DNA of 64,000 nt, taken from Spirochaetaceae bacterium bin103 (lineage in GTDB: Bacteria; Spirochaetota; Spirochaetia; SZUA-6; Bin103). Shown here in pieces: positions 1-64,000 of this stretch. Location: contig MPNH01000001.1 in assembly GCA_002238925.1 (NCBI GenBank), forward strand, positions 1 to 64,000, given 5' to 3'. The number at the start of each line of letters is the position of its first letter. The stretch's first letter is position 1. The notes under the pieces are model-generated. The model saw only the letters and a program-made list of their open reading frames with translations. It made no database searches and was not told where the DNA came from. Made by a program: the position numbers and the translations under genes.

Positions 1-689
1 CACTTGCCGACTACTTCACCAGTGGCCACGTTCAGAGCCGCGAACAGCGACGTGGTCCCGTGGCGCCGGTAGTCGTGCGTACGTCGTTCCGGTAGCCCAG
101 GACGCATCGGGAGCACCGGTTGCATGCGGTCCAAGGCTTGAATCTGAGACTTCTCGTCCACGCACAACACCACCGCCCGCTCCGGCGGATGCAGGTACAG
201 GCCGACGATATCGCGCACCTTCTCGATGAACAGCGGGTCGCGCGACAGCTTGAAGGTCTCGTAGCGATGCGGCTTCAAGCAGAATGCCCGCCAGATTCGA
301 CTCACCGTCGCCGCGCTCAACCCGCATTCCTTGGCCATCGAGCGCGTGCTCCAGTGCGTGGCATCCCGCGGCAGCGACTCCAGAGTCTTGACTACCACAC
401 GCTCCACATCCTCGTCTCCGACCGTGCGCGGTGCTCCAGGTCGCGGCTCGTCTAACAACCCGTCACAGCCGTCGCCCAGAAACCGTCGCCGCCACTTGCC
501 GACCGTCGCGCGCGTGGTGCCAAGTTCGTCAGCTACTTCCATGTCACTCTTCCCGGCCGTGGTCTCCAGGATGATCCGCGCTCGCAAGGCCAGCGCCTGC
601 GATGTCGTCGTTCGTCTTACCCAGCGCTGCAATTCCTGCAGTTGCTCATCAGACGGTTCTGGAATCTGCCGGGTATGATGGTTCGCCAC
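1..689 (-). CDS. IS630-family transposase, cut by window edge
   Basis: This is a DDE transposase that would cut and paste an insertion element at TA targets. About 229 codons are visible and the C-terminus lies outside the window. Residues 1-130 form a helix-turn-helix half with the helix [20 protein letters not shown]. The start of the catalytic half follows, with a [13 protein letters not shown] strand carrying the first catalytic Asp. The GTG start at 689 is chosen for a GGGAGGAT ribosome site just upstream. The element's right end should lie a little beyond 690, but I could not define an inverted repeat without the other end. The family call is firm; activity cannot be judged. Confidence 0.88.
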
Positions 690-1155
690 TTCGATCCTCC
701 CTGGTACGGGGCGAACCGTAGCACATTCCCGATCTACTGGTCAATGACTTACGATACGGTACGGTACACTAGCCGGCTTTGCCCATGCTTCCGAGACTGA
801 CAACCTGCTCAGACGACCGACACGTCGTCGCGCGCCGCCCATCTCTGCGCGCTCCATCTTCTTGGAGAGAGCCGATACCCATCGCTTGTGTCGACTTCGC
901 GCAGGCAATGGGTCGCCCACGAAGGTCATCCGGACCGCGCCAACCACCAAACTGCACGAGAGATAGTCTTTCATGTCAGTATCCACGAGTCCACTCCTTC
1001 GCCGACTTGACGGAGGAGCGAAAGCTCAGCTGCACGCATGCGCTTCTGATGGAAGGTTTCTTGAGGCGCAACCCGGCGCGCCAACGCCATTGCCCCTCAA
1101 TGTGATACGCCCGCGCGAGGGGGCTCTCGCATCTTGCTCCCTTGGGTTGCTCTCC
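690..1155. other. Intergenic, no gene recognised
   Basis: Between the IS630 gene and the lipoprotein operon I see only short overlapping frames without ribosome sites or family features. A small C-rich palindromic patch near 1160, at the end of the lipoprotein gene, could be its terminator. Confidence 0.4.
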
Positions 1156-1563
1156 TCAGCACCCCGTCACGGGGTGCTCCTCTCGCTCCACTATCTCTTC
1201 CCAGTCCTCCCCCAGTTGTGCACGCGCATCTAGAGCGCTTTCTGGCGCCTGAGCCGCAAGGTACATGTCGAAGATGATTTCTTCCACAGAAGCGCTACCT
1301 CCGTATTGTCCACCAATCGTGGCGACACCGGAGTCAGTACCCTGGACCAGAAATCGATCGAACCCGCACCGGATGGTGACGACCGATGCCTGTTCCATCG
1401 CTATACGCTGAACGCAAGCCGCCCCGCATCCCCATCCATCGGTCGCCCTCACGAACACCTTTGCCGAGTGGCTAGTCAGTTTGGTCGATGCTACGCTCGT
1501 ACACGAAGCGAGCAGCAGTACGGCAGCAACGGCAATCACCAAGTCGCGTGCTATCTCCTTCAT
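1156..1563 (-). CDS. Small predicted lipoprotein
   Basis: This is a 135-residue protein of unknown function. It begins with a charged residue cluster, a hydrophobic stretch and a clear lipobox, LLLASC, so it is probably acylated at Cys21 and held in a membrane after signal peptidase II cleavage. Several more cysteines (around residues 46, 50 and 66) sit in the mature part. The ATG at 1563 overlaps the stop of the upstream gene as TGATG, and an AAGGAA motif precedes it, so translation is probably coupled. It is the last gene of an operon with a secreted protease, which suggests an envelope role. I do not recognise a family. Confidence 0.62.
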   Translation of the reverse strand: MKEIARDLVIAVAAVLLLASCTSVASTKLTSHSAKVFVRATDGWGCGAACVQRIAMEQASVVTIRCGFDRFLVQGTDSGVATIGGQYGGSASVEEIIFDMYLAAQAPESALDARAQLGEDWEEIVEREEHPVTGC

Positions 1564-1913
1564 CAGGATTTCCTTGCGAATCGTTTTACCCTGACATGGG
1601 TATGCACTTCGGACCGGGCTAGAGCTCGACCGCGGTCACTCCAGGTATAAGCTCTGGGACGACGTTCATCAGTCATCAGTCGCTTGGAACGTCTACCGCC
1701 GGCTTGCTCTCTGAGTCTGTTCCAATCGTTGGCAACCTCTCGGTCTACCTTGAAGCTCTCAGACAACACCGCGCGTTCGACTCTGCCCTCCTCTCCCTTG
1801 GCGTACGGGTAGAGGCTCACCGTCACCCCCTGGTTACGGGTGAGAGTACAGGGAGGCTTCATCGCGCCGTTCTTGACCTCAGCGTGGATCGCCTCGTTCT
1901 CCATGAAGCACAT
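1563..1913 (-). CDS. Small protein with DUF104-like N-terminus
   Basis: A 116-residue hypothetical protein. Residues 8-32 read IHAEVKNGAMKPP...GVTVSLYP, which resembles the short beta-rich pattern of DUF104/AF2212-type antitoxin-like proteins. The resemblance is weak. The rest is charged and unrecognised. The ATG at 1913 (or 1904) is chosen because the longer frame upstream runs through the protease gene. Its stop overlaps the next ATG as TGATG, which argues that the gene is real. It lies in an operon between a secreted protease and a lipoprotein. Confidence 0.45.
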   Translation of the reverse strand: MCFMENEAIHAEVKNGAMKPPCTLTRNQGVTVSLYPYAKGEEGRVERAVLSESFKVDREVANDWNRLREQAGGRRSKRLMTDERRPRAYTWSDRGRALARSEVHTHVRVKRFARKS

Positions 1914-2925
1914 TAGCGATTCTATTCCGTCTTGGTGGCCGGCATAATCGTCGTGCCGTCCCAGTTCTCTGGGAACGCTTGGTAGCTGTGGAGAGTGGCC
2001 CTTTTGGATGTAGCGACACGCCGGGTGGAGGCCCAGGATGATGCTTCGAACAGATCGCGACCATCGTCCATACTTCGTCGGCCCGTATGCCGAAACCAAG
2101 CGCCCCTGTTGTCACTCTCTGGGGCTGCCCCGTTCGTTGGTCATACACGAGCACCTCCGTACCGGCGTGATTGACAGCGATCACGAGACCATATCCATCT
2201 ATGATCGGACTTCCGCTGGTTCCTCCAGTTGTTCCGAGATTGTGCTGTACCAGCGTGGTGTTCTCTGGTGTTGGTGCTACGTTCGAGAACGGACGCAGTG
2301 CGCTGATTGTGCCCTCCTTGAAGGTGGCGATCGGAGCGGCTGTGTACGGATTACTGATCTCACCGGGGAATCCCATCGTTGCAATCGGCTCTCCCACCTC
2401 AAGTTGGCTGGTGAACTCTCGAGGCAAGAGATCCAAGACCACTGGCAACTCCCCATCGATATAGATATCCACCGAAGCAAGATCAGGGGATCCTGGGGTC
2501 CCATCGTATTCTGGGTGTACATCGTACCGGGTCAACAGATATGTTCCGGCTCCTCCTACTACAGACCCAGACTGCACGGCGATGGCGACAGGCTGCAGGT
2601 GAGCAATGGCATTCAGGACTTCGAGCAGCCCATCGGCGACGTGCGCGTTGGTCCACAGCGCATTCGTGTAGTAGGCGGCGAACCCGGTGCCGACGATGTA
2701 GTTCCTTCCATCGGGCAGGTAGAATCCGAGCCCGTAGACAGCCTTCTCTACCTGGGATTCTCGCAGAACGTCGGCCCAGGTAAGAGGCTGGCCCCCTGGA
2801 TCGTCGGGTGGTTCCTGCGGCGCTTGTGGTCCTTGCGGCGAGCTGCCTGGTCCGCTGCTGCAGGCAGCCAAAGCAAATACGATGACCAGTCCGAATAGGA
2901 CGGTCCTGAACACGCGATGATTCAT
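1879..2925 (-). CDS. Secreted trypsin-like serine protease lipoprotein
   Basis: An S1-type (trypsin/V8 fold) endopeptidase carried on a lipoprotein signal: hydrophobic residues 6-20, then the lipobox ALAAC with Cys22. A Pro/Gly-rich linker (24-46) is followed by the protease domain with His95 (TNAHVADG), Asp148 (PDLASVD) and Ser237 (GTSGSP), so the triad is complete. The start has an AGGAGG site seven bases upstream. The last ~50 codons look unnatural. A shift of frame near 2055 would give a tail ending at 1922, just short of the next gene's ATG, so either a frameshift or a sequencing error is likely there. It probably cleaves extracellular or periplasmic proteins; the substrate is unknown. 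Confidence 0.8.
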   Translation of the reverse strand: MNHRVFRTVLFGLVIVFALAACSSGPGSSPQGPQAPQEPPDDPGGQPLTWADVLRESQVEKAVYGLGFYLPDGRNYIVGTGFAAYYTNALWTNAHVADGLLEVLNAIAHLQPVAIAVQSGSVVGGAGTYLLTRYDVHPEYDGTPGSPDLASVDIYIDGELPVVLDLLPREFTSQLEVGEPIATMGFPGEISNPYTAAPIATFKEGTISALRPFSNVAPTPENTTLVQHNLGTTGGTSGSPIIDGYGLVIAVNHAGTEVLVYDQRTGQPQRVTTGALGFGIRADEVWTMVAICSKHHPGPPPGVSLHPKGPLSTATKRSQRTGTARRLCRPPRRNRIANVLHGERGDPR

Positions 2926-3903
2926 GCGTTCCTCCTGGCCCGGCCAGAAGGCGCCGGGCCGTTTTGAAACCAGTTCACCACGTGCTCAGAGCATAGGTGT
3001 GTCAGGGTCTGGTATATTCACCCCGGAGCCGGGTAGCTACTCCCTGCTCCACACGGAGCTGTTGTATTCACCAGCGACCCGGCATGAACCGAGACGCGAT
3101 GAACTGGTTTCGCCGAGCATCCTACAGCAGCACGGCCAGGGGTGCAATTGAAAGTTGTTGACCCCTGACGCGGGGCGACGACGATGTTGCCGACCTGGAC
3201 GGCCATGGGCGCCAAAGGGAACTGCTGGCTGTGTGGATTGGTGGGCGACCGGTCGGGGACACGCAGACAAGGGTGCCAGCGCGCCGCGAACGCCGGGAAA
3301 GCACCCCGGCGCTGGCCCCGTTGCGTCCCGGTAACGCTGGCGAGTCAGGGTGCGGATGTTCTGCTGAGCTTGTGGCGGCCGTCCGATTGCCGGCGGTCCG
3401 GCCCGCGTCCCGCGAGATCGACGGGGTCGTAGCAGTCTTATGTTTTGGTTCTCGCTCGCGCGCGTCGTGAAGGGCCGGCCTCGTCATGAGGCGGCTGGTG
3501 CGAGCCTCGCAGAAGATGGTCTGATGGTTCTGAGCCGGCGTCTGCTGATCGCCTTGATTCACGACAAGCGCTCGATGGCGGTTCTCCGGCGCGTCTTCCA
3601 GCTTCGCCGCTGGGAGGTATTGTCTGCGTAGGGCTGAAGCCCAATTCGCGGGCATGGAAACGCCGCGATGAACCGTGCCCGCGAATGCCGACCCGACTAC
3701 ATCGACAGCGCTCGATTCTCCCCCAGCGGCCCGGTTGATGCCCTGACCGCGGCAGCGGGACCGGGTGAAACGCGCCCACGAATTGTCCGTGGTACGAGCT
3801 CGTCCTGGCGGCACCGTGAGCCGCAACGGGTCGAACATCAAGTCGTTCGAGCGCTAGCCTGGCGCGGGCCGACTCGACACCACCGGACGCCAGGGGCCTC
3901 GGT
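2926..3903. other. Long intergenic stretch, nothing recognised
   Basis: About 1 kb upstream of the protease operon. Open frames exist on both strands because of GC content, but none shows family features, a plausible ribosome site or coherent composition. It may hold decayed mobile DNA. Confidence 0.35.
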
Positions 3904-4216
3904 ATGACTGAGCGGCAGCGCCTGCAGCGTGCCCGGAAGCTCGTCGTCTATCTCGCCGGGGATTGCCACAATGCCTTGGCTTGGCGCAAGGCCAACCTTG
4001 GCATCAGGGGTAGCGACAAGAACGCTGCGGACCTGTGTCAGGGCGAGCTGGCCTAGCTCAGCCGGTGGATGGACGAGCATCCGGGAGTTCCCGTGCCCGA
4101 CGGCGACTCGATGGAGAAACTGCCCGGCGCCACCGCGCGGCAGGAATCGAAGCAGTGCATCGGGGTTGCCGACCGACCATGTAAAGCGAAGATCTCCCGC
4201 TGGCGGAAACGCTGAC
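3904..4216 (+). pseudogene. Possible phage-type small protein broken by a stop
   Basis: An ATG at 3904 opens 50 codons (MTERQRLQRARKLVVYLAGD and on) that end in TAG at 4054. The same frame then continues with plausible protein (WMDEHPGVPVPDG) to a second stop near 4214. The composition looks more protein-like than its surroundings, so this could be a small phage gene with nonsense mutations. I cannot assign a family, and it could be spurious. Confidence 0.25.
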
Positions 4217-4576
4217 CAACATGCGCCGCCGAACAGATCCGCCTGAAGCGGCCGGACTATAAATCGGAGCTACCTCAGATCCCACAGGAAGGAGCTCAAC
4301 TCAACGCGAAGCGGAACGAGAGACGCCGCAGGCAACACCAGCGCGAACGCATCGAGGCAGCAGCGACCGCGAAACAGGAAGAGAAAGCGCGCCGCGCCGC
4401 TGTGCTGCGGATAATCGTCGACAAAACGAACCGGGACGAAGTACCTCCTCGACCCCGTGACCGGCCAGCGCGAGGAACTGAACCCCGGCGGAGGGTTCTG
4501 AGGAAACCGCTTGTGCTCCTTCCAATTGTTTCGATATGGACGAAGCCTATGAACAAAACAGCGCAGCGGCGGTGAG

Positions 4577-4942
4577 TCATCTCGGCCGCCGGCGCCGGTA
4601 GACTTTCTTGAGAACGGGTAGGGAGCGAGGACCCGCAAGGATCCAGCCGGTGCGCCAGCGGGCGTCGTCGGGCCGGCCCTTGACTTCGACGAGGTGCTCT
4701 CGCCGCGGAACGGCAATCCGCTGCCATTCGGTGCCGACCCACTCTCGCCAAACATCGCCGTCGCCAGCCGGTTCCACGATGTCGCCCACCGTGGGCGCGT
4801 CCACGTGCTGGATGCGGTGGCGGTACAGGGCGCTGTAGTTGACACCGTAGCGGCCGGCGACGGTGCGAAGGGAGACTCCCTGCAACAGCACAGCGTCAAT
4901 CGCAACTCGATCGGGTTGGGCGCAAGCTGAACAACGGCGCAT
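4577..4942 (-). CDS. Small HTH protein with N-terminal Cys pair
   Basis: A 121-residue protein. It begins MRRCSACAQPDR (a C-x2-C pair), followed by a helix-turn-helix-like segment, IDAVLLQGVSLRTVAGRYGV and then SALYRHR. This layout is common in small phage and mobile-element proteins thought to bind DNA. The ATG at 4942 is preferred over the longer frame because the conserved-looking part starts there. The C-terminal part is basic and unrecognised. It stands alone on the minus strand downstream of the A+T-rich orphan gene. Role inferred: DNA binding in a mobile element. Confidence 0.5.
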   Translation of the reverse strand: MRRCSACAQPDRVAIDAVLLQGVSLRTVAGRYGVNYSALYRHRIQHVDAPTVGDIVEPAGDGDVWREWVGTEWQRIAVPRREHLVEVKGRPDDARWRTGWILAGPRSLPVLKKVYRRRRPR

Positions 4943-5075
4943 CGGCCAGATGATGGCGTGCGTGGAGCGATTGCTCAACCGCGAGACGGCCTCTATGCGC
5001 CTCGGACGAGTCAGGTGATACCACGGTAACTGGAAGGCACGCCTAACCCGTGATCGACATTGGGTGGAATACCCA

Positions 5076-6020
5076 TCACTCACGCTTCGTCATTACCCAC
5101 GGTCCCGCTATTGGGATATGGAAACGATTATTGTGATCAATTAGGGACCACTTCTTTTCAGCCTCATTCTCTATCGAAAGTCGCAAGACGATTGGCTCAA
5201 CAATTTCGAGACCGCGCGTCCTTAGTCCCACTATGATCTCTGGAATTTGCTTTTTGATCGTATTCGTCTGATGATGTGCCCACCTGTGCAAATGGTTTGT
5301 TCGTCTTACATCCATAATGTTGTCCCCTGACGTCGCTACCCCACCGCCTATCAACACGTACGTGGTTCCGTCAGATACGGTAACGATACCGAAATTAAGA
5401 TTGGCTTTCCTTAACTTGTGAAGCTCCTCACTCGTGGGATTCCTCGGATATACCGAAATGATATTCGGATCACGGTATGGCTCCAATACGTGCGGCCAAT
5501 TATCGTGCATAGTCTGGATCAGATACTGTTTGGAAAAGCTGCGATGGTCAAGTATCGCTACGAAGTAGGCGGATTGTTTATCAAAATATACATAGAGTAG
5601 TTCTGGCGTACCTTGGATGAATCCCTTGTGTTCACCCTCAGTGATCACACGTTCGCCAAGATGAAGATGTTGAATCCCCCAGTCGTTCATTAGCGGATCA
5701 TTATAGTCAATCCTGATCAGCTTTCTACTAAGGTAGGCGTTGATGTTCTCGCCGCTCCTGATCTTTCTTTCAATTTTCGCAAGTATATCAACATACTTTG
5801 GTGGGCACACGAAACTCTTGGCTTTGACGACTGTGCGTCGCACATTCGATACAAGGCGACGAAGCAATCGAAAATACGCCAAGATCAGGCTATAATCGTC
5901 CTCGATGCTATCGACTGGCCAAACAGGATAGCCGAACTTGTAAACGAGGCGCGTCCGTAGGATCTGCACGTAGTCGCCAAGAATATTGATCTTTACCTCT
6001 ATTTTCGGTAACTCAGCCAC
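5076..6020 (-). CDS. Orphan A+T-rich hypothetical protein
   Basis: A 314-residue soluble protein with no signal peptide or membrane segment. The central motif WGIQHLHLGE, followed by LLYVYFDKQSAYFVAILDH, recalls a family of uncharacterised proteins with a D-W-G-I-x-H-L-H-L-G signature found in variable genome regions. I know no proven function. The end carries an HLHRWAHHQTNTIK histidine-rich segment. Codon use and base composition are clearly more A+T-rich than the neighbours, which points to separate, recent acquisition. No ribosome site is obvious at the ATG at 6020. It could be a stand-alone defence or toxin-like gene, but that is speculation from context. Confidence 0.6.
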   Translation of the reverse strand: MAELPKIEVKINILGDYVQILRTRLVYKFGYPVWPVDSIEDDYSLILAYFRLLRRLVSNVRRTVVKAKSFVCPPKYVDILAKIERKIRSGENINAYLSRKLIRIDYNDPLMNDWGIQHLHLGERVITEGEHKGFIQGTPELLYVYFDKQSAYFVAILDHRSFSKQYLIQTMHDNWPHVLEPYRDPNIISVYPRNPTSEELHKLRKANLNFGIVTVSDGTTYVLIGGGVATSGDNIMDVRRTNHLHRWAHHQTNTIKKQIPEIIVGLRTRGLEIVEPIVLRLSIENEAEKKWSLIDHNNRFHIPIAGPWVMTKRE

Positions 6021-6807
6021 TCTATGAATTGCGTCCGTCTTGCTCTACCGGAGAATAGTCTAACTCTAACAGCCCTTGTATCATATTTCTGTTTCTTACG
6101 CTCTGGGACGATGGCGACCCTCATTATACTCATGAACGGGGGTTAGGGGTGCCAACTGGAAGGGCGTACCTCCCGGCCTCTGCTCGGACGGTCCTAGGCA
6201 CCGCCGGGAGACCTTGGGCACGATGGTCGATCCACTGCTCGCGGCGGCCTCTCGTGGCGTGAGACTCTCAGGGGGTGGGCACTTGAGCATACTCTCCTTC
6301 CGTTTATCTGCCTGTCCTAGAGCGTGTCGAGGTGCTTCGCGACAACCCTCTGCGGCGCGCCCTTCGGCGCAACTCCCGACCATTCAAAGACTTGCCTGTT
6401 TGTCTCATAGTGCTTTTGCTCCCCGGCCGCACCTGGTCCCTGTCCGGGGGTCCGCAGCCCGTTCCGGCCCGTTCAGACCCGTACCCGTTCGATGTACCTT
6501 TTCAGCGGCTTTCGGTCCGGACCGGTCTGCGACCCTGCACCCCCGAGCCGCCGCTACCTGGGCGCGCGCGTGGGGACCAGCCAGCCCCGCCCCGCGCCCG
6601 GTCGGCAGCCCGGCAGCCCGGCAGCCAGGGCCAGCGCCCCCCGGCTCGCCCCCGGTCCCCTGTGCTATCCCTGTGCGTCGGGGGGCACGTAGCCGCCGCG
6701 CCCCTGCGCTCTCTCATGGGCTCATAGGCGTGCAGACGGGCAGTCCGCTGGGCTTCTGCTCCGGCACCGGCTCACAGGCTCACGCTCATGGCCTCGCGCC
6801 GCCCCGC

Positions 6808-6927
6808 GTGAGGCTCCCGCCCGACCCGCCCCCCCACCCCACGCTCCGCTCCCGGCCCCCCCCCGCCGTGAGGCCCCCGCCCGACCCGCCCCCCGACCCC
6901 CCGCTCAGTCCCCGGCGGCCCCCCGAG
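6808..6927. repeat. 60-bp imperfect tandem duplication
   Basis: Two units of exactly 60 bp start with GTGAGGC at 6808 and 6868. Unit 1 ends in a run of Cs (6856-6864) where unit 2 has mixed sequence. This is the same decay pattern as at five other loci in the window and may be an assembly artefact. Confidence 0.7.
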
Positions 6928-7466
6928 CGCGCGGACCGGTCCGAACGTCCGATTGATCCGCAAGACGCTACCTGGGCGCGTGCGCGTGGGGGCAAGTGCG
7001 AACATGGAGGCCCTCCGTCAGCTTCCGCGCTCGCTCCCCTGCTCACCAACCTCCGGGGCCGTGTCGCGCAAGCGAAGATGCCCGGCTTCACTGTGTTGGC
7101 GAGTGTCGAGAGCTCGGCGCGCTGCTCCACCCACCGGTGCCAGCGGCGTGTGACGAGAAACCGTTCGGTGGAAGGGGAGTAGGTAGCGTGGCCAGCTCCG
7201 GTTCGAAAAAGAGCGATAGCGACCCCACACGATCACCTAGCCGCACGGGCCTCCGAGGCCAAGCGGCAACCCAGCTCAGGCGCTCGGCTGACCAAGGGGG
7301 CTCTGTGCTGGGTACCAGCCCGGTCCCGCGGCCCCGCGGCTCGCACCTGCGCCCTGCACGGTCCGTGGCCAAGCTCACACCACGTCGCCCATGGTCCGGG
7401 AGCTGCAGTGGCTCTCGGGCGCATCCGCGACGGTACCAGCTTCGGCCGCTACACAACGCACATATC

Positions 7467-7542
7467 CTACACTGTTGCAGGAAAATCCACTCACGACTGC
7501 GAGGGCCGCCTTGACTCTCGACAATAGTGTGTGACAGTGTAG
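7467..7542. promoter_or_regulatory. 9-bp inverted repeat around possible promoter
   Basis: CTACACTGT (7467-7475) and ACAGTGTAG (7534-7542) form a perfect inverted repeat. Between them lies TTGACT (7511-7516), a good -35 candidate reading toward the helicase gene at 7578; no convincing -10 is seen. It could be an operator pair for a repressor. Confidence 0.35.
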
Positions 7543-7577
7543 TTGGGTAGCTGAATCGGTTCTGCTAGGAGCCTACG

Positions 7578-9596
7578 ATGAATTTCCAACAAGACAATGT
7601 TGGGAAACGGGTGCGGAAGGTTGGATGCGATCAGGCGGACAGGCAGGTCGAAGGGACCCATTCGGTCGATCGCACCTCGCCGGAGGTGGTCCATCGGCAG
7701 CGAGATAGCGACCTGGACCTGTACGCGGTGAGAAAGAACACCTACGGCGTAACCAGCCTGCTGAACGCCAAGCGTCTCCTGATGATGTACGGGGATCGGC
7801 TTCTTGTGGTCCACGACACGGACGGCAGGGTGTCCGATCTTCGGGTGGCGGACGAGTACGGCATCTGGACGACGGGGACGACCACCCTGCTAGGGTGGAT
7901 GTCAGATACGGCCGAGCATCTGATCGAAAAGGCCCGGCGGGGGGGCCTTGACCGGGTGGCCCCGCAGCACTGGATCTCCACGCTGAACGCCTTGAACAAG
8001 TTGCAGGAGCCGAGGACGCTTGAAGGCATACGGAAGGAAGCGGCAACAGCTCTCGACCAACTGCGGCGCGACGGCCTGCCCGGGAAGGCGGGGCAGGTAG
8101 TCGCGTGCCCTCCCCATGCGTTGGACGCGAAACTCCAATATATGGGGGTCGCCAACGGAGTGGTGGATCTTCACGCGGGTCGTTTGCTGCCGCCTGAAGA
8201 AGGCCGCGCAGCGTTGCTCACGGTACGTACCCATGTTGAGTTCGATTTGACGGCAACGCACGCGGCCATACAGGGTCTGTTCGCTCACCTGCCGCCTGAA
8301 GTTGAGGCGTGGTGGTGGCGTGTATTTGGCTTCCACCTGCGTGGCCACCCATCGCGCCGGTTCTATGTTGTCGTAGGGCCGAAGAGCGGAGGGAAGAGTA
8401 CTGTGGCAAACGCTCTCGAACGGTGTCTTGGACCGTACATGAGACGACCTGGCGATACGGCACTGGCGCCGACACGTGGTCGCAACGCCGGCCTATCACC
8501 GGAGATGGAGTGTTTCACCGCACCGGTCCGATTGGCGATTTTCGACGAGGTGGCGAACTTGAGGGTCGCAGGCCCGTTACTCAAACGGTTGAGCGGTGAT
8601 GGAGGACAGACCTTCCGCCCGCTGTACCAGGCTGAACGTACGGAACGGGTGACGGCGACGGTGATGTTCATCTGCAACGAGGGATCGGAGCCGCACTTGC
8701 AGCTGAGAGACGAGGCGCTGGCGGACCGTTTCAGACGGCTCCCGTATCCGACGTTGCCAAATCCCGACCCGGGGATGAAAGACACGGTGGAAACGGAAGA
8801 GTTCGCGCGGGCATTGCTTGCCCGGCTGGTGATGGCAGCAGCGTCCGCGACAGCACGCGTGCCGCCCGAAGAACCTGACGACGTGAAGAGGTATACGTTG
8901 GAGCGAGTGTTGGGGAATGTCGACAAAATAGGTGAGTTCGCAGAACGCATTGTTCAGGGAGCAGGAGTCTTGACGGTGGCCGAACTGTGGGCCGGTTGGT
9001 GTGAGCACAACAGAGAGACTGGCAACCCGGATCGAATACAGGAGACCGGCGGAATCTCTAAGCGCAATCTGAGTGGAGTTCTGCGAGAGTACATGCTGGG
9101 CAAACTTCGGGAACCCAAGGTGACGACCGTCAATGGCAAGAACGTACGCGGCTGGCGCGGCTGGACAATGAAGCCGGTCGCGCACCCGCAAAGCGAAGCC
9201 GGAGAGATACGCGGAGGCGTAGCGAGCGTTCCCGCGGGATCGCCAAGGGAGAGGTTCCATCCTGGGAAGTTCTTGGATATAGCGGGGGACAAGACGCAAC
9301 CGCCCGATAGAAGAGAGCGGGCCGTGAAGTGGGCGCGGTTCCTGGAGAGGGGCACGGGGATCGTCTTGCGAAAGACAGCCGAAGAGTTTCTCGACAGTGT
9401 GGGAGACCCGCCCGATAATGGTACGTTGACAGGCAGCGAGACAGGCGACCTGTTTGATGGCATAGATGGCGATGACGTGGGGGAGCAGCTCCCGCGTGGA
9501 TACGACGGCAGGACGGGAAGCGTGACGGACAGGCAGATAGAGGAGTCGCCTGGGAAAGGCAATGCGGCCGGTGCATCCGTGCGAGGTGCTGCGTAG
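7578..9596 (+). CDS. D5-type SF3 helicase (phage/plasmid replication)
   Basis: A 672-residue replicative helicase of the phage/plasmid D5/P4-like superfamily 3 type, expected to unwind DNA at the element's origin. A D5_N-like region (about 60-215, with VANGVVDLHAGRLLPP) is followed by the AAA+ core: Walker A GPKSGGKST (267-275), Walker B RLAIFDEV (318-325) and a sensor-like ICNEGSEPHL segment. A winged-helix part (about 470-540) follows, and then ~130 residues of low-complexity tail. I see no archaeo-eukaryotic primase domain, so this is helicase-only. The ribosome site TAGGAG lies seven bases before the ATG. It is the only plus-strand replication gene of the element and converges with the integrase operon. 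Confidence 0.85.
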   Translation: MNFQQDNVGKRVRKVGCDQADRQVEGTHSVDRTSPEVVHRQRDSDLDLYAVRKNTYGVTSLLNAKRLLMMYGDRLLVVHDTDGRVSDLRVADEYGIWTTGTTTLLGWMSDTAEHLIEKARRGGLDRVAPQHWISTLNALNKLQEPRTLEGIRKEAATALDQLRRDGLPGKAGQVVACPPHALDAKLQYMGVANGVVDLHAGRLLPPEEGRAALLTVRTHVEFDLTATHAAIQGLFAHLPPEVEAWWWRVFGFHLRGHPSRRFYVVVGPKSGGKSTVANALERCLGPYMRRPGDTALAPTRGRNAGLSPEMECFTAPVRLAIFDEVANLRVAGPLLKRLSGDGGQTFRPLYQAERTERVTATVMFICNEGSEPHLQLRDEALADRFRRLPYPTLPNPDPGMKDTVETEEFARALLARLVMAAASATARVPPEEPDDVKRYTLERVLGNVDKIGEFAERIVQGAGVLTVAELWAGWCEHNRETGNPDRIQETGGISKRNLSGVLREYMLGKLREPKVTTVNGKNVRGWRGWTMKPVAHPQSEAGEIRGGVASVPAGSPRERFHPGKFLDIAGDKTQPPDRRERAVKWARFLERGTGIVLRKTAEEFLDSVGDPPDNGTLTGSETGDLFDGIDGDDVGEQLPRGYDGRTGSVTDRQIEESPGKGNAAGASVRGAA

Positions 9597-9796
9597 CGGA
9601 CGCCGCGCGGAGGGCAAAGAAAGGACGCCGGGTTGAAACGATCCCTGGGAGGAGAGTTCGGCGGCTAAGTGGACGAAATCGTCCCTATCAGTAAGCCACG
9701 TTCGTGGGCTCGGCTCAACTTGGTTCGGGCGGTTCGGGCCGGTTCGGAAGCGGGATCGGGTGCGGTATCCTCCAGCAGGTGAGGTGGGTAGACAGC

Positions 9797-9824
9797 TTGA
9801 CATTCGTCGCAGGCCCTCGATAAC
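9797..9824 (+). promoter_or_regulatory. Predicted promoter of the small membrane gene
   Basis: A perfect -35 TTGACA (9797-9802), a 16-bp spacer and GATAAC (9819-9824) lie 20 bp before the ATG of the next gene. The -10 is imperfect. Confidence 0.5.
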
Positions 9825-9843
9825 GTTGTGAGTGGAGGTCGCC

Positions 9844-10065
9844 ATGAGTGAAGCAATCACGGCGATCGCGACCATAACGGCCACGATCATCATCATCGTC
9901 GTCGGAACCGGGCTCCTGCTCGGTAGCAGTCACCGGGTTCCCCTGAGGCACATAGACCACCGCCTCCAGGACATCCGGCTGAAGGCCGCACGGACACACC
10001 ACGAATCCATCGTGGAAGCCGTCGAGCGGTACCTCCGCAAGCACGGGATACACATTCGCTGGTAG
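9844..10065 (+). CDS. Small single-pass membrane protein
   Basis: A 73-residue protein with one strong transmembrane helix (residues 4-27, rich in I/V/T/A) and a charged cytoplasmic tail of about 45 residues ending HGIHIRW. The ATG at 9844 is chosen over 9832 for its GGAGG site seven bases upstream. It has its own promoter and is followed at once by a strong hairpin. Small membrane proteins of this kind are common in phage-like elements; the function is unknown. Two other tiny membrane proteins are encoded in the same element on the opposite strand. Confidence 0.65.
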   Translation: MSEAITAIATITATIIIIVVGTGLLLGSSHRVPLRHIDHRLQDIRLKAARTHHESIVEAVERYLRKHGIHIRW

Positions 10066-10066
10066 G

Positions 10067-10127
10067 AAGGGGAGAGGCGAGTTTTACCGCACCCCGACCC
10101 ACGAGGGGTCCGGATACCTCTCCCCTT
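10067..10127. terminator. Bidirectional hairpin between convergent units
   Basis: A perfect 11-bp stem, AAGGGGAGAGG (10067-10077) with CCTCTCCCCTT (10117-10127), encloses a second ACCCC/GGGGT stem. It sits exactly between the plus-strand unit and the 3' end of the minus-strand integrase operon, where both transcripts would need to stop. There is no long U-tract. Confidence 0.6.
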
Positions 10128-10139
10128 GCATTCTACGTA

Positions 10140-11276
10140 CTACCCGTGCGGGTTGTCGGCCGGTTCGGGAGCGGATGCGGGATCATCCTGCACCGGCGCC
10201 GGAATTGAATCGCCACCCGCTGGCGACAGCGGCGCCGCGAACGGCACGTGTAGCAGTTGGGCGGTGCGCCGCTTGGCTTCATCGGGGCGGCGGTCGTAAC
10301 GCTGGGTGGTGTCGACCGACGAGTGGCCGGCGAGGCCCTGGACGGAGCTGATGTCGGCGCCGGCGTCGAGCAGCTCGCCCACGAAGGAACGGCGCAGGTC
10401 GTGCGGGGTCAGCGGCTTCACGCCGGCCCTTCCGGCCAACTGCCGCAGGCGCAGCAGCACCGCCTGGTCGGTCATGGCGCGCTGTTGGACGTGGCCGCCC
10501 TTGCGTACCGGGCACAGCAGCGCGCCCGGCCAGGAGCCGCGGCGAGCGATCCAGGCTTCGATGGCCTCGCGCCCGCCGGTGGGGCAAAAGACGTTGCGGT
10601 CTTTCCTGCCCTTGCCGTTGCGGATGGTGACCCGGCCGTCGTCGTAGTCGTCGAGCAGCAGTGCTACGGCCTCGCTGCGGCGCAGCCCGCAACCGTACAG
10701 CAGGGCGAGGATGGCCGCGTCACGAGCGCCCGCGGGATCGTCGCCGCAGGCGCGGAACAGCGCGGCAACCTCGCCGGCGTCGACGTGGCGGCCGGCGGGG
10801 AGTGTGTGCGCCTTGACGTTGGGCACATCGGCGACGCGCTCCTTGGTCTCGGCATCGACGAGGCCGAGGCGCCAAGCTTCCTTGATTGTGCCGCGCACTG
10901 CCGAGAGCACGTGGTTGATGGTGGCGGGCTTGGCATCGTCGTCGAGGAGGATCGCGCGCAGGGCGGCGACGTGCTGGTACCGGACCTCGGTCCAATCGAC
11001 TAAGAACGCGCTGGTGGCGAGACCGCCTGTGAAGATCTCGGCTGCCCGGTCGAGGGAACGGCGCAGGCCGCGCCGGCCGACCTCCGAAGCCTTGCCGGCC
11101 AAGTATACGATGGCCGGGTTCTGATCGGGGGAGCCGGGAGCGGCGACGATGGGTACGATCCCGCGCTCGTCGGGAGCGGCCACGATCTCCGTCACCGTGT
11201 GGCTCCGGTACGGGGGGGGGCGGCCGGCGATGGGTCCGTGCCCGGGTTCGTCGGGAGGGGCCACGATCTCCGTCAC
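10140..11276 (-). CDS. Tyrosine recombinase/integrase
   Basis: A site-specific recombinase of the phage integrase (XerC/D-like) family that would insert and excise the element. The N-terminal SAM-like domain spans about 55-150 and the catalytic domain 165-335. All active residues are visible: Arg199 (CGLRRSE), Lys in GKGRKDR (~222-225), His292-x-x-Arg295 (PHDLRR), His318 (GHSS) and nucleophile Tyr327. The GTG start at 11276 overlaps the upstream stop as GTGA and has a GGAGG site. Residues 1-54 contain a 27-residue self-repeat caused by an 81-bp DNA duplication that looks artefactual; the true N-terminus is probably 27 residues shorter. It is the last gene of the long minus-strand operon. Confidence 0.9.
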   Translation of the reverse strand: MTEIVAPPDEPGHGPIAGRPPPYRSHTVTEIVAAPDERGIVPIVAAPGSPDQNPAIVYLAGKASEVGRRGLRRSLDRAAEIFTGGLATSAFLVDWTEVRYQHVAALRAILLDDDAKPATINHVLSAVRGTIKEAWRLGLVDAETKERVADVPNVKAHTLPAGRHVDAGEVAALFRACGDDPAGARDAAILALLYGCGLRRSEAVALLLDDYDDGRVTIRNGKGRKDRNVFCPTGGREAIEAWIARRGSWPGALLCPVRKGGHVQQRAMTDQAVLLRLRQLAGRAGVKPLTPHDLRRSFVGELLDAGADISSVQGLAGHSSVDTTQRYDRRPDEAKRRTAQLLHVPFAAPLSPAGGDSIPAPVQDDPASAPEPADNPHG

Positions 11277-11309
11277 AGTGTGCCTCCGGTACGGTGGGCG
11301 TCGGCCGGC
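11148..11309. repeat. 81-bp imperfect tandem duplication at the integrase start
   Basis: The units at 11148-11228 and 11229-11309 both begin GATGGGT and end GGCCGGC. Unit 1 decays into a G run at its right end; unit 2 has extra G/C changes at its left end. The duplication copies the ribosome site and start codon. Collapsing it leaves the integrase frame intact. Confidence 0.75.
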
Positions 11310-11842
11310 GGCACCTGTCGGCGCGGGATGAGGCCGACGATCTGGTATCCGAGGCGGTCGCGCACGGCGATGCCGGCGTTGTCCAGATTCCAGAATGAGC
11401 AGTCCTCGAACCTATCGAGCGCGTGGGCGACGTAGCGGGCGTCGACGTGGATCTCCGGACAGGCGGCATCGCCGGTGGCGAACACGTCGACCGGAATGGA
11501 ACCGTGGGAGCCGGCGTCGAAGTTGATCCGGTAGGTAGCGACCGGCTCATCGAGCCGGGCACGGATCAGAGGATGCGCTTCGGAAGGAGGGTGAAACGGT
11601 TGCAATCGTTCCACTACGGTCTCGGCGGGCATGCCGGCGTGGAGATATGCGCGGCGCAGGTAGGTGGGGACGGTGCCTCGGAACACGGCACTGCCGTCAC
11701 TCCACCAAGACCCGTCGTCCCCATGGTAGACACAGAGGACGTTGGTGCCGCCGACGTAGGGCGCGAGCCAGCGTCGGCGGTGCCGCCAGGGGAGGCGTGC
11801 GGAATAGAAGCGCCTGGGCTTCCTGTGGTTGGTAGCGAGCAT
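11273..11842 (-). CDS. Hypothetical protein of the element operon
   Basis: A 189-residue protein, unrecognised. The basic N-terminus (residues 1-26, LATNHRKPRRFYSARLPWRH) is followed by aromatic-rich segments (GDDGSWWSDGSAVFRG) and an alpha/beta C-terminal half (DVFATGD...EIHVDARYVAHAL). There is no signal peptide or membrane helix. The ATG at 11842 has AGGAGG nine bases upstream, which rules out the longer frame. Its stop overlaps the integrase GTG as GTGA, so the two are co-translated. A role tied to the integrase, such as an accessory factor, is possible but only from position. Confidence 0.6.
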   Translation of the reverse strand: MLATNHRKPRRFYSARLPWRHRRRWLAPYVGGTNVLCVYHGDDGSWWSDGSAVFRGTVPTYLRRAYLHAGMPAETVVERLQPFHPPSEAHPLIRARLDEPVATYRINFDAGSHGSIPVDVFATGDAACPEIHVDARYVAHALDRFEDCSFWNLDNAGIAVRDRLGYQIVGLIPRRQVPPADAHRTGGTL

Positions 11843-11886
11843 GATCGGTTCCTCCTGTGAGTTCTCGCCCCGGCGGGGGCGGTTTG

Positions 11887-11947
11887 GGTGGCGCGAGGAC
11901 TCGAGCCCCGTACCCGAATCGGGTCGCACACGGTGTTCGTCGCCGCC
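11887..11947 (-). ncRNA. tRNA-like mini structure (d)
   Basis: Read on the minus strand, GGCGGCG pairs with CGCCACC (6 of 7) and directly abuts a 5-bp T-stem (CGGGG/CCTCG) with loop CTCGAGT, one change from the tRNA T-loop consensus. Only 30 nt lie between the 5' acceptor strand and the T-arm, including a strong ACCCG-ATT-CGGGT hairpin, so no full D plus anticodon arms fit. It fills the gap between two operon genes. Confidence 0.5.
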
Positions 11948-11975
11948 AATGCTGGCCTGCGGAACGTTGGACCGC

Positions 11976-12163
11976 TCAGGAGCCGTCGCCGGCATCCTCG
12001 GGCCATCTCCGGCGCAGAAACGGCCGCAGCGTCAGCCGCGCGACCGCCCACACCAGTAGCGCGGGCCGGCCCCCGGGGGGCCGGCCCGCCCCGTCAGCCG
12101 CGCGCCCGCCCACCCCAGTAGCGCGGCCGCCACCAGGGCGGCCGCGCCGATCAGTACCTCCAC
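11976..12163 (-). pseudogene. Tiny membrane protein, frame broken by 62-bp duplication
   Basis: The GTG at 12163 directly follows the upstream TAG and opens VEVLIGAAALVAAALL. The matching end VWAVARLTLRPFLRR...GDGS lies in another frame that closes at 11976. Removing the 62-bp tandem duplication (12031-12092 versus 12093-12154) joins them into a 41-residue protein with one transmembrane helix and a basic tail. This strongly suggests the organism carries the single-copy version. It resembles the other small membrane proteins of the element in size and layout; the function is unknown. Confidence 0.5.
12031..12154. repeat. 62-bp imperfect tandem duplication
   Basis: Units start GTCAGCCGCGCG at 12031 and 12093. 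Unit 1 degenerates into GGCCGGCCCCCGGGGGGCC on its right; unit 2 carries A-to-C changes on its left. The single-copy version gives an intact small gene. Confidence 0.75.
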
Positions 12164-12574
12164 CTACTTGGCGTCCGGAGGCGGGTTGGCCCACGCCGAA
12201 ACGATCAGGGCCGGGGTGTCGTCGACCAGATCGGCCGGCGGCTCGACGTGCGCGGGCGCAGGCGCCACTACGGCGGGCACGCCGTAGCCGTCCACACCGT
12301 ACAGCGCGTCCAGGTCGGTCAACGGCAGGTAGCCGCCCTCGACGAACGCGCGCCCGGCGAGCGGCGCAACGCTGTACGGGGCCGCGGTCGACGGCTCCGC
12401 CGCGAGCGGCGCAACACCGGCGAACTCGCGCAGCGGGGACTGCGCCAGCATGACTTCGACCTCATCGGTGAGATCGGGGTCGACCACATCCCTGATGCCG
12501 CTGCCTCCGGCGCTCATGGCGGCGATGGCAGCGACCAGGGCCACGGCGCTCAACAGAACCGAAAATCGTGTCAT
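12164..12574 (-). CDS. Predicted exported or membrane-anchored protein
   Basis: A 136-residue protein with an N-terminal hydrophobic segment (residues 4-23, SVLLSAVALVAAIAAMSAG) that could be a signal peptide or anchor, followed by an acidic, Pro/Ala-rich region without recognised domains. The ATG at 12574 has AGGAGG seven bases upstream. Its TAG is followed without a gap by the start of a tiny membrane protein. A tRNA-like structure separates it from the ParB-like gene upstream. A surface or envelope role within the element is the only inference possible. Confidence 0.55.
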   Translation of the reverse strand: MTRFSVLLSAVALVAAIAAMSAGGSGIRDVVDPDLTDEVEVMLAQSPLREFAGVAPLAAEPSTAAPYSVAPLAGRAFVEGGYLPLTDLDALYGVDGYGVPAVVAPAPAHVEPPADLVDDTPALIVSAWANPPPDAK

Positions 12575-12627
12575 CGGTTCCTCCTGTGCGGGCAGATTGG
12601 GGGGCGATCATCCCCCGGCCCGCGATA

Positions 12628-12675
12628 GCTGCGCCCGGACTCGAACCGGCGCAGGCGCCCAGGTGCGCGCGCAGC
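12628..12675 (-). ncRNA. tRNA-like mini structure (c)
   Basis: On the minus strand GCTGCG pairs with CGCAGC (6 bp). This abuts a T-arm whose loop, TTCGAGT, matches the tRNA consensus exactly (CCGG/CCGG stem, fifth pair mismatched). Only 19 nt separate the 5' acceptor strand and the T-arm. An alternative local stem TGCG/CGCA around the T-arm competes. It sits between the ParB-like stop and the next ribosome site. Confidence 0.5.
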
Positions 12676-12692
12676 AGGTGCTTCACGCGCAC

Positions 12693-14642
12693 TCAGGACT
12701 CGCGTTCGGGACGGGCGGCATCAAAGCCCTTCGGCAGCCAGCCGGGGTGCGCGCGCATGCGCTTCGTCGCGTCCAGCGCCAACTGTCCCTTCTTCATGTC
12801 CGCCGCGCCGGCCGCCCACTCGTCGCCGAGGTAGGGTCGGCACTCGTCGATGATCTGGTCCTTGCGAAGCTTCGACCAGATGACATCCACGCTCCACACG
12901 TTCTCGTCGACCGCCAGCAGCCGGTCAGCCCACCGGGGCTGCGTCTCCGCCGCGATCGCCGCGTGCATGTCGTAGACGGCATCATCACCGCCGGGATGGT
13001 CGACCAGCAGCCGCGTCACCACGGCGCTCGTCACCAGCGCCTTGCTGTCGGGCGGCAGCGCCCGGTACGCCTCGAACATCTCCCCGATGCTGAGCTGCGG
13101 GTCGATGAACGGCGGGTGCCACGCCGGGTGCTCCAGGTAGGCCTTGATCTCGTCGGAGCCATCGGGCACGCCCAGGCGCGGATTGTGCTTGCGCTCCACC
13201 GCCAGCGGCAGGCCGGGGTAGAAGCCGCGCCCATTGCCGTCGTAGTGGCTCGCGCCGGTGTGCAGTGCCAGGACCATCGAGAACACCAGCGCATCCATCG
13301 CAACCTCCGGCTGCTCGTGCAGGACCGCGCGCAGCACCCCGTTGCGCAGGTTCATGATGTTGTCTTTGAGCTTCTGGCTGTACCCCTTCGGCTTGGGTGG
13401 CGGCTGCTCTCCGGTGTGCGCTGTGCTTGTCGTGGCCGTGCCGCTGGTGGTGGCGGGAGCTTCGCCGGGCATCGGGTCGCCCTTGCGGACCAACCCCTCG
13501 ATGCGCTCAAGCTGGCCGCCGTGGCCGATGCCGATGAGCACGCCGCTCGCCGCCTTCTGTGCCGGCGTGAACGTGCGCTGTTCCACCGCGGCATCTACCG
13601 CGTCGGCCGCCTCGCTCGCCTCGCTCGCCTCGTCCCACTCGCGCTGTTCCTCGGGGTTCAGCTCGTCGTAGTCCAGGCCCTCGGCCTCCCACTTGTTGCC
13701 CAACGCCTCGATCCTGTCCAGGACGGCCTGTTCCTCGGGCGTGGGCTCGCGCCGGTGTCGCTGCGGGTACGTCTGGCGGCACGACTGGCGGAACTTCCAG
13801 GTATCCTGGTCGGCGCTCGTCTCCACCCACTTCCAGCCCTCAGCCAGCACCGCGTCCGCCGCCGCGGCCAGCTTCTCGCGCGCCAGGCGCAGGGCGAGGC
13901 CCGCGTCCTGCAGCACCGCGTAGTCCTGGAACAGCGTCTGTTCGCTCGATCCGCCGGCCTTCGCGTACTCATCGGTGCCGACGAACTGCGCCAGGGGACT
14001 GTCCGAGCGCAGCCGCTCCTCCTGCAGGTGGCGCAGGATGCGGTTGGCGTAGTGTTGCCCGCCGCCGTACGACTCGTCGCTCTCGATCTGTTGCCACACC
14101 TGCATCTGGCGCTCGGTGTCCGGCGTGGTCGCATACGCGCGCGCCGCTTCCTCCAGGATGCGCCCGTCGCGGTACGCCTCCAGGATCGGCCGCGCAAGCT
14201 GGCCCAGGCGCATGCGCCGCTGGACCGTGCTCTGCGGCAGCCCGAAGCGGTTGGCGATGTCTTCCACGGTCGCGCCCTCGTCTGCCAGCCGCTTGAACGC
14301 GACCACCTGGTCCGCCGGGTGCATCGCCACCCGCACCACGTTTTCGGCAAGCGCGGCCTCGGTCGAGTCCACGTCGTCATGCAGGACGCTGCAGCCCACC
14401 GGCGCGTCGGTCGCGATCTCGCCGGCCTCGGCCAGGGCGCGCAGCGCGCGGTAGCGCCGATGGCCGGCGACCACGGACCATGCCTCGTCGTGTCTGCGCA
14501 CCACCAGCGGCTCCAGGAGCCCGTGCGCGGCGATGGAGGCGCGCAGCTCGCGGTCTGCGTCCTCCATCGCCGGCGTGCTGCGCAGGTCGTCGCCGTTGGC
14601 AAGCAGCTTGCTCAACGGCAGGGTGATTGCTTCGTTGTGCAT
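12693..14642 (-). CDS. ParB/Spo0J-like DNA-binding protein
   Basis: A 649-residue ParB-superfamily protein, expected to bind DNA sites and take part in partition or regulation of the element. The N-terminal ParB domain (5-115) contains GHRRYRAL (60-67, the GxRR box of the CTP-binding fold) and AENVVR (99-104). A helix-turn-helix follows (about 125-146, EDIANRFGLPQSTVQRR). The remaining ~500 residues include a charged Glu/Ala-rich middle and a globular C-terminus (DVIWSKLRKDQIIDECRPY). The size is about twice that of chromosomal ParB and matches large plasmid/ICE types. No ParA is seen in the window. The start has a GGGAG site. The neighbours are small membrane proteins and SSB. Confidence 0.82.
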   Translation of the reverse strand: MHNEAITLPLSKLLANGDDLRSTPAMEDADRELRASIAAHGLLEPLVVRRHDEAWSVVAGHRRYRALRALAEAGEIATDAPVGCSVLHDDVDSTEAALAENVVRVAMHPADQVVAFKRLADEGATVEDIANRFGLPQSTVQRRMRLGQLARPILEAYRDGRILEEAARAYATTPDTERQMQVWQQIESDESYGGGQHYANRILRHLQEERLRSDSPLAQFVGTDEYAKAGGSSEQTLFQDYAVLQDAGLALRLAREKLAAAADAVLAEGWKWVETSADQDTWKFRQSCRQTYPQRHRREPTPEEQAVLDRIEALGNKWEAEGLDYDELNPEEQREWDEASEASEAADAVDAAVEQRTFTPAQKAASGVLIGIGHGGQLERIEGLVRKGDPMPGEAPATTSGTATTSTAHTGEQPPPKPKGYSQKLKDNIMNLRNGVLRAVLHEQPEVAMDALVFSMVLALHTGASHYDGNGRGFYPGLPLAVERKHNPRLGVPDGSDEIKAYLEHPAWHPPFIDPQLSIGEMFEAYRALPPDSKALVTSAVVTRLLVDHPGGDDAVYDMHAAIAAETQPRWADRLLAVDENVWSVDVIWSKLRKDQIIDECRPYLGDEWAAGAADMKKGQLALDATKRMRAHPGWLPKGFDAARPERES

Positions 14643-14644
14643 CT

Positions 14645-14773
14645 CTACAGCTCCCGGGCGCGGCGCATGCGCACGCTCCGCAGGCCGGTCGGCGACCGTA
14701 GCCTCTGGCGCAGCGCCGGCACCGCCAGCCCCACCAGCAGCACGGCACCCGCGACGATGACTATTTCGCCCAC
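14645..14773 (-). CDS. Tiny membrane protein
   Basis: A 42-residue protein with one transmembrane helix (EIVIVAGAVLLVGLAVPAL) and a basic tail. The GTG at 14773 lies inside the end of the upstream gene (13-nt overlap) with a perfect GGAGG seven bases before it, and its TAG is two bases from the ParB-like ATG, so it is packed as a translated gene. The layout matches the 41-residue protein at 11976-12163. Function unknown. Confidence 0.55.
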   Translation of the reverse strand: MGEIVIVAGAVLLVGLAVPALRQRLRSPTGLRSVRMRRAREL

Positions 14774-15021
14774 TGGTCTACCTCCGATGCCGGCCCCTCG
14801 TAGCCGGCCATGAACGACTGCGCGTTCGCGGCCAGCTTCAGCGCCGCCACCCGGTCAATCTCCTCGATGCGCACCGCGACCGGCGGCACGCTCGGCAGCG
14901 GCGGCGGCGCCGTGTACGACAGGTCCGGTTCCGGCTCCTGCGGCGACTGCAGGCCGTCCGCAACGAACAGTGCCGCGATCAGAAACGCGAACAGCAGCAC
15001 TCCATAGGTGACACGTCTCAT
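14761..15021 (-). CDS. Small membrane-anchored protein
   Basis: An 86-residue protein with an N-terminal transmembrane helix (residues 5-22, YGVLLFAFLIAALFVADG), a Pro-rich linker (PAPPPLPSVPP-type, 35-46) and a short helical end (EEIDRVAALKLAANAQSF). The start at 15021 is chosen for AGGAGG six bases upstream; the longer frame would run through the tRNA-like structure. The layout resembles small spanin-like or holin-accessory proteins of phages, but I see no decisive feature. It overlaps the tiny membrane gene downstream. Confidence 0.55.
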   Translation of the reverse strand: MRRVTYGVLLFAFLIAALFVADGLQSPQEPEPDLSYTAPPPLPSVPPVAVRIEEIDRVAALKLAANAQSFMAGYEGPASEVDQWAK

Positions 15022-15068
15022 GCGCCCCTCCTGCCCCGGAGCCTTTTTGCTCCCGCGAGCGGTGTAGA

Positions 15069-15123
15069 CGGCGGCCGGGGAGTCGAACCCCGCGCCTGCA
15101 GGTGCGCCCACTGCGCGCCGCCG
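15069..15123 (-). ncRNA. tRNA-like mini structure (b)
   Basis: The clearest of the four. On the minus strand a perfect 7-bp acceptor-like stem (CGGCGGC/GCCGCCG) directly abuts a perfect 5-bp T-stem (CGGGG/CCCCG) with the consensus T-loop TTCGACT. Only 24 nt lie between the 5' acceptor strand and the T-arm (GCGC-AGTGG-GCGC hairpin plus CCTGCAGG), too little for both a D-arm and an anticodon arm. The 3' side continues TCTACACC. It lies between the SSB stop (15137) and the next start (15021). Confidence 0.6.
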
Positions 15124-15136
15124 TGCCATCCGGGCC

Positions 15137-15520
15137 CTAGCTCGCGACGGCCTCGCGCTCCCGCTCCCCGGTTGGGCGGTGAGCGGCGGCCGCTCGACGG
15201 GGCTGGAACTCGACGTGCTCGCACACGATTACGACCTTCGAGCGCGCGTTGCCGTCCGCGTCCTCCCACCGCTCCTGCTTGATACGACCGACCAGGCGCA
15301 CGCCACGGCCCTTGGTCAGGTGCTCAGCGCACACGGTCGCCAGCTTCCCGGCGGTCACGGCCTCAACGAACGACACTTCCTCGGTGCGCTCGCCTTCGAG
15401 CTTGTAGGTGCGCACGGACGACACGACGAGCGTGCACAGCGGCGTGCCGCTCGGCGTGTGGCGCAGCTCGGGATCGCGGCACAGGTTCCCTTCCAAGAGA
15501 ATGCTGTTAAGGTTGTTCAC
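15137..15520 (-). CDS. ssb: Single-stranded DNA-binding protein
   Basis: A 127-residue SSB with a single OB fold: the opening MNNLNSILLEGNLCRDPELR is typical, followed by VSFVEAVTAGKLATVCAEHL and RGVRLVGRIKQERWED, which line the DNA groove in the family. The C-terminus lacks the acidic DDxPF-type tip of cellular SSBs, as in many phage and plasmid versions. The GTG start at 15520 has AAGGAG seven bases upstream. It would coat single-stranded DNA during replication driven by the element's D5 helicase. A tRNA-like structure follows it directly. Confidence 0.88.
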   Translation of the reverse strand: MNNLNSILLEGNLCRDPELRHTPSGTPLCTLVVSSVRTYKLEGERTEEVSFVEAVTAGKLATVCAEHLTKGRGVRLVGRIKQERWEDADGNARSKVVIVCEHVEFQPRRAAAAHRPTGEREREAVAS

Positions 15521-15773
15521 GGGTTCTCCTTGGCCCTACGCGGGGCCGGTCGGGGGCCGCGCCTGGGAATCCTGTCAATCCGTTGGGCGCGGTCCTGGTG
15601 TTCGAGTCGGGCGCAGCTACCGGCTGCGCGAAGCGAGGCACCACGGACGCTGCGGCCGTGGCGATGTGATCGGCATTCGTGTCTATCCTCCCAGTGCCGC
15701 TTGGTTGCGGCGGTCGCGACCGGGCGGGAGTCGGACCCGCCCTTGTGTGGCCTTCCACGGTCGCCGGGGCGTG
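15521..15773. other. Structured operon gap upstream of ssb
   Basis: This 253-bp gap holds tRNA-like structure (a) and a strong hairpin GCGCAGC-TACCG-GCTGCGC (15611-15629). It also holds a possible 19-codon frame, MPITSPRPQRPWCLASRSR, on the minus strand with a GGGAGG site. Reading the plus strand, GTTCGAGTCGGGCGCAGCTA next to the hairpin resembles the T-arm region of structure (c). Confidence 0.4.
15716..15764 (-). ncRNA. tRNA-like mini structure (a)
   Basis: On the minus strand GCGACCG pairs with CGGTCGC (perfect 7 bp) around a small GTGG-AAGG-CCAC hairpin and a T-arm (GCGGG/CCCGC, extendable to 7 bp) with loop TCCGACT, one change from consensus. Only 17 nt lie between the 5' acceptor strand and the T-arm. 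It starts ten bases after the stop of the upstream gene. Confidence 0.5.
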
Positions 15774-16028
15774 TCACTCCCGCCCTCCGGGAGCCTCGTC
15801 GGCGCATTGCCGGCAAGCTTCGTAGCCGGCCAGCGTCGGCAGCAGCACCACGAAGGCGAAGCTGGTCATGTCCGCGGGACCTCCCATCAGCCACGCCGTG
15901 ACCGCCAGCCCATACGCGACCAGGATCGTCGTGGCCTGCCGGTCCGGCGCCTGCACCGTTACGGCACGAAATCGGGCGCCAGAGGCGGCGCCAGCGCGCC
16001 CGGCAGGCGTAGATGGTGCATGGACCAC
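15774..16028 (-). CDS. Small two-helix membrane protein
   Basis: An 84-residue protein with two hydrophobic helices (about 34-50, TTILVAYGLAVTAWLMGG, and 54-69, MTSFAFVVLLPTLAGY) and a Cys-x2-Cys near the C-terminus (ACRQCADE). The GTG at 16028 is a weak start without a good ribosome site; a start overlapping the upstream stop at 16080 lies in another frame. It is within the element operon and may be holin-like by size and topology, which is only a guess. Confidence 0.45.
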   Translation of the reverse strand: MVHAPSTPAGRAGAASGARFRAVTVQAPDRQATTILVAYGLAVTAWLMGGPADMTSFAFVVLLPTLAGYEACRQCADEAPGGRE

Positions 16029-16076
16029 ACCACCCGCGCGCTCCCCGGCGCGTCTGAGAGCCGTCTTTCGCGCCGC

Positions 16077-16409
16077 TCATCGCAACAACCTCGCAATCGG
16101 GATGAACTCGCCGCGAAGCTTCTCGACCTCGCCGGCCAGCGTGCGCAGGTAGGCCGCGTACTGGCGGTGCTCGGCGGCGTGCTCGCGGTGCTCGCGCACC
16201 ATGTCACCGGCGCACAGCCACGCGCCCATCAGCGGCTCCAGGTCGGCCGCGCGCGCCTCGCGCTCGCTCGCCTTGCGTGCCGCCTCGTCCGCCTGATTGC
16301 GCAGATCCTCGGCGGCAACCGCCACGGCCTCGGCACCGGTGCAACCGTCGTCCAGCTTCTCGATGATCGCGTGCGCCCACGCCGGGCCGTACTCGTCCAC
16401 CCGGATCAC
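16077..16409 (-). CDS. Helical hypothetical protein
   Basis: A 110-residue, mostly helical and charged protein (AEDLRNQADEAARKASEREAR is coiled-coil-like). The GTG at 16409 overlaps the upstream stop as GTGA and has GGAGG seven bases before it, which fixes the start; the longer upstream frame is an Arg-rich artefact. There is no membrane segment or known domain. Confidence 0.55.
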   Translation of the reverse strand: MIRVDEYGPAWAHAIIEKLDDGCTGAEAVAVAAEDLRNQADEAARKASEREARAADLEPLMGAWLCAGDMVREHREHAAEHRQYAAYLRTLAGEVEKLRGEFIPIARLLR

Positions 16410-16705
16410 GACGCGCCTCCCGGCGGCAGCTCGGCCACGCGGATGGCCATGTCCAGCAGCACGTCGTTGCCGGCGTCCTCGTCGTTGACGACGGCCGCGA
16501 GATCGACGATGGCGGGGTGGGCGAGCGCGGCGCCGTAGCCGCGCAGCCACACGCTCACGTCGCGCCGGGTGCCGCTGAACAGCGGCGCCGGCTCGTCGTC
16601 GCGCAGCACGTTGTACGCCATGCCGTTGGCGGTCCGGGTCAGGTGCAGCCCGAACGTCGGCGCCGGCGAGTTCGCGATGTAGCTGTCTGCGCCCGCCTTC
16701 AGCAT
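16406..16705 (-). CDS. Hypothetical protein of the element operon
   Basis: A 99-residue protein, probably alpha/beta (SYIANSPAPTFGLHLTRT, RRDVSVWLRGYGAALAH, NDVLLDMAIRVAEL). No family recognised. It overlaps the genes on both sides by four to seven bases, so it is a translated member of the operon. The ATG at 16705 follows a G-rich ribosome-site-like stretch. Confidence 0.5.
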   Translation of the reverse strand: MLKAGADSYIANSPAPTFGLHLTRTANGMAYNVLRDDEPAPLFSGTRRDVSVWLRGYGAALAHPAIVDLAAVVNDEDAGNDVLLDMAIRVAELPPGGAS

Positions 16706-17211
16706 GCCCCCGCCACCCGGATGCCGCGCTGCACGTCCTCGATGCGCCGCCAGATCAGCGCGGCGCCGTCGCGCAGCTTGCGCGCCACGGTCTCGCCGCT
16801 CATCGCCTCGGTGTCATTCCAGTTCGTCACGACGGAGGCGTACATGGCCGGGTGCTTCGGGGTGCGCCCGACCATCGCCTGCGCCGCCGCACACAGCGCG
16901 CGGCTGTAGGCGGAGGCGGCGAACGGGGTCATCGCCCTGGGGTATTGCAGGTTGCCCTCGGCATCCTGGTAGAGCGTGACGAGGCCGGTGCGCACCAGCG
17001 CCGCGCGTACGGCGCCGAGCGCACACCAGCACTGCGCACGCTTCGAGAACGGCGGCACCGGCGCGCCGCGGCCGTTCACGGCATCCGTGCTCCGCGTCCA
17101 GCCGGCATCGACGTAGCCGGCGGCGCGGTCCAGTAGCCGCGCCGCCGCCAAGTCCTTCTCCTTGCTCAGCCGCAGAGCTTCCACGGTCTCCGGGGTCAGC
17201 CCGTCACTCAT
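16699..17211 (-). CDS. Hypothetical protein, DUF6197-like
   Basis: A 170-residue protein. The segment AQCWCALGAVRAAL, followed by an SAYSRALCAAAQAM helix and TNWNDTEAMSGETVARKL, recalls DUF6197-type phage proteins (a Cys-Ala-x-Gly-Ala core and a later N-D motif). Function is unknown for that family. The ATG at 17211 overlaps the upstream stop. It is within the element operon. Confidence 0.5.
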   Translation of the reverse strand: MSDGLTPETVEALRLSKEKDLAAARLLDRAAGYVDAGWTRSTDAVNGRGAPVPPFSKRAQCWCALGAVRAALVRTGLVTLYQDAEGNLQYPRAMTPFAASAYSRALCAAAQAMVGRTPKHPAMYASVVTNWNDTEAMSGETVARKLRDGAALIWRRIEDVQRGIRVAGAC

Positions 17212-17527
17212 AGAAGACCTCCACGAAGTCGTCGGCGTCCACGGTGAACGTGATCGGGTCGACGGGGCGGTTGTCGTCAAAGCGCTCGATGAACGCGACC
17301 GCCTCGGGCGGCAGCACATAGCGCCGCCGCTTGCCGCTGGTATGCAGGTAGCCGGTCACGTCGCCAGCGGTGAAGGTGCACGCTCGCGCCTTCACGTTGG
17401 CGAACCCGGCATCGGCGAGCGAATGCGCCACGGGGCAGTTGCACTCCCGGCTCAACCGGCGGTCCACGGCGCGCTCCCCGGCGGTGATGTGCTTCGCGGT
17501 CAGGTCGACCGGCACCAGCCCGGTCAC
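17204..17527 (-). CDS. Hypothetical protein of the element operon
   Basis: A 107-residue protein starting at GTG 17527, which overlaps the upstream stop as GTGA. It opens with VTGLVPVDLTAKHITAGE, contains CNCPVAHSLADAGF and the segment GDVTGYLHTSGKRRRYVLPP, and ends in an acidic stretch (VDADDFVEVFYE). The pattern 'ID.T..HI..G....C..CP.A.A' is common in phage proteins of unknown function. I assign no role. Confidence 0.55.
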   Translation of the reverse strand: MTGLVPVDLTAKHITAGERAVDRRLSRECNCPVAHSLADAGFANVKARACTFTAGDVTGYLHTSGKRRRYVLPPEAVAFIERFDDNRPVDPITFTVDADDFVEVFYE

Positions 17528-18282
17528 GCGTGCATCCCCCGCGTCCGGCCCGCCACGCCGCACGGCGCGCACAGGGCATCGACGGCCGCGGCCCACTGTT
17601 CCTCGCTCAGAATGCGCCCACCATCCGCCCACGCCTCGCAGGCCGGGCAGGGACCGTTGGTGCAGTCCGGGCACGGCGCATCGTCCTCGGTGTGGTCGAC
17701 GTGGTAGGCGCACACCGCGAAGCCGTAGACCTCGCGCGTGGCCGTGCACCGGCACAGCACGCAGCGCCGCGGCGCAGGCTCAAGCTCGCCGCCGGTGAAC
17801 GTGTCCACCTTCACGCTGCCGGTCGCGTCTACCCGGAACAGCCCATCCTCGGGGCCGTGTGCGCGCCGGTAGTCCTGCGCCGCCTCTACCCGGTCCCGCT
17901 CATCCTTGAACGGCCCGGACAGCTCCGGCTCCACATCGCCCCACACGTTCAGCAGGTACAGCCGCGCCCGGTCCTCGGCAGCCTGCGGCCCGCCTTGGGT
18001 AGCTGCGCGGCCCGCCGCTGCATCGCGCTCGATGTGGTCGATGGCAACCGCCAGATTCTCGGTGTCCTGGCCGCGCTCGCCCAACAGCGACCGCGCCGCG
18101 CGCAGCACCTGCAGGTCACTCACGCGCGGGTCATGCTCCAAGTCGATCTGCACCGGCAGGACCGTGCTCAGCGCATCGCGCAGCCGCTCGGCGTTCTCGC
18201 GGCTCACCAGCACCCGCACGGCAGGCAGGGTAAGAAACACCCCGTCCGCGCCGACCGTCGCTCCTACGTCCACGGCGCGCAT
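17524..18282 (-). CDS. Cys-rich zinc-finger-like hypothetical protein
   Basis: A 252-residue protein. The N-terminal half is alpha/beta (FLTLPAVRVLVSRENAERLR), and the C-terminal third carries many paired cysteines: CVLCRC, CAYH, CPDC, CPAC and CAPC. These could bind one or two zinc ions. The ATG at 18282 overlaps the upstream stop as TGATG. There is no enzymatic motif. It is probably a nucleic-acid- or protein-binding accessory factor of the element, by inference from the zinc-ribbon-like end. Confidence 0.55.
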   Translation of the reverse strand: MRAVDVGATVGADGVFLTLPAVRVLVSRENAERLRDALSTVLPVQIDLEHDPRVSDLQVLRAARSLLGERGQDTENLAVAIDHIERDAAAGRAATQGGPQAAEDRARLYLLNVWGDVEPELSGPFKDERDRVEAAQDYRRAHGPEDGLFRVDATGSVKVDTFTGGELEPAPRRCVLCRCTATREVYGFAVCAYHVDHTEDDAPCPDCTNGPCPACEAWADGGRILSEEQWAAAVDALCAPCGVAGRTRGMHA

Positions 18283-18701
18283 CAGATGCGCCTCCGGGGG
18301 GGAGTCCACCCGCGCGGCATCCGGTCGCCCGGGTCCTGCACGTTCGCGAGGTTGGTCAGGTATTGGTCCTGATGCCGGCGCCACCAGCGGCCTGCGCTGG
18401 CGGCGATCCGCTCGGCATCCCGCCGCGTGGTCGCCCAATGCACCCCGCCACCCGTGAATGTGGCGCTCACCCGGTAGGCGTCGCGCCCGTCGCGCCTGAT
18501 GTCGATGGTCCCTGCCGTGTCGGCAACGCGAGTGTTCCCGCGCTGCCGGCGGTGCGCGACGAGCATCCCGCCGCGCATCCGCCGTGTCATGCGAGCGATG
18601 TCGCCCGGCTTCACCTTCGCCGCCATCAGCTCCCCGCCCCCCCCCCCGCGCCCCCGCGGTGTCAGGCGAGCGATGTCGCCCGGCTTCCCCTTCGCCGCCA
18701 T
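18282..18701 (-). CDS. Small basic protein with duplicated start region
   Basis: A 139-residue basic protein, Arg-rich and possibly nucleic-acid binding (VSATFTGGGVHWATTRRDAERIAASAGRWW). A 75-bp duplication repeats the ribosome site, ATG and first codons (MAAKGKPGDIARLT and MAAKVKPGDIARMT), so the start may be 18701 or 18626. The upstream stop overlaps the 18701 ATG as TGATG. If the duplication is an assembly artefact, the real protein is 25 residues shorter. No domain recognised. Confidence 0.5.
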   Translation of the reverse strand: MAAKGKPGDIARLTPRGRGGGGGELMAAKVKPGDIARMTRRMRGGMLVAHRRQRGNTRVADTAGTIDIRRDGRDAYRVSATFTGGGVHWATTRRDAERIAASAGRWWRRHQDQYLTNLANVQDPGDRMPRGWTPPRRRI

Positions 18702-18733
18702 CAGCTCGCCGCCTCCCGGTCGGGCTCGCCCAA
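18584..18733. repeat. 75-bp imperfect tandem duplication
   Basis: Units begin GTGTCA at 18584 and 18659. Unit 1 collapses into a run of Cs on its right (18637-18647); unit 2 shows extra C/G changes on its left. This is the same signature as at 11.2, 12.1, 47.8 and 62.7 kb. Confidence 0.75.
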
Positions 18734-18961
18734 CAGGTTGGCCCGCACCTGCCGTGAGTAGTCCGCGACCTCGGTCGGCAGGCACGCATCGCAGCGGTCG
18801 AAGTAGGTGACGCTCAGACCGAAGAAGCCGATCCGAGCCTGTCCCACGCTCACCCGGTGTTCGCCGCACTCGGGGCAGACCGGCGCGTCGGCGAACCATC
18901 GCCGCCGCGCCGCGTCCGTGTCCCTGCCCTTGTCGACCGTGGGCATCATCGGCGCCGGCAT
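18701..18961 (-). CDS. Small zinc-ribbon protein
   Basis: An 86-residue protein with two cysteine pairs, CPECGEHR and CDACLP, spaced as in a treble-clef or ribbon zinc site. The end is charged (QVRANLLGEPDRE). The ATG at 18961 overlaps the upstream stop as TGATG. Small zinc-ribbon proteins in phage-like operons often bind nucleic acids; nothing more specific can be said. Confidence 0.55.
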   Translation of the reverse strand: MPAPMMPTVDKGRDTDAARRRWFADAPVCPECGEHRVSVGQARIGFFGLSVTYFDRCDACLPTEVADYSRQVRANLLGEPDREAAS

Positions 18962-19275
18962 CAGCCCCGCGCCTCCGCGAACTCCCACAGGCCCACGGTT
19001 TCAAGCTCAAGGGCTGCGGCCATGATCGCGGCGGGCGACAGGTCGACCTCGTGCGCCTCGTCCTCGGCGGTCAGCGCCGGCAGCTCCTGCGCCATGGCGG
19101 CGCCCCACGGGCGGGTCTCGATCACTTCGAGCAGGCTGCCGGTCGCGACCGGCTCGCCGCCGGCGTTGCCGCGCAGGCACCAATCGGCGAGCGGGCGGGT
19201 GGCGGTGACGACGTGGCCCTCGTCGAGCGGGCCGTCTACGTCGCCGGGTTGAATCCAAAGGCATCTGCCTTCCAT
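18961..19275 (-). CDS. First gene of the element operon, hypothetical
   Basis: A 104-residue acidic protein (MEGRCLWIQPGDVDGPLDEG start; AMAQELPALTAEDEAHEV). The ATG at 19275 has GAGGAGG seven bases upstream. It is preceded by a promoter and an 18-bp palindrome, so it opens the long minus-strand operon that ends with the integrase. First genes under such palindromes are often early or anti-repressor genes, but I see no DNA-binding motif here. Confidence 0.55.
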   Translation of the reverse strand: MEGRCLWIQPGDVDGPLDEGHVVTATRPLADWCLRGNAGGEPVATGSLLEVIETRPWGAAMAQELPALTAEDEAHEVDLSPAAIMAAALELETVGLWEFAEARG

Positions 19276-19354
19276 GCTGTTCCCTCCTCGGTAGCGGGTC
19301 GGGTCGTTCGTTTGGTCACGGTGGCCCGGCCCGCTGCCTCTTCGGAATACCTTC

Positions 19355-19372
19355 TGACAATCTGAATTGTCA
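19355..19372. promoter_or_regulatory. 18-bp palindromic operator
   Basis: TGACAAT-CTGA-ATTGTCA is a perfect 7-bp inverted repeat. It lies just downstream of the -10 of the minus-strand operon promoter and overlaps the -35 of a possible plus-strand promoter, so a bound repressor could control both directions. Confidence 0.6.
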
Positions 19373-19377
19373 TTACT

Positions 19378-19406
19378 ATAATGAACGGTCGTTCCAGAAT
19401 AGTCAA
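19378..19406 (-). promoter_or_regulatory. Operon promoter
   Basis: On the minus strand TTGACT (19406-19401) is followed after 17 bp by CATTAT (19383-19378), about 100 bp before the first gene of the operon. The plus strand also shows CTGACA (19354-19359), a 17-bp spacer and a perfect TATAAT (19377-19382), a possible divergent promoter without an obvious gene. Confidence 0.5.
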
Positions 19407-20128
19407 GCGGCGGCACACAACTTTTTTCGGGCCGTTTCTGCCACCGCAGGCGCTTCTTTCCGCTCCCGGTGCCTCCGCGCCCCTCGCTCGCGTTCCGCAA
19501 GTCAGCACCCACGGGGACCGCATCCGCCGCACGGCGCTCCGCGCTCCCCGGTCAGGTCCGCCCGTGGTGGTGCTGGTCGCGCCGCGCCCGGGTCCGCTTC
19601 CTGCCGATGTGGCCGGCCTCGGTGCCCGGCGGGTGGTCGCTGGTGGTGTCTCGGGCCGCCCCAGGCGACGCTCAGACTGCGGTACAGCGCGCTGGCGCAC
19701 CGCTCGCAGCTCGATTCGGCCCGCCGCGCAAGCTACCGGCAGCCACGACGGCCGCCGGTAGCCGCTCCACTCGGCGCAGAAAGAGCCTCGCCACGCGCCG
19801 CATGGCCGGCCGGCACCGTGCGCCACCTACCTGCAGCCCGGTTTCGCCCTCGACGAGGCATCCGGCAGCCACGATCCGCACCCGGCCGCCCGGCTCAGGG
19901 GTGGCGTGACCGGTCGGCCCGCCCGCTCAGGCGCTCATCCGCTGCCCGATCAGCTCTCGCCACTCATCGCTGCGCCCTCGGTCAGCCTCGACGCACCGTC
20001 CTTCGGCCCGCTGGCGGGTCGCCAGACGCCTCACCAGCCGCCACGACCGGCCCGCGGGTCCCGAGCCCGGCCCGCCCCGCACCCCCGCTCAGTTCCCGCC
20101 CGCCCCTGCACACGCGCGGGACCTTTCA

Positions 20129-20259
20129 CGCTTACGCCCACGCAGAAAATTGGAGGGGGGAATCCAGGGAAGTGAGAGATGGGACCCGCTTACGTCTACA
20201 CAGAAAATCAGGGTGCGAAATTCTGAGGATGGGTCCCGCCAGCCGAGGATGGGTCCCGC
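20129..20259 (+). repeat. Iteron-like direct repeats
   Basis: CGCTTACG-C/T-C-C/T-AC-G/A-CAGAAAAT occurs at 20129-20150 and 20187-20208 (58-bp period). GAGGATGGGTCCCGC occurs at 20225-20239 and 20245-20259 (20-bp period), with a related GAGATGGGACCCGC at 20175-20188. Related A-rich GAAAA-TTGGAG blocks recur at 20141, 20267 and 20370. Confidence 0.55.
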
Positions 20260-20653
20260 TGGGGCCGGAAAAAATTGGAGACGGGCGGCGCTTGGCCAGG
20301 CCGCCCCCCGGCTACTGCCAGAAGAAGACGGTCAGGACGGGCTGGGACTCCGGGGCGGCACCGACCAGAAAAATGGAGAAATGGAGGGAGGAAGATCGAT
20401 CCCCCGACTACCGACAGGAAGGGGGCCGTCAGGATGTGCAGAGAGACCCCGAAACGGCAGCGTCAGCGGATCCCGGCAGCGAGTTCTGGTCGAAGATAGA
20501 ACCGCCGTCACGAGTGCCGCTGGGATCGGCGAGCACGGGCTCCCGCCCGCGCGCAAGCCGGTCCTGGTTCCAGTCCCAAGGGATTGGACATTGGGACCAT
20601 TGGGCGGATAGCCCCCCGGATTGGAGCCGTTCTAAGCGGTCCTTTCGGGGGCA

Positions 20654-20690
20654 GCGTCGAAGCTGGAACCGCGAGCGTCGAAGCTGGAAC
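20654..20690 (+). repeat. Short tandem repeat
   Basis: GCGTCGAAGCTGGAAC appears at 20654-20669 and again at 20675-20690 (21-bp period), at the left edge of the IS21 remnant. Confidence 0.6.
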
Positions 20691-20817
20691 ACGGTCACGG
20701 GTACCGCTTGCGGCGGCGCTTACTGCGCTTAGGCGCTACCCTGTCGTGCCTCGTAGGCAGCGAAGCGCGCGGCCGTCGGCAGCAAACACAGCCTCAAGTT
20801 CGCTATGATGAGGGCGC

Positions 20818-21165
20818 GTGTCGTCCGCTAGGACGGCCAACGCCGCGCCGGTCAGCATGGTCAGGACGGTGCACGCCGACTGTGCGGTGGTGGTCGACAC
20901 CAACGCCTACTCGGTGCCGTGGCGGCTGATCGGAGAGCGGGTGCGGGTGGCGGTCTACGGTGGTCGGGTGCGTGTTCATCATGGGCCGAATGTCGTTGCT
21001 GATCACGTCGAGCATCGCGGTCGGCACGAGCGGATCACCGATCGTGCGCATCTGGCTGGCATCAACGGCGGTCTGCGACCGGTCGAGGCCGCGGCGGATC
21101 GCCGCAAGCCCGAACTGCTACGACCGCTCGAAGAGTATGCAGCGGTCGCCGGCGGGAGCTTCTGA
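20818..21165 (+). pseudogene. istA: IS21 transposase IstA, C-terminal fragment
   Basis: Only the last ~100 residues of the IS21-family DDE transposase remain: the beta-barrel-like C-terminal domain with VVVDTNAYSVPWRLIGERV, RVRVHHGPNVVADHVEHRG and the end LRPLEEYAAVAGGSF. A complete IstA is around 400-500 residues, so the helix-turn-helix and catalytic parts are gone, deleted somewhere near 20.8 kb. It is followed directly by istB, the normal IS21 order. It cannot support transposition by itself. Confidence 0.85.
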
Positions 21166-21166
21166 G

Positions 21167-21964
21167 GTGGGTGCTGTGGACCACGAGACGCTCACCGGCT
21201 GGCTGACGCGGCTGCAGTTGACCTGTATACGCGACCAACTCGACAGCCTCCTCGACGAGGCAGCCGGGAAGGAGATGACGCTGCGCGAGGCGTTCACGTT
21301 CCTGATCGAGCGCGAGGTGTCGCGCAAGGACGAGCGGCGCATCGAGATGGCGTTCAAGATCGCCCACTTTCCGGCTGTCCGCGAACTGGCCGATTTCGAC
21401 TACAAGGCCCAACCGAGCATCGACCAGCGCCAGGTGCGGGAGCTGGCGACGTCGCGGTGGATCGCACACGGGGACGCCACCTTGCTGCTGGGCCCGCCAG
21501 GGGTGGGCAAGACTCACCTGGCGATCGCGCTTGGGCGGGAGGCGATCCGGCAGCGCTACTCGGTGCTGTTCATCACCGCCCAAGCGCTGATGGCGGCGCT
21601 GGTGAAAGCGCACAGCGATGATCGCTTGGAGGAGCGCCTGAGCTTCTACGCCAAGCCGAAGCTGCTGATCATCGACGAGCTTGGCTACCTGCCGTTCGAG
21701 CCGCACGCAGCGCACCTGTTCTTCCAGCTCGTGTCGAGGCGCTACGAGCGCGGCAGCATCCTGATCACGTCGAACCGCTCGGTTGGCGAATGGGGCGAGG
21801 TGTTCGGGCACGCGGTGGTGGCCACTGCGATCCTCGACCGGCTCCTGCACCACAGTCACGTGCTGATGATCACCGGAGAGAGCTTCCGGCTGCGGGAGAA
21901 GCGACGTGCAGGTCTCAGGCTGTCGGCGGCGCCTGACGGCGGCACGAGGCAGAAGACCACATGA
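21167..21964 (+). CDS. istB: IS21 helper ATPase IstB
   Basis: A 265-residue AAA+ ATPase of the DnaC/IstB type that activates the IstA transposase and chooses target DNA. Walker A GPPGVGKTHLA and Walker B LLIIDELGYLPF are intact, followed by sensor-like SILITSNRSVGEWGE. The length is full. The GTG at 21167 (or 21176) follows the istA stop by one base; GGGAG lies about ten bases upstream. Because istA is truncated, this gene is probably a functional orphan. Confidence 0.9.
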   Translation: MGAVDHETLTGWLTRLQLTCIRDQLDSLLDEAAGKEMTLREAFTFLIEREVSRKDERRIEMAFKIAHFPAVRELADFDYKAQPSIDQRQVRELATSRWIAHGDATLLLGPPGVGKTHLAIALGREAIRQRYSVLFITAQALMAALVKAHSDDRLEERLSFYAKPKLLIIDELGYLPFEPHAAHLFFQLVSRRYERGSILITSNRSVGEWGEVFGHAVVATAILDRLLHHSHVLMITGESFRLREKRRAGLRLSAAPDGGTRQKTT

Positions 21965-22115
21965 ACATGCGACCGGCAGCAACTACAACACATGCGGCGG
22001 GGCGCTCGGGCGGCGCGGCGCCTCTGACTACGGTCGGGCTACGCCCTCCCTCCGTCAGAGGCGAGCAGCTGCCCCCAGCCCTGCCTGCACCGGGGGGCCT
22101 CTGGCGGCCTCCCAG

Positions 22116-22166
22116 GGGGGCAGTTTTCAGTGTCGCCGGGGGGTCAATTCTGGATGTCGCTTGACA
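22116..22166 (+). repeat. IS21 right-end terminal repeats
   Basis: Two related blocks, GGGGGCAGTTTTCAGTGTCGCC (22116-22137) and GGGGGTCAATTCTGGATGTCGC (22139-22160), run up to TTGACA ending at 22166. Multiple terminal repeats of this form just after istB are characteristic of IS21 right ends. Confidence 0.6.
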
Positions 22167-22397
22167 GTCGAGGTACACGGGCCGCGCCGCGCCGCCTGCC
22201 GGGCTGCCGTTTCGACGCGCACCCGTCCGGCGCAGCCCGTGTCGTCGGCTGCTCGGTCCCGCGGCCAGCCCGCCATCGCCTTGTCACTGGCGATCCGTCC
22301 GGCTCAGGGACCCCCGGCACCCCACTCCGCCCCTGCCCGGCTGTTCCCGCGCCCCGGCAGCAGGTGGGAGCGCGACGCGACGCGACGCGAGTAGAGG

Positions 22398-22426
22398 GAT
22401 TGACCGGACGCGAGTGTATGGAGATA
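22398..22426 (+). promoter_or_regulatory. Promoter of the CBASS operon
   Basis: TTGACC (22398-22403), a 17-bp spacer and GATAAT (22421-22426) give a near-consensus sigma70 promoter. Initiation near 22433 leaves about 40 nt before the ATG at 22473. A GCGAC microrepeat (22374-22387) lies just upstream. Confidence 0.65.
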
Positions 22427-22472
22427 ATGCATCACTAAAATGGCGTTGATTGAAGAGGAGCGTAACTTACCG

Positions 22473-22625
22473 ATGGCGATTATGTTGACCCGCGACCAGC
22501 GGGACGAACTGGACAACTTGGTCAAGCTGGCAGGCGGCGAGTTGTCGCGGTCGAGAGTGGCGCGCGTGGCGTTGACCGAGGGCATGGGGCAAGTTCGCCG
22601 CCGGTTGATCGCAGCCGAAGCATGA
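22473..22625 (+). CDS. Ribbon-helix-helix-like small protein, CBASS leader
   Basis: A 50-residue protein: a short beta-like start (MAIMLTRDQ), then two helices separated by a turn (DELDNLVKLAGG, LSRSRVARVALTEGMGQV). This is the size and pattern of CopG/Arc-type ribbon-helix-helix DNA-binding proteins. The inner ATG at 22473 is preferred because AGAGGAG lies upstream and the promoter leaves almost no leader for the ATG at 22440. Its stop overlaps the next ATG (ATGA). As first gene behind the operon promoter it may repress the CBASS genes. That is inference; it is not a known CBASS regulator type to me. Confidence 0.55.
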   Translation: MAIMLTRDQRDELDNLVKLAGGELSRSRVARVALTEGMGQVRRRLIAAEA

Positions 22626-22834
22626 CTACGGCTGAGTCTCATAGCGACTATTGCGCTCGACGGGCTACTGACTCCGATCTTACTGGCTATGAACGGGCGG
22701 GCAAAATAGACGCGGGCGCGGATCTTCTCCAAACGCTCGCCGAGCGAGTGGCGAAGGTCGGAACACATATCGAGGGGGCACTGCGGGCGGTCGGTGCCGC
22801 ACAGCGCGGCGCAAAGCTCGGGAGGCCGAACTAA
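22622..22834 (+). CDS. Small hypothetical protein, CBASS leader 2
   Basis: A 70-residue charged, helical protein (LLQTLAERVAKVGTHIEGALRAV) without a recognised domain. The ATG overlaps the preceding stop as ATGA and the CD-NTase gene follows after 39 bp, so it is co-transcribed with the CBASS operon. The segment MTTAESHSDYCARRATDSDLTGYERAGKID could be an RNA- or protein-binding tail. It could work with the RHH protein as a two-part regulator, or be a small antitoxin-like partner. Unproven. Confidence 0.5.
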   Translation: MTTAESHSDYCARRATDSDLTGYERAGKIDAGADLLQTLAERVAKVGTHIEGALRAVGAAQRGAKLGRPN

Positions 22835-22873
22835 CCTGACGCGCTACGAACTAACCAAGCAACAGGAGAACAC

Positions 22874-23908
22874 ATGGGCATCCAGACTCACTTCGACAAG
22901 TTCCACGACAGGATCAAGCTCGGCCGCGAGACCGCATCTTACAAGAAGGCGCGAGAGCGCGACGACAGCATCAAGAAAGAAGTGAAATCTGAGTTCAAGG
23001 ATGCAGGGTATCCCGTCGTCGACGACTTCATCCAGGGTTCACTTAAGACACATACAGGGATCAAGCCGATATCGCGTGACCACGACATCGATAGGGCTCT
23101 CGTGATCGACGATGAAACCGCGCCGGAGAATCCGGTGACACCGAAGAAGACGGCACTCGACGTACTTGAAGACCGAGGATTCAAGAACGCGAAGATCAAA
23201 AAGCCATGCGTGACGGCGTACTACGCGAGCGACAACGTCCATATCGACTTCATCATCTACAAGCGATCGGGGGACGAGTACTACCTCGCCGTGGGCAAGA
23301 AGAACTCTGATGAGGACAACCGCCAGTGGTCTCCCGCGGATCCGCATGGCTTAATAAAGTGGATCAATGACGACAGCCTTTACGACAAAGAGGACGCGAA
23401 GGACGTGCTGGCGCAGTTCCGGCGTCTGGTGCGCTATCTGAAGCGCTGGCGCGACGTGCAGTTCAGCGAAGCGGTAGCAGCGAAGGTTTATTCGATTGGG
23501 CTCACGGTTATGGTGAAGGACGAACTTGTGTCGTCCTTCACCGCTGAGGGTGCCCGTCAGGATCTGCAGGCGCTAATCAAGACCGTGGAGGCGATACTGG
23601 ACGCTACATACTTCGACGAAGAGGAACCCGGAAGATACCGGGTTCAAGTGTATCTTCCAGTAGAACCTAAGCGTGACATCTTCGACGGTTCAAGCTTTGA
23701 TACCGGAACGCAGCTTTACAACAAGCTCAAGCGGCTCAAGGAGAAGCTGGTCGAGGTCGAGGCATTGAGCGACGAACGCAAGCAGTGTGAGATCCTGAAC
23801 GAGCTTTTCGGCGACGACTTTGAAGTGCCACCGCCGAACGGAGATTCAAAGACGGAGAAGGCTAAGTACTCCAGTGCGGGAATAGTAACCGCGTCTGTCG
23901 GTGCGTGA
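22874..23908 (+). CDS. CD-NTase (cGAS/DncV-like nucleotidyltransferase)
   Basis: The signalling enzyme of a CBASS anti-phage system. On infection it would make a cyclic di- or trinucleotide that activates the effector encoded downstream. Of 344 residues, the Pol-beta-like core shows GS at 55-56 (FIQGSLKTHT), the metal-binding DxD at 71-73 (RDHDIDRAL) and the third Asp at 125 (HIDFIIY). Length and layout match DncV-type enzymes. The C-terminus is a flexible tail ending in SVGA, a small-residue end of the kind Cap2 conjugates to targets in type II systems. The ribosome site is GGAG before ATG 22874. The stop overlaps cap2 by four bases. Confidence 0.92.
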   Translation: MGIQTHFDKFHDRIKLGRETASYKKARERDDSIKKEVKSEFKDAGYPVVDDFIQGSLKTHTGIKPISRDHDIDRALVIDDETAPENPVTPKKTALDVLEDRGFKNAKIKKPCVTAYYASDNVHIDFIIYKRSGDEYYLAVGKKNSDEDNRQWSPADPHGLIKWINDDSLYDKEDAKDVLAQFRRLVRYLKRWRDVQFSEAVAAKVYSIGLTVMVKDELVSSFTAEGARQDLQALIKTVEAILDATYFDEEEPGRYRVQVYLPVEPKRDIFDGSSFDTGTQLYNKLKRLKEKLVEVEALSDERKQCEILNELFGDDFEVPPPNGDSKTEKAKYSSAGIVTASVGA

Positions 23909-25638
23909 GCAGCGATCTAATTCAGAGAAGCATCGCAGAGCTTGGCCACGATTCGTGGCTGACGGAGGGCGGATCGAAAATAGTGGTCAAGTTCGGTGCT
24001 GGGGGACAAAAGGTAACCCTCTCCCACACGTTCCCGGACGAACTGCTGTGCCTGCCGAAGTTCGACCTTGTCAGCGGCCATGGCTTGGGTAAACTGGCTC
24101 ACGTTCTGACGGACGGCAATAGCGACGGGGGAAGGGTGTGCATCGGCGACGACTCATCGACGGCGGTCAATACCGATCGTCCTGAACTGGCGTACCAGGA
24201 CGCCGTTAGAGAGCACGTTCTCCTTCTGACGCGGCTTATCGAGGATCCTGCGTATAACCGGGAGGAGCAGTTACGGGAGTTCGAGGACCACTGGCAGATC
24301 TTGTGTGGTAAGAAGACAGAAGAACTGAAAGAACTCTTCGTGGTGTGGGATGGTGACAGAGCCGAGAGTCTGCAGGTAAGGCACCCGCACCGGCACCCGA
24401 ATTCTGGCATGGACCTCCAGAAAAGGCCGATTGCTTTGGTGGGGAGGTCGGCGAACGATCCGCGACTGTTGTCGGTACGACTTGGCGCGGATTGGGGAAC
24501 GCGCCCAGTCAAAGGGAAGGCGGTGGCGGTACGTTTGATTGACCTAGAACCAGCTCCAGCAACGCAGGGAGATTTGCTGCCATGGTATTTTGGGGCCGTC
24601 CGCCGAGCGGACAGTACGAGTCGTAGCGAGCTTCGGAGGCTGCACAAGAAGAAGAGCGGAGAGTATTGGCTAGTCTTCTCGGCTCCGATCCCAGACGGGG
24701 AGACACTGTTTGCGATTCACTGGTACACGCGATCGAGAGGTGCATTGCCGGCGTCAGAGACGGAGGTCGAGGCCGGACGGTGGACGGCTACGCCCTACAG
24801 GGTCAGATCGCTGTCGCGAGGGTCGCTGGTACCCCGCGGCGGTGGTTCGCTGGCCCTGACGAGCAAGTCCGTCCTCCTCGTGGGCTGCGGATCAGTTGGC
24901 AGCGAACTCGCAATGCAACTAATATCGGCCGGCGTAGGGCATCTCACCATATCCGATCCGGAGACGTTGTCTGAAGAGAACCTTTACCGCCACGCCCTGT
25001 CAGTGAAGGACATCGGCCAACTCAAGACCGTAGCGCTGGCAGGTGAGCTTGCTCTGAAGCACCCTTGGATTGAGGTGAAACCATTGAACAACCAGCTGGA
25101 GCAATTGCGGGATCCGGCCGTACTGCAGACATTCGACCTACTGGTGATCGCGATCGGTTCGTCGACCGTCGAACGGGTGTTCGCGGAATATTGCCGCCAA
25201 GAACGGATAAGTGTACCAGTAATGAATTGCTGGTTGGAGGGTTACGGTATCGGCGGTCATGCGATCTTAACGGTGCCGGAGACAAAGGGATGCTGGCACT
25301 GCGCGTATGTAGACCCGAAGACGCTGACCCGCGGGCTCGTGTCGAATCTGAATTTCCTGGCCCCAGACCAAGTCGTGATGCGCAACCACGGGGGGTGCGG
25401 CACGCAGTTTCTGCCCTACAGCGGGATCGCCGTGGGATATAGCGCGTCGATTGCCGCGGACTTGGCCGTGCGCTTTCTCGAAGGCCAAGTGACTAACTCA
25501 TCGAAGGTGAGCTGGAAGGGATCGGACGAGGAAGCGAAGCGGGCGTCCCTCGCGGTGACGCGGCGATATCGACATTTCGCCGATTCGTTGCGCATCCTAC
25601 CCCTGCACGATGACAACTGCGATCTCTGTGGTGGATGA
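23905..25638 (+). CDS. cap2: CBASS Cap2, E2-E1 fusion conjugase
   Basis: Fused ubiquitin-transfer-like enzyme of type II CBASS. It forms a thioester with the C-terminus of the CD-NTase and attaches it to targets, priming cyclic-nucleotide synthesis. Of 577 residues, the N-terminal part (~1-150) is the E2-like domain, with a candidate cysteine in GRVCIGDD (Cys79). A linker follows, then the ThiF/E1 adenylation domain with the nucleotide loop VGCGSVGSE (326-334), the acidic strand TISDPE and ENLYRH. Later cysteines (GCWHCAYVD, GGCGTQF, and CDLCGG at the end) include the likely E1 catalytic Cys and zinc ligands. GTG start overlapping the CD-NTase stop. Confidence 0.9.
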   Translation: MSSDLIQRSIAELGHDSWLTEGGSKIVVKFGAGGQKVTLSHTFPDELLCLPKFDLVSGHGLGKLAHVLTDGNSDGGRVCIGDDSSTAVNTDRPELAYQDAVREHVLLLTRLIEDPAYNREEQLREFEDHWQILCGKKTEELKELFVVWDGDRAESLQVRHPHRHPNSGMDLQKRPIALVGRSANDPRLLSVRLGADWGTRPVKGKAVAVRLIDLEPAPATQGDLLPWYFGAVRRADSTSRSELRRLHKKKSGEYWLVFSAPIPDGETLFAIHWYTRSRGALPASETEVEAGRWTATPYRVRSLSRGSLVPRGGGSLALTSKSVLLVGCGSVGSELAMQLISAGVGHLTISDPETLSEENLYRHALSVKDIGQLKTVALAGELALKHPWIEVKPLNNQLEQLRDPAVLQTFDLLVIAIGSSTVERVFAEYCRQERISVPVMNCWLEGYGIGGHAILTVPETKGCWHCAYVDPKTLTRGLVSNLNFLAPDQVVMRNHGGCGTQFLPYSGIAVGYSASIAADLAVRFLEGQVTNSSKVSWKGSDEEAKRASLAVTRRYRHFADSLRILPLHDDNCDLCGG

Positions 25639-26101
25639 CACCCTAATGCTACTTCAGGGGTACGGGCGGCGGATGACCGTATGCGATAAAGTGGCAGGTA
25701 TCTGGCTTGAGCATCGGCAGACTACGGCCGTTGCCGACGAGTCGTTCGGCGTGTTGATGGGAACGACATCCGTTGATCGACGTGAGATCTGGATCGAGAC
25801 GGTGACCACGCCGATGGCACACGACCGGCGCTCGCGGTTCTGCTTCGCGCTTCGCGATCCAGGGCATCAGCTGGCGGTTCATGAGAAATTCGCCTCTTCG
25901 GGTGGAAGGGGGATCTATCTCGGGACGTGGCACACGCATCCGGAGCCGATTCCGAAGCCTTCAAAGATCGACCGGACCGACTGGGGCACGTGCCTTCGGG
26001 CGAACCGCGAACGTCCGCTTGTCTTCGTGCTGGTGGGGACCGAGGAGATCCGTGTGTTCGTGCGGGCGAGCGGGCGTTTCAGGCCCCTGCGACGGGAATG
26101 A
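25610..26101 (+). CDS. cap3: CBASS Cap3, JAMM/MPN peptidase
   Basis: A zinc isopeptidase that removes the CD-NTase from targets and so tunes Cap2-dependent priming. The 163 residues contain the complete JAMM signature: Glu44 (DESFGVLMG) and H108-x-H110-x7-S118-x2-D121 in GTWHTHPEPIPKPSKIDRTD. The ATG at 25610 lies within the last codons of cap2, a 29-nt overlap that implies coupled translation. Length and domain content are standard for Cap3. Confidence 0.9.
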   Translation: MTTAISVVDDTLMLLQGYGRRMTVCDKVAGIWLEHRQTTAVADESFGVLMGTTSVDRREIWIETVTTPMAHDRRSRFCFALRDPGHQLAVHEKFASSGGRGIYLGTWHTHPEPIPKPSKIDRTDWGTCLRANRERPLVFVLVGTEEIRVFVRASGRFRPLRRE

Positions 26102-26108
26102 GGGAGAG

Positions 26109-27710
26109 ATGACCTTGGTTGATCCGATACAGTCGACGGTTGTGCAGACGCGCGAACCACCGATGACCGCGCTGGACATGGTGAAGGACCACGCGGTAGC
26201 TGTGCGGGCGCTTGTATCGTGGAACCGCGTCGGCGTGCTGATTGACGAGGGACCAACGGCAATCGTGACTGTCCTCCTTGCTGGCGACACGGTAGTGGGC
26301 GCATCGCGCTTCTGTCTGCCGGTGGCGCACAGCGTCGACGCGTTACAGGCGTACGGCGAAGACACGACAACTTCGATGGAGCTGCGGTGCTGGCAGAGAC
26401 GCACGATTACGAGCGACGAGATATGTGACCTAGCCAAGCTGACAGCAATTTGGAATGGATCGGCTGGTCAGCGCAAGGAGCAAACGGAGGAGAACTGGCG
26501 GACGTTCTTTGGGGAGGTCGAAAACGACGCCCTCAGGAAGGGTCGTGGCACCGCGATCAGCACTGGAACGCGCATCCAAGTCATGCTCGATGCCCACGGA
26601 CGGTGCATGTTCGACGGTTGCGGTATCGACCTAACCGAAGACCCGGTAACAGGAACACGCGGCAACTTTGCCAAGTTGGCGCATAACGTTGCGGCCTCAG
26701 AGGGCGGCCCGCGGGGCGTGATGTACTTGTCTCATAGCCTATCGAACGATCCTTCCAACATTCTGCTACTCTGCGACACCCACCATCGGCTGATAGACAC
26801 GGTCGCGAACGCCGATTATCCGGCATCCGCACTGACGGAAATGCGTCAACAATTCTGCACGGTGGCGACCTCGCTACTGGACGGCTTGGAGCTCGCACCG
26901 ACGCCCGCTTTCTGTGTCGCGTGGCCCGTGCACCGCCAGAAAATTGCACTGCCCTCTTCACAGCAGATCGCGCGCGCGCTGAAGCCCATCGGTGCGCGTC
27001 TTGACGGTCGACTCCGGTCAGTAAGCGACAACGAAGCGCTATTGCGGACCTTGGAGGGCACAGACCTCTGGGACGCAATGGGTGCGGCAGTGGAGCAGAC
27101 CGCGGCCGACATACTGTTGCAGTCGCACGGCGAGGGATACCGGGCGGCTCTCTTTGCGATGGGACTTATGCCCGCTCTCATCGCGCTCGGCGCGAAGCTG
27201 GGGAACAAGTGCGACATCACGCCGATGTTGCGGTACCGCGAGAATGGGCTGTGGTATTGGCCCATGCCCGAGCCACGGGGCGAATTCTACACGATTGATG
27301 GGTTGGACCAATTGTCGGAGCATGACGAGGTATGCTTACTCATAGGGTTAACGGAAGTGCCGGAGACTATGCAGTTGACGGCCAACTATCTCGGGATGAG
27401 GATCGTTTCGGTCGTTGCCCGCAAGAAGCATCTCGGCAACGGTGCCCTTGGTCACCCGGATGATGGTGCATCGTTCCGGCAGCGGATACAGGAACTGCTA
27501 CACCGGTTGCGGGACACGCACGGCGTGCGGATCGTCCATGTGCTACCGTGCGCATCCAACGCTGCTTGCGTATTCTTCGGGCAAGCATTCGACAGCCATC
27601 ACCCGGACTTGGTGATCTACGACTTCGACGGAACCGGCATGGTCCCCAGATTGAGAGTTGCAAACGTGAATAACGAGTGCAAGGTGGCGGCGGTTCAGGC
27701 TGTTCGATAG
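26109..27710 (+). CDS. cap5: CBASS effector Cap5 (HNH-SAVED) with N-terminal extension
   Basis: A 533-residue DNA endonuclease effector. Its SAVED domain (about 290-533) should bind the cyclic nucleotide and trigger the HNH domain (about 150-232) to degrade DNA. HNH features are seen: GRCMFDGCGIDL (first Cys pair), the AHNVAASEGG His, SNILLLC and DTHHRLID. Cap5 usually begins with the nuclease. Here about 145 extra residues precede it, including GVLIDEGPTAIVTVLLAGD and TEENWRTFFGEVEND, which I cannot assign. The ATG at 26109 follows GGGAG seven bases after the cap3 stop, so the extension is part of the translated protein. This completes an intact type II CBASS locus. Confidence 0.88.
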   Translation: MTLVDPIQSTVVQTREPPMTALDMVKDHAVAVRALVSWNRVGVLIDEGPTAIVTVLLAGDTVVGASRFCLPVAHSVDALQAYGEDTTTSMELRCWQRRTITSDEICDLAKLTAIWNGSAGQRKEQTEENWRTFFGEVENDALRKGRGTAISTGTRIQVMLDAHGRCMFDGCGIDLTEDPVTGTRGNFAKLAHNVAASEGGPRGVMYLSHSLSNDPSNILLLCDTHHRLIDTVANADYPASALTEMRQQFCTVATSLLDGLELAPTPAFCVAWPVHRQKIALPSSQQIARALKPIGARLDGRLRSVSDNEALLRTLEGTDLWDAMGAAVEQTAADILLQSHGEGYRAALFAMGLMPALIALGAKLGNKCDITPMLRYRENGLWYWPMPEPRGEFYTIDGLDQLSEHDEVCLLIGLTEVPETMQLTANYLGMRIVSVVARKKHLGNGALGHPDDGASFRQRIQELLHRLRDTHGVRIVHVLPCASNAACVFFGQAFDSHHPDLVIYDFDGTGMVPRLRVANVNNECKVAAVQAVR

Positions 27711-27904
27711 ATCCGGTGCCGAACCGTGCCAATCGACGGTTCCCCGACCGCCATACGGTACGCGCACCGGTGACGATTATGTAGCGAACTGAAGTGGCCC
27801 CGATCCCTTGGACAATGAGGCGGGTAGTATAGGTGCATCCTCTCGGCTGTCGACCCGCCCCTCCTGGTCAAGATGATCAGGCGGCGGTAGAGGGGGTAGG
27901 TCCG

Positions 27905-28445
27905 GGGAGGTGCAGCGAGGCTAACTGCCGAACTTGCGGGTGAAAGTCCCGTCGGCGCAAATCCCAGTGTGGCGCCGTAGCCAAATCCGGCAGTCGAAAG
28001 CGGCGACCCTGACGGCTGAAAGCCCGGAAGTAAACGTGCTTGAGAGGGGTCGAGAGACCCGGACCAACCTAGGAGGCTAGCAATCAGAAGGGCCGTAGCG
28101 AGAGCGAACGGACTAACCGTCGAAACACCCCCCAGCGTGGAGTTGGTTGCTGGGTATTCGGAGTGCCAAGCGTTTTCCTCCCCTACGCGATGGCCAGAGC
28201 TGGTGCGGAAGGACTGGGAAGTGCACGCAGCAGGCTCCCGGCGGAAGTTGAAGGCGGCAACTCTGAACAGTTCAGCGGCGAAAGCCCGGAATGCACTCGG
28301 CGCTGGCCGGTCGCACGCCCGCGGAGGCGTACCGGGACGGCATGGCAGACTCTGCGAGGGAGGTGGTATAGCGGACATCGAAGAGACCGGTTGCGAGGGA
28401 ACGGCAGGCCGAAGGGCGCGTGAGCGGAGAGGAGCCTAGACCCCC
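27905..28445 (+). mobile_element. Group II intron remnant, 5' ribozyme half
   Basis: Primary sequence matches the 5' part of bacterial group II (IIC-like) introns: GGTGCAG near 27907, GGGTGAAAGTCCCG (27950-27963), CCTAGGAGGCTAGCAATC (about 28068-28085) and later structured blocks (GGGACGGCATGGCAGACTC, 28331-28349) of the kind that precede the intron's reverse-transcriptase gene. No reverse transcriptase and no domain V are present, so this is a dead remnant without the 3' half. It separates two defence operons and may mark an insertion or rearrangement point. Confidence 0.65.
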
Positions 28446-28620
28446 ACCCGCGTTACCGCCGCCTGTTACTCAGACACGGCCGGGCAGGCTGACAACCGAC
28501 CGATTCTGCCTTAACCTGCACCCTGACCTGTCCAAGGAACCAGGACCACCTCATAATCCACACGAAGTGAAGCTTGATCCTTCTGTATAGTTGATGTATC
28601 GTGTCCAAGATAGAAGAATG

Positions 28621-28812
28621 GTGATGGCAGGCACCAGCGCAGCGGTCGACAAGTCGGCCACCGAAAAGGACTCGGTTCGCATGTCGGCTCCAATGCACCA
28701 AATCAACATCCTCGCGGACGTCGCGGGGCAGAACCGTGTTTCGGTCGCCCGGATCGTGCGGGTGGCGATTACCCGCTACGTCGAGGACCAGTGGCCACGG
28801 CTACGAACCTGA
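28621..28812 (+). CDS. Ribbon-helix-helix-like leader of the MORC-RM operon
   Basis: A 63-residue protein with a disordered N-terminal third and a C-terminal RHH-like unit (SAPMHQINILADVAGQNRVS, then ARIVRVAITRYVEDQWPRL). The second helix resembles that of the RHH-like protein leading the CBASS operon (RVARVAL versus RIVRVAI). It overlaps the vsr start and is the first gene of the operon. Its likely role is autoregulation of the restriction genes. The start (28621 or the next ATG) is uncertain because the ribosome site is weak. Confidence 0.5.
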   Translation: MMAGTSAAVDKSATEKDSVRMSAPMHQINILADVAGQNRVSVARIVRVAITRYVEDQWPRLRT

Positions 28813-29237
28813 TTGCCGCAGCCATGGACACCATCACACGCGAGCGCCGGTCGGAGATAATGTCGCGAGTTCGGAACGTGGGCATGCGTCCGGAAATGAC
28901 TGTACGCCGCCTTGTGTACGGGCTCGGTTACCGCTATCGCCTCCACGGAAGAAAACTCCCCGGACGACCGGATCTCGTCTTCACGGGACGCCGCAAGGTC
29001 ATCTTTGTGCATGGGTGCTTCTGGCACCGACATCCCGGATGTCGACTCGCCCGCACACCGAAGTCCCGCGTCGACTTCTGGAACGCTAAACTCGATGGCA
29101 ATCGCAAGCGCGACCTATTCAAGCAGTACGAACTGCGCCAGCTGGGGTGGCGGGTGCTCATTGTCTGGGAGTGCCAACTCAAGGATCTTGAGTCGGTGCG
29201 CGAGCGTGTCACATGTTTCCTCGAGGATCCCGGATGA
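28791..29237 (+). CDS. vsr: Very short patch repair endonuclease Vsr
   Basis: A nicking endonuclease that acts at T:G mismatches arising from deaminated 5-methylcytosine, protecting sites modified by the adjacent methylase. The family fold is clear: RRSEIMSRVRNVGMRPE, GRPDLVFTGRRKVIFVHGCF with the catalytic Asp, WHRHPGCRLA with zinc-binding His/Cys, and WRVLIVWECQLKD. Length is normal (about 137-148 residues depending on start). The GTG at 28791 has GAGG upstream; the ATG at 28824 is an alternative. The stop overlaps the methylase ATG. Confidence 0.92.
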   Translation: MATATNLIAAAMDTITRERRSEIMSRVRNVGMRPEMTVRRLVYGLGYRYRLHGRKLPGRPDLVFTGRRKVIFVHGCFWHRHPGCRLARTPKSRVDFWNAKLDGNRKRDLFKQYELRQLGWRVLIVWECQLKDLESVRERVTCFLEDPG

Positions 29238-30445
29238 GGTCGGTAGAGCTCTTCGCCGGGGTTGGCGGACTCGCCATGGGCGTCGCACAGGCCGGATTCG
29301 ATCACCGGAGGATCGTCGAGTGGGATCAGTGGTGTTGCGAGACTATTAACTACAACCGGTTATGTGGCGCTCGGCCTATCGCCGACTGGCCCGCTGTCTC
29401 GCCCATGGACATCAAGGACGTTCGATTCGACAGGTTCCCGACCGATATAGACCTAATATCGGGTGGGCCCCCCTGCCAGCCGTTCTCGCTCGGGGGCAGA
29501 CATCGTGGCCACACCGACGCCCGTAACCTATTCCCAGAACTCGTCCGGGCTGTCCGTGTGCTCCGTCCCCGCGCAATCATCGTGGAGAATGTTAAGGGTC
29601 TGCTTCGCAAGTCGTTCGACCCATACTTCAAGTACATAATGCTGACATTGACCTATCCTTCCGTGGTCCCCCGCTCCGGTGAGGGGTGGGACGGGCATAT
29701 GGCCCGCCTGGAGCGCTACCACACCTCCGGTAGCGAGTTGGAGTACCGCATCGACTTCGAGTTGCTAAACGCCGCAGACTACGGCGTCCCCCAGCGACGG
29801 GAGCGGGTTTTCATCGTCGCTTTTCGCGCGGATCTTGGCATCGAGTGGTCCTTCAACGACCTCCCCAAGACGCACGGCGCGGACAGGCTACTGTGGGACC
29901 AGTGGATCACGGGCGACTATTGGGACCACCATGGAATCCCCTCGCATAGACGGCCGAAGCCGCCCGCCCGCGCCGTGTCGCGCATCCGGTTGCTCGCTTC
30001 TTCCCTGATTCCTCCCACCGGCTCCGCGTGGCGGACAGTCCGCGACGCGCTCTCAGACCTCCCGGATCCCCGTTCGGACGAGGCCGGCACATTCGCCAAC
30101 CACCGCTTCAACCCCGGGGCCAGGAGCTACCCCGGCCACACGGGCAGCCCCTGGGACCAGCCCGCCAAGACGCTCAAAGCCGGAGACCACGGCGTTCCGG
30201 GTGGCGAGAACACCCTAAGGCATCCGAACGGACGCGTCCGTTACTTCACTGTAAGGGAAGCTGCCCGCCTGCAGACCTTCCCCGACGACTACGAGTTCCA
30301 CGGTTCCTGGACGGAAACCATGAGGCAATTGGGTAACGCGGTTCCCGTTCGACTCGCGTCCGGTCTCGCGCACAGCGTAGCCCACGCGCTTCACCGCGAC
30401 GAATCCGCAGCCCGCCCACCATCCACACCGGTGTCGCATGGCTGA
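29234..30445 (+). CDS. DNA (cytosine-5) methyltransferase
   Basis: Modifies cytosine C5 in a host recognition sequence so the restriction partners spare the chromosome. A 403-residue protein with motifs in order: I FAGVGGLAMG, IV GGPPCQPFSLGG with the catalytic Cys, VI IIVENVKG, VIII QRRERVFIV, and X near RQLGNAVPVRLA. The target recognition region is about 240-330. The ATG overlaps the vsr stop as ATGA. The target sequence cannot be read from the protein. It pairs with Vsr, the MORC ATPase and the Mrr-helicase in one operon. Confidence 0.93.
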   Translation: MRSVELFAGVGGLAMGVAQAGFDHRRIVEWDQWCCETINYNRLCGARPIADWPAVSPMDIKDVRFDRFPTDIDLISGGPPCQPFSLGGRHRGHTDARNLFPELVRAVRVLRPRAIIVENVKGLLRKSFDPYFKYIMLTLTYPSVVPRSGEGWDGHMARLERYHTSGSELEYRIDFELLNAADYGVPQRRERVFIVAFRADLGIEWSFNDLPKTHGADRLLWDQWITGDYWDHHGIPSHRRPKPPARAVSRIRLLASSLIPPTGSAWRTVRDALSDLPDPRSDEAGTFANHRFNPGARSYPGHTGSPWDQPAKTLKAGDHGVPGGENTLRHPNGRVRYFTVREAARLQTFPDDYEFHGSWTETMRQLGNAVPVRLASGLAHSVAHALHRDESAARPPSTPVSHG

Positions 30446-30742
30446 GATCCTCAGACAAGTTACGAGCCTCGTTGGGCTGTTCAAACCCCATTTGGAACAA
30501 GGAGACGAAGCTCCACTTAAAAATTTGGAACACATTGCGAGAATACCACCATTCTGTCCAATGCCCTTTCCCTTTGGGATGTGGGGCACCCTGGTTCAGA
30601 CCGACACCGAACGAACACAAGTGCGCCAACCAAGCAGAGATGCCGTGGCGCGATGCAGACTTCGCAGACCAGACGGAGACTTCATGTCAAACCACATTCC
30701 CCACCCACAACCAGAGCCCGGACCACGATCCGGTACGATACC
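30446..30742 (+). other. Gap between methylase and MORC genes
   Basis: A 297-bp, somewhat A+T-richer gap. A frame from ATG 30438 (MAEILRQVTSLVGLFKPHLE, 107 codons) overlaps the methylase stop and runs into the next gene. It has poor composition and may be spurious. ATTTGGAAC occurs twice (30490, 30522). An internal promoter is possible but not clear. Confidence 0.3.
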
Positions 30743-33052
30743 ATGCCACGCGACGAACTAGACCTAACCCCCGACCCAAGGGTCCTTCAGATGTTGGGCG
30801 AGATCGACCTCCACCAGTGGCGTTGTCTCGCCGAGCTTATAGACAACTCCATTGATGGGTTTCTGCACGCGTCCCGGAGCGAAAGCACCATAGAGCACGC
30901 CGAAATCTCCGTTGCCGTCCCGAGCGCCGACAGAGAAGCCGCGCGAGTTACGGTCAAAGACAACGGGCCGGGTATGTCGCTCGAGACACTCGAAAATGCC
31001 GTTAAGGCGGGATGGTCCGGCAACGATCCACTGACCAACCTCGGGTTATTCGGGATGGGATTCAACATCGCTACAGCGCGTCTCGGCCTGGTGACGGAGG
31101 TCTTTACTTCCCGTGCCGGAGATCCGGAGGAGGTCGGTGTTCGCATAGATCTCGACGAACTGCGAGCGACCCGGAACTTCAGAGTGCCAAGGCGGACCCG
31201 CCCGAAACCGAACCACGGCGATCACGGAACCGAGGTCGTGGTATCTCGCCTAAAGCCAGACCAACGTGCATACCTCGCTCGCTCGAACAACCGTACGACG
31301 ATCCGCAAGCACTTGGCGCGCACGTACTCTGCGCTGCTCTTCGGTTCGGATGCCGGTACCATTCGGCTCACTTTCAACGGCCAGAGTGTCGCACCGCAGC
31401 GCCCTTGCTTGTGGCGCGCGTCACGGTCCGTCAAGCTACCGGATGGTACCACCGTCGATCCTGTTCAGGAGATCGACGTGTCTCTCGCTGCTCGACGCTA
31501 CTGCACTCACTGCATGCGCACACTCACGACCGACGAAGAGTCCTGTCCGACAGCTAGTTCAAGCTGCAACGTCCAAGAGACGCCGAGACGTATCTGTGGC
31601 TGGGTTGGCCTCCAGAGATACCTGCACAACACTGAGTACGGCATCGACTTCATTCGGAACGGACGAAAGATCGAGATCGCGAACAAGGAATTGTTCGTCT
31701 GGAGCGACGGCAACACGACGGAGGTTGAGTATCCCATCGACGATCCACGTAACCGGGGTCGGTTTGTTGGGGAGATTCACATCGACCATTGCAGAGTCAG
31801 CTACACTAAGGACCGCTTTGAGCGTGACGACCCGTCATGGAGCGAAATGGTGCGGATAGTCCGCGGAGACGGTCCGCTTCGCCCGGTCGCAGCTAGGCAA
31901 CGAGGCTATGAAGGCAACCAAAGCCCTCTCTTTCGGCTCTTCCAAGCGTTTCGGCGCTCCAGCCCGCAAGGCAAGAACGGATTGTGGTCAAGGGTGCTGG
32001 TGGTCAAGGACAACGAGCGCGCGCAACAGATGGCCGACGCTTTCGCGAGTGACGATCCGGAGTTCTTGGACGATCAGCGTTGGTGGGATCTCATTGTGGA
32101 ACAGGATAGAGAGGTTCTAGGCCAGACCGACGACCGGGGCGATCCGTCCGACATACCGGACGACTTCGTAGACGCCCTCGGCGGAGACCCTGCGGACGAC
32201 GACGACACAGACGGACCAGAATCAGCACCGCCGCCGAGGCGCGCGTTGCACGAATTGACCAGGAGGTACGCGCACTCGACATTTCGCGTCGAGTACGAGA
32301 CCCAAGCCTTCGCGGTTGAACCCACCGATCCCGATCTCGTTGCAGGTGCCCCATGGGCGTTTCATCTGGACGACGTCGCCACACGCACGTATGCGTTCCT
32401 AGTGGATCTGGATAACGATATTTTCCGTTCCACCACTATGACGCCGCTTGACGCGCTGTTGACGGAACTCTCCCACAGGACGGTCGACTTCCTTAAGGGG
32501 CAAGCCGAGGATGTAACCCTCGCACGAGTTCTTGCGGACTTTCGCCGACAGTACTGCATCGATAGCCGCCTCGACCCGCAGGAGATCATCGCGTTCGCGA
32601 CCACAGTCCTCGACGAAATCGCTCGTGCCGTACCCAACCTCCTCGCGCCGACGCAGGGAGACGATCTCTATGCCGAACTCACCGACGCTGAAAGAAACGC
32701 CGTCGCTCAGCGGATGGCCAATCGCCACGTACCAGACCACACCAAGGCCATCTCTGACGGACGTTTCTGGGCATATGCCGACTTCCGGTCTTTGAGAGGA
32801 CTATTCTCACGCCATCCCGAACTTTTCCTTGACGGTAAGTATTGGGAAGATCCTTACGAGGCGCTTGACTACGGCGCGTCCGAGGTCACCGAAGATGCCA
32901 AGGCAGGAGTCCTCTCCCGCTACGACGCCTACTTCGGCGACGCAGTCTGGCTTGCCAATCATACGCCTGCGGACCTCGATGGCACGAGCCGCGATACGAT
33001 CATCCGCGCCGCTTGCTCCCTGCGTCTTTTGAGGTCCGATTTGGCCGAATGA
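30743..33052 (+). CDS. MORC/MutL-like GHKL ATPase
   Basis: A 769-residue ATPase of the Hsp90-MutL-MORC (GHKL) class, expected to clamp DNA in an ATP-dependent way and coordinate the nuclease/helicase. Bergerat motifs are intact: ELIDNSIDGF (E and N for Mg/ATP), DNGPGM, LFGMGFNIATARLG and DHGTEVVVSRL. A cysteine cluster at about 250-290 (RYCTHCMRTL...ESC...SSCN) looks like a zinc-binding insertion. The C-terminal half is helical and acidic. Bacterial MORC-type ATPases are known to sit in restriction-modification operons with C5-methylases, Vsr and SF2 helicases, exactly as here. The ATG at 30743 has no strong ribosome site. The stop overlaps the helicase ATG. Confidence 0.85.
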   Translation: MPRDELDLTPDPRVLQMLGEIDLHQWRCLAELIDNSIDGFLHASRSESTIEHAEISVAVPSADREAARVTVKDNGPGMSLETLENAVKAGWSGNDPLTNLGLFGMGFNIATARLGLVTEVFTSRAGDPEEVGVRIDLDELRATRNFRVPRRTRPKPNHGDHGTEVVVSRLKPDQRAYLARSNNRTTIRKHLARTYSALLFGSDAGTIRLTFNGQSVAPQRPCLWRASRSVKLPDGTTVDPVQEIDVSLAARRYCTHCMRTLTTDEESCPTASSSCNVQETPRRICGWVGLQRYLHNTEYGIDFIRNGRKIEIANKELFVWSDGNTTEVEYPIDDPRNRGRFVGEIHIDHCRVSYTKDRFERDDPSWSEMVRIVRGDGPLRPVAARQRGYEGNQSPLFRLFQAFRRSSPQGKNGLWSRVLVVKDNERAQQMADAFASDDPEFLDDQRWWDLIVEQDREVLGQTDDRGDPSDIPDDFVDALGGDPADDDDTDGPESAPPPRRALHELTRRYAHSTFRVEYETQAFAVEPTDPDLVAGAPWAFHLDDVATRTYAFLVDLDNDIFRSTTMTPLDALLTELSHRTVDFLKGQAEDVTLARVLADFRRQYCIDSRLDPQEIIAFATTVLDEIARAVPNLLAPTQGDDLYAELTDAERNAVAQRMANRHVPDHTKAISDGRFWAYADFRSLRGLFSRHPELFLDGKYWEDPYEALDYGASEVTEDAKAGVLSRYDAYFGDAVWLANHTPADLDGTSRDTIIRAACSLRLLRSDLAE

Positions 33053-34728
33053 AATGCCAGGGATCCTTTTTCGACGGCCGCCGGCTCTTAAGAGGTCCGT
33101 GGCAGGCCTTCGAACGCGACGTGGCGCGGCTGCTCGTCTGCAACGGCTTTGATGATGTGCGCCTCGTGGGCGGTTCGGGAGACCGCGGGGCCGACGTCCT
33201 GGGTGTGAAGAAGGGTCAACTGTGGGTCATCCAATGCAAGTTCACATCGGCAGGCTATCCGCCTCCCTCCGCGATTCACGAGGTTGGCGCGGCTGCCCGG
33301 TTCTACCGCGCCGACCGCATTCTCGTCGCTTCGTCCCGGCCTGTCGGTCCCGGCACTCGAGACGCGATCAAGCGCTGGCGTGCTCTGGGAATCGAAATCG
33401 AGACGCTGCAACCCGCAACGCTGTTGGCTATCGCTACGCGCAGTCCCGAGTACGCGCCGTCGCGCCGCCAGCTCAGGGACTACCAGGAGGAGTCCGTCGC
33501 CAACTTCGTTGCCGCGCTCCGTGAGACGGGCCGCGGCCAAGTCGTCCTTGCCACGGGCCTCGGCAAGACTGTCGTCCTCGCGGAATCACTCGCCCAGATG
33601 TTCCGCGACGAAGCCGTCCCCCACGGTCGTGCACTTGTGCTCGCCGGTACGAGGGAACTCGTCGACCAACTCCACCGTGCGTTCTGGGACCAGATTCCCA
33701 AGTGGATATCAACTCATCGGTTGATTGGCGGCGAGTCGCCAACGTATTGGGACGGTATTACGTTCGCCACGGTACAAAGCGCGGCTTCCCGCATCGACGA
33801 GATTCCTCAATTTGGTGCGGTCTTCATCGACGAGGCACACCACGTAGGCTCGGAGACGGTCAAACGTGTCACCGAGCACATGTCCGGCGCGATGATCGGC
33901 GGGGTCACAGCGACCCCATGGCGCGGAGACCGGTACGACATCGACCATCTCCTGGGCCCGCCGGTGATCAAGATTGGTATTGCGGAAGGGCTCCAGCGTG
34001 GCTTTCTTTGCGAGGCAGACTATCGCCTGCTCGCCGATAACATAGATTGGGAATTCGTTAGATCCCGGTCCCGCTACAGCTACTCTATCTCCCAATTGAA
34101 CAGACGGCTTCTGCTTCCAACTCGCGACGAGGAGGCCGCGAGGTCGGTTCGAGACGCCTTCGACAGAGACAAGCGGCGCGCCGCTATCGCCTTCTGTTCG
34201 TCCATTGCGCATGCGAAGAGCTTCGCCGGTACGCTGAGGCTCTTCGGTTTCCGGGCCGAGTCGATCACCAGCGACATGGATGCGCGAGAACGCGATCAAA
34301 CGATGGCCTCCTTCCGAAAGGGGTGTTTGGATATCGTAACCACTCGGGACTTGTTCAATGAGGGCGTCGACGTCCCCGACGTAGATATGATCGTGTTCAT
34401 GCGGGTCACACATAGTCGTCGGATCTTCGTCCAGCAGCTCGGCCGAGGCCTCCGCGTGGCTCCCAACAAGGACAAGGTGGTTGTTCTGGACTTTGTGAGT
34501 GACCTTCGCCGCGTCGCGGAGGTCATCCAGCTTGAAACGGCTTCTCGTGGTAACATCGAGAGGCTCCGGCTACCCGGTGTAGTAGGTTTCCGAGACGAGG
34601 GTGCCGGTAGCTTTATGCTCGATTGGTTGCGGGACCAGGCCGATCTGTTCACCCGCGAAGGAGACCCCCAGCTCGAACTTCCTGAGTTCGATTTCCCGAT
34701 GCCCCACAACAGAGGCGCAGTCCAATGA
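33049..34728 (+). CDS. Mrr-type nuclease fused to SF2 helicase
   Basis: A 559-residue restriction enzyme candidate. Residues 10-130 form a PD-(D/E)xK Mrr-like nuclease: GGSGDRGADVLG with catalytic Asp, then WVIQCKF (QxK). Residues 145-500 form a superfamily 2 helicase: RQLRDYQ, Walker A ATGLGKTVVLA, DEAHH box, TATPWRGD, and motif VI QQLGRGLR. It would translocate on DNA and cut unmodified DNA. The ATG at 33049 overlaps the MORC stop as ATGA, and its own stop overlaps the next gene, so the products are made together. Confidence 0.9.
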   Translation: MKCQGSFFDGRRLLRGPWQAFERDVARLLVCNGFDDVRLVGGSGDRGADVLGVKKGQLWVIQCKFTSAGYPPPSAIHEVGAAARFYRADRILVASSRPVGPGTRDAIKRWRALGIEIETLQPATLLAIATRSPEYAPSRRQLRDYQEESVANFVAALRETGRGQVVLATGLGKTVVLAESLAQMFRDEAVPHGRALVLAGTRELVDQLHRAFWDQIPKWISTHRLIGGESPTYWDGITFATVQSAASRIDEIPQFGAVFIDEAHHVGSETVKRVTEHMSGAMIGGVTATPWRGDRYDIDHLLGPPVIKIGIAEGLQRGFLCEADYRLLADNIDWEFVRSRSRYSYSISQLNRRLLLPTRDEEAARSVRDAFDRDKRRAAIAFCSSIAHAKSFAGTLRLFGFRAESITSDMDARERDQTMASFRKGCLDIVTTRDLFNEGVDVPDVDMIVFMRVTHSRRIFVQQLGRGLRVAPNKDKVVVLDFVSDLRRVAEVIQLETASRGNIERLRLPGVVGFRDEGAGSFMLDWLRDQADLFTREGDPQLELPEFDFPMPHNRGAVQ

Positions 34729-35252
34729 TGGTTCCCGACAACATTCGTGACGAAGTAAATGCCTGGTTGTGGAACAAAGCAGATTCTCTCGGATGGTCGA
34801 AGCTGCCTGACGTCGAACGGGCTAAGCACTACGAGCTCTGGACGCGGGATCCAGAAATCGGCGGCCGTCTCGCCCACTTCATGGACCCTAGAAAGGTGCG
34901 GGTGTACATCAAGGACTCCCTTGTTAAGCCGTACGAAAGATCGCGGCTATCACTTCATGAGAGCGACGTCTGGCGCTCGCTGTCGATACCCGACACAGGC
35001 CAAACGTCTGCAAGTTATATCAAGCCGCATGGTCGGCGGCTTCTGGACGGTAGGATTGTCTGCTGGGGGAACAGTCGCGACTGGAAATCGATACTCATGG
35101 CCGTATTCGAACGAGCACACCAGCACCCCAACGCTCAAGCATTCGGCACGGTGCTGATCGAGTCGGGGAGGACCGCCGAGGCGCATCAACGCGAGCTCAT
35201 CCGGAACGCTGCCGAGCGCCTCGGAATCCAAAGACTTGTCTGGATCGAATAG
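34725..35252 (+). CDS. Unknown component of the MORC-RM operon
   Basis: A 175-residue soluble protein of unknown family. It has an alpha/beta composition with WLWNKADSLGWSKLPD and KHYELWTRDPEIGGRL near the start and GTVLIESGRTAEAHQRELIR near the end. The ATG overlaps the helicase stop (ATGATG), so it is translated with the nuclease. It lacks visible catalytic or zinc motifs. Position suggests a specificity or assembly factor, or a small partner of the helicase. That is inference only. Confidence 0.6.
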   Translation: MMVPDNIRDEVNAWLWNKADSLGWSKLPDVERAKHYELWTRDPEIGGRLAHFMDPRKVRVYIKDSLVKPYERSRLSLHESDVWRSLSIPDTGQTSASYIKPHGRRLLDGRIVCWGNSRDWKSILMAVFERAHQHPNAQAFGTVLIESGRTAEAHQRELIRNAAERLGIQRLVWIE

Positions 35253-35259
35253 CGTTGCG

Positions 35260-36357
35260 ATGAGACAACAATTCATTGGATGGTACAGGTGGAAGCCCGA
35301 ACAGCTTTCGGCGATGTGGAACGACGCCATTTTCGTTCCGGACGCCAATATTTTGCTCCACTGTCTCCGCCATCCCGAAATTATACGTGAACAGCTACTA
35401 TGTTTCTTTGAGCTCTTTAGGGACTCCATTTGGATTCCCTATCAAGTTGGCCTTGAATTCCATCGCAACCGACTGGACGTCGAGTTCGGCGCGCGGGACG
35501 CGTACGACCAAGTCGTCAAAGAGTGCACGGACGCGCTCGACCAAGCGCGGATGCGATTACGCCAGCTCCGCGCCCATCCTGTTATTGACGTGGAACGGGA
35601 ACTGGCTGCTCTCGACAGGTTCGTGACGGACTTTCGAGCCCGACTGCAGGCTGATAAGGCTAGTCATCCGGCGGACGCGATCGCCAACGCAGTCGAACGC
35701 CTCTCGGACCTCCTTGAGGGTCGCGTTGGCGCGAAGTGGCCCGCTGAGCGGCTCAACGCGCTGAGGAAGGAAGGCGAGGAGCGCTACGCCTACAAGATCC
35801 CGCCAGGATACATGGATACCAAGAAGGACGCCGGACCGCACGCCAAGTTCGGCGATTTGATCATTTGGAAGGATATGTTAGCGAAGGCCAAGGCTGACAA
35901 GCGCCCCATCGTCTTCATTTCCGACGACGCCAAGGAAGATTGGTGGTGGATCTATCGGGGTAAGAGGCTAGGCGCACGGCCAGAGCTTGTCGAGGAGTTC
36001 AGGGAAGTCTCCGGACAGTCGTTCCACATCTACCAACTCGCCCAGTTTCTGAGGGTCGCGGCAGACCAACATCCCGAAACTAGAGCCGGTATCGACGCAA
36101 TAGAGAAGAGCCTGCGCGAGGACGAGCAAGCCCGCCGGCGCATCTACGGAGCAGCGGAGGCCAGGGCGCTTCGAACGCGTATCTCCGATCTCGAGACGGA
36201 GCGGGACATCATTATCTCGACACTCTCAGGCGCGCCAAGGCGGGGCGAATTACCGAAGCCATCCGCAGACCGATCTGTGCTTCGTGCGCGTCTGGAGGAG
36301 CTCAATGCCGAGCTTGATGAGACTAACGCGGCGTTGGTCGCTGTTCAAGACACGTAG
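35260..36357 (+). CDS. DUF4935 PIN-like ribonuclease candidate with coiled coil
   Basis: A 365-residue protein. The N-terminal ~260 residues match the PIN-like DUF4935 fold: IFVPDANILLHC (first acidic residue), YQVGLEFHRNR (Glu), KFGDLIIWKDML (Asp) and PIVFISDDAKEDWW (acidic pair). Such domains are metal-dependent RNases. The C-terminal ~90 residues form a coiled coil (LRTRISDLETERDIIIST and RARLEELNAELDET). It follows the unknown gene by seven bases and ends the operon. It could cleave RNA as a last-resort effector when restriction fails; no experiment is implied. Confidence 0.7.
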   Translation: MRQQFIGWYRWKPEQLSAMWNDAIFVPDANILLHCLRHPEIIREQLLCFFELFRDSIWIPYQVGLEFHRNRLDVEFGARDAYDQVVKECTDALDQARMRLRQLRAHPVIDVERELAALDRFVTDFRARLQADKASHPADAIANAVERLSDLLEGRVGAKWPAERLNALRKEGEERYAYKIPPGYMDTKKDAGPHAKFGDLIIWKDMLAKAKADKRPIVFISDDAKEDWWWIYRGKRLGARPELVEEFREVSGQSFHIYQLAQFLRVAADQHPETRAGIDAIEKSLREDEQARRRIYGAAEARALRTRISDLETERDIIISTLSGAPRRGELPKPSADRSVLRARLEELNAELDETNAALVAVQDT

Positions 36358-36429
36358 CCGCTAGCAGGATCCGCCGCCGTGGGCTGTGCCCTGATCGTCG
36401 CTGATCCGGCGAGCGCATGCACTAACGAG

Positions 36430-37140
36430 GCAGGGAGTTGAAGTAGGGCTTCTACGCCTACTTCGAACCGATGAACTGCAGCGAGGATCGTGCTCCTGAC
36501 GCGCCGGGATTCGATGTCCATCTCGGCTTCGAAGCCGATCTGCGGACGGCGCGCGAAGCCATAGAGGGTGCGACCTGTCGGTCTTTCGTAGGGGCATCCC
36601 GGTGTGGGATTTAATCTGGCTACTTGCAGCGGGGCCGCAGTCTTCACTTCCGGCCACATCAGGTTTCGCCTGTCGCTGCTGATGCGCGCGGCAGAGGTGC
36701 ACCAGCTCGCGCGCTACGAGGACCTGACCGCTGCGACGCGCGTGGGAGTGTACGCCGGAACAACGGGCGAGGCGCGGCTCCTGGAGATGACCGGTATAAC
36801 CGACGCGGACGGAGTCCTGTTGCCGGCACGCAGGGTTGCCACCAGGGAAGCAGTGGTCACCGACGGCAGCGCCAGCTACGCCATCACGGCGGGCGGCGCG
36901 ACGGCGGCGCTTGAGAGCCGCCAGCACTTTTGGCCGCCGGATGCAACGATGCCGCAAGTAGTCTATCTGGCCGACGAGGAAGCGTTGTTCGCGGCCCTGG
37001 CGCGGGACGGATCGGCAATCGGATGGGCGCCAGTAGTGGAGGTGGAGCCTACGAGGTGACGGCGCTTGATGACCGGGCCGAAACGGGGGTGAGCATGGGC
37101 ACGGACTTCGAGGTGGTTGAGCGGGGAGTCTGGGCGCGGT
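36430..37140 (+). pseudogene. Degraded amino-acid-type solute-binding protein
   Basis: Pieces in shifting frames match a periplasmic binding protein of the polar amino acid ABC family: FYAYFEPMNCSED and GFDVHLGFEADL (about 36455-36545), RRGIPVWDLIWLL (about 36587-36630), then FTSGHIRFR, RVGVYAGTTGEARLLEMTGI, YAITAGGATAAL and MPQVVYLADEEAL (36604-37020). At least two frameshifts and a central deletion separate them, and the C-terminal third is missing. A CCTCCGG/CCGGAGG hairpin at 37163-37193 lies just downstream. Confidence 0.7.
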
Positions 37141-37225
37141 AGGAGCTGGGATAAGAAAGGCCCCTCCGGAGGCTTGCAACGCAGCCCCGGAGGGTGCCGC
37201 CTTCTCTGTGGAAACAACGGAAAGG

Positions 37226-37807
37226 AGGTGGCTCCTTTGTGGCACAAGTTGCTGCGAGACGCAAGGTTCCATCCGAGTTTGCTGGAGGCGGATCGGGAGC
37301 TGGCGAGGGCCGCCCGGAACAAGGTTTGCCCGGCGTGTGGCGGGAGGCTGCACGAGCGCGTGCGGGTTCCGGAAATTCTGGCCGGAATTCTTCCGAAACC
37401 CACAGCGGCGTTCGCGCGCAAGCCGCGCAGCGGGGGTGGCGCTACCAGCCGAGTATGATATCCGGTTCAGTTTCTGTTGTGCCGAAGAGGGGTGTCGCAA
37501 ACGGGTGACGCCGGCGTCGCTGAGATTCCTGGGACGGCGGGTGTACCTGGGACTGATCGTGGTGTTGGTGGCGGCGCTGCGGCAGGGAGCGAGCCCGACG
37601 CGGGTGGGGCGACTGCGAGAACTGGTGGGGGTGAGCCGGCGCACGGTGGAGCGCTGGTGCCGGTGGTGGCGCAGTGAGTTCGTGCAGACGCCATATTGGC
37701 GGTTGGCGCGGGGGCGGTTCGCGCAGCCGATGACGCCCGCAGCGCTGCCGAGTGCGTTATTGGTGCGTTCGCCAGTGACGAGGCGGGGCGACTGGGGGCC
37801 CTGCTGA
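37226..37807 (+). pseudogene. Frameshifted zinc-finger/HTH transposase-like gene
   Basis: The first part in one frame reads LWHKLLRDARFHPSLLEADR...VCPACGGRLH (one half of a Cys-x2-Cys zinc site). The second part in another frame reads RFSFCCAEEGCRKRVTPASL, RFLGRRVYLGLIVVLVAAL and VGVSRRTVERWCRWW (a helix-turn-helix). Together they match a widespread small IS-associated protein. Between them ~30 codons are out of frame, so the gene is broken. Function unknown, probably part of an insertion element. Confidence 0.6.
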
Positions 37808-37959
37808 TTCTCCTGAGACCGTTGAGCGGGGTGACGTAGCGAGCAATATTTCTGCGGCGTGGGGGCATTCCGCAGAAGTTGGCCGGCGGCGACAAGCGAG
37901 CAGGCGGCTACGGTTACGCTTTCGACAGCACTGGAGGGCGTTACCGATGAGCGAGACGA

Positions 37960-38217
37960 CACAACCTGGTCCACGAACGGTGGGCACATTTTCGGTTCGC
38001 GGTGGTTGGAGAGTTGCTGGCAGCACCGCCGGCGCGGGGCCAACTGCGCGCGGAACTGAAGCGGCTGGCAGCGCGGACCTGGAAGCACCCGGTGAGCGGG
38101 GAGCCGACGCAGTTTGCCTACGGCCACCATCGAACGCTGGTACCTGGCGGCGCGCAACGCCGGTCAGAACCCGGTGGCGGCGTTGCGGGAATTGGCCGCC
38201 AGGTGCGCATCATCTGA
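37960..38217 (+). pseudogene. Transposase N-terminal fragment (Mu/IS481-like)
   Basis: RFAVVGELLAAPPARGQLRA and KRLAARTWKHPVSGEPTQF, then in a shifted frame ATIERWYLAARNAGQNPVAAL, match the N-terminal helix-turn-helix region of DDE transposases of the Mu/IS481-like type. The catalytic core is absent. A +1-type shift lies near 38118. Confidence 0.6.
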
Positions 38218-38234
38218 CGGCTGCCGTAGAACGG

Positions 38235-38403
38235 TTAATCCAGGTACAGCTCGTCGATCGGCGCATCAACGCCAGGGTCTGCGCGCTCTCCCCGAGCGGT
38301 CGATAGTACACCGTCGAACGGCTCACGGCGAGCAGTCTGCATTGCCGGCTCACACTCAACCGCTGATGCTCGCTGTCAATCATCCGTACTCGCTCGGCCC
38401 GGC
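38235..38403 (-). pseudogene. IS3-family OrfB fragment
   Basis: The minus strand reads RAERVRMIDSEHQRLSVSRQ, CRLLAVSRSTVYYRPLGES and LALMRR, the start of an IS3-family (IS2-like) transposase OrfB, before losing frame at about 38265. The DDE domain is missing. It follows orfA in the normal order, with the usual frame change between them. Confidence 0.7.
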
Positions 38404-38676
38404 TCAGCTCCCGAGCCCGCGCGATAAAGAATCGCGCCCCACGGTCAATTCGCGGATCTTGGCGTGCAGGTCGTGCACGATCGTCTCATGGTCTTTCTGA
38501 CCGCGGCTGGTGGCGCCGGCGAACACTTCCTCAAGACCCGCCTGCGCTTGCCGCTTCCACCCTGAGACTTGGTTCGGATGCACTTGGTACTTGGCTGCGA
38601 TAGCCTGGATCGTGCGCTCCCCGCGCAGCGCGTCGGTAGCTGCCTTGGCTGTGAGTCGGCGTCGTTTCGTCTCCAT
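38404..38676 (-). CDS. IS3-family transposase OrfA
   Basis: A 90-residue helix-turn-helix protein of an IS3-type element: METKRRRLTAKAATDALRGE, IQAIAAKYQVHPNQVSGWKR (recognition helix) and a leucine-zipper-like end (HDLHAKIRELTVGRDSL). The ATG at 38676 has AAGGA just upstream. OrfA would normally be fused to OrfB by frameshifting; because OrfB is truncated here the element is dead. Confidence 0.8.
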   Translation of the reverse strand: METKRRRLTAKAATDALRGERTIQAIAAKYQVHPNQVSGWKRQAQAGLEEVFAGATSRGQKDHETIVHDLHAKIRELTVGRDSLSRGLGS

Positions 38677-38721
38677 TCCTTTGGCCCTCCTCATAGCCTG
38701 GAACACACTCTAACATCCTGC

Positions 38722-38999
38722 CCGATTTTTCGGGACCAGCTCACCGCCCACCGTGACCTCGACCGCCTCGATGAAAACCTGTTCCTGGAAGCCTTCGCGG
38801 CGTCTCCCGCCGCCGCCGGCGGCGCCGCTCGTTGGCGATGAACCTCCTCCCCGTAGTCTCGGCCTATCGCCTCGCCGCCCGCCCCGCGCAGCACCGCTGG
38901 CTCGTCACCGGGCTCTGGGCCGAGCAGGCGGTGGGCATCCTCGGCGGCGAGCCCAAGACCTGCAAGTCATTCCTGATCTCGAGAAGGAGTCCTGGCTGA
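38722..38999 (+). pseudogene. RepA-like AAA_25 ATPase fragment
   Basis: A short frame (FRDQLTAHRDLDRLDENLFL) overlaps by ATGA a 53-codon start of a RepA/AAA_25-type helicase: MNLLPVVSAYRLAARPAQHR, WLVTGLWAEQAVGILGGEPK and the Walker A remnant GGEPKTCKSFL. After that the frame is lost. Such RepA genes pair with AlpA regulators in phage satellites and small plasmids, and an AlpA gene lies 80 bp away. Confidence 0.65.
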
Positions 39000-39073
39000 G
39001 CGCGAACAGCGTCCGACTGAAAGAGGGTGTGGGAGCGGGTGCCCTCCAGTCCCGGTGCGCTCACGATGGCGGT

Positions 39074-39310
39074 CTACGTCTTCGACAGAGTCTCCAGCCA
39101 TCGCTCGATATCCGGGCGTAGCCAACCGACGGCGCGCGAGTTCGGACCCCCGAGCCGGACTGAATTCGGGAATTCGCCAGTTCGTACTCGTCGCCATAAC
39201 GAAGTACGCGACAGACCCGTCAACTCCAGCACCGCTCGCGTTCGCAGGATTACCGGATAGCCTTGGAGGATCGGTGTCGGTGATGCACCAGAATGGAACT
39301 GTGCAGGCAC
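39074..39310 (-). CDS. AlpA-family phage regulator
   Basis: A 78-residue small excisionase/transcription-factor-like protein. RTRAVLELTGLSRTSLWRRV is the MerR-like helix-turn-helix, followed by the wing FPNSVRLGGPNSRAVGW and RPDIERWLETL. This is the classic AlpA layout, although longer by ~20 residues at the N-terminus, where the start is uncertain. AlpA proteins activate integrase genes or direct excision in cryptic prophages. With the RepA fragment it marks the remains of a phage satellite. Confidence 0.75.
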   Translation of the reverse strand: MPAQFHSGASPTPILQGYPVILRTRAVLELTGLSRTSLWRRVRTGEFPNSVRLGGPNSRAVGWLRPDIERWLETLSKT

Positions 39311-39689
39311 GTGTCAACTCCCCAGAACAGAATGATTCAGCACCGATGAGCAGGACAAGTCGGATTCTACGTTCCAGACCGCATCTAGTCAACCCGTGGT
39401 ATGGCGATGCAGCGATTGGCAGCCCGGAAGGGTGACAGATGACTATGTCACGCTGCATGACTCAAACGGGTGATAGGTCGTCCCGTCCCGGTAAGCGTCG
39501 GAGCACCGGGTAGCAGGCCCCAGGTGACAGGTGGAAACCCCTGTGCCCGAGAGCGGGGTGTCGAAAGCCTGCGAGGCGGAAAGAGCCGCGAAAAGCGGGG
39601 AGCAAGCACGCGGGCCGCAACATGAAGTTCGATTTCCCTTGTGGCGTAAGCCCCACCTGGAGGGGTTCCGTCAAGAGGTGTGTAAACAG
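39311..39689. other. Non-coding region with RNA-like structure
   Basis: No gene seen. The stretch 39520-39660 contains paired blocks (CCCCTGTGCCCGAGAGCGGGG, CGCGAAAAGCGGGG) reminiscent of a structured RNA, perhaps another intron fragment. I cannot assign it. Confidence 0.3.
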
Positions 39690-40955
39690 ATCAGGCGGCG
39701 TCTCTTGGTGTTGGCCTCCTCTGATCGGTAGGCCGTCGTGATACTGCTGCCCAGCGGCCACGGCCGGCAGTAGCTCGGGCGAATTGCTGCGCCGGAACTT
39801 GCGTTCGGCGACCAACAACATCTTCCATACCACGGCGGTCGCGTTGGCGACCTTCTTGAATCGTTTCGCCGCGTCCGTGCGCAGCCGCAACGCCGCGAAC
39901 GGCGACTCCACCACGTTGGTGGTTCGCAGGTGCCGCCAGTGGCCACGCGGAAACTGGTAGAACGTCACCATCTGCTCCCAGTTCTCGTCGATCAGCTCGG
40001 CGGCCCGCTCATAGCCGTGGCCAACACACCAGTTCTGAAACACTCGCTTCTCTGTCGTGCCTGCGGTTCGCTTCGCTGATACGGAATCTTGGTCAGCTGC
40101 TCGCGCGCTTCGCCCTGGCGCTGCTTGGGCACCTGGGTCAACACGTTCACCACTCGATGATTCCCGCAGCGCTGCTCCGCGGCTCCCGGGAACACGTTGC
40201 GCAACGCGCTCCACAGCCCCAGGTTGCCGTCCCCGACCACCAGACGCGGTTCATTCATCCCCCCGTGCCCTCAGCTCTCAGCTAGCCCGCTCCACGACGC
40301 CGTCGACTCCCGGTACCCGCTGCTCACCGCCAGCACCACCTTGTGACCGTCCGCGTTCACTCCGATGGCCACCAGCAACGCCGCCTTCTCCTTCTCCAGC
40401 CCCGCTTTCAGGTACACGCCGTCCATCCACAGGTACACGATCTCGTCCTCGATCCCGCCCTGTTTCCACTCGCTGTACTCTGCCTGCCAGCATTCCTTCA
40501 CCCGCGCCACCGTGCTTGCCGACAGCGCTGCCTGATCGCCCAGCAGCCCGCTCAGCGCCAGCTCGAAGTCACCGCTCGCCAGCCCGTGCAGATACAGATC
40601 CGGCAGCAGATCTTGCACTTCATGGTGCGGCGCGTGAACAGCGGCAGCAATCGGTTCGCGAACCGTTCATCCACATCGCGCACCCGCTACTCATCGTCAG
40701 CCGCCTCGGCTTACCGTAGCCGCTCCGATACGCAAGCTGGTCCGATCCTTTCACAACTCAAGGAGCAGGCCAAGGGCGCAAACAAAGCATTGATTTTGTG
40801 CGCCAGGAGGTGACCACGGCGAAGTTATGATCACGTGATGGGGAGCGCCTATAGGCAGATATGAGCGTAGGAATCCCTGCTTGTCCACCACGCGGGGCTG
40901 ATGCTTCGCGCGCCCCAGGAATTCGGTCACCTCGTCGACCAGCATCTGCTGCATC
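39690..40955 (-). pseudogene. IS256-family transposase, multiply frameshifted
   Basis: Pieces on the minus strand, in order, match a MULE/IS256-type DDE transposase. The N-terminus is MLVDEVTEFLGRAKHQPR (about 40950-40890). Then come an out-of-place ~150-bp stretch, YRSGYGKPRRLTMSSG (40735-40690), VDERFANRLLPLFTRRT, and a long piece with DGVYLKAGLEKEKAALLVAI and GVNADGHKVVLAV (Asp-containing core). VVGDGNLGLWSALRNVFP follows, and finally NWEQMVTFYQFPRGHWRHLR and TTNVVESPFAALRLRT. At least three frame changes make it dead. Its N-terminal end abuts the truncated TPR gene. Confidence 0.8.
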
Positions 40956-40957
40956 CA

Positions 40958-42124
40958 TTCCTGGTTGCGTCCTCTCGTATCGTTGGTCGGAAGGCTGACT
41001 ACGAACCTTCGTTGGCTATGACATTGTCGCTGGCATTCGATAAGGTCTCTGAGCGATCCCGGTTAGTGCTGCGCATTTGTGCATTTGCGGCTTCGGAACC
41101 GATACCGGAATGGATGTTTCGCGAAGCTGGTAACCAGCTTCCGAGTATGTTTATGGAGACGGTGGGCGACGGCTTGAAGTGGAACCATGTCGTGGGAGAA
41201 TTACGTCGCTATGGATTGGCCAAGCGCATTCTGATTAGGTCGTATGATGGCGGACATGCGTTGTTATTTCACCGCTTGACTCAACAGGTAGTACGCACAC
41301 GAATTGCAGCGGCTGAAGACCGCATGGCTTTCTATAGGATGCTTGATAATGTTTGTCCGGATGACCCCTATTGCCCACATGACTGGCCGCGTTACGAGGC
41401 TCTAGTAGAGCACGTTACTCAACTTGGTCGGGTCCATGAGGCTTACCATATCGATACTTACGAGTTTGCTCGGTTGCTGAGTCGCGTGGCTATCTTTCTG
41501 AGTCAGAAGGGAAATCATAAGGATGCACGGGAACTCGCGGAGCGCGCGTTGGAGGCCCGACGGCGTGTGCTTGGGGAGGAGCACCCGGACACTCTCACGA
41601 GCACGAGCAACTTCGCTATGGTGCTTTTGGCGCAGGGCGACCATGCCGGCGCGCGGGAACTCCAGGAGCGGGTGTTGGAGACTGTTCGGCGTGTGCTTGG
41701 GGAGGAGCACCCGGACACGCTCACGAGCATGAACAACCTCGCGGTGGCCCTCTTGGCGCAGGGCGACCATGCTGGGGCCCGGGAACTCAAGGAGCGGGCG
41801 TTGGAGGTACGACGGCGTGTGCTTGGGGAGGAGCACCCGGACACGCTCACGAGCATGAGCAACCTCGCGGTGACGCTCGGTGACCAAAGCGACCACGTCG
41901 GCGCGCGGGAACTCAAGGAGCGGGTGTTGGAGACCCGACGGCGTGTGCTTGGGGAGGAGCACCCGGATACACTCACGAGCATGGGCAACCTCGCCGCGAT
42001 GCTCAGGGCGCATGGCGACCGTGCTGGTGCCCGGGAACTCGAAGAGCGGGTGTTTGAGGCCCGACGGCGTGTGCTTGGGGAGGAGCACCCGGACACGCTC
42101 GCAGCATGGGCAACCTCGCCGTGA
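40958..42124 (+). pseudogene. NLR-like NB-ARC/TPR gene, both ends lost
   Basis: The surviving part starts with the winged-helix end of a STAND/NB-ARC ATPase (LAFDKVSERSRLVLRICAFA, then ASEPIPEWMFREAGNQLPS). It continues through a linker into kinesin-light-chain-type TPR repeats of 42 residues (RRRVLGEEHPDTLTSMNNLA, QGDHAGARELKERAL). No P-loop remains, because the 5' part stops at the IS256 remnant near 40955. At the 3' end a one-base loss near 42100 turns DTLTSM into DTLAAWATSP and a stop. Bacterial NLR-like proteins of this architecture can sense phage proteins; this copy is dead or truncated. Base composition at its 5' part is more A+T-rich than its surroundings. Confidence 0.7.
41554..42112 (+). 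repeat. 126-bp TPR-coding tandem repeats
   Basis: Four to five 126-bp units, each with CGGCGTGTGCTTGGGGAGGA at its core and only a few differences between copies, encode the 42-residue TPR units. High identity suggests recent expansion or homogenisation by recombination. Confidence 0.85.
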
Positions 42125-42373
42125 CACTTTAGGGACGGTATCTGTCCCATCAGCACGCCGGCTTGGTACCGGTTGACGGTGTCCTATGTCGCGTAGAACG
42201 TCAGGGACGTGGGCGCGGCCGTGGCAGCCGCAGTCGGCGCAGTCTCAACAGTCATGATGACCGGCTCAGCGCGCGTCCCGGCGCCAGACCGAAGCGAGTC
42301 AAGGATATTCGGAAACCACCAAGGGGTTGCGAAAGCAATAACGGGATATTCGTGTAGCGCGTAAAACATTATA

Positions 42374-42589
42374 TTATTTACAAATAGGCTCAATGATGGC
42401 GTAGTCGTACAGGCTGCCGTACCCACGGGGCAGGTGGAGGCGGCGCACTTCAATCTCGCGCAGGTGGTCGAGCACCAGGACCTGCAGCGCCTGCTCGTGG
42501 CGGGCAAGCTGCGAAGTCTGCGACAGGAGCAGGTAGTCGGGGAGCGCGGCGACCGTGGACCAAGGGGTGGGAAAGGGCGTGTCGTGCAT
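42374..42589 (-). pseudogene. HNH-endonuclease-like N-terminal fragment
   Basis: A 71-residue frame. LARHEQALQVLVLDHLREIE, then VRRLHLPRGYGSLYDYAI, closely resembles the N-terminal helical region of a common HNH endonuclease family (a '..HLxExxRRxLYLxRGYxSLFxYxxxELGY..' pattern) that normally continues for another 200-300 residues to the HNH domain. Here it ends after YAIIEPICK. It is probably a truncated remnant next to the decayed type I locus. Confidence 0.5.
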
Positions 42590-43034
42590 ATGCGTAAGTA
42601 TATCACGGGATTGAAAATAGACGACTCGAACGAGTCCTTGGAGGCGACGAAACAGCGCCCGGAAGGCCGCTCAGCGCGGCGCTGCCGCGTCCACGGAGGC
42701 CAAGCTGTTTTCAGAGCGTCGGAGGGTCCGCCGCGCGCCGTAGTGAGCCGATACGCGCCCCGAAAACCGCGTCAAGTGGTGCACGCATCTTTTTCGCGAT
42801 TTATTCTTGTTTGCCATCCGTCGGTGTGGCGGGTCTGCCTCGCACCGTCTCAATATCTCGGTCCTATCCAAAACAATGCTACCGCTACCGAGTTCGGGGG
42901 CGACGGCGACAGGTGATCAGGGCCATAATGGACTACCGGTTGTTGCGTCGAGCGCGCGCGCCATCCGGTCATCACGCCTGACACGGTCTCGGACCGGCCG
43001 ATCGGCGGACTCGGGAATCTTGAGCAGGAGCACA
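42590..43034. other. Gap before the type I locus, nothing recognised
   Basis: No gene or clear regulatory site. Frames that extend the hsdM reading frame upstream of 43035 are unlike any methylase N-terminus. Confidence 0.35.
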
Positions 43035-44375
43035 TTGTTGGAACACATCGGCGAGATCGAGAAACGGCTCTGGTCGAGCGCGGACAACCTACGGGCCAAC
43101 TCCAACTTCGCCAGCAACGAGTACTTCCTGCCGGATCCGCACGAACTGTTCGGCAAGTGCGACTTCGTCATGGCCAATCCACCGTTCAACGTCGACGAGG
43201 TGGACGCGGAGAAAGTGAAGAACGACCCGCGCCTGCCGTATGCCCTGCCTGGCGTGAACAAGAAGGGCAAGGTCTCCAACGGCAACTACCTGTGGATTTC
43301 CTACTTCGACAGCTACCTAAACGACTGCGGCCGGGCCGGGTTCGTGATGTCCTCGCAGGCGTCGTCGGCGGGCGGCGAGGAAGCGAAAATGCGCCGCAAG
43401 CTGATCGAGGCCGGACACCTGGACGTGATGATGGCGATCCGTTCCGGATTCTTCTACACGCGCACGGTGCCGTGCGAGCTGTGGTTCCTCGACAAGGCCA
43501 AACCCGCCGAGCGGCAGGGGAAGTTGCTGATGATCGACGCGCGCAACGTCCACCGGAAGGTAACGCGCAAGATCTACGACTTCACGCCGGAGCAGCAGAA
43601 GAACTTGGCGGCCATCGTCTGGCTCTATAGGGGCCAGGGCGACCGCTTCCTCGCCCTCGTGGCCGAGCACCTCGACAGCATGGTCGACGCAGCCGGCAAC
43701 GCCGCACCGCCCGTTCGCCGCCTGGCTGACGCGCTTGCCGATGCTGCCGCGGCGTGTGCCGATGGCGAGCTTTTCGACGACCGCGCACAGAACCTGACGG
43801 AGTTCGACAACGCGCGGGAGTCATTCGCCCACGACCTCGACGCCTTCGAGTCGGCGGCGGGCGAACTCCGCGCCGCATGGGATTCGGCCCGCCGCGACAA
43901 CGCCGGGCTCACGGCGTTCGCCGCCCAGGCCCAGCCCGTGGCAGAAGCAGGGCGCGACCTGATCCGTCAGGCCGATCACCTCCACCGCTTACTGTCGCGC
44001 GTGACCGAGGGGCGCCGGAACGGCCGCGGCAGCCCGCTCAAAGCGGTCGGCGAAGCGCGCGACGGCGCGGTCGAGCATCTCAGAGCGCCGCGCTACTTCT
44101 GGCTGCAGGCACGCTGGCTTCAGGAGCGGTTTCCGGACGCGGCCCTGCGCGATGTCGAAGGGCTCGTGAAGCTGGTCGGCCACGACGAATTGGCCGGCAA
44201 CGATTGGAGCCTGACACCGGGGCGCTACGTCGGTGTCGCGCCGGAGGAAGAAGACGAGAACTTCGACTTCGCCCAGACGATGCGGGACATCCACTCGGAA
44301 CTCGACGTGCTCAACGCGGAGTCTGTCCAACTGGCGGCGACCATCAAGCGGAACTTCGAGGCGCTGGGGCTGTGA
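43035..44375 (+). CDS. hsdM: Type I methylase HsdM with internal deletion
   Basis: The modification subunit of a type I restriction system (N6-adenine), 446 residues as encoded. A TTG start (43035) with GCAGGAG upstream opens LLEHIGEIEKRLWSSADNLR and LRANSNFASNEYF, a normal N-terminus. It then jumps directly to DPHELFGKCDFVMANPPFNV (motif IV NPPF) and continues normally (WISYFDSYLNDCGRAGFVMS) to the C-terminus. The helical N-domain and motif I (SAM binding, D-P-x-x-G-S-G) that should lie between are missing, so an in-frame deletion of several hundred bases has removed the cofactor site. It is probably inactive. The stop overlaps the next gene as GTGA. Confidence 0.8.
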   Translation: MLEHIGEIEKRLWSSADNLRANSNFASNEYFLPDPHELFGKCDFVMANPPFNVDEVDAEKVKNDPRLPYALPGVNKKGKVSNGNYLWISYFDSYLNDCGRAGFVMSSQASSAGGEEAKMRRKLIEAGHLDVMMAIRSGFFYTRTVPCELWFLDKAKPAERQGKLLMIDARNVHRKVTRKIYDFTPEQQKNLAAIVWLYRGQGDRFLALVAEHLDSMVDAAGNAAPPVRRLADALADAAAACADGELFDDRAQNLTEFDNARESFAHDLDAFESAAGELRAAWDSARRDNAGLTAFAAQAQPVAEAGRDLIRQADHLHRLLSRVTEGRRNGRGSPLKAVGEARDGAVEHLRAPRYFWLQARWLQERFPDAALRDVEGLVKLVGHDELAGNDWSLTPGRYVGVAPEEEDENFDFAQTMRDIHSELDVLNAESVQLAATIKRNFEALGL

Positions 44376-45455
44376 AAGAGCGCAAGACCATGGGACGTCG
44401 GCGCACCGGCGCGTCGATCCCGGCACCGCCGGGAAAAGCAGCGTTGCCTGCTGATTACGCTGCGCTGCTCGGTGAGATCAAGGAGCGCGTCCGCACCGAG
44501 CGCGGGCGTGTCGTGCTGGCGGCCAACGAGGCGATGGTGTTGCTGTACTGGGATATCGGCAAGGCGATTCTCGCCCGCCAAGAGCGGGAAGGCTGGGGCG
44601 CCGGGACCATCGCACGACCTCCGGCAGGCGTTTACGGACATGCGCGGATTCTCGCCCCGCAACCTCAAGTACATGCGCGCCTTCGCCGCAGCATGGCCCG
44701 AGCGCGAAATCGTGCAACGCACCGTTGCACAAATACCCTGGCGCAGCAATCTGGCCCTGTTGCACAAATTGGACCTCCCCGAGACGCGCATCTGGTACGC
44801 CCGCAAGGCCATCGAGCAGGGCTGGAGCCGGGAGATACTTGAGCTACAGATCCGCGCGCGCCTGTACGAGCGCCAGGGCGGCGCCGTCACCAACTTCCCC
44901 CGGACAATGCCGCCGCCCGACTCCGATCTGGCCACGCAGGCATTCAAGGACCCGTACCTGTTCGACTTCCTCGGCACTGCCAAACCGCGTACGGAACGGG
45001 AGCTCGAACAGGGTCTCGTGGACCACATCCAGCGGTTCCTGCTGGAGATGGGTGCCGGATTCTCCTTCGTCGGCCGGCAGGTGCTCCTGGAGGTCGGCGA
45101 CAGCGACTTTCGCGTGGACCTGCTGTTCTACCACCTTCAACTCCGCCGTTACGTCGTAGTCGAGCTCAAGGCAGTCCCGTTCAGCCCCTCCTTCGTCGGC
45201 CAGATGAACCTGTACCTCTCCGCCGTGGACGACCTGATGCGCCACCCCGACGACGCGCCCACCATCGGCCTGCTGCTGTGCAAGGGCAAGGACCGGATGG
45301 TTGTCGAGTACGCCCTACGCGACCTCGCCAAGCCCCTCGGTGTCGCGGACTGGGAAACGCGCTTGGTCGAGGTCCTTCCCAACGACCTCAAGGGCACCAT
45401 GCCGACCATCGAGGAGATCGAGGCGGAGCTCAGTGATGCGGACGAGAGAACCTGA
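44372..45455 (+). pseudogene. DUF1016 (YhcG-like) nuclease, frameshifted
   Basis: A PD-(D/E)xK-superfamily protein often found inside type I restriction loci. The N-terminal part in the first frame reads DYAALLGEIKERVRTERGR and ANEAMVLLYWDIGKAILARQ up to about 44612. The remainder lies in the next frame: AFTDMRGFSPRNLKYMRAFA, then FRVDLLFYHLQLRRYVVVEL with the DxxxxELK nuclease core, to YALRDLAKPLGV. About 14 bases seem lost at the junction (GWGAG versus the usual GWGAKVIDRL). Without that lesion the protein would be full length. Confidence 0.8.
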
Positions 45456-45518
45456 AGAATTGGTGGGACAAGCAGTAGGACGGCCGCCGGCGATCTCTTA
45501 CAGTTGGCAGATTAGCAC

Positions 45519-46396
45519 ATGACATGGACGAATTGCACGCTTGGCGATGTCATGACCCTAAAGCGTGGTCACGATCTCCCTACGCATAGTCGGCAGGATG
45601 GAGAGGTTCCGATTGTCTCCTCCTCCGGCGTTACCGGGTTCCACAACGCGTCCAAGTCCGATGCGCCGGGTGTCGTAACCGGTCGATATGGCACGCTTGG
45701 CGAGGTCTTTTCTTGCGGCGCTCATATTGGCCTCTCAACACGGCACTCTACGTAACCGACTTCAAGGGGAATGACCCTCAGTTCGTCTCATATTTCTTGA
45801 AGGACGCTATTTGCGACTACAGGATCGACAAAGCAGCAGTGCCTGGCGTTGATCGCAATGTTCTGCATAGGTTGAACGTGCGCGTTCCAGATCGATCCTG
45901 CCAGGAACGCATCACTCATATCCTGTCCGCCTACGACGACCTGATCGAAAACAACCGGCGGAGAATTGTACTGCTGGAACAAGCGGCGGGCGAACTATAC
46001 CGGGAGTGGTTCGTCCGGCTCGGCTTTCCCGGCCATGAGAGCACGAGGATCATCGATGGTGTTCCGGAGGGATGGGAGAGAAAGGCTTATGCTGATTTGT
46101 TCAGTTTTCTTGGAGGATTCGCGTTCAAGAGCAAAACGTACGAGCAGGATGGGAAGTATGGAATTGTCACCATCAAGAACGTTCATGATGCTCAGTTCGT
46201 TCCCGAGTGCCCATCAAAGACTAATCTCTTACCAGAGGAAATGAAGAAGCATTGCGCTCTCGAAACTGGAGATATACAATTATCTTTAACAGGCAATGTA
46301 GGTCGTGCATGTGTTGTATTTGGCAGGAATTACTTGCTGAACCAGCGTCGGGATTCGACCTTGCGGTGCGCGATTTCGCCAAGACGACTGATCTGA
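45519..46396 (+). pseudogene. hsdS: Type I specificity subunit HsdS, broken
   Basis: DNA-recognition subunit. The first target recognition domain reads MTWTNCTLGDVMTLKRGHDL and VTGRYGTLGEVFSCGAHIG, then shifts frame at about 45725 to WPLNTALYVTDFKGNDPQFV. The central conserved helices follow (RITHILSAYDDLIENNRRRI, LLEQAAGELYREWFVRLGFP), and a second domain starts (KAYADLFSFLGGFAFKSKTY) but is lost after FGRNYLLNQRR (about 46355). One frameshift plus loss of the C-terminal half of domain 2 make it inactive. Confidence 0.82.
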
Positions 46397-46399
46397 TCG

Positions 46400-46439
46400 C
46401 ACGACTACGCTCGGCATGGCGGGCGATGGCGTAGTCGTG
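46400..46439. terminator. Hairpin after hsdS
   Basis: CACGACTACGC (46400-46410) and GCGTAGTCGTG (46429-46439) form a perfect 11-bp stem with an 18-nt loop, just before hsdR. There is no T-tract, so it could instead be a recombination scar. Confidence 0.4.
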
Positions 46440-47479
46440 GTGACTCCGAAGCGGTCCGAGGCTCCCGGTGTGGACGATGGAGGCCCGATGAGCCCGGCGC
46501 TCTATAGCGAAGACACCCTCGTCCAGCAAACCACCGCCGAGTACCTGGAGGAACGGCTCGGCTGGCAGTCCGTCTACGCCTACAACAGCGAGACCTTCGG
46601 GCCGGATGGGACGCTGGGTCGGACGCGCGAGGAAGAGGTGGTGCTTGCGCGCTACCTTCGGCAAGCGCTGGAGGTCAACAATCCGGGCCTGCCTGCCGAG
46701 GCCTACGACAACGCCATCCGCGCCATCGTCGAAGTGAGCGCGGCTCAGTCCACGCTGCAGGCCAACCACGAGAAATATGGTCTCCTGCGCAACGGCGTGA
46801 AGGTCACGTATCGGGACCTGCGCGGCGGTATGGAGACGCGTACCCTGCGCGTGTTCGACTTCGACGATCCGGAGAACAACCATTTCCTCGTGGTGCGTGA
46901 GTTGTGGATCAAGGGGCCGCTCTACCGCCGCCGCGCCGACCTGGTGGGCTTCGTGAACGGCATTCCGCTGCTGTTCATGGAACTGAAGAGCATCCACCGC
47001 AACGTTCGCCACGCCTACGAAGAAAACCTCGACGACTACCGGGACACCATCCCCCACGTGTTTCATCACAATGCGTTCGCGGTGCTCGGCAACGGCGTGG
47101 ACGCCCGCATCGGCAGCTACTCGGCGCCCTTCGAGTACTTCCGCGAGTGGAAGCGCCTCGACGAAGACGAACCCGGTGTCGTGGACATGGAGACGCTGCT
47201 CAAGGGGGTATGCACCAAGGCAAATTTCCTCGACCTGTTCGAGAACTACGTCCTGTTCGACGACAGTGGCGAGAGGCTCGTCAAGGTGGTCGTTCAGAAC
47301 CAGCAGTACCTCGGCGTGACCCGAGCGGTGCGCGCCGTGGAGGAACGGCAGACCGCGGACGGCAGGCTGGACGTCTTCTGGCACACGCAGGGGGCCGGCA
47401 AGTCCTATTCCATGGTGTTCTTCAGCCGCAAGGTGCACCGCAAGCTCGGCGGCAACTTCACCTTCCTGGTGCTGTGCGA

Positions 47480-47509
47480 CCGGTAGATCTGGACAACCAG
47501 ATCTACCGG
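47480..47509. repeat. Perfect 13-bp palindrome at the first hsdR lesion
   Basis: CCGGTAGATCTGG, ACAA, CCAGATCTACCGG. Homologous coding sequence would be expected to pair only over the inner seven bases; the extra six look as if copied from the opposite arm, creating a TAG stop. This is the signature of quasi-palindrome correction by template switching. Confidence 0.6.
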
Positions 47510-47802
47510 ACCTACGCCGGCTGCGGTGTCGTCGGCGAGCAGGAGGAGGTGCGGGCCGGGAGCGGCCGGCACCTCAAGCGGTTGCTCGGCGAGCACAAGG
47601 CATACGTCTTCTCGCTGATTCAGAAATTCAACCAGGACGTTGTGCCCGGCGAGCCCTACTCCGAGCGCGACGACATTATCGTCATCGTGGACGAGGCGCA
47701 CCGTACCCAGTACGGACGGATGGCGCTGAACCAGCGCAACGCCCTTCCCAACGCCCTCTACATCGCGTTCACGGGCACCCCGCTGATGAAGGAGGACGAA
47801 CT

Positions 47803-47888
47803 CACCCGGCGGGTGTTCGGCGACTACGGCTCCCCGTAAGGGGTCCAACGGCGGGGTGTCGGCGACTGCGGCTCGCGTTACGGGTTCC
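47803..47888. repeat. 42-bp imperfect tandem duplication in hsdR
   Basis: GGCGAC-TA-CGGCTC at 47819 recurs as GGCGAC-TG-CGGCTC at 47861. Copy 1 decays on its right (CCCCGTAAGGGG, creating a stop), copy 2 on its left (CGGCGGGGTG). Removing one copy restores the frame VFGDYGSRYGFQRAVEDG. Confidence 0.65.
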
Positions 47889-49570
47889 AGCGGGCGGTGG
47901 AGGACGGCCCCACCGTGCCTCTCTACTACGATGCGCGTGGCGAAAAGCTTGGCGTCGCCACCGACGGCCTGAACGAGCGGATCGCGGAGAAGCTCGACGA
48001 GTTCGAAGCCGATGACGTCGACGTGGAGCAGCGGCTCGAACGGGAACTGAAGCGCGACTACCACATCATCACCGCCCCCGATCGCCTCGACGCCGTCGCC
48101 CGGGACTTCGTCTCGCACTACACCACGGCGTGGGACAGCGGCAAGGCGATGTTGATCGCCATCGACAAGATCACCGCCGTCAGGATGCACGGCCTGATCG
48201 GGAAACACTGGCGTGATCGCGCTTCAAGAAGGACGGCCACCCGTTCCGGGTCGCCATCGTCTGCGCGATGTGGCTCACCGGGTTCGACGTCAAGAGCCTC
48301 GCCACCCTTTACCTCGACAAGCCGCTCAAGGCGCACACCCTGATGCAGGCCATCGCAAGGGCGAACCGCGTGCACGAAGGCAAGAACAACGGCCTCATTG
48401 TCGACTACTGCGGCATCCTGAAGAACCTCCGGCGCGCGCTTGCGACCTTCGCTGGCCACACGGGAGCGGACGACGGGGGAGGGGAGGATCTTCCCGCGAA
48501 ACCCCATGAGGAGTTGCTCGACGAACTGGCCGAGGCCATCGATTCGGTGCGGGAGTTCCTCGCCACAAAGGCGTTTCGGCTCGAGGAGATCATTGAGAAG
48601 GACGGATTCGAGCGCAACGCTGCCATTGCCGCCGCCAAGGAGGTGGTCAACGAGAACGACGAGACGCGGAAACGCTTCGAGATCATGGCCCGTATCGTGT
48701 TCCGAAAGTTCAGGGCAAGCCTGACCCTGAAGGAGGTCCATGTCTTCCGCAGCGCCTATGACGCGATCGACATCGTCTACAAGAGCCTACAGGCGGACCG
48801 CGACAACGCCGACATCTCCCAGATCATCCGCGAGCTGCACGACATCGTCGGGGAATACATAGCACCCGCTGGCACGGGACAGATTCGGGAATCATCGACG
48901 CCATATGATATATCGGCCATCGACTTCGAACGTCTGCGCCAGGAGTTCGCCCGCAGCCCGACACAGAACACGCACGTACAGAATCTGATGGCCGCCGTCG
49001 ACAAGCGGCTTGCCCGGATGCTTGAGCAAAACCCACTGCGCACCGACTTCCAGCAGCACTTCGAGCAACTGGTCGCCGACTACAATCGCGAGAAGGACCG
49101 CGTGACGATCGAGAAGACGTTCGAGGCGCTGCTCAAGTTCGTCTCCAAGCTCGACGATGAACAGGAGCGTGCTCTCCGGGAGGGCCTCGACGAGCCGACG
49201 CTGACTTTGTTCGATCTCCTCAAGAAGAAAGACCTTACACCGGCAGACATCGACCGTATCAAGCAGGTCGCAGTCGACCTCTACGCAACACTGCGCCACC
49301 AACTGACCCGCATCCGCGACTGGAACCAGAAGCAGGCAACGCGTGACCAAGTGAAACAAACCATCCGCGACTTTCTCTACAGCGACAAAACGGGCTTACC
49401 CGAATCGTACTCCGAGGACGAGGTCACCAAGAAGTCGGAGCTGGTCTTCGGGCATTACCTCACGCAGCAACAACAAGGCTTCCCGTTGGCCGCTGGTTGA
49501 CCACACCAGAAACCGGGTGCGTAAACATGGTGTCATCTGAATTCCCAGCGTCCAGCGTCACCTGAGTTGG

Positions 49571-49816
49571 TCAAGTGCCCGAAGACGTGCCTTGCATGTC
49601 TCGATCCCTTGTCGGTGTCCTGCCGGCCTTCTTTGGCTCGGGGGGCGTTCTACCGAGTTCGTTGGCGGTCTCGATCCACTCCCGGATGACGACCTGTACG
49701 TTGTCGAGAGCTTCCTGGTAGGTGCTGCCGTCGGCGGCGCAGCCGGGCAGTGCAGGGACTTCGGCGATGAACGCGTTGTCGTCCACGCTCCAGTAGATGA
49801 TGATCTCATGCTTCAC
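49571..49816 (-). CDS. hicB: HicB-family antitoxin, orphan
   Basis: An 81-residue antitoxin-like protein with the partial RNase H fold of HicB: IIIYWSVDDNAFIAEVPALP, GCAADGSTYQEALDNVQVVI and REWIETANELGRTPPEP. The last ~15 residues are atypical and there is no C-terminal DNA-binding domain. No hicA toxin gene is adjacent, so it is an orphan or a stand-alone regulator. The ATG at 49816 is accepted by homology; the ribosome site is weak. Confidence 0.75.
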   Translation of the reverse strand: MKHEIIIYWSVDDNAFIAEVPALPGCAADGSTYQEALDNVQVVIREWIETANELGRTPPEPKKAGRTPTRDRDMQGTSSGT

Positions 49817-50018
49817 CGCGTATGGCTCGCCATTGGTGCTTCATGATGACCGCTGCGAACCCGTTCAAGCAACTCCTTGGTGGGCGCATCGGCACATCCG
49901 CCGCTGAGCGGTACGCGGGCGATGCGCCGACGGACAGCCGACCGGCAGGTTCGCTTGATGGGTCGGATGGGTCGGATGGGGCGGCGACGCTGGGGGCCCG
50001 TACCAGTAACATGGCGGC

Positions 50019-50903
50019 ATGAGTACCGACATCGCCCCGGCCGCCCTCGACCTCGGACTGAAGGCGCGGCAGCTGATTGGTGAGGGCTATTGCGTCCTTG
50101 AGGGTATGCTCGACGCGGGCACGCTTCGGCACACGCGCGAAGTGGCCATGACGGCGGTGCGCGGGCTGTCGGAGGAGCAGCTTGAGGCGACGCGGTCGCC
50201 GGGGACGCTGATCAACTCGAATGACCATCCGGGGCTGGCGGAGTGTGTCGGCAACCCGAAGGCGCTGGCGGCGCTGGAGGCGATGGGGTTTGGCGGCAGC
50301 AGGTTCTGGAAGGCGGTGATCATCAGCAAGCCGGGGCCGAGCCCGCGGCTGTACTGGCACCAGGACTGCATGTGGTGGGACGACCCGCGCGCCTACAGCG
50401 ACTACTCGCCGATGATCTTCCTGATGTACTACCTGGACGACACCTCGCGCGAGAACGGCTGCCTGCGGCTGCTGCCCGGCAGCCACCGCCGGTGGCATGA
50501 GCTGCACGAGATGGGGACCGCGCACACCAGGGACATCAACCGGATGGAGGACGAGCACGACCCGCGCTTCGCCGACTACCCGGGCGAGGTGGACGTGCCG
50601 GTCAGGGCGGGAGACCTGGTGGTGGGCGACGCCCGGACGTTCCACGCCACCCACGCCAACACCACCGGCGAGTACCGGACGGTGATCACGATCTGGTTCC
50701 ACCCGCTGTTTGAAGACCTGCAGGAAGCGACGCAGAGCTGGATCCACGACGCGTTCCACCACCAGCACGCCGGGTGGCCGGCGGAGGCGCTCGACAAGAT
50801 CGGTCCGCTGATCCCGGACTATCGGGGTTCGGTAGAGCCGCCGGACTTCAACCGCCAGCCCGACCGGGCGCGGCTGGAGCAGGCATCAGCTGAGCTGGCG
50901 TGA
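50019..50903 (+). CDS. Phytanoyl-CoA-dioxygenase-like Fe(II)/2OG oxygenase
   Basis: A 294-residue PhyH-superfamily enzyme using Fe(II), O2 and 2-oxoglutarate to hydroxylate an unknown small molecule. The iron triad is visible: H-x-D in YWHQDCMWW and the distal His in TFHATHANTT, with the 2OG-binding Arg in EYRTVITIW. LPGSHRRWHEL is a family signature. The ATG at 50019 lies 20 codons before the first conserved segment; no strong ribosome site. It stands alone, 120 bp from a convergent DUF1703 gene. A second PhyH-like gene lies at 60821. Confidence 0.85.
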   Translation: MSTDIAPAALDLGLKARQLIGEGYCVLEGMLDAGTLRHTREVAMTAVRGLSEEQLEATRSPGTLINSNDHPGLAECVGNPKALAALEAMGFGGSRFWKAVIISKPGPSPRLYWHQDCMWWDDPRAYSDYSPMIFLMYYLDDTSRENGCLRLLPGSHRRWHELHEMGTAHTRDINRMEDEHDPRFADYPGEVDVPVRAGDLVVGDARTFHATHANTTGEYRTVITIWFHPLFEDLQEATQSWIHDAFHHQHAGWPAEALDKIGPLIPDYRGSVEPPDFNRQPDRARLEQASAELA

Positions 50904-51026
50904 GGTCCTTGGGTAGACCGCGCTGGCGCTACGGTCCCAGCGCTCCGATTGTTTCCCAGTAACAGAAAAGCAAGCCCAGCCGGTGTAGATGTATAGGAGA
51001 TGAGGCGCCCCGGTGCACGCGAGGGC

Positions 51027-52574
51027 TCAGGCGTCGGCTGTCTCGAAGGCGGTGATGTTGCGGGTGGCGCGGCTGAACTCGATGCCGATCAGGTGGATGG
51101 CCGCGCCGGTGGCGCGGTACTTGTCGGCGTAGCGCCGCTGCTGCAGCTGGGCGAGGGCCGACCCCGGGGGCGCCATCTCCGCCACCTTGAACTCGAACAA
51201 GTAGACTTGGCCGGCGGTGCGCACCGCCATGTCGAGGCGCCCGTGGCTGGTCGGCTCCTCCACGGCGATGTCGTAGCCGAGGGCGGCGAAGTAGGAGTAG
51301 AACACGCTGGCGTAGAAGCCCTCGTAGTGGGCAATGTGGTTGTTGGTGTACCATTGGTAGGGAATACTGGCGAAGAAGGCGTGGAACAGCTCCTCCAGGC
51401 CGGCGCAGTCGTGCGCCTCCAGCAGCCGGGCCAAGCGGATGCTGTTGGCGGTCTGCTGGTCTGAATCCTGGACCAGGTGGCGCAGCAGATGCTCATTCAG
51501 GCCCTGCCGCACCTCCCGGTTGGGGTAGCCGAGGCGGTACAGCGCCTTGCCGCCCAGTTCCCGTTCTTCCGTGATGGTCAGGTAGCCGGTCTGGAACAGT
51601 AGCGCCTCGGTGCCGATCTTGTTCACGTCGAACGCCGACAGCAGGTCCTCGGTTCCCAGCATTCCGTCGAGCGACACTGACGAGACGCGGCGTTCGAACA
51701 GCTTGTCCACCAGGAACGATGGTGTACCAGTCTCGAACCAGTGCGCGGCGAATTTTCGGCGGCGCAAGAACAGCAGCACATCGTAGGGGTTGTACACCTT
51801 CTCCGTGCCCAGCCAGCTATAGCCGTTATACCATTCGCGCACCCGCTCCCGGTCCGTGCCGCCGAACTCGGACGCGAACACCGCGTCCAGGTCGTCCTCC
51901 GTGTACCCGCAGATCGACGAGTACTCGGGATCCAGGGTGATGTCGGTCAGGTTATTCAACTGCGAGAACAAATTGACCTTGGAGAACTTGCTGACGCCGG
52001 TCAGGAACGTAAAGCGCACGTGGGCGTCGTTGTCCTTGATCACGCCGTACAAGCCGCGCAGGTAGTCGCGGTTGGCACGCGCCGGCTCGGGCTGCTCCAG
52101 CATGTCCAGGATCGGCTTGTCGTACTCGTCCACCAGCACCACGACCCGTTGGCCGGTCTGCCGGTGCAGGGCTTCCAGCAGATACGCGAAGCGGCCGGCT
52201 GCCGTCAGGTAGTCGGATACTACTCCCAGACGCCGTTCGACGCCGGCGAGTTGCTCCATGACGTTCGCTTCCAGCGCGTCCGGCCCGGCGAAGTTACCGC
52301 CGCCGAAGCTCAGCCGCACCACCGGATGGCGCTCGGACCAGTCGTGGCGGTCGTGGATGTACAGCCCGGCGAACAGTTCCTCGCTGCCTTCGAACAGCTC
52401 CTTCAGCGTATCCAGGAACAGGCTCTTGCCGAACCGGCGGGGCCGTGACAGGAAGTAGTGGGTGTCTTCGTCGAGGAGACGTGCAAGGTAAGGCGTCTTG
52501 TCGACGTAGTAGCAGTTCCGTTCCCGTAGCTTGCGGAACGTCTGTATGCCGATAGGCAGTCTGCGCTTCGCCAC
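51027..52574 (-). CDS. AAA-ATPase-like/PD-(D/E)xK protein (DUF1703)
   Basis: A 515-residue protein of the family with an N-terminal AAA_34/'AAA-ATPase-like' domain and a C-terminal PD-(D/E)xK nuclease domain. It begins PIGIQTFRKLRERNCYYVDK, with a degenerate P-loop RPRRFGKSLFLDTL and a Walker B-like VVVLVDEYDKPILD. The nuclease end contains GRLDMAVRTAGQVYLFEFKV with Asp and ExK. The family is numerous in spirochaetes, Bacteroidetes and other host-associated bacteria; the role is unproven, perhaps mobile or defence. Length is full. Confidence 0.85.
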   Translation of the reverse strand: MAKRRLPIGIQTFRKLRERNCYYVDKTPYLARLLDEDTHYFLSRPRRFGKSLFLDTLKELFEGSEELFAGLYIHDRHDWSERHPVVRLSFGGGNFAGPDALEANVMEQLAGVERRLGVVSDYLTAAGRFAYLLEALHRQTGQRVVVLVDEYDKPILDMLEQPEPARANRDYLRGLYGVIKDNDAHVRFTFLTGVSKFSKVNLFSQLNNLTDITLDPEYSSICGYTEDDLDAVFASEFGGTDRERVREWYNGYSWLGTEKVYNPYDVLLFLRRRKFAAHWFETGTPSFLVDKLFERRVSSVSLDGMLGTEDLLSAFDVNKIGTEALLFQTGYLTITEERELGGKALYRLGYPNREVRQGLNEHLLRHLVQDSDQQTANSIRLARLLEAHDCAGLEELFHAFFASIPYQWYTNNHIAHYEGFYASVFYSYFAALGYDIAVEEPTSHGRLDMAVRTAGQVYLFEFKVAEMAPPGSALAQLQQRRYADKYRATGAAIHLIGIEFSRATRNITAFETADA

Positions 52575-52759
52575 CCGCCCATCTTACCGCGCGCGCCGTT
52601 GGCGCAACACCCGCCGCCACGGCCCGGTGCTCGTCGAGTCCGGCTCCATCGCGAGAGAAACTGACAAGAAGGGCTGTCTTGGTGAGGCTGTCGTCGCTAC
52701 ACTTGGCTGCGGTGCCGGCCGCTTACCAGGGTGCGTGGCCGGGCCCGACGCCGGTGCCG

Positions 52760-52793
52760 CGCGCTGCACCATCTCACGCGCTGCACCATCTCA
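52760..52793 (+). repeat. 17-bp tandem repeat upstream of dehydrogenase
   Basis: CGCGCTGCACCATCTCA occurs twice back to back (52760-52776, 52777-52793), just before the ribosome site of the dehydrogenase gene. It may be a slippage product. Confidence 0.75.
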
Positions 52794-52813
52794 AATGGAA
52801 TGGAGACTTGGAG

Positions 52814-53860
52814 ATGCAGAGGAGTAATCGCAGGATTGTGTTTGCCGCGCCGCAGACGGTGGAGGTGCAGCAGGAACAGGTCGTTACGGATGGGCTTGGC
52901 GCTGACGAGTTGATCGTCGAGTCTCTGTACTCGGCGGTGAGCGCGGGCACGGAGCTCGCGTGCCTCTCCGGTACGGAAGCGTGGTTCCCGTTCCCGCGGG
53001 TGCCGGGCTACGCCGCGGTCGGACGCGTCGTGGCGTTGGGCAACGCCGTCACCGGCCTGCGCGAGGGTGAGGTGGTGCTGCACTACGGCGGCCACCAGTC
53101 CTACAATCGAAGGACGCTCGGCGACTTCCTGGTGCCGGTGCCGGCAGGCATCGACCTGCAGGTCGCCCCGATGACCCGGCTCGCATCGGTCGCGTTCACC
53201 AGTATCAGGGTGTCCAGCATCGAAGCGGGCGACTTCGTGGCGGTTGCCGGTCTCGGCCCGGTGGGCAATCTGGCCGCCCAGCTTGCCCAGATCCAGGGCG
53301 GCCGCGTGATCGGGGTGGACGTCAGCGCCGGCCGCATCGAGCTCGCCCGGAATTGTGGCATAGAGCAGACCATTGACGCCTCGCGGGAGGACGCCGCCGA
53401 ACGCATCAGGGAGATGACCGGCGGCGGTGGCGTCGACACCGTGATCGACGCCACCGGGTCTCCGCGTGCGATCGTCGCCGAGATGCGTTGGGTGGCCAAG
53501 CGCGGCGAGCTGATTCTCCTGGGTAGTCCGCGTGGAGAGGTGCAGGGCGACCTCACGGAATTGCTCAGCGGCGTGCACCTGTGGCCGCGCGGCTGCGTCA
53601 CGCTCAAGGGCGCGCACGAGTGGCGCTACCCGGTGATGCAAGACCCCAACACCAAGCACTCCCTGGAGCGCAACTCGCGCGTCGCGTGGTGGCTGCAGCA
53701 GACCGGCAAGCTGCAGATGGACAAGCTGATCACGCACGTGGTAAGCCCTGCAGATGCTCCCGCGGCCTACGAAGGCCTGCGCACCCGCAAGGACGAATAC
53801 CTGGGAGTCGTGTTCGACTGGTCCGGGGACGAACCCGTAGCGGCACCCTCGTGCGCGTAG
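52814..53860 (+). CDS. Zinc-type MDR alcohol/sugar dehydrogenase-like protein
   Basis: A 348-residue medium-chain dehydrogenase/reductase, NAD(P)-dependent. GroES-like N-domain (SLYSAVSAGTELACLSG, VPGYAAVGRVVALG) and Rossmann domain with VAVAGLGPVGNLAAQLAQ, then GVDVSAGRIELARNCG. The usual catalytic zinc ligands (GHE motif) are not seen, so it belongs to the zinc-poor sub-branch near threonine/sorbitol dehydrogenases, in which oxidation of a sugar or polyol is likely. The ATG at 52814 follows GGAGACTTGGAG. It opens the carbohydrate cluster, 96 bp before the solute-binding protein. Confidence 0.8.
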   Translation: MQRSNRRIVFAAPQTVEVQQEQVVTDGLGADELIVESLYSAVSAGTELACLSGTEAWFPFPRVPGYAAVGRVVALGNAVTGLREGEVVLHYGGHQSYNRRTLGDFLVPVPAGIDLQVAPMTRLASVAFTSIRVSSIEAGDFVAVAGLGPVGNLAAQLAQIQGGRVIGVDVSAGRIELARNCGIEQTIDASREDAAERIREMTGGGGVDTVIDATGSPRAIVAEMRWVAKRGELILLGSPRGEVQGDLTELLSGVHLWPRGCVTLKGAHEWRYPVMQDPNTKHSLERNSRVAWWLQQTGKLQMDKLITHVVSPADAPAAYEGLRTRKDEYLGVVFDWSGDEPVAAPSCA

Positions 53861-53956
53861 TTTTGGACAACTCTTGGTACTTTCTGCATGGGTTTCGGTC
53901 GCTCCTACGGTGCTATGGTAGGAAGGATTGATCATCGGCATAGGAGGTAACCAGAT

Positions 53957-55258
53957 ATGCGGATCACAGGGACCAAGGTCGTCGTTTTGGCATTGCTTGC
54001 CATACTTGCGGCGCCCTTCATCGCAGTTGCGAGCGGCGCGGAAGAGGGTGGCTCCGATCAACCGGTAGAAATCCGGTTCCACGGACGGGTCGGCAGTCAG
54101 GGCGATCACTTCGATCGCATGCGAGACATCTTCAACGAGATGCATGGCCCGGCAGTCACGGTGAAGACCGAACACTTCCCGGGCCCGGAGTATGCCACCA
54201 AGATCAACACCTTGATCGCCGGCGGGACGCTCGGCGACGCGTTCTGGACTGCCTCGATCGAGGGCTTCAACAGCTACGCGGCCTCCGGCGTATACGAACC
54301 GCTGGAGGAACTGGTCGCCACGGAGAGCTTCGATTTGGCCGCCTACTTTCCGTCCACCGTCGAGGCGCTCACCTTCGACGGCAACCTCTATGGGCTGCCC
54401 TGGGGTGTGCACCCCGGCTGGTACGGCCTGTATTACAACAAGGCGATGTTCGACGAGGCCGGTGTCGACTACCCGACCGCCGAGTGGACCTACGAGGATC
54501 TTCTCGAAGCGGCCAAGCAGATCGCACGGCCCGACGAGGGCATCTATGGCTACGCCACGCCGCTCAACTACTGGGGCTTCGAGGCCGCCACCAGGGCGTT
54601 CGGGGGCGACCCGCTGAGCGCGGACGGCACCACGGTAACGCTGGGCGAGCCGGACGCACGCGCCGCCCTGCAGTTCCTGGTGGATGCCATCTTCACCCAC
54701 CGGATTACTCCTTCGCCGGAAGACATCGTAGGCGGGATCAACCCGATGATCGCGGCCGGTCAGATCGCGATGGCAACCGGCGGGTTCTGGGTCGGCAGCG
54801 GCCTCACCAACCTGATGGAGAGCCGCGATGCGTGGGGGGTGGTGCCCCATCCGTATGGCCTGGGATCCAATCCCGCCCGCGGGCAGCAGATACACGTCGA
54901 TGTCCTCGGCATCAATTCGGCCAGCGAGCATAAGAACGCGGCCTTCCGCTTTATAGCCCTGGCGTGCTCCGAGGACGGGGCGTTCGACCTGTGGAAGAAT
55001 ACCGGTTTTCCGAGCGCGCGCCATGACGTGATCCGGCGCGACGAGGTGAAGGGCGACGCTCACTTCCAGGTGTTCGCCACGGGACTCGGAGAATCCTGGG
55101 CCGCGCATCAACCGGCCAATCACCGTACGCAGGAGGTCATGAGGACCATCGCGAGCGGGCTGCAAGGCGTATGGGTCGGTGAATCGAGCCTCGACGAGAC
55201 CCTGCCCGATGTCGTTCGCAAGGCGCAGGAGGTAGTGGACCGACCGCCCGCCAGTTAG
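53957..55258 (+). CDS. Sugar ABC transporter solute-binding protein
   Basis: A 433-residue periplasmic family 1 binding protein that captures an oligosaccharide and delivers it to the permeases encoded downstream. A Sec signal peptide (residues 1-27, with VVVLALLAILAAPFIAVASG) precedes VEIRFHGRVGSQGDHFDRMR. The typical body includes KINTLIAGGTLGDAFW, LPWGVHPGWYGLYYNKAMFD and IAAGQIAMATGGFW. AGGAGG lies ten bases before the ATG. A strong hairpin between it and the first permease gene would leave more binding protein than permease, the usual stoichiometry. Confidence 0.92.
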   Translation: MRITGTKVVVLALLAILAAPFIAVASGAEEGGSDQPVEIRFHGRVGSQGDHFDRMRDIFNEMHGPAVTVKTEHFPGPEYATKINTLIAGGTLGDAFWTASIEGFNSYAASGVYEPLEELVATESFDLAAYFPSTVEALTFDGNLYGLPWGVHPGWYGLYYNKAMFDEAGVDYPTAEWTYEDLLEAAKQIARPDEGIYGYATPLNYWGFEAATRAFGGDPLSADGTTVTLGEPDARAALQFLVDAIFTHRITPSPEDIVGGINPMIAAGQIAMATGGFWVGSGLTNLMESRDAWGVVPHPYGLGSNPARGQQIHVDVLGINSASEHKNAAFRFIALACSEDGAFDLWKNTGFPSARHDVIRRDEVKGDAHFQVFATGLGESWAAHQPANHRTQEVMRTIASGLQGVWVGESSLDETLPDVVRKAQEVVDRPPAS

Positions 55259-55275
55259 CGGCCAAGATTCGAAAC

Positions 55276-55308
55276 AGCGGCCGGGCAGCGCTTCGCCGCC
55301 CGGCCGCT
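55276..55308 (+). terminator. Attenuating hairpin after the binding-protein gene
   Basis: AGCGGCCGGGC (55276-55286) pairs perfectly with GCCCGGCCGCT (55298-55308) around an 11-nt loop, followed by TTTCC. It is a partial terminator or mRNA-stabilising stem. Confidence 0.65.
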
Positions 55309-55329
55309 TTCCATGCAACAGGAGCGTTT

Positions 55330-56310
55330 GTGACAGACCACGCAGTGGAGGAACGGCACGGCTCGCAACGCGGCAGCCGACCGAAGGGCCTTGGCCTGGA
55401 GCGGAAAGAGACCCTTACGGGCTACTTCTGCATCTCGCCCTGGCTGCTCGGCATGGCTGCCTTTTTTGTCGTGCCGATGCTGTATTCGCTGTGGCTCAGC
55501 CTGACCCACTATTCGGGTCTCGGAGCGCCGCGGTTCGCGGGCCTGGCAAACTACACCCGCATGCTGCAGAACGAACTGTTCTGGACGTCGATCTCGAACA
55601 CCCTGATCTACAGCCTGATGTTCGTGGCGCCGAGTGTGATCGGTTCCCTTCTGTGCGCCATGCTGCTCAATCAGCAGATCCGGGGGCGCACGTTTTTTCG
55701 CTCCGTGTTCTTCCTGCCGTCCATTACTCCGATAGTGGCGGCGATGTTCCTGTGGATGTGGATCCTGCAGCCGAAGGTGGGCCTGTTCAACTACCTGCTG
55801 TCGATCGTCGGGGTGGACGGTCCGGGCTGGCTGGGCAGCACGCGCTGGTCCAAGCCGGCCCTGGCCATGATCAGCCTGTGGGGGGCGATCGGCGGGCGCC
55901 CGATGCTGATTTTTCTTGCCGCGCTGCAGGGAGTACCCAACGAATACATCGAGGCGGCGGAGATCGACGGCGCGAGCGCGTGGCGCAAGTTCATTTCCAT
56001 TACCGTTCCGATTATCTCGCCGATCGTGCTGTTCAACACCCTGATCGCCGGCATCACGGCGCTGCAGATGTTCGAGATTGCCTACATTGCCAGCGCGCCG
56101 CAGGGGCAGCAGCACGAGCTCGGCGGGCCGGGACGTTCGACGCTCTCCTACGTGCTGAACCTGTACATCAGGACGTTTCAGGACTTCGACATGGGCTACG
56201 GGTCGGCCCTGGCCTGGTTCTTTTTCGCGGTCGTGCTGCTGGCGACATTCTTGTTCATGCGGTCGTCGCGGGGGTGGGTGTTCTACGAGTCCACGGAGGC
56301 GCACGATTAG
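55330..56310 (+). CDS. Sugar ABC transporter permease (MalF-type)
   Basis: A 326-residue inner-membrane permease with six predicted helices (first at ~35-55, LLGMAAFFVVPMLYSLWLSL). The EAA loop, EYIEAAEIDGASAWRKF, contacts the ATPase. The GTG at 55330 follows CAGGAG. It pairs with the next gene. No ATP-binding subunit is encoded in the window, so a shared MsiK/UgpC-type ATPase elsewhere is assumed. Confidence 0.92.
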   Translation: MTDHAVEERHGSQRGSRPKGLGLERKETLTGYFCISPWLLGMAAFFVVPMLYSLWLSLTHYSGLGAPRFAGLANYTRMLQNELFWTSISNTLIYSLMFVAPSVIGSLLCAMLLNQQIRGRTFFRSVFFLPSITPIVAAMFLWMWILQPKVGLFNYLLSIVGVDGPGWLGSTRWSKPALAMISLWGAIGGRPMLIFLAALQGVPNEYIEAAEIDGASAWRKFISITVPIISPIVLFNTLIAGITALQMFEIAYIASAPQGQQHELGGPGRSTLSYVLNLYIRTFQDFDMGYGSALAWFFFAVVLLATFLFMRSSRGWVFYESTEAHD

Positions 56311-56311
56311 C

Positions 56312-57187
56312 ATGGTCAGCATGACGGCGGGAGGGACCCTGACGCAACGCCGCCTGTTGCCTTCCCGGTTTCTGATCTACGCCGTCGCGGTTGTACTCGC
56401 AGTACTGTTCGGGCTGCCGCTCCTGTGGGCCGCGCTGTCCTCCCTGAAGACCTTTCGCGAGCTGTATATCTTCCCCCCGACTTGGTTTCCGGAGGCGCCG
56501 CAGTGGGTGAACTACCGGGACGCGTGGACGTCGGCTCCGTTCGGGCGCTTCTTCATCAACAGCACCACGGTGACGCTGCTCAGCGTGGTCGGAACCCTCC
56601 TGTCCAGTTCGTTCGTCGGTTACGGTTTTGCGCGGTTCCGATTCCCCGGGAGGGGGATCCTGTTCCTGATCGTCCTGAGCACGCTTATCCTGCCGCATCA
56701 GGTTACCGTTATCCCGCGGTTCCTGCTGTACCGGGAGTTCGGCTGGCTCGATACGCTCCTGCCGCTGTGGGTGCCGTGGTTCTTTGGCGGGAGTGCGTTC
56801 GGCATCTTCCTGTTCCGGCAGTTCTTCCTGACCATTCCGAACGACCTGGACCAGTCGGCACGCATCGACGGCGCCGGGTTCCTGACCATTTTCGTCCGCA
56901 TTCTCATGCCACTGTCGCAGTCGGTCACGGTCAGCCTGGCGATCCTGACCTTTCTGGCGAGCTGGAACGAACTGTTCTGGCCCATCATCGTACTCAATAC
57001 GTACGAGAAGTACACCCTGGCGTTGGGGTTGCAGTACTTCCGCACCCTCGCCACCGCCGGCGGCGAACTCCGCGAGCACCTGCTGATGGCCGGCGCCATG
57101 ATGATGACCTCCGTCGTGCTCGTGGTGTTTATCGCCCTGCAGCGCTACTTCACCCAGGGCATCGTCCTCTCCGGCCTCAAGGGTTAG
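56312..57187 (+). CDS. Sugar ABC transporter permease (MalG-type)
   Basis: A 291-residue second permease: N-terminal helix IYAVAVVLAVLFGLPLLWAA, several more helices, and the EAA-like loop DLDQSARIDGAGFLTIF where a Gln replaces the usual Glu. It ends YFTQGIVLSGLKG, the standard C-terminus of this family. It starts one base after the previous stop, so the pair is co-translated. An AraC-family gene converges on it 28 bp downstream. Confidence 0.92.
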   Translation: MVSMTAGGTLTQRRLLPSRFLIYAVAVVLAVLFGLPLLWAALSSLKTFRELYIFPPTWFPEAPQWVNYRDAWTSAPFGRFFINSTTVTLLSVVGTLLSSSFVGYGFARFRFPGRGILFLIVLSTLILPHQVTVIPRFLLYREFGWLDTLLPLWVPWFFGGSAFGIFLFRQFFLTIPNDLDQSARIDGAGFLTIFVRILMPLSQSVTVSLAILTFLASWNELFWPIIVLNTYEKYTLALGLQYFRTLATAGGELREHLLMAGAMMMTSVVLVVFIALQRYFTQGIVLSGLKG

Positions 57188-57215
57188 TCCGTTGGCAGAC
57201 TGATCCGAGCGCGGG

Positions 57216-58031
57216 CTATCTGCCGGATGACTGCAGCCACGATCGCGGCGAAACGCCTTCCAGCTTTTTGAATACCTTGCTGAACGACTGCACGCTGCCA
57301 AAGCCTGACCGCAGTGCCGACTCCGTGATGTTGGTGGTAGCGTTGAACATGAGTTCCTTGGCATGGTCCACGCGCATTCGCTTGATGTATCGTCCGGGAC
57401 TCTCGTTGGTGTAGCTCCGAAACAGCCGAAAGAAGTGGTTGTACGAAATGCCGATGTCCTCGGCAACCGCGGCAACCGACAAGGTGGGATCCGTAAGGCG
57501 GTCGTGCATGAACCCCACGGCGTTCCGGACGACTCGCCAATTCGCCGCCACCGGAGCCGGCAGTGGCGGCTGGTGACGCTCCGGCGAGAGGCGCATGGCG
57601 AGGCCGAATATTGCCTGTACCAGGCCGTCGCAGGTAATGCGCGAGCCAACGCTCTGTTGCTGCCACTCCTCGCGCAGCAACCGATTGAGCTCCCGTATCG
57701 ATTGGAACCGCTGCGCCGGTATGGAGATTACCGGTGCAATCCGTGCCGCCACGAAGCTGCCGCCGCGGACATGGAAGTGCACGACCGTCATGTCCGCGTC
57801 CTTGTTGTGGTGTACCGCGTGCAGAGCGTTGGGCGTGATCATGACAAGGTCGCCTTCACGTACTCGGTGACAGTGGCCTTCGACATGCATGGTAAAGTCG
57901 CCGGCCAGGACCAGGTGAAACACGAACTCGGGATTGACGTACGACCCGCCCGGCAGCACCCCTTGGCGCCGCTTGACGACTACTGTTTCGACTTCCACGG
58001 GGCAAACTCCCGGCCGACGAATTCCTGGCAC
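57216..58031 (-). CDS. AraC-family transcription regulator
   Basis: A 271-residue regulator. The N-terminal cupin sensor domain (VFHLVLAGDFTMHVEGHCHR, EGDLVMITPNALHAVHHN) probably binds a sugar. The C-terminal 100 residues carry two helix-turn-helix motifs (LSVAAVAEDIGISYNHFFRL and ITESALRSGFGSVQSFSKVF). It is transcribed away from the agarase-like genes and toward the transporter. It most likely controls both neighbours in response to the imported sugar. The start at 58031 is by frame length only. Confidence 0.88.
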   Translation of the reverse strand: MPGIRRPGVCPVEVETVVVKRRQGVLPGGSYVNPEFVFHLVLAGDFTMHVEGHCHRVREGDLVMITPNALHAVHHNKDADMTVVHFHVRGGSFVAARIAPVISIPAQRFQSIRELNRLLREEWQQQSVGSRITCDGLVQAIFGLAMRLSPERHQPPLPAPVAANWRVVRNAVGFMHDRLTDPTLSVAAVAEDIGISYNHFFRLFRSYTNESPGRYIKRMRVDHAKELMFNATTNITESALRSGFGSVQSFSKVFKKLEGVSPRSWLQSSGR

Positions 58032-58149
58032 GGCAGGGCGGCGTCGTTATTCAGTACGTTCGGTCGTGGTTCTCCCAACAAGTCCTCCAATGCTAAAACG
58101 GCGGGCGGTAGACGATGCAGAGTCCGGCTGGCCTGTGAGAGACAGCAGC

Positions 58150-58179
58150 TTGTTCATGCTATCCGCTTTGGGAGATAAT
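58150..58179 (+). promoter_or_regulatory. Promoter of the agarase-like operon
   Basis: TTGTTC (58150-58155), an 18-bp spacer and GATAAT (58174-58179), in the region divergent from the AraC gene and about 100 bp before the GTG start at 58279. Confidence 0.45.
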
Positions 58180-58278
58180 GTATCGACAGCCGGATACGGA
58201 ATCGCTCGTCGCTTGCTGTCGCTCGATGCCGGTTATGCTGGTCCGGCGGCACTCGCTCGTGGAAAAAGGGGAACAGCA

Positions 58279-59406
58279 GTGAGCGACAAGAGCCACAGTG
58301 GTGGCAGAGACCGCTTTGACGGCACCACGCGAGTCCGTTCCGAGGCGACCGGGTTCTTCCGCGTCGAAGAAATCGGCGGCAGATGGTGGTTCATTACCCC
58401 GGACGGCCATGGCTTCCTGTCCGTTGGCGTCAATCATATCGATTCGGCCTGCCTGAAGTACCCGGACAACGTGCACATCTGGAACGGCAGGTACGGCGAC
58501 GAGCGGTCGTTCTGCGAGAACGGCGTGCGCAACGACTTGCAGAACTGGGGATTCAACACGGTCGGGTGGTCGCAGGAAGTCCATGTCCGGCAACGCACCC
58601 ACACGCCGCCGTGGCGCCACGATCAGTATCGTTGGGTGGGCATGCCGTACTGCCACGCGATCCCGTTCACGGAGATTGAAATGTGGAACCGGTATCCGCG
58701 GTTCCCGGATGTGTTCAGCGACGATTTCGAGCAGTGGTGCGACCTCCAGGCGCGCTACTGCTGCGTGGACATGGCTGCCGACCCGTGGCTCATAGGCTAT
58801 TTCTACGCGGACGTCCCGTCGTGGGGTAGGAACTCGAACTCCGGTGTCAAAGGATGGGCCGAGATGTTCGACATGAACTCCGCGTCCGGCAGAGCCGAAC
58901 TGGGCAAGATCTCCGCCCGCTACTACCAGGTCACCCACGATGCGATCAGGCGGTACGATCCCAACCACCTGATCCTGGGCGATCGTTACAACGGCCAAGG
59001 ACCGCTTCCGGAAGTAGTGCTTGAAGCCATGATACCGGCCGTCGACGTACTGTCGATTCAGCACTTCCCGCCGATCGAACGGTTTGTTGCACTGTCATCG
59101 GAATGGCACCGGCGCACCGGGAAACCGGTGGTCAATGCCGACGTGGCCTTTCACGTCCGGGCGCTGGGGCGGGATCATCCGCATGGCATTACGACACAGC
59201 GGGAACGCGGCCAGAAGTATGCGCGGTGGGCCGGCGAGTGCTTTGCCGAGCCGCACATGATAGGCTGGCACTGGTGCGGCTACATTGAGAACGAATGCAG
59301 GCAGGCGGGGTTGAAGGACCGGTTCGACGAGCCGCAGACCGAGGCGCTGGACCTGATCACGGAGTTCAACCACCAGCTGTACGACCGCGTGGCGGGTAGC
59401 GCCTGA
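58279..59406 (+). CDS. Agarase-like glycoside hydrolase candidate 1
   Basis: A 375-residue protein resembling the TIM-barrel part of agarase-type (GH50/GH86-like) enzymes. The opening SEATGFFRVEEIGGRWWFIT, then PDGHGFLSVGVNHIDSACL, is the family's typical first strands, and later WLIGYFYADVPSWGR and HMIGWHWCGYIEN carry candidate acidic and aromatic sugar contacts. There is no signal peptide, so it would act in the cytoplasm on imported oligosaccharides. The GTG at 58279 is chosen for AAGGGGAA upstream. A paralogue follows 13 bp downstream. Substrate unknown. Confidence 0.68.
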   Translation: MSDKSHSGGRDRFDGTTRVRSEATGFFRVEEIGGRWWFITPDGHGFLSVGVNHIDSACLKYPDNVHIWNGRYGDERSFCENGVRNDLQNWGFNTVGWSQEVHVRQRTHTPPWRHDQYRWVGMPYCHAIPFTEIEMWNRYPRFPDVFSDDFEQWCDLQARYCCVDMAADPWLIGYFYADVPSWGRNSNSGVKGWAEMFDMNSASGRAELGKISARYYQVTHDAIRRYDPNHLILGDRYNGQGPLPEVVLEAMIPAVDVLSIQHFPPIERFVALSSEWHRRTGKPVVNADVAFHVRALGRDHPHGITTQRERGQKYARWAGECFAEPHMIGWHWCGYIENECRQAGLKDRFDEPQTEALDLITEFNHQLYDRVAGSA

Positions 59407-59419
59407 AGCGCGAGGGAGA

Positions 59420-60793
59420 ATGCAAGTGGGCACCATCACGATGGACGGCTACGGCGGAATCGAGCAGGTCAAGGGCGAAGCCACCGGCTATTTCCATCCG
59501 CAGAAGGTAAACGGCAGGGAGTGGTTCATCGATCCGGAGGGCAACGGGTTCTTCCCGCTCGGCATCAGCCACATCTATTCGAGCGACAATGAGACGACGG
59601 TCAAGGATCACTACGGCTACGACCAGAAGGCGTGGGTGCACGACTGGTTCGAGAAGTACCGGGAACTTGGCTACAACTGCGCTCCGGCCGGCGCCACCAG
59701 TCCGTGCCGCGACAAGCAGGGCTTCGTCGACGTTGAACACATCGAGGAGTACTTCGTAGCGCACCGGTTCCCGTTCGTCGCCGGCGTGTGGCAGTTTCCA
59801 CACCCTGCCGAGCTGCGCTTCGACCAGGAACGGCAGGACATATTCAGCAACTACCACGTCGATCTTGTCGAACGGCGCGCCGAGAACACCTGCGGCCGGC
59901 ACAAGGAAAACCCGTATCTGATCGGCTATTTCTACGGGTTCGGCGGCTTCGTGCAAATGAACCGATGGATCAACACCATCATGGCGTCGCACCCGAACAG
60001 CGCCGGGCGTACGGCGCTCGGCAATCTGCTCGTTGACAAGTACCGCGGCGACGTTGCCGCATTCAACGACATCTACGGCACTTCGTGCACCGACATGAAC
60101 GCCATCAAGACGACCGAAGTGGTCTACTACGACGACCACTTCAACAAGTTCTCGGAGCGCGATTACGCCAAGGCCGACCCCCGCAAGAAACACGACTTCG
60201 AGATGCTGGTGCGGGCGCTGGCGGTGCAGACCTACAAGGTCGGATACGAGGCGATCCGAAAGCACGACGACAACCACACCATCCTGGGCATGTACGTCAA
60301 AGCGGCCTCGTTCGAGGTCGACACCTGGAGGGAGGTGATCCGGTACTCGGACGTGTCCACTCCCCAGCACGTCAATCCGATCATGCCGCACGACGAGTTG
60401 TACGAGGCAACGGGAAAGCCGATCTTCGTTTCCGATCAGGTGTTCGGGAATGGCTACGATTCCCGCGTCGGAAAGCGCGGTCTCACCGCCGCGGAGATGG
60501 CCGAGTCGTACGAGTTCATGATAAGGCGCGTGGTACAAGACCCGCGCGTGTGCGGGCTGTCGGTGTGCCGGACGCTCTATGACCTGGTGTCGGGTGCCAT
60601 GCGGTACCAGCACGGCGCCCAGGAGGGCATCTACGACGAACACGGCAATCCCCGGGTCGCCATCATCCGCAAGATCAGGGAGATCAACAGTGCCCTCTAC
60701 GATCATGTGCTCAACCCACGGAGCGACGACGACCTCGCGCAGGAGGAGGCGCTGCTGCTGTCGCGGATCGCGCTCTCGAGGCAGCCCGCATAG
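59420..60793 (+). CDS. Agarase-like glycoside hydrolase candidate 2
   Basis: A 457-residue paralogue of the preceding protein: GEATGYFHPQKVNGREWFID and PEGNGFFPLGISHIYSS match its first strands, followed by ENPYLIGYFYGFGGFVQM and KPIFVSDQVFGNGYDS. It is longer in the middle (about 170-260), with an AFNDIYGTSCTDMN segment typical of beta-galactosidase-like barrels. No signal peptide. The ATG at 59420 follows GAGGGAGA closely. Cytoplasmic degradation of an imported saccharide together with the first paralogue is likely. Confidence 0.68.
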   Translation: MQVGTITMDGYGGIEQVKGEATGYFHPQKVNGREWFIDPEGNGFFPLGISHIYSSDNETTVKDHYGYDQKAWVHDWFEKYRELGYNCAPAGATSPCRDKQGFVDVEHIEEYFVAHRFPFVAGVWQFPHPAELRFDQERQDIFSNYHVDLVERRAENTCGRHKENPYLIGYFYGFGGFVQMNRWINTIMASHPNSAGRTALGNLLVDKYRGDVAAFNDIYGTSCTDMNAIKTTEVVYYDDHFNKFSERDYAKADPRKKHDFEMLVRALAVQTYKVGYEAIRKHDDNHTILGMYVKAASFEVDTWREVIRYSDVSTPQHVNPIMPHDELYEATGKPIFVSDQVFGNGYDSRVGKRGLTAAEMAESYEFMIRRVVQDPRVCGLSVCRTLYDLVSGAMRYQHGAQEGIYDEHGNPRVAIIRKIREINSALYDHVLNPRSDDDLAQEEALLLSRIALSRQPA

Positions 60794-60820
60794 GCCGTTG
60801 GACAGCCGGGAAATGCGCGC

Positions 60821-61564
60821 ATGGAAATGAGGCAGGCACTCCGCGAGTTGGGAGTGCGGGACGATACGCTGTCGCGGGAAGAGAAGGGGAGGTTGGATCG
60901 CGATGGCTTTCTGCCGCTGCCGGGGATTCTGAGCCGCGAGCATGCGGGGCGGCTGGGCACGCGGCTGGACGAACTGATTGCGCAGGGAGAATCGGTACAG
61001 CACCAGGAGGGAGTGGAGTCGCTGGACGACGTGATTCACCAGGATCCGATGTTCGAGGTGTGTATCACGCATCCGCGCGTTCTGGCTGCCATGGCGCACG
61101 TGCTCGGGAGCGACTTCAAGCTGCATTCGGTAAACAGCCGCATTGCCCGTCCCGGTTACGGGCTGCAGGATCTCCACGTCGACTGGGACCGGGCCGTGGA
61201 GCCTGGCGACTACTTCATCTGCAACTCGATCTGGGCACTGGTCGATTTCACCGAGCGCAGCGGGGCGACCAGGGTGGTGCCGGGATCGCACCGCAGCGGC
61301 AGGGTACCGTCGGTGGTGATGGCCAACCTGTTGGACACGCACCCGGATCAGATCCAGCTGTTGGCGCCGGCGGGGACGGTGGTCGTATTCAATTCGCATC
61401 TCTGGCACGGCGGCACCCACAATTCCAGCCGCGTGCGCCGGTGGGCGCTGCACTCCGCGTTCGTCCGCCGCGACCAGGAACAGCAGAACGATCAGCGCAA
61501 GCTTATCCGCCCCGAGACGCACGCCCGCCTGGACGCGGCGGCTCGCTGCATTCTGGACGTGTAA
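60821..61564 (+). CDS. Phytanoyl-CoA-dioxygenase-like oxygenase 2
   Basis: A 247-residue PhyH-superfamily Fe(II)/2-oxoglutarate oxygenase. The DGFLPLPGILSREHAGRL entry, iron ligands HVD in LQDLHVDWDRA, VVPGSHRSGR, the distal His in SHLWHGGTHNSS and 2OG Arg in RVRRWALHSAF are all present. It directly follows the agarase-like genes in the same direction (27 bp gap), so it may modify the sugar or its aglycone. Only about 15-20% similar by eye to the first PhyH protein of the window. Confidence 0.85.
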   Translation: MEMRQALRELGVRDDTLSREEKGRLDRDGFLPLPGILSREHAGRLGTRLDELIAQGESVQHQEGVESLDDVIHQDPMFEVCITHPRVLAAMAHVLGSDFKLHSVNSRIARPGYGLQDLHVDWDRAVEPGDYFICNSIWALVDFTERSGATRVVPGSHRSGRVPSVVMANLLDTHPDQIQLLAPAGTVVVFNSHLWHGGTHNSSRVRRWALHSAFVRRDQEQQNDQRKLIRPETHARLDAAARCILDV

Positions 61565-61796
61565 AACGCGCGGGCACGGGGAGGCGAGCACGGTAAGCCG
61601 GCTTGCTCCGTCGAGAGTCCCCCGGTTCGACCGGTTTACGCGGCTCGCGACGACCGAACGCGACAAGTTCGTGGTCGATGCACACGGCCTGATCGTATGT
61701 GTCGCCTTGCCCGACAACGATGCCCTTCAAGCCGAGCGGGTATGCGACGTACCCGGCTACATGCTGCTCGATGATGATCTTGAAGTTGCGTTCCAT
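61503..61796 (-). pseudogene. HicB-like N-terminal fragment
   Basis: MERNFKIIIEQHVAGYVAYP, then LGLKGIVVGQGDTYDQA, is the N-terminal half of a HicB-type antitoxin. After about residue 38 the sequence becomes an unrelated Arg/Pro-rich tail that runs antisense into the PhyH gene, so the rest is lost. No hicA nearby. Confidence 0.55.
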
Positions 61797-61807
61797 AAGG
61801 CCGTTGT

Positions 61808-62919
61808 TCAGTCCAGCGTTACGGTTTTGCCGGTTTGGGCAGATTGCAGGATGGCGTGGGATACTTGTAGCGCCTTGTGGCCATCTGCCACGGAGGCAGG
61901 GTTCTGGTGGCCTGTCGCGATCGATTGGATGAAGTCGTCGGTCTGGCGGCGGTAGGATTGGTCGTCGAGGTCGTCCTGCAGCATCTCGACGACTTCGAAC
62001 TCGTCGTCGTCGGTCTTGCGGTGGAATTCGCGGCTGCACCAGATGCCGTTGTTGCCCAGGGCGGTGCCGGATACGAACGCGGTGCCGCGTGTGCCGAGCA
62101 CCCCGCGGCTGTTGAATCCGATGCGGCTCGACCAGCTCGCGTTGATTACCGCCGACGCGCCGCTCTGCAGCTGCAGCAGCGCGTGGGCGTTGTTGTCAAA
62201 TCCCTCCAAGTCGGTGGCCGTACTGAAGGTGGCGCCGTTCACTGCCGCCACCTCGTCGGCCATGATCCAGCGCAGCAGGTCGATGTCGTGGGACAGCGAC
62301 TCTACCGTCATGCCGCATAGGGTCGCGGGGGCGGTACGCCAGTTGTTGCCGCGCGCCGTTCCGAGGGCGCCAGCGCCCATGCCGAACCGCTGGCACCAGA
62401 AGTGGTGCAGCCTGCCGAGCGAGCCACCCCTCGCGGTATCGTGGAGGCGCCCGTAGCCGATCCGGTAGCGTTGGTTGAAACCGGTCACCGCAATCACGCC
62501 TTGGCGCTGCGCCGCTGCGACAATTGCGGCGCCGTCGTCCACGCTAATGGCCAGCGGTTTCTCGCACAACACGTGCTTGCCTGCGGCGATCGCCCGCACG
62601 GCATACTCGCGGCGGAACCCCGGCGGGGTCAGCACGTACACGGCATCGCACCGCTGCAGCGCCGGTTCGAGGCGGTCGAGCGGCTCGCCGCCCCCCCGCC
62701 GGGCGAAACCATCGCGCCGCGCCCCGCCCACGTCGACTGCGCCGCCGGTCGGAGGCGGTCGAGCGGCTCGCCGCCCCAGCGCGCGGCAAACTGCTCGCGC
62801 CGGTCCCGGTCGATGTCGACCGCCGCCACGATTGCTGCATGCGGGTTGTTCGCCAGGGCGGCGCCGTGCTGCCGGGCAATTCCGCCGGTTCCGACCACCG
62901 CAACCCTGATCTGCGCCAT
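61808..62919 (-). pseudogene. Gfo/Idh/MocA oxidoreductase, frame broken by duplication
   Basis: An NAD(P)-dependent sugar or inositol dehydrogenase-like enzyme. The Rossmann start MAQIRVAVVGTGGIARQHGA and AAIVAAVDIDRDRREQFAAR is in one frame. The rest, RCDAVYVLTPPGFRREYAVR, GKHVLCEKPLAIS (catalytic Lys) and on to KTVTLD, is in another. An 83-bp tandem duplication (62671-62836) causes the shift. Deleting one copy leaves exactly 343 codons of continuous sequence, so the gene is probably intact in the organism and belongs to the carbohydrate cluster. Confidence 0.8.
62671..62836. repeat. 83-bp imperfect tandem duplication
   Basis: GGCGGTCGAGCGGCTCGCCG begins at 62671 and 62754. Copy 1 then decays (CCCCCCGCCGGGCGAAACC) while copy 2 reads normal coding sequence; copy 2 carries changes just before its start. 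83 is not a multiple of three, so the reading frame breaks. Confidence 0.8.
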
Positions 62920-63166
62920 GCCGGCAACTGTCCATCGGATGTCCGTCGAGCGGCAAGAGGCGCCGGGCTCGATGCCTGCGTTCGCCTCCAAGTAGCCGTT
63001 CGAAATTTCGCCGCGGGCTGCTCGGGCCGCGGAGTGGGGTAGGCGGGGCGGGCTCGGGGCGGGCGGTTTCGCATGGCCACGGTGAGACGCAACCTGATAG
63101 CATCGGTGCCGGACGGCGCGCGGCGGCGGTGGCCGCGATCTGTGCGCGGGAAGGAGAACAGGGCAA

Positions 63167-64000
63167 ATGAGATCGGTGATTTGCGTGCATGAACGCTTCG
63201 AACGGATGTGGCCGTTTGTGGCCGACTACTGGCATCGGCGCTGGCAGGAGAACGGCGGCGGTGAGCTGTACCGTAGCGAGGACGCGGAGGCGCGGGTGCC
63301 GGCTCTGGTGCCGGATCCGGGATCGGTGCAGCGGCTGGCCGTGCTCGGGTTTCCCGGCGACGCACAGGACCTGGAACCGTTTGCCGCCCTGGAGGAGTGC
63401 TATTACCAACGCACCCGGTCAATGTCGGCAGATGGGGTAGAGGCCGCGGAGGCGCGCGGCGTGCGCTTCATTCCGCACCGCCCCGACCTGTACTGGGGGC
63501 AGTCGGTAGCCGAGGTCGGGTTGGGCCTGACGATCTGCGCACTGCGTCGCATTCCCCAGCGTTATGCGGCGATGATGCAGGATCATGAGACGTGGCGCTA
63601 CTTCCCCGAGGTGGGCCGGCCCGGCCAGCCGGGCGTCCAGATGTGCGACGACACGCGGTTTAGCAACGGCACCATCGCCGGCAAGCGGGTACGGGTGGCC
63701 GGCATCGGTAACATCGGCGGCCGCTATGCTTCCTGGTGCGGGGCGATGGGGGCCGAGGTGGCGGTATGGGACCCGTTCGCGGCGCAGGCGGCGTTCACCC
63801 TGGCCAAGGTGGAGCGCCGCTACGAGCTGCACGACCTGGTCAGCGACGCGCAAGTGTTCGCTCCGATGCTGCCGCCCACCGAGCAGACCTATCACATCAT
63901 TACCGCCGAACTGATCGACGCCTTGCCGCGCGGCTGCCTGGTGGTGCAGGTGACGCGCGCCTTCATCTGCGACCTGGACGCCCTGTACCGGCGCGTCCTG
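63167..64000 (+). CDS. D-2-hydroxyacid dehydrogenase-like protein, partial
   Basis: 278 codons to the window edge, no stop. The NAD-binding domain of the D-isomer-specific 2-hydroxyacid dehydrogenase family is seen at about 185-278: VRVAGIGNIGGRYASWCGAM, AVWDPFA, then VFAPMLPPTEQTYHII and LPRGCLVVQVTRA. The N-terminal half (1-150) is less typical and includes RDLYWGQSVAE-like segments. The ATG at 63167 follows AAGGAG about ten bases upstream. The catalytic His/Glu lie beyond the window. It is divergent from the Gfo/Idh gene with a ~250 bp gap and probably acts on a sugar-derived acid. Confidence 0.78.
   Translation, partial: MRSVICVHERFERMWPFVADYWHRRWQENGGGELYRSEDAEARVPALVPDPGSVQRLAVLGFPGDAQDLEPFAALEECYYQRTRSMSADGVEAAEARGVRFIPHRPDLYWGQSVAEVGLGLTICALRRIPQRYAAMMQDHETWRYFPEVGRPGQPGVQMCDDTRFSNGTIAGKRVRVAGIGNIGGRYASWCGAMGAEVAVWDPFAAQAAFTLAKVERRYELHDLVSDAQVFAPMLPPTEQTYHIITAELIDALPRGCLVVQVTRAFICDLDALYRRVL

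Follow-up and report, generated by a model that had tools for sequence, protein, structure and literature searches.

Anticodon-less tRNA-like elements in the gene gaps of a Spirochaetaceae mobile element and of phages as predicted processing signals

Introduction

Punctuation of transcripts by tRNAs is usually regarded as mitochondrial, and mimicry of tRNAs is associated with RNA viruses and a small number of lncRNAs. Insulators of the RiboJ type are engineered, placing a self-cleaving ribozyme and a hairpin ahead of the Shine-Dalgarno (SD) sequence. Among natural tRNA-like RNAs, mascRNA and menRNA (RF01684) are freed from MALAT1 and NEAT1 by RNase P and RNase Z. The two D-loop guanosines that form the elbow have been called crucial for recognition of mascRNA by both enzymes (PMC11693755). 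RNase P also cleaves model substrates consisting of acceptor, T stem and T loop, as well as a polycistronic mRNA and phage C4 RNA (PMC11143913).

Here we analyzed a stretch of 64,000 nucleotides from Spirochaetaceae bacterium bin103 (contig MPNH01000001.1, hereafter the window), for which four armless tRNA-like structures had been proposed in the gaps of one operon, either as processing signals or as decoys or stabilizers acting on tRNA enzymes.

Results

tRNA-like modules in the operon gaps

All four structures were found where the original prediction placed them, on the minus strand (Table 1). In each gap, this transcribed strand encodes a T arm on which an acceptor stem with perfect or nearly perfect pairing is stacked. 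The T arm, with a TTCRANY-type loop, sits flush on the acceptor stem and pairing is perfect in A to C; the loops deviate by a C at position 55 in A and at position 54 in D. The term "armless" is inexact: an anticodon arm with a 7-nt loop is absent from A, B and C, but these three keep a D arm of 4 bp with the elbow GG at the end of its loop, so that the anticodon arm is the sole missing part. Element D, the weakest of the four with one acceptor mismatch, has the reverse arrangement, with an anticodon-like hairpin (3-nt loop) and no clear D arm. No tRNA cloverleaf was recognized in the window by ARAGORN or by RF00005 at its gathering score; ARAGORN output held no tmRNA gene there and RF00023 was not reported. 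Riboswitch families of Rfam (yjdF or others) were absent among matches up to E 10 in window positions 9000-22000.

The elements lie between consecutive same-strand ORFs in four of four gaps, the position expected of tRNA punctuation, and the order is constant: stop codon, tRNA-like element, hairpin, SD, start codon. The element starts 9-28 nt past the upstream stop, and the hairpin begins about 4-15 nt past the acceptor, followed by a GGAGG-type SD ahead of the next start. The initial description captured the tRNA-like half of this module and missed the half made of hairpin and SD.

Table 1. Coordinates of tRNA-like elements, downstream hairpins and genes in the window (elements written 5' to 3', parts separated by slashes, T loop in parentheses)
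Feature	Position	Strand	Structure or domain	Sequence or signals
Element A	15716..15764	-	acceptor 6 bp, D arm, T arm 7 bp	15764-15716: GCGACC/GTGG-AAGG-CCAC/ACAA/GGGCGGG(TCCGACT)CCCGCCC/GGTCGC (6+7 bp)
Element B	15069..15123	-	acceptor 7 bp, D arm, T arm 5 bp	15123-15069: CGGCGGC/GCGC-AGTGG-GCGC/ACCTGCAGGCG/CGGGG(TTCGACT)CCCCG/GCCGCCG (7+5)
Element C	12628..12675	-	acceptor 7 bp, D arm, T arm 4 bp	12675-12628: GCTGCGC/GCGC-ACCTGG-GCGC/CTGCG/CCGG(TTCGAGT)CCGG/GCGCAGC (7+4)
Element D	11887..11947	-	acceptor 6/7 bp, anticodon-like hairpin, T arm 5 bp	11947-11887: GGCGGCG ... CCCG-ATT-CGGG ... CGGGG(CTCGAGT)CCTCG/CGCCACC
Hairpin after A	15696..15711	-	GCCGC-AACCAA-GCGGC	SD GGGAGGA ~15692-15686; ATG ~15676
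Hairpin after B	15038..15053	-	GGAGC-AAAAAG-GCTCC	SD ~15032-15027; ATG 15021
Hairpin after C	12588..12623	-	GCGGGC...GCCCGC, z -3.3	SD ~12585-12580; ATG 12574
Hairpin after D	11866..11881	-	CGCCCC-CGCC-GGGGCG	SD ~11856-11851; ATG 11842
SSB gene, between A and B	15137..15520	-	Pfam PF00436, E 1.7e-23	
ParB-like gene, between B and C	12693..14642	-	Pfam PF17762 + PF02195; paralog in C47	
Tyrosine integrase, operon end	10140..11276	-	Pfam PF00589, E 3e-30; paralogs on C61, C47, C68	

In dinucleotide-shuffled sequence, the pattern of acceptor, D arm and T arm occurred on average 0.3 times and at most twice per 64 kb (both strands), against three such D-arm-bearing matches in the real window, all on one strand, within 3.1 kb and in gaps. 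One stray match to this pattern lies at 62843. The best-matching Rfam model for the window elements was mascRNA (RF01684), for which B ranked first (E 0.006) and D second (E 0.008) across the whole 4.78-Mb genome; their 26.7 and 26.3 bits are below the gathering score of 42.5, so neither is assigned to the family. The other RF01684 matches examined, in a search for further genomic copies with RF00005 and RF01684, were tRNAs or coding-like DNA. For element A alone, the minimum-free-energy fold is the drawn fold (z -3.6). The folding energy of B and C is not unusually low for their composition, and competing folds exist for B, C and D.

Copies elsewhere in the genome

A second copy on contig C47 has a tRNA-like element in each of its four gaps (that of A at L006 11614-11661), and a third copy of the mobile element, on C80, has kept element A (L178 9015-9064). 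On C89, a near-complete tRNA-Gly(UCC) form, recognizable as a cloverleaf (L008 922-993), is followed by the hairpin and SD that also follow A. The C47 copy of B includes an additional anticodon-like hairpin and receives a tRNA-Pro(UGG) call, from ARAGORN only, while gap D of C47 holds a different cloverleaf (L006 7313-7391) whose sequence is quite unlike that of D in the window.

The flanking ParB gene shares 75% DNA identity between window and C47 and neighboring DNA diverges by 16-30%, while A, B and C have hardly changed in their stems, with a single one-sided change across ~96 paired nt. The two copies of C differ at five positions, three in the linker and two in the T loop (57 and 59, turning TTCGAGT into TTCAAAT), with the stems untouched. 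Copy-to-copy changes in the T loop are confined to positions 55, 57 and 59; positions 57 and 59 are variable in real tRNAs, and one copy of A has the canonical T back at position 55. The view that structure is conserved, rather than DNA copied, is supported by these stems and by the dissimilar tRNA-like element in gap D of C47. With only two to three copies of the window elements, covariation is nearly absent there, and what they display is conservation, not compensation.

Among 395 genomes of its class, the mobile element's own type of ParB was found in this genome only; other taxa yielded only distant homologs of the ParB-like gene, and no such modules were found beside them. A sequence search with element A returned only its three copies in this genome, and a few 3-mismatch matches elsewhere lacked the structure. 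A pattern of T loop plus SD, run on 118 related genomes, gave mostly noise and recovered the C80 copy.

Similar elements in phages and viral contigs

Independently, elements of this kind also sit in the gene gaps of Streptomyces phages in culture and of numerous uncultured viruses. The Streptomyces phages Joe, phiCAM, Sitrop and Amela each carry 7-10 anticodon-less elements of 40 nt between early genes, all absent from the annotation of the phage records. The phage elements lie strictly on one strand and between genes: in Joe, seven of seven are intergenic, six start 6-15 nt past the upstream stop, and they end 33-51 nt ahead of the next start. The seven Joe elements occupy positions 47298-47337, 46584-46623, 45941-45980, 45133-45172, 44603-44642, 43738-43777 and 43057-43096. 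Our model of the 40-nt element (R1) consists of 5 bp, an 11-nt linker with GG, 6 bp and the loop TTCGAGT, giving a stack of 11 bp, one pair below the 12 bp of tRNA. For 29 distinct elements from phages, the share of paired cells was 99.8% and the covariation score 0.567, compared with 0.139 +/- 0.018 after shuffling. Both sides changed in 9 of 14 pairs, among them D pair 7-13 and the pair 14-29 between D linker and T loop. The compensatory change that was nearly absent from the few window copies is strong in the same kind of element in phages, which also argues for conserved structure.

In viral contigs, a stack of at least 12 bp was present in 30 of 102 non-tRNA T arms, against an expectation of 4.7 (at most 12 in 100 trials). 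Short viral linkers carried GG in 14 of 14 cases (shuffled mean 10.3, p 0.006), and outside the search pattern there were 21 matches, all with GG, compared with 1 for a reversed-loop control. Four viral loci held one-strand arrays (L330 with 10 elements, L289 with 4-5, L316 and L322 with 3 each). Window and phage modules share the tail of hairpin then SD. Downstream hairpins ranked within the best 5% of shuffles in 15 of 40 phage segments and 5 of 8 host segments; a clear one was seen in about half of a mixed viral set, and in most but not all modules overall.

When R1 was run on the window, B scored 20.0 bits with an E value of 0.09 (384 kb) or 1.05 genome-wide, which is not significant, and A, C and D were not matched. 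Window and phage elements have a common design, not a common sequence family. Direct searches of named phages with the elements of L280 and L289 gave no matches. A search of viruses for the hairpin pattern that follows A yielded an unrelated match, and matches in enterobacterial phages were discounted as T arms of just 19-20 nt, mostly belonging to annotated tRNA-Lys.

Discussion

We propose that each gap contains one module that probably serves as a processing signal, splitting the transcript through RNase P and RNase Z. The mimic retains an acceptor/T-stem stack of 11-13 bp, the T loop and the D-loop GG, with no encoded CCA; it would thereby keep what both enzymes require and have shed parts needed by a working tRNA. 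At the 5' end of the mimic, RNase P would make a cut that leaves the upstream message ending shortly past its stop codon; RNase Z would cut at the 3' end, giving a downstream message that begins with a shielding stem-loop and has an open SD. Cuts at both ends would turn a single long transcript into separately stable messages. Of the two functions originally suggested, processing appears the better supported, given the position of the elements, their recognition features for RNase P and RNase Z, the RNase Z encoded by the host (score above cut-off) and the hairpin with SD; cleavage and its effect on stability or translation are predicted from these features.

The elements might instead be former tRNA genes losing their anticodon arms with no new function. 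The near-complete tRNA-Gly(UCC) on C89, the tRNA-Pro(UGG) call on C47 and the frequent presence of tRNA genes in phages (810 across 2.1 Mb of viral loci that had been selected for T arms) fit such decay. Decay should, however, break stems first, and the stems are the best-kept part of A to C; none of the elements closely resembles a host tRNA, and the Streptomyces-phage elements are uniform and 40 nt long, with covariation that already contradicts decay; we consider this reading unlikely. G+C-rich hairpins directly after stop codons could also be terminators or attenuators that work with no U tail, as reportedly occurs in the early genes of actinophage phiC31. Yet phiC31, a possible classical relative, has no such elements in the 35 kb scanned, a U tract is absent, terminator-like sites number zero in window positions 11500-16100 and one, unrelated, in Joe, and a stretch of only 33-51 nt ahead of the following start leaves little space for a new promoter. 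A terminator also has no need of a T loop, a GG linker or a D/T-loop pair; we regard this reading as slightly less probable than decay.

A tRNA-shaped cis-regulator, gating translation of the next gene by sensing a ligand or protein as a yjdF-like riboswitch would, agrees with the location directly ahead of the SD, and a riboswitch with a tRNA-like fold has been described (PMC9142559). It is a shade more doubtful again: in a single genome, many unrelated genes have the same element ahead of them, there is no evident conserved ligand pocket beyond the elbow, and informal inspection revealed no systematic alternative folding that would bury the SD. Could the mini-tRNAs, once excised, act in trans and keep tRNA enzymes, anticodon nucleases or proteins that bind RNA occupied, as decoys or sponges? 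Each phage has many copies, mascRNA is released as a stable RNA, and a mimic without an anticodon loop would offer anticodon nucleases no target. A decoy needs neither a place in every stop-SD gap nor a hairpin and SD, and a single strong locus would be enough; we found no support for the decoy or stabilizer role and consider it very unlikely. As for DNA-level sites for ParB binding, recombination or packaging, the T arms form near-palindromes centered on TCGA and the operon has a ParB-like gene, but the T-loop change in the C47 copy of C destroys the palindrome while the T loop survives. Stem covariation and the confinement of phage elements to one strand and to gene gaps also speak against such sites, leaving them highly improbable.

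If the processing reading holds, long phage operons would yield messages of unequal stability without internal promoters, natural insulators would be gained, and the elements would help set the minimum portion of tRNA that RNase P and RNase Z require. Loss of the anticodon arm may also confer immunity to host anticodon nucleases. Whether these repeated anticodon-less mimics form an undescribed class of bacterial expression signals, insulators of phages and integrative elements that are placed singly in each gene gap and borrow host RNase P and RNase Z to convert an early transcript into several hairpin-capped messages, is in our view an even call; we found no prior description in the literature searched, mainly open-access. 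Because the elements occur in cultured Streptomyces phages, the class can be tested at once by ordinary RNA-end sequencing.

Here the trick known from mitochondria and RNA viruses turns up in DNA phages and in integrative elements of bacteria, arrayed and in a minimal form of 40 nt. mascRNA and menRNA likewise combine acceptor and T arm with a small GG-bearing D arm and an altered anticodon arm, but they belong to vertebrate lncRNAs, occur once per transcript and make an RNA 3' end, with no punctuation of a bacterial operon. In the tRNA-like domain of tmRNA, too, acceptor and T arm occur with a diminished D arm and the anticodon arm is absent, whereas the window elements lack an mRNA-like domain and a tag reading frame. 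Known bacterial and phage RNase P sites (his operon mRNA, P1/P7 C4 RNA, T4 gene 32; PMC11143913) are, like the RNAs expected to be cut here, not tRNAs; in contrast, they are single and structurally varied, with no repeated tRNA-elbow element between genes. Mitochondrial punctuation shares the tRNA-shaped signals between ORFs, with cuts expected at both ends, but its signals are working tRNAs, while those of window and phages come without an anticodon arm and with a downstream hairpin and SD. RiboJ-type insulators cleave themselves, whereas the window modules would need host enzymes acting on a tRNA mimic, and in both the cut, the hairpin and the SD follow the same layout.

tRNA-Like Elements in the Operon Gaps

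The minus-strand operon, running from about 17.3 to 10.1 kb of the window, is part of an integrative element. Apart from the ParB-like, single-stranded DNA-binding protein (SSB) and terminal tyrosine integrase genes (Table), its genes are small and most overlap. A tRNA-like structure had originally been predicted in each of the four sizeable gaps, and one was indeed present in all four (elements A to D). Their description as armless needed correction for A, B, and C, which lack an anticodon arm but keep a 4-bp D arm immediately 3' of the acceptor, with D loops (AAGG, AGTGG, and ACCTGG) ending in GG as in tRNAs. In element D no D arm is clear; this element has an anticodon-like hairpin and one acceptor mismatch. 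A descriptor combining an acceptor, a GG-containing D arm, and a T arm matched dinucleotide-shuffled windows 0.3 times on average, with a maximum of two (40 shuffles, both strands), compared with three matches in the gaps of the real window, all on one strand within 3.1 kb. The best Rfam family for B and D was RF01684 (mascRNA/menRNA tRNA mimics), with scores below gathering; across the 4.78-Mb genome these elements ranked first and second for this family, above real tRNAs. The other RF01684 matches inspected in the genome were tRNAs or coding-like sequence rather than further copies.

Each tRNA-like structure starts 9, 13, 17, or 28 nt after the upstream stop codon. In the window and in the related forms on other contigs of the genome (C47, C80, and C89), a hairpin begins about 4–15 nt 3' of it, followed by a GGAGG-type Shine-Dalgarno (SD) sequence and a start codon. 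The hairpin sequence varies between gaps, and hairpins are clear in many modules, not in all. No CCA is encoded after the acceptor of any of these tRNA-likes, and host tRNAs also mostly lack it; the host has an RNase Z gene scoring above the family cut-off. Scanning of the operon region revealed neither a sigma-70-like promoter nor a U-tailed terminator.

Pfam searches also identified a CBASS-type anti-phage set adjoining this operon, comprising an SMODS/DncV-like nucleotidyltransferase, a ThiF-domain protein, and an HNH-SAVED protein. A match to group II intron D1-D4 (RF02003, 57 bits) lies directly 3' of the CBASS effector and 5' of a C-5 cytosine methylase gene.

Coordinates of the features described
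Feature	Sequence	Position	Strand
Tyrosine integrase (operon end)	window	10140-11276	-
Element D	window	11887-11947	-
Element C	window	12628-12675	-
ParB-like gene	window	12693-14642	-
Element B	window	15069-15123	-
SSB gene	window	15137-15520	-
Stretch from element A to SSB	window	15530-15690	-
Element A	window	15716-15764	-
CBASS-type set	window	22874-27710	+
RF02003 match	window	27934-28103	+
C-5 cytosine methylase	window	29213-30445	
Element B counterpart	C47 (L006)	10956-11025	-
tmRNA-start-like element	L241	965-1042	+
tmRNA-start-like element	L270	4460-4537	-
Weaker 40-nt-element match	Gordonia phage Aleemily	81839-81877	
Weaker 40-nt-element match	Mycobacterium phage Send513	38602-38638	
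Weaker 40-nt-element match	Microbacterium phage Wolfstar	1267-1300	

Copies Within the Same Genome

A second copy of the integrative element, on contig C47, is clearly diverged (67% ParB protein identity, 70–84% identity in adjacent DNA) and has counterparts of A, B, and C in the corresponding gaps. One substitution and one indel separate the two versions of A. The five differences in C fall in the linker (three) and T loop (two) and none in a stem; the T-loop changes, which turn TTCGAGT into TTCAAAT, are at positions 57 and 59, both unconstrained in tRNAs. In B, a single acceptor change makes a G-C pair G-U, and 15 inserted nucleotides complete an anticodon-like hairpin. This version is called tRNA-Pro(UGG) by ARAGORN despite a 13-nt loop between the CCCGT/ACGGG strands, a warning for automatic annotation. 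Gap D of C47 is unlike element D in sequence, and an unconstrained fold of 281 nt predicted a cloverleaf with a 7-bp acceptor, a D arm (GCAC-GCCGG-GTGC), a long anticodon-like arm, and a T arm. This gap likely holds a tRNA-like structure, a grading short of certainty because its T loop, ATCGTCT, departs from the canonical form.

Element A occurs a third time on C80, where the T loop (TTCGACT) is canonical and the T stem bulged. C89 carries a full tRNA-Gly(UCC) form and, 3' of it, a hairpin and SD identical to those after element A; the host encodes its normal tRNA-Gly(UCC) separately. Additional copies of the integrative element, degraded or incomplete, occur on C61, C68, C80, and C89, with an in-frame stop in two integrase copies. 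Between element A and SSB, several hairpins are conserved among the window, C47, and C80 copies. A short ORF start in this stretch (ATG CCG ATC ...) does not keep a constant frame among them, and the stretch is possibly not a gene but a structured leader.

Elements in Viral Contigs

Outside this genome, the integrative element was found only in a near-identical MAG contig (L009). A protein search with SSB led to viral contig L225, where SSB is followed by a tRNA-like structure (TAGGCGC-TTACCGCT-CGCCGG[TTCAACT]CCGGCG-GCGCCTA), a hairpin (AGCTTC-GTAT-GAAGCT), an SD, and ATG. Viral contigs were then scanned with two patterns requiring a T arm and, after it, an SD and ATG, so that the start-codon association in this set is by selection. 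ARAGORN classed 133 of the 240 distinct sites as tRNAs. An acceptor/T stack of at least 12 bp with a middle no longer than 45 nt was present at 30 of the 102 non-tRNA sites with enough flank, compared with 4.7 expected (maximum 12) when upstream regions were swapped between sites in 100 trials. Stacks of at least 13 bp numbered 14 against 1.7 expected from the same swaps. All 14 sites whose middle did not exceed 20 nt contained GG in it (shuffled mean 10.3, p = 0.006). Elsewhere in the same loci, 21 more matches were found, all with GG, against one for a reversed-loop control; these unselected matches were tied weakly to SD/ATG starts (4/21 vs. 6.5% of random positions).

Some viral loci have one element per gap: three in L316, three in L322, and four or five in L289. 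L228 (minus strand) belongs with these loci; its two elements have wholly unlike acceptors (GCGGTT/AACCGC and AGCGAC/GTCGCT) downstream of a conserved leader. This leader, CCCTGTTGG(A/T)TGG, precedes four gaps, in two of which no T arm is recognizable. The elements of L241 and L270 have a tmRNA-start-like 5' part (GTGAATGGTTTCGA and GTGACTAGGT), a T arm, and an acceptor, the mRNA-like domain being nearly absent; they are possibly miniature tmRNA-like RNAs.

Arrays in Streptomyces Phages

The largest viral array, 10 elements on a single strand and again one per gap, is in L330, whose relatives include cultured Camvirus phages of Streptomyces. In the stretches read, a strict descriptor found seven elements in Joe, nine in phiCAM, seven in Sitrop, and eight in Amela, with none on the opposite strand; R1, a covariance model of this 40-nt element whose E-values are rough, added one or two per phage. 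All seven Joe elements are intergenic and end 33–51 nt before the next start, and six begin 6–15 nt 3' of the upstream stop. The phage records listed have no annotated feature at the element sites; an annotated tRNA-Arg includes one Sitrop element. Kamino, a relative of these phages, was reported to have no tRNA genes (PMC11536984). L322, an otherwise unrelated virus, matches the Streptomyces phages at the element alone, and L289 shares only short patches with phiCAM and Joe, covering about 1% of the query sequence. Weaker, unannotated matches occur in phages that infect other actinobacteria (Table).

Forty phage elements aligned without gaps. The structure scored comprised a 5-bp acceptor, a 6-bp T stem, pair 7-13 closing the D loop, and pairs 14-29 and 15-28 between linker and T loop. 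Paired cells reached 99.8% (77.4% when shuffled), and the covariation score was 0.567 against 0.139 ± 0.018 (0/500 shuffles), in related sequences whose changes are not independent events. The D and linker/T-loop pairs were spotted on the alignment later used for counting; slid partners nonetheless failed (≤0.10). Both-sided changes occurred in 9 of 14 pairs, the D pair being either C-G or G-C, whereas A-U, G-C, and C-G all occur at the linker/T-loop pair. Rather than a DNA site, the phage element is an RNA that has an elbow. No Rfam family covers it, and we found no earlier description in open-licence papers; older work on actinophage early-gene terminators or repeats might name these sequences otherwise.

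Proposed Function and Relation to Known Systems

RNase P cleaves an acceptor stem with T stem and T loop alone, and polycistronic mRNA and phage RNAs have been reported among its targets (PMC11143913). In mascRNA, two elbow-forming D-loop guanosines were described as crucial for RNase P and RNase Z recognition (PMC11693755). The elements have a common structure and place, are conserved, and recur; they are best explained as excision signals, since they keep RNase P/Z features, lie between stop and SD, and are followed by a hairpin. We infer from this both cleavage and an effect on messages: excision would leave the next message with the hairpin at its 5' end. The C89 form and C47 B look like stages from tRNA gene to mimic, and the simplest reading is that the same device evolved repeatedly from tRNA genes. 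We propose that the window elements work like the Streptomyces-phage element, but they are outside that family (R1 scores B only, at 20 bits). They would likewise resemble mascRNA and mitochondrial tRNA punctuation in the way they work, without being members of either.
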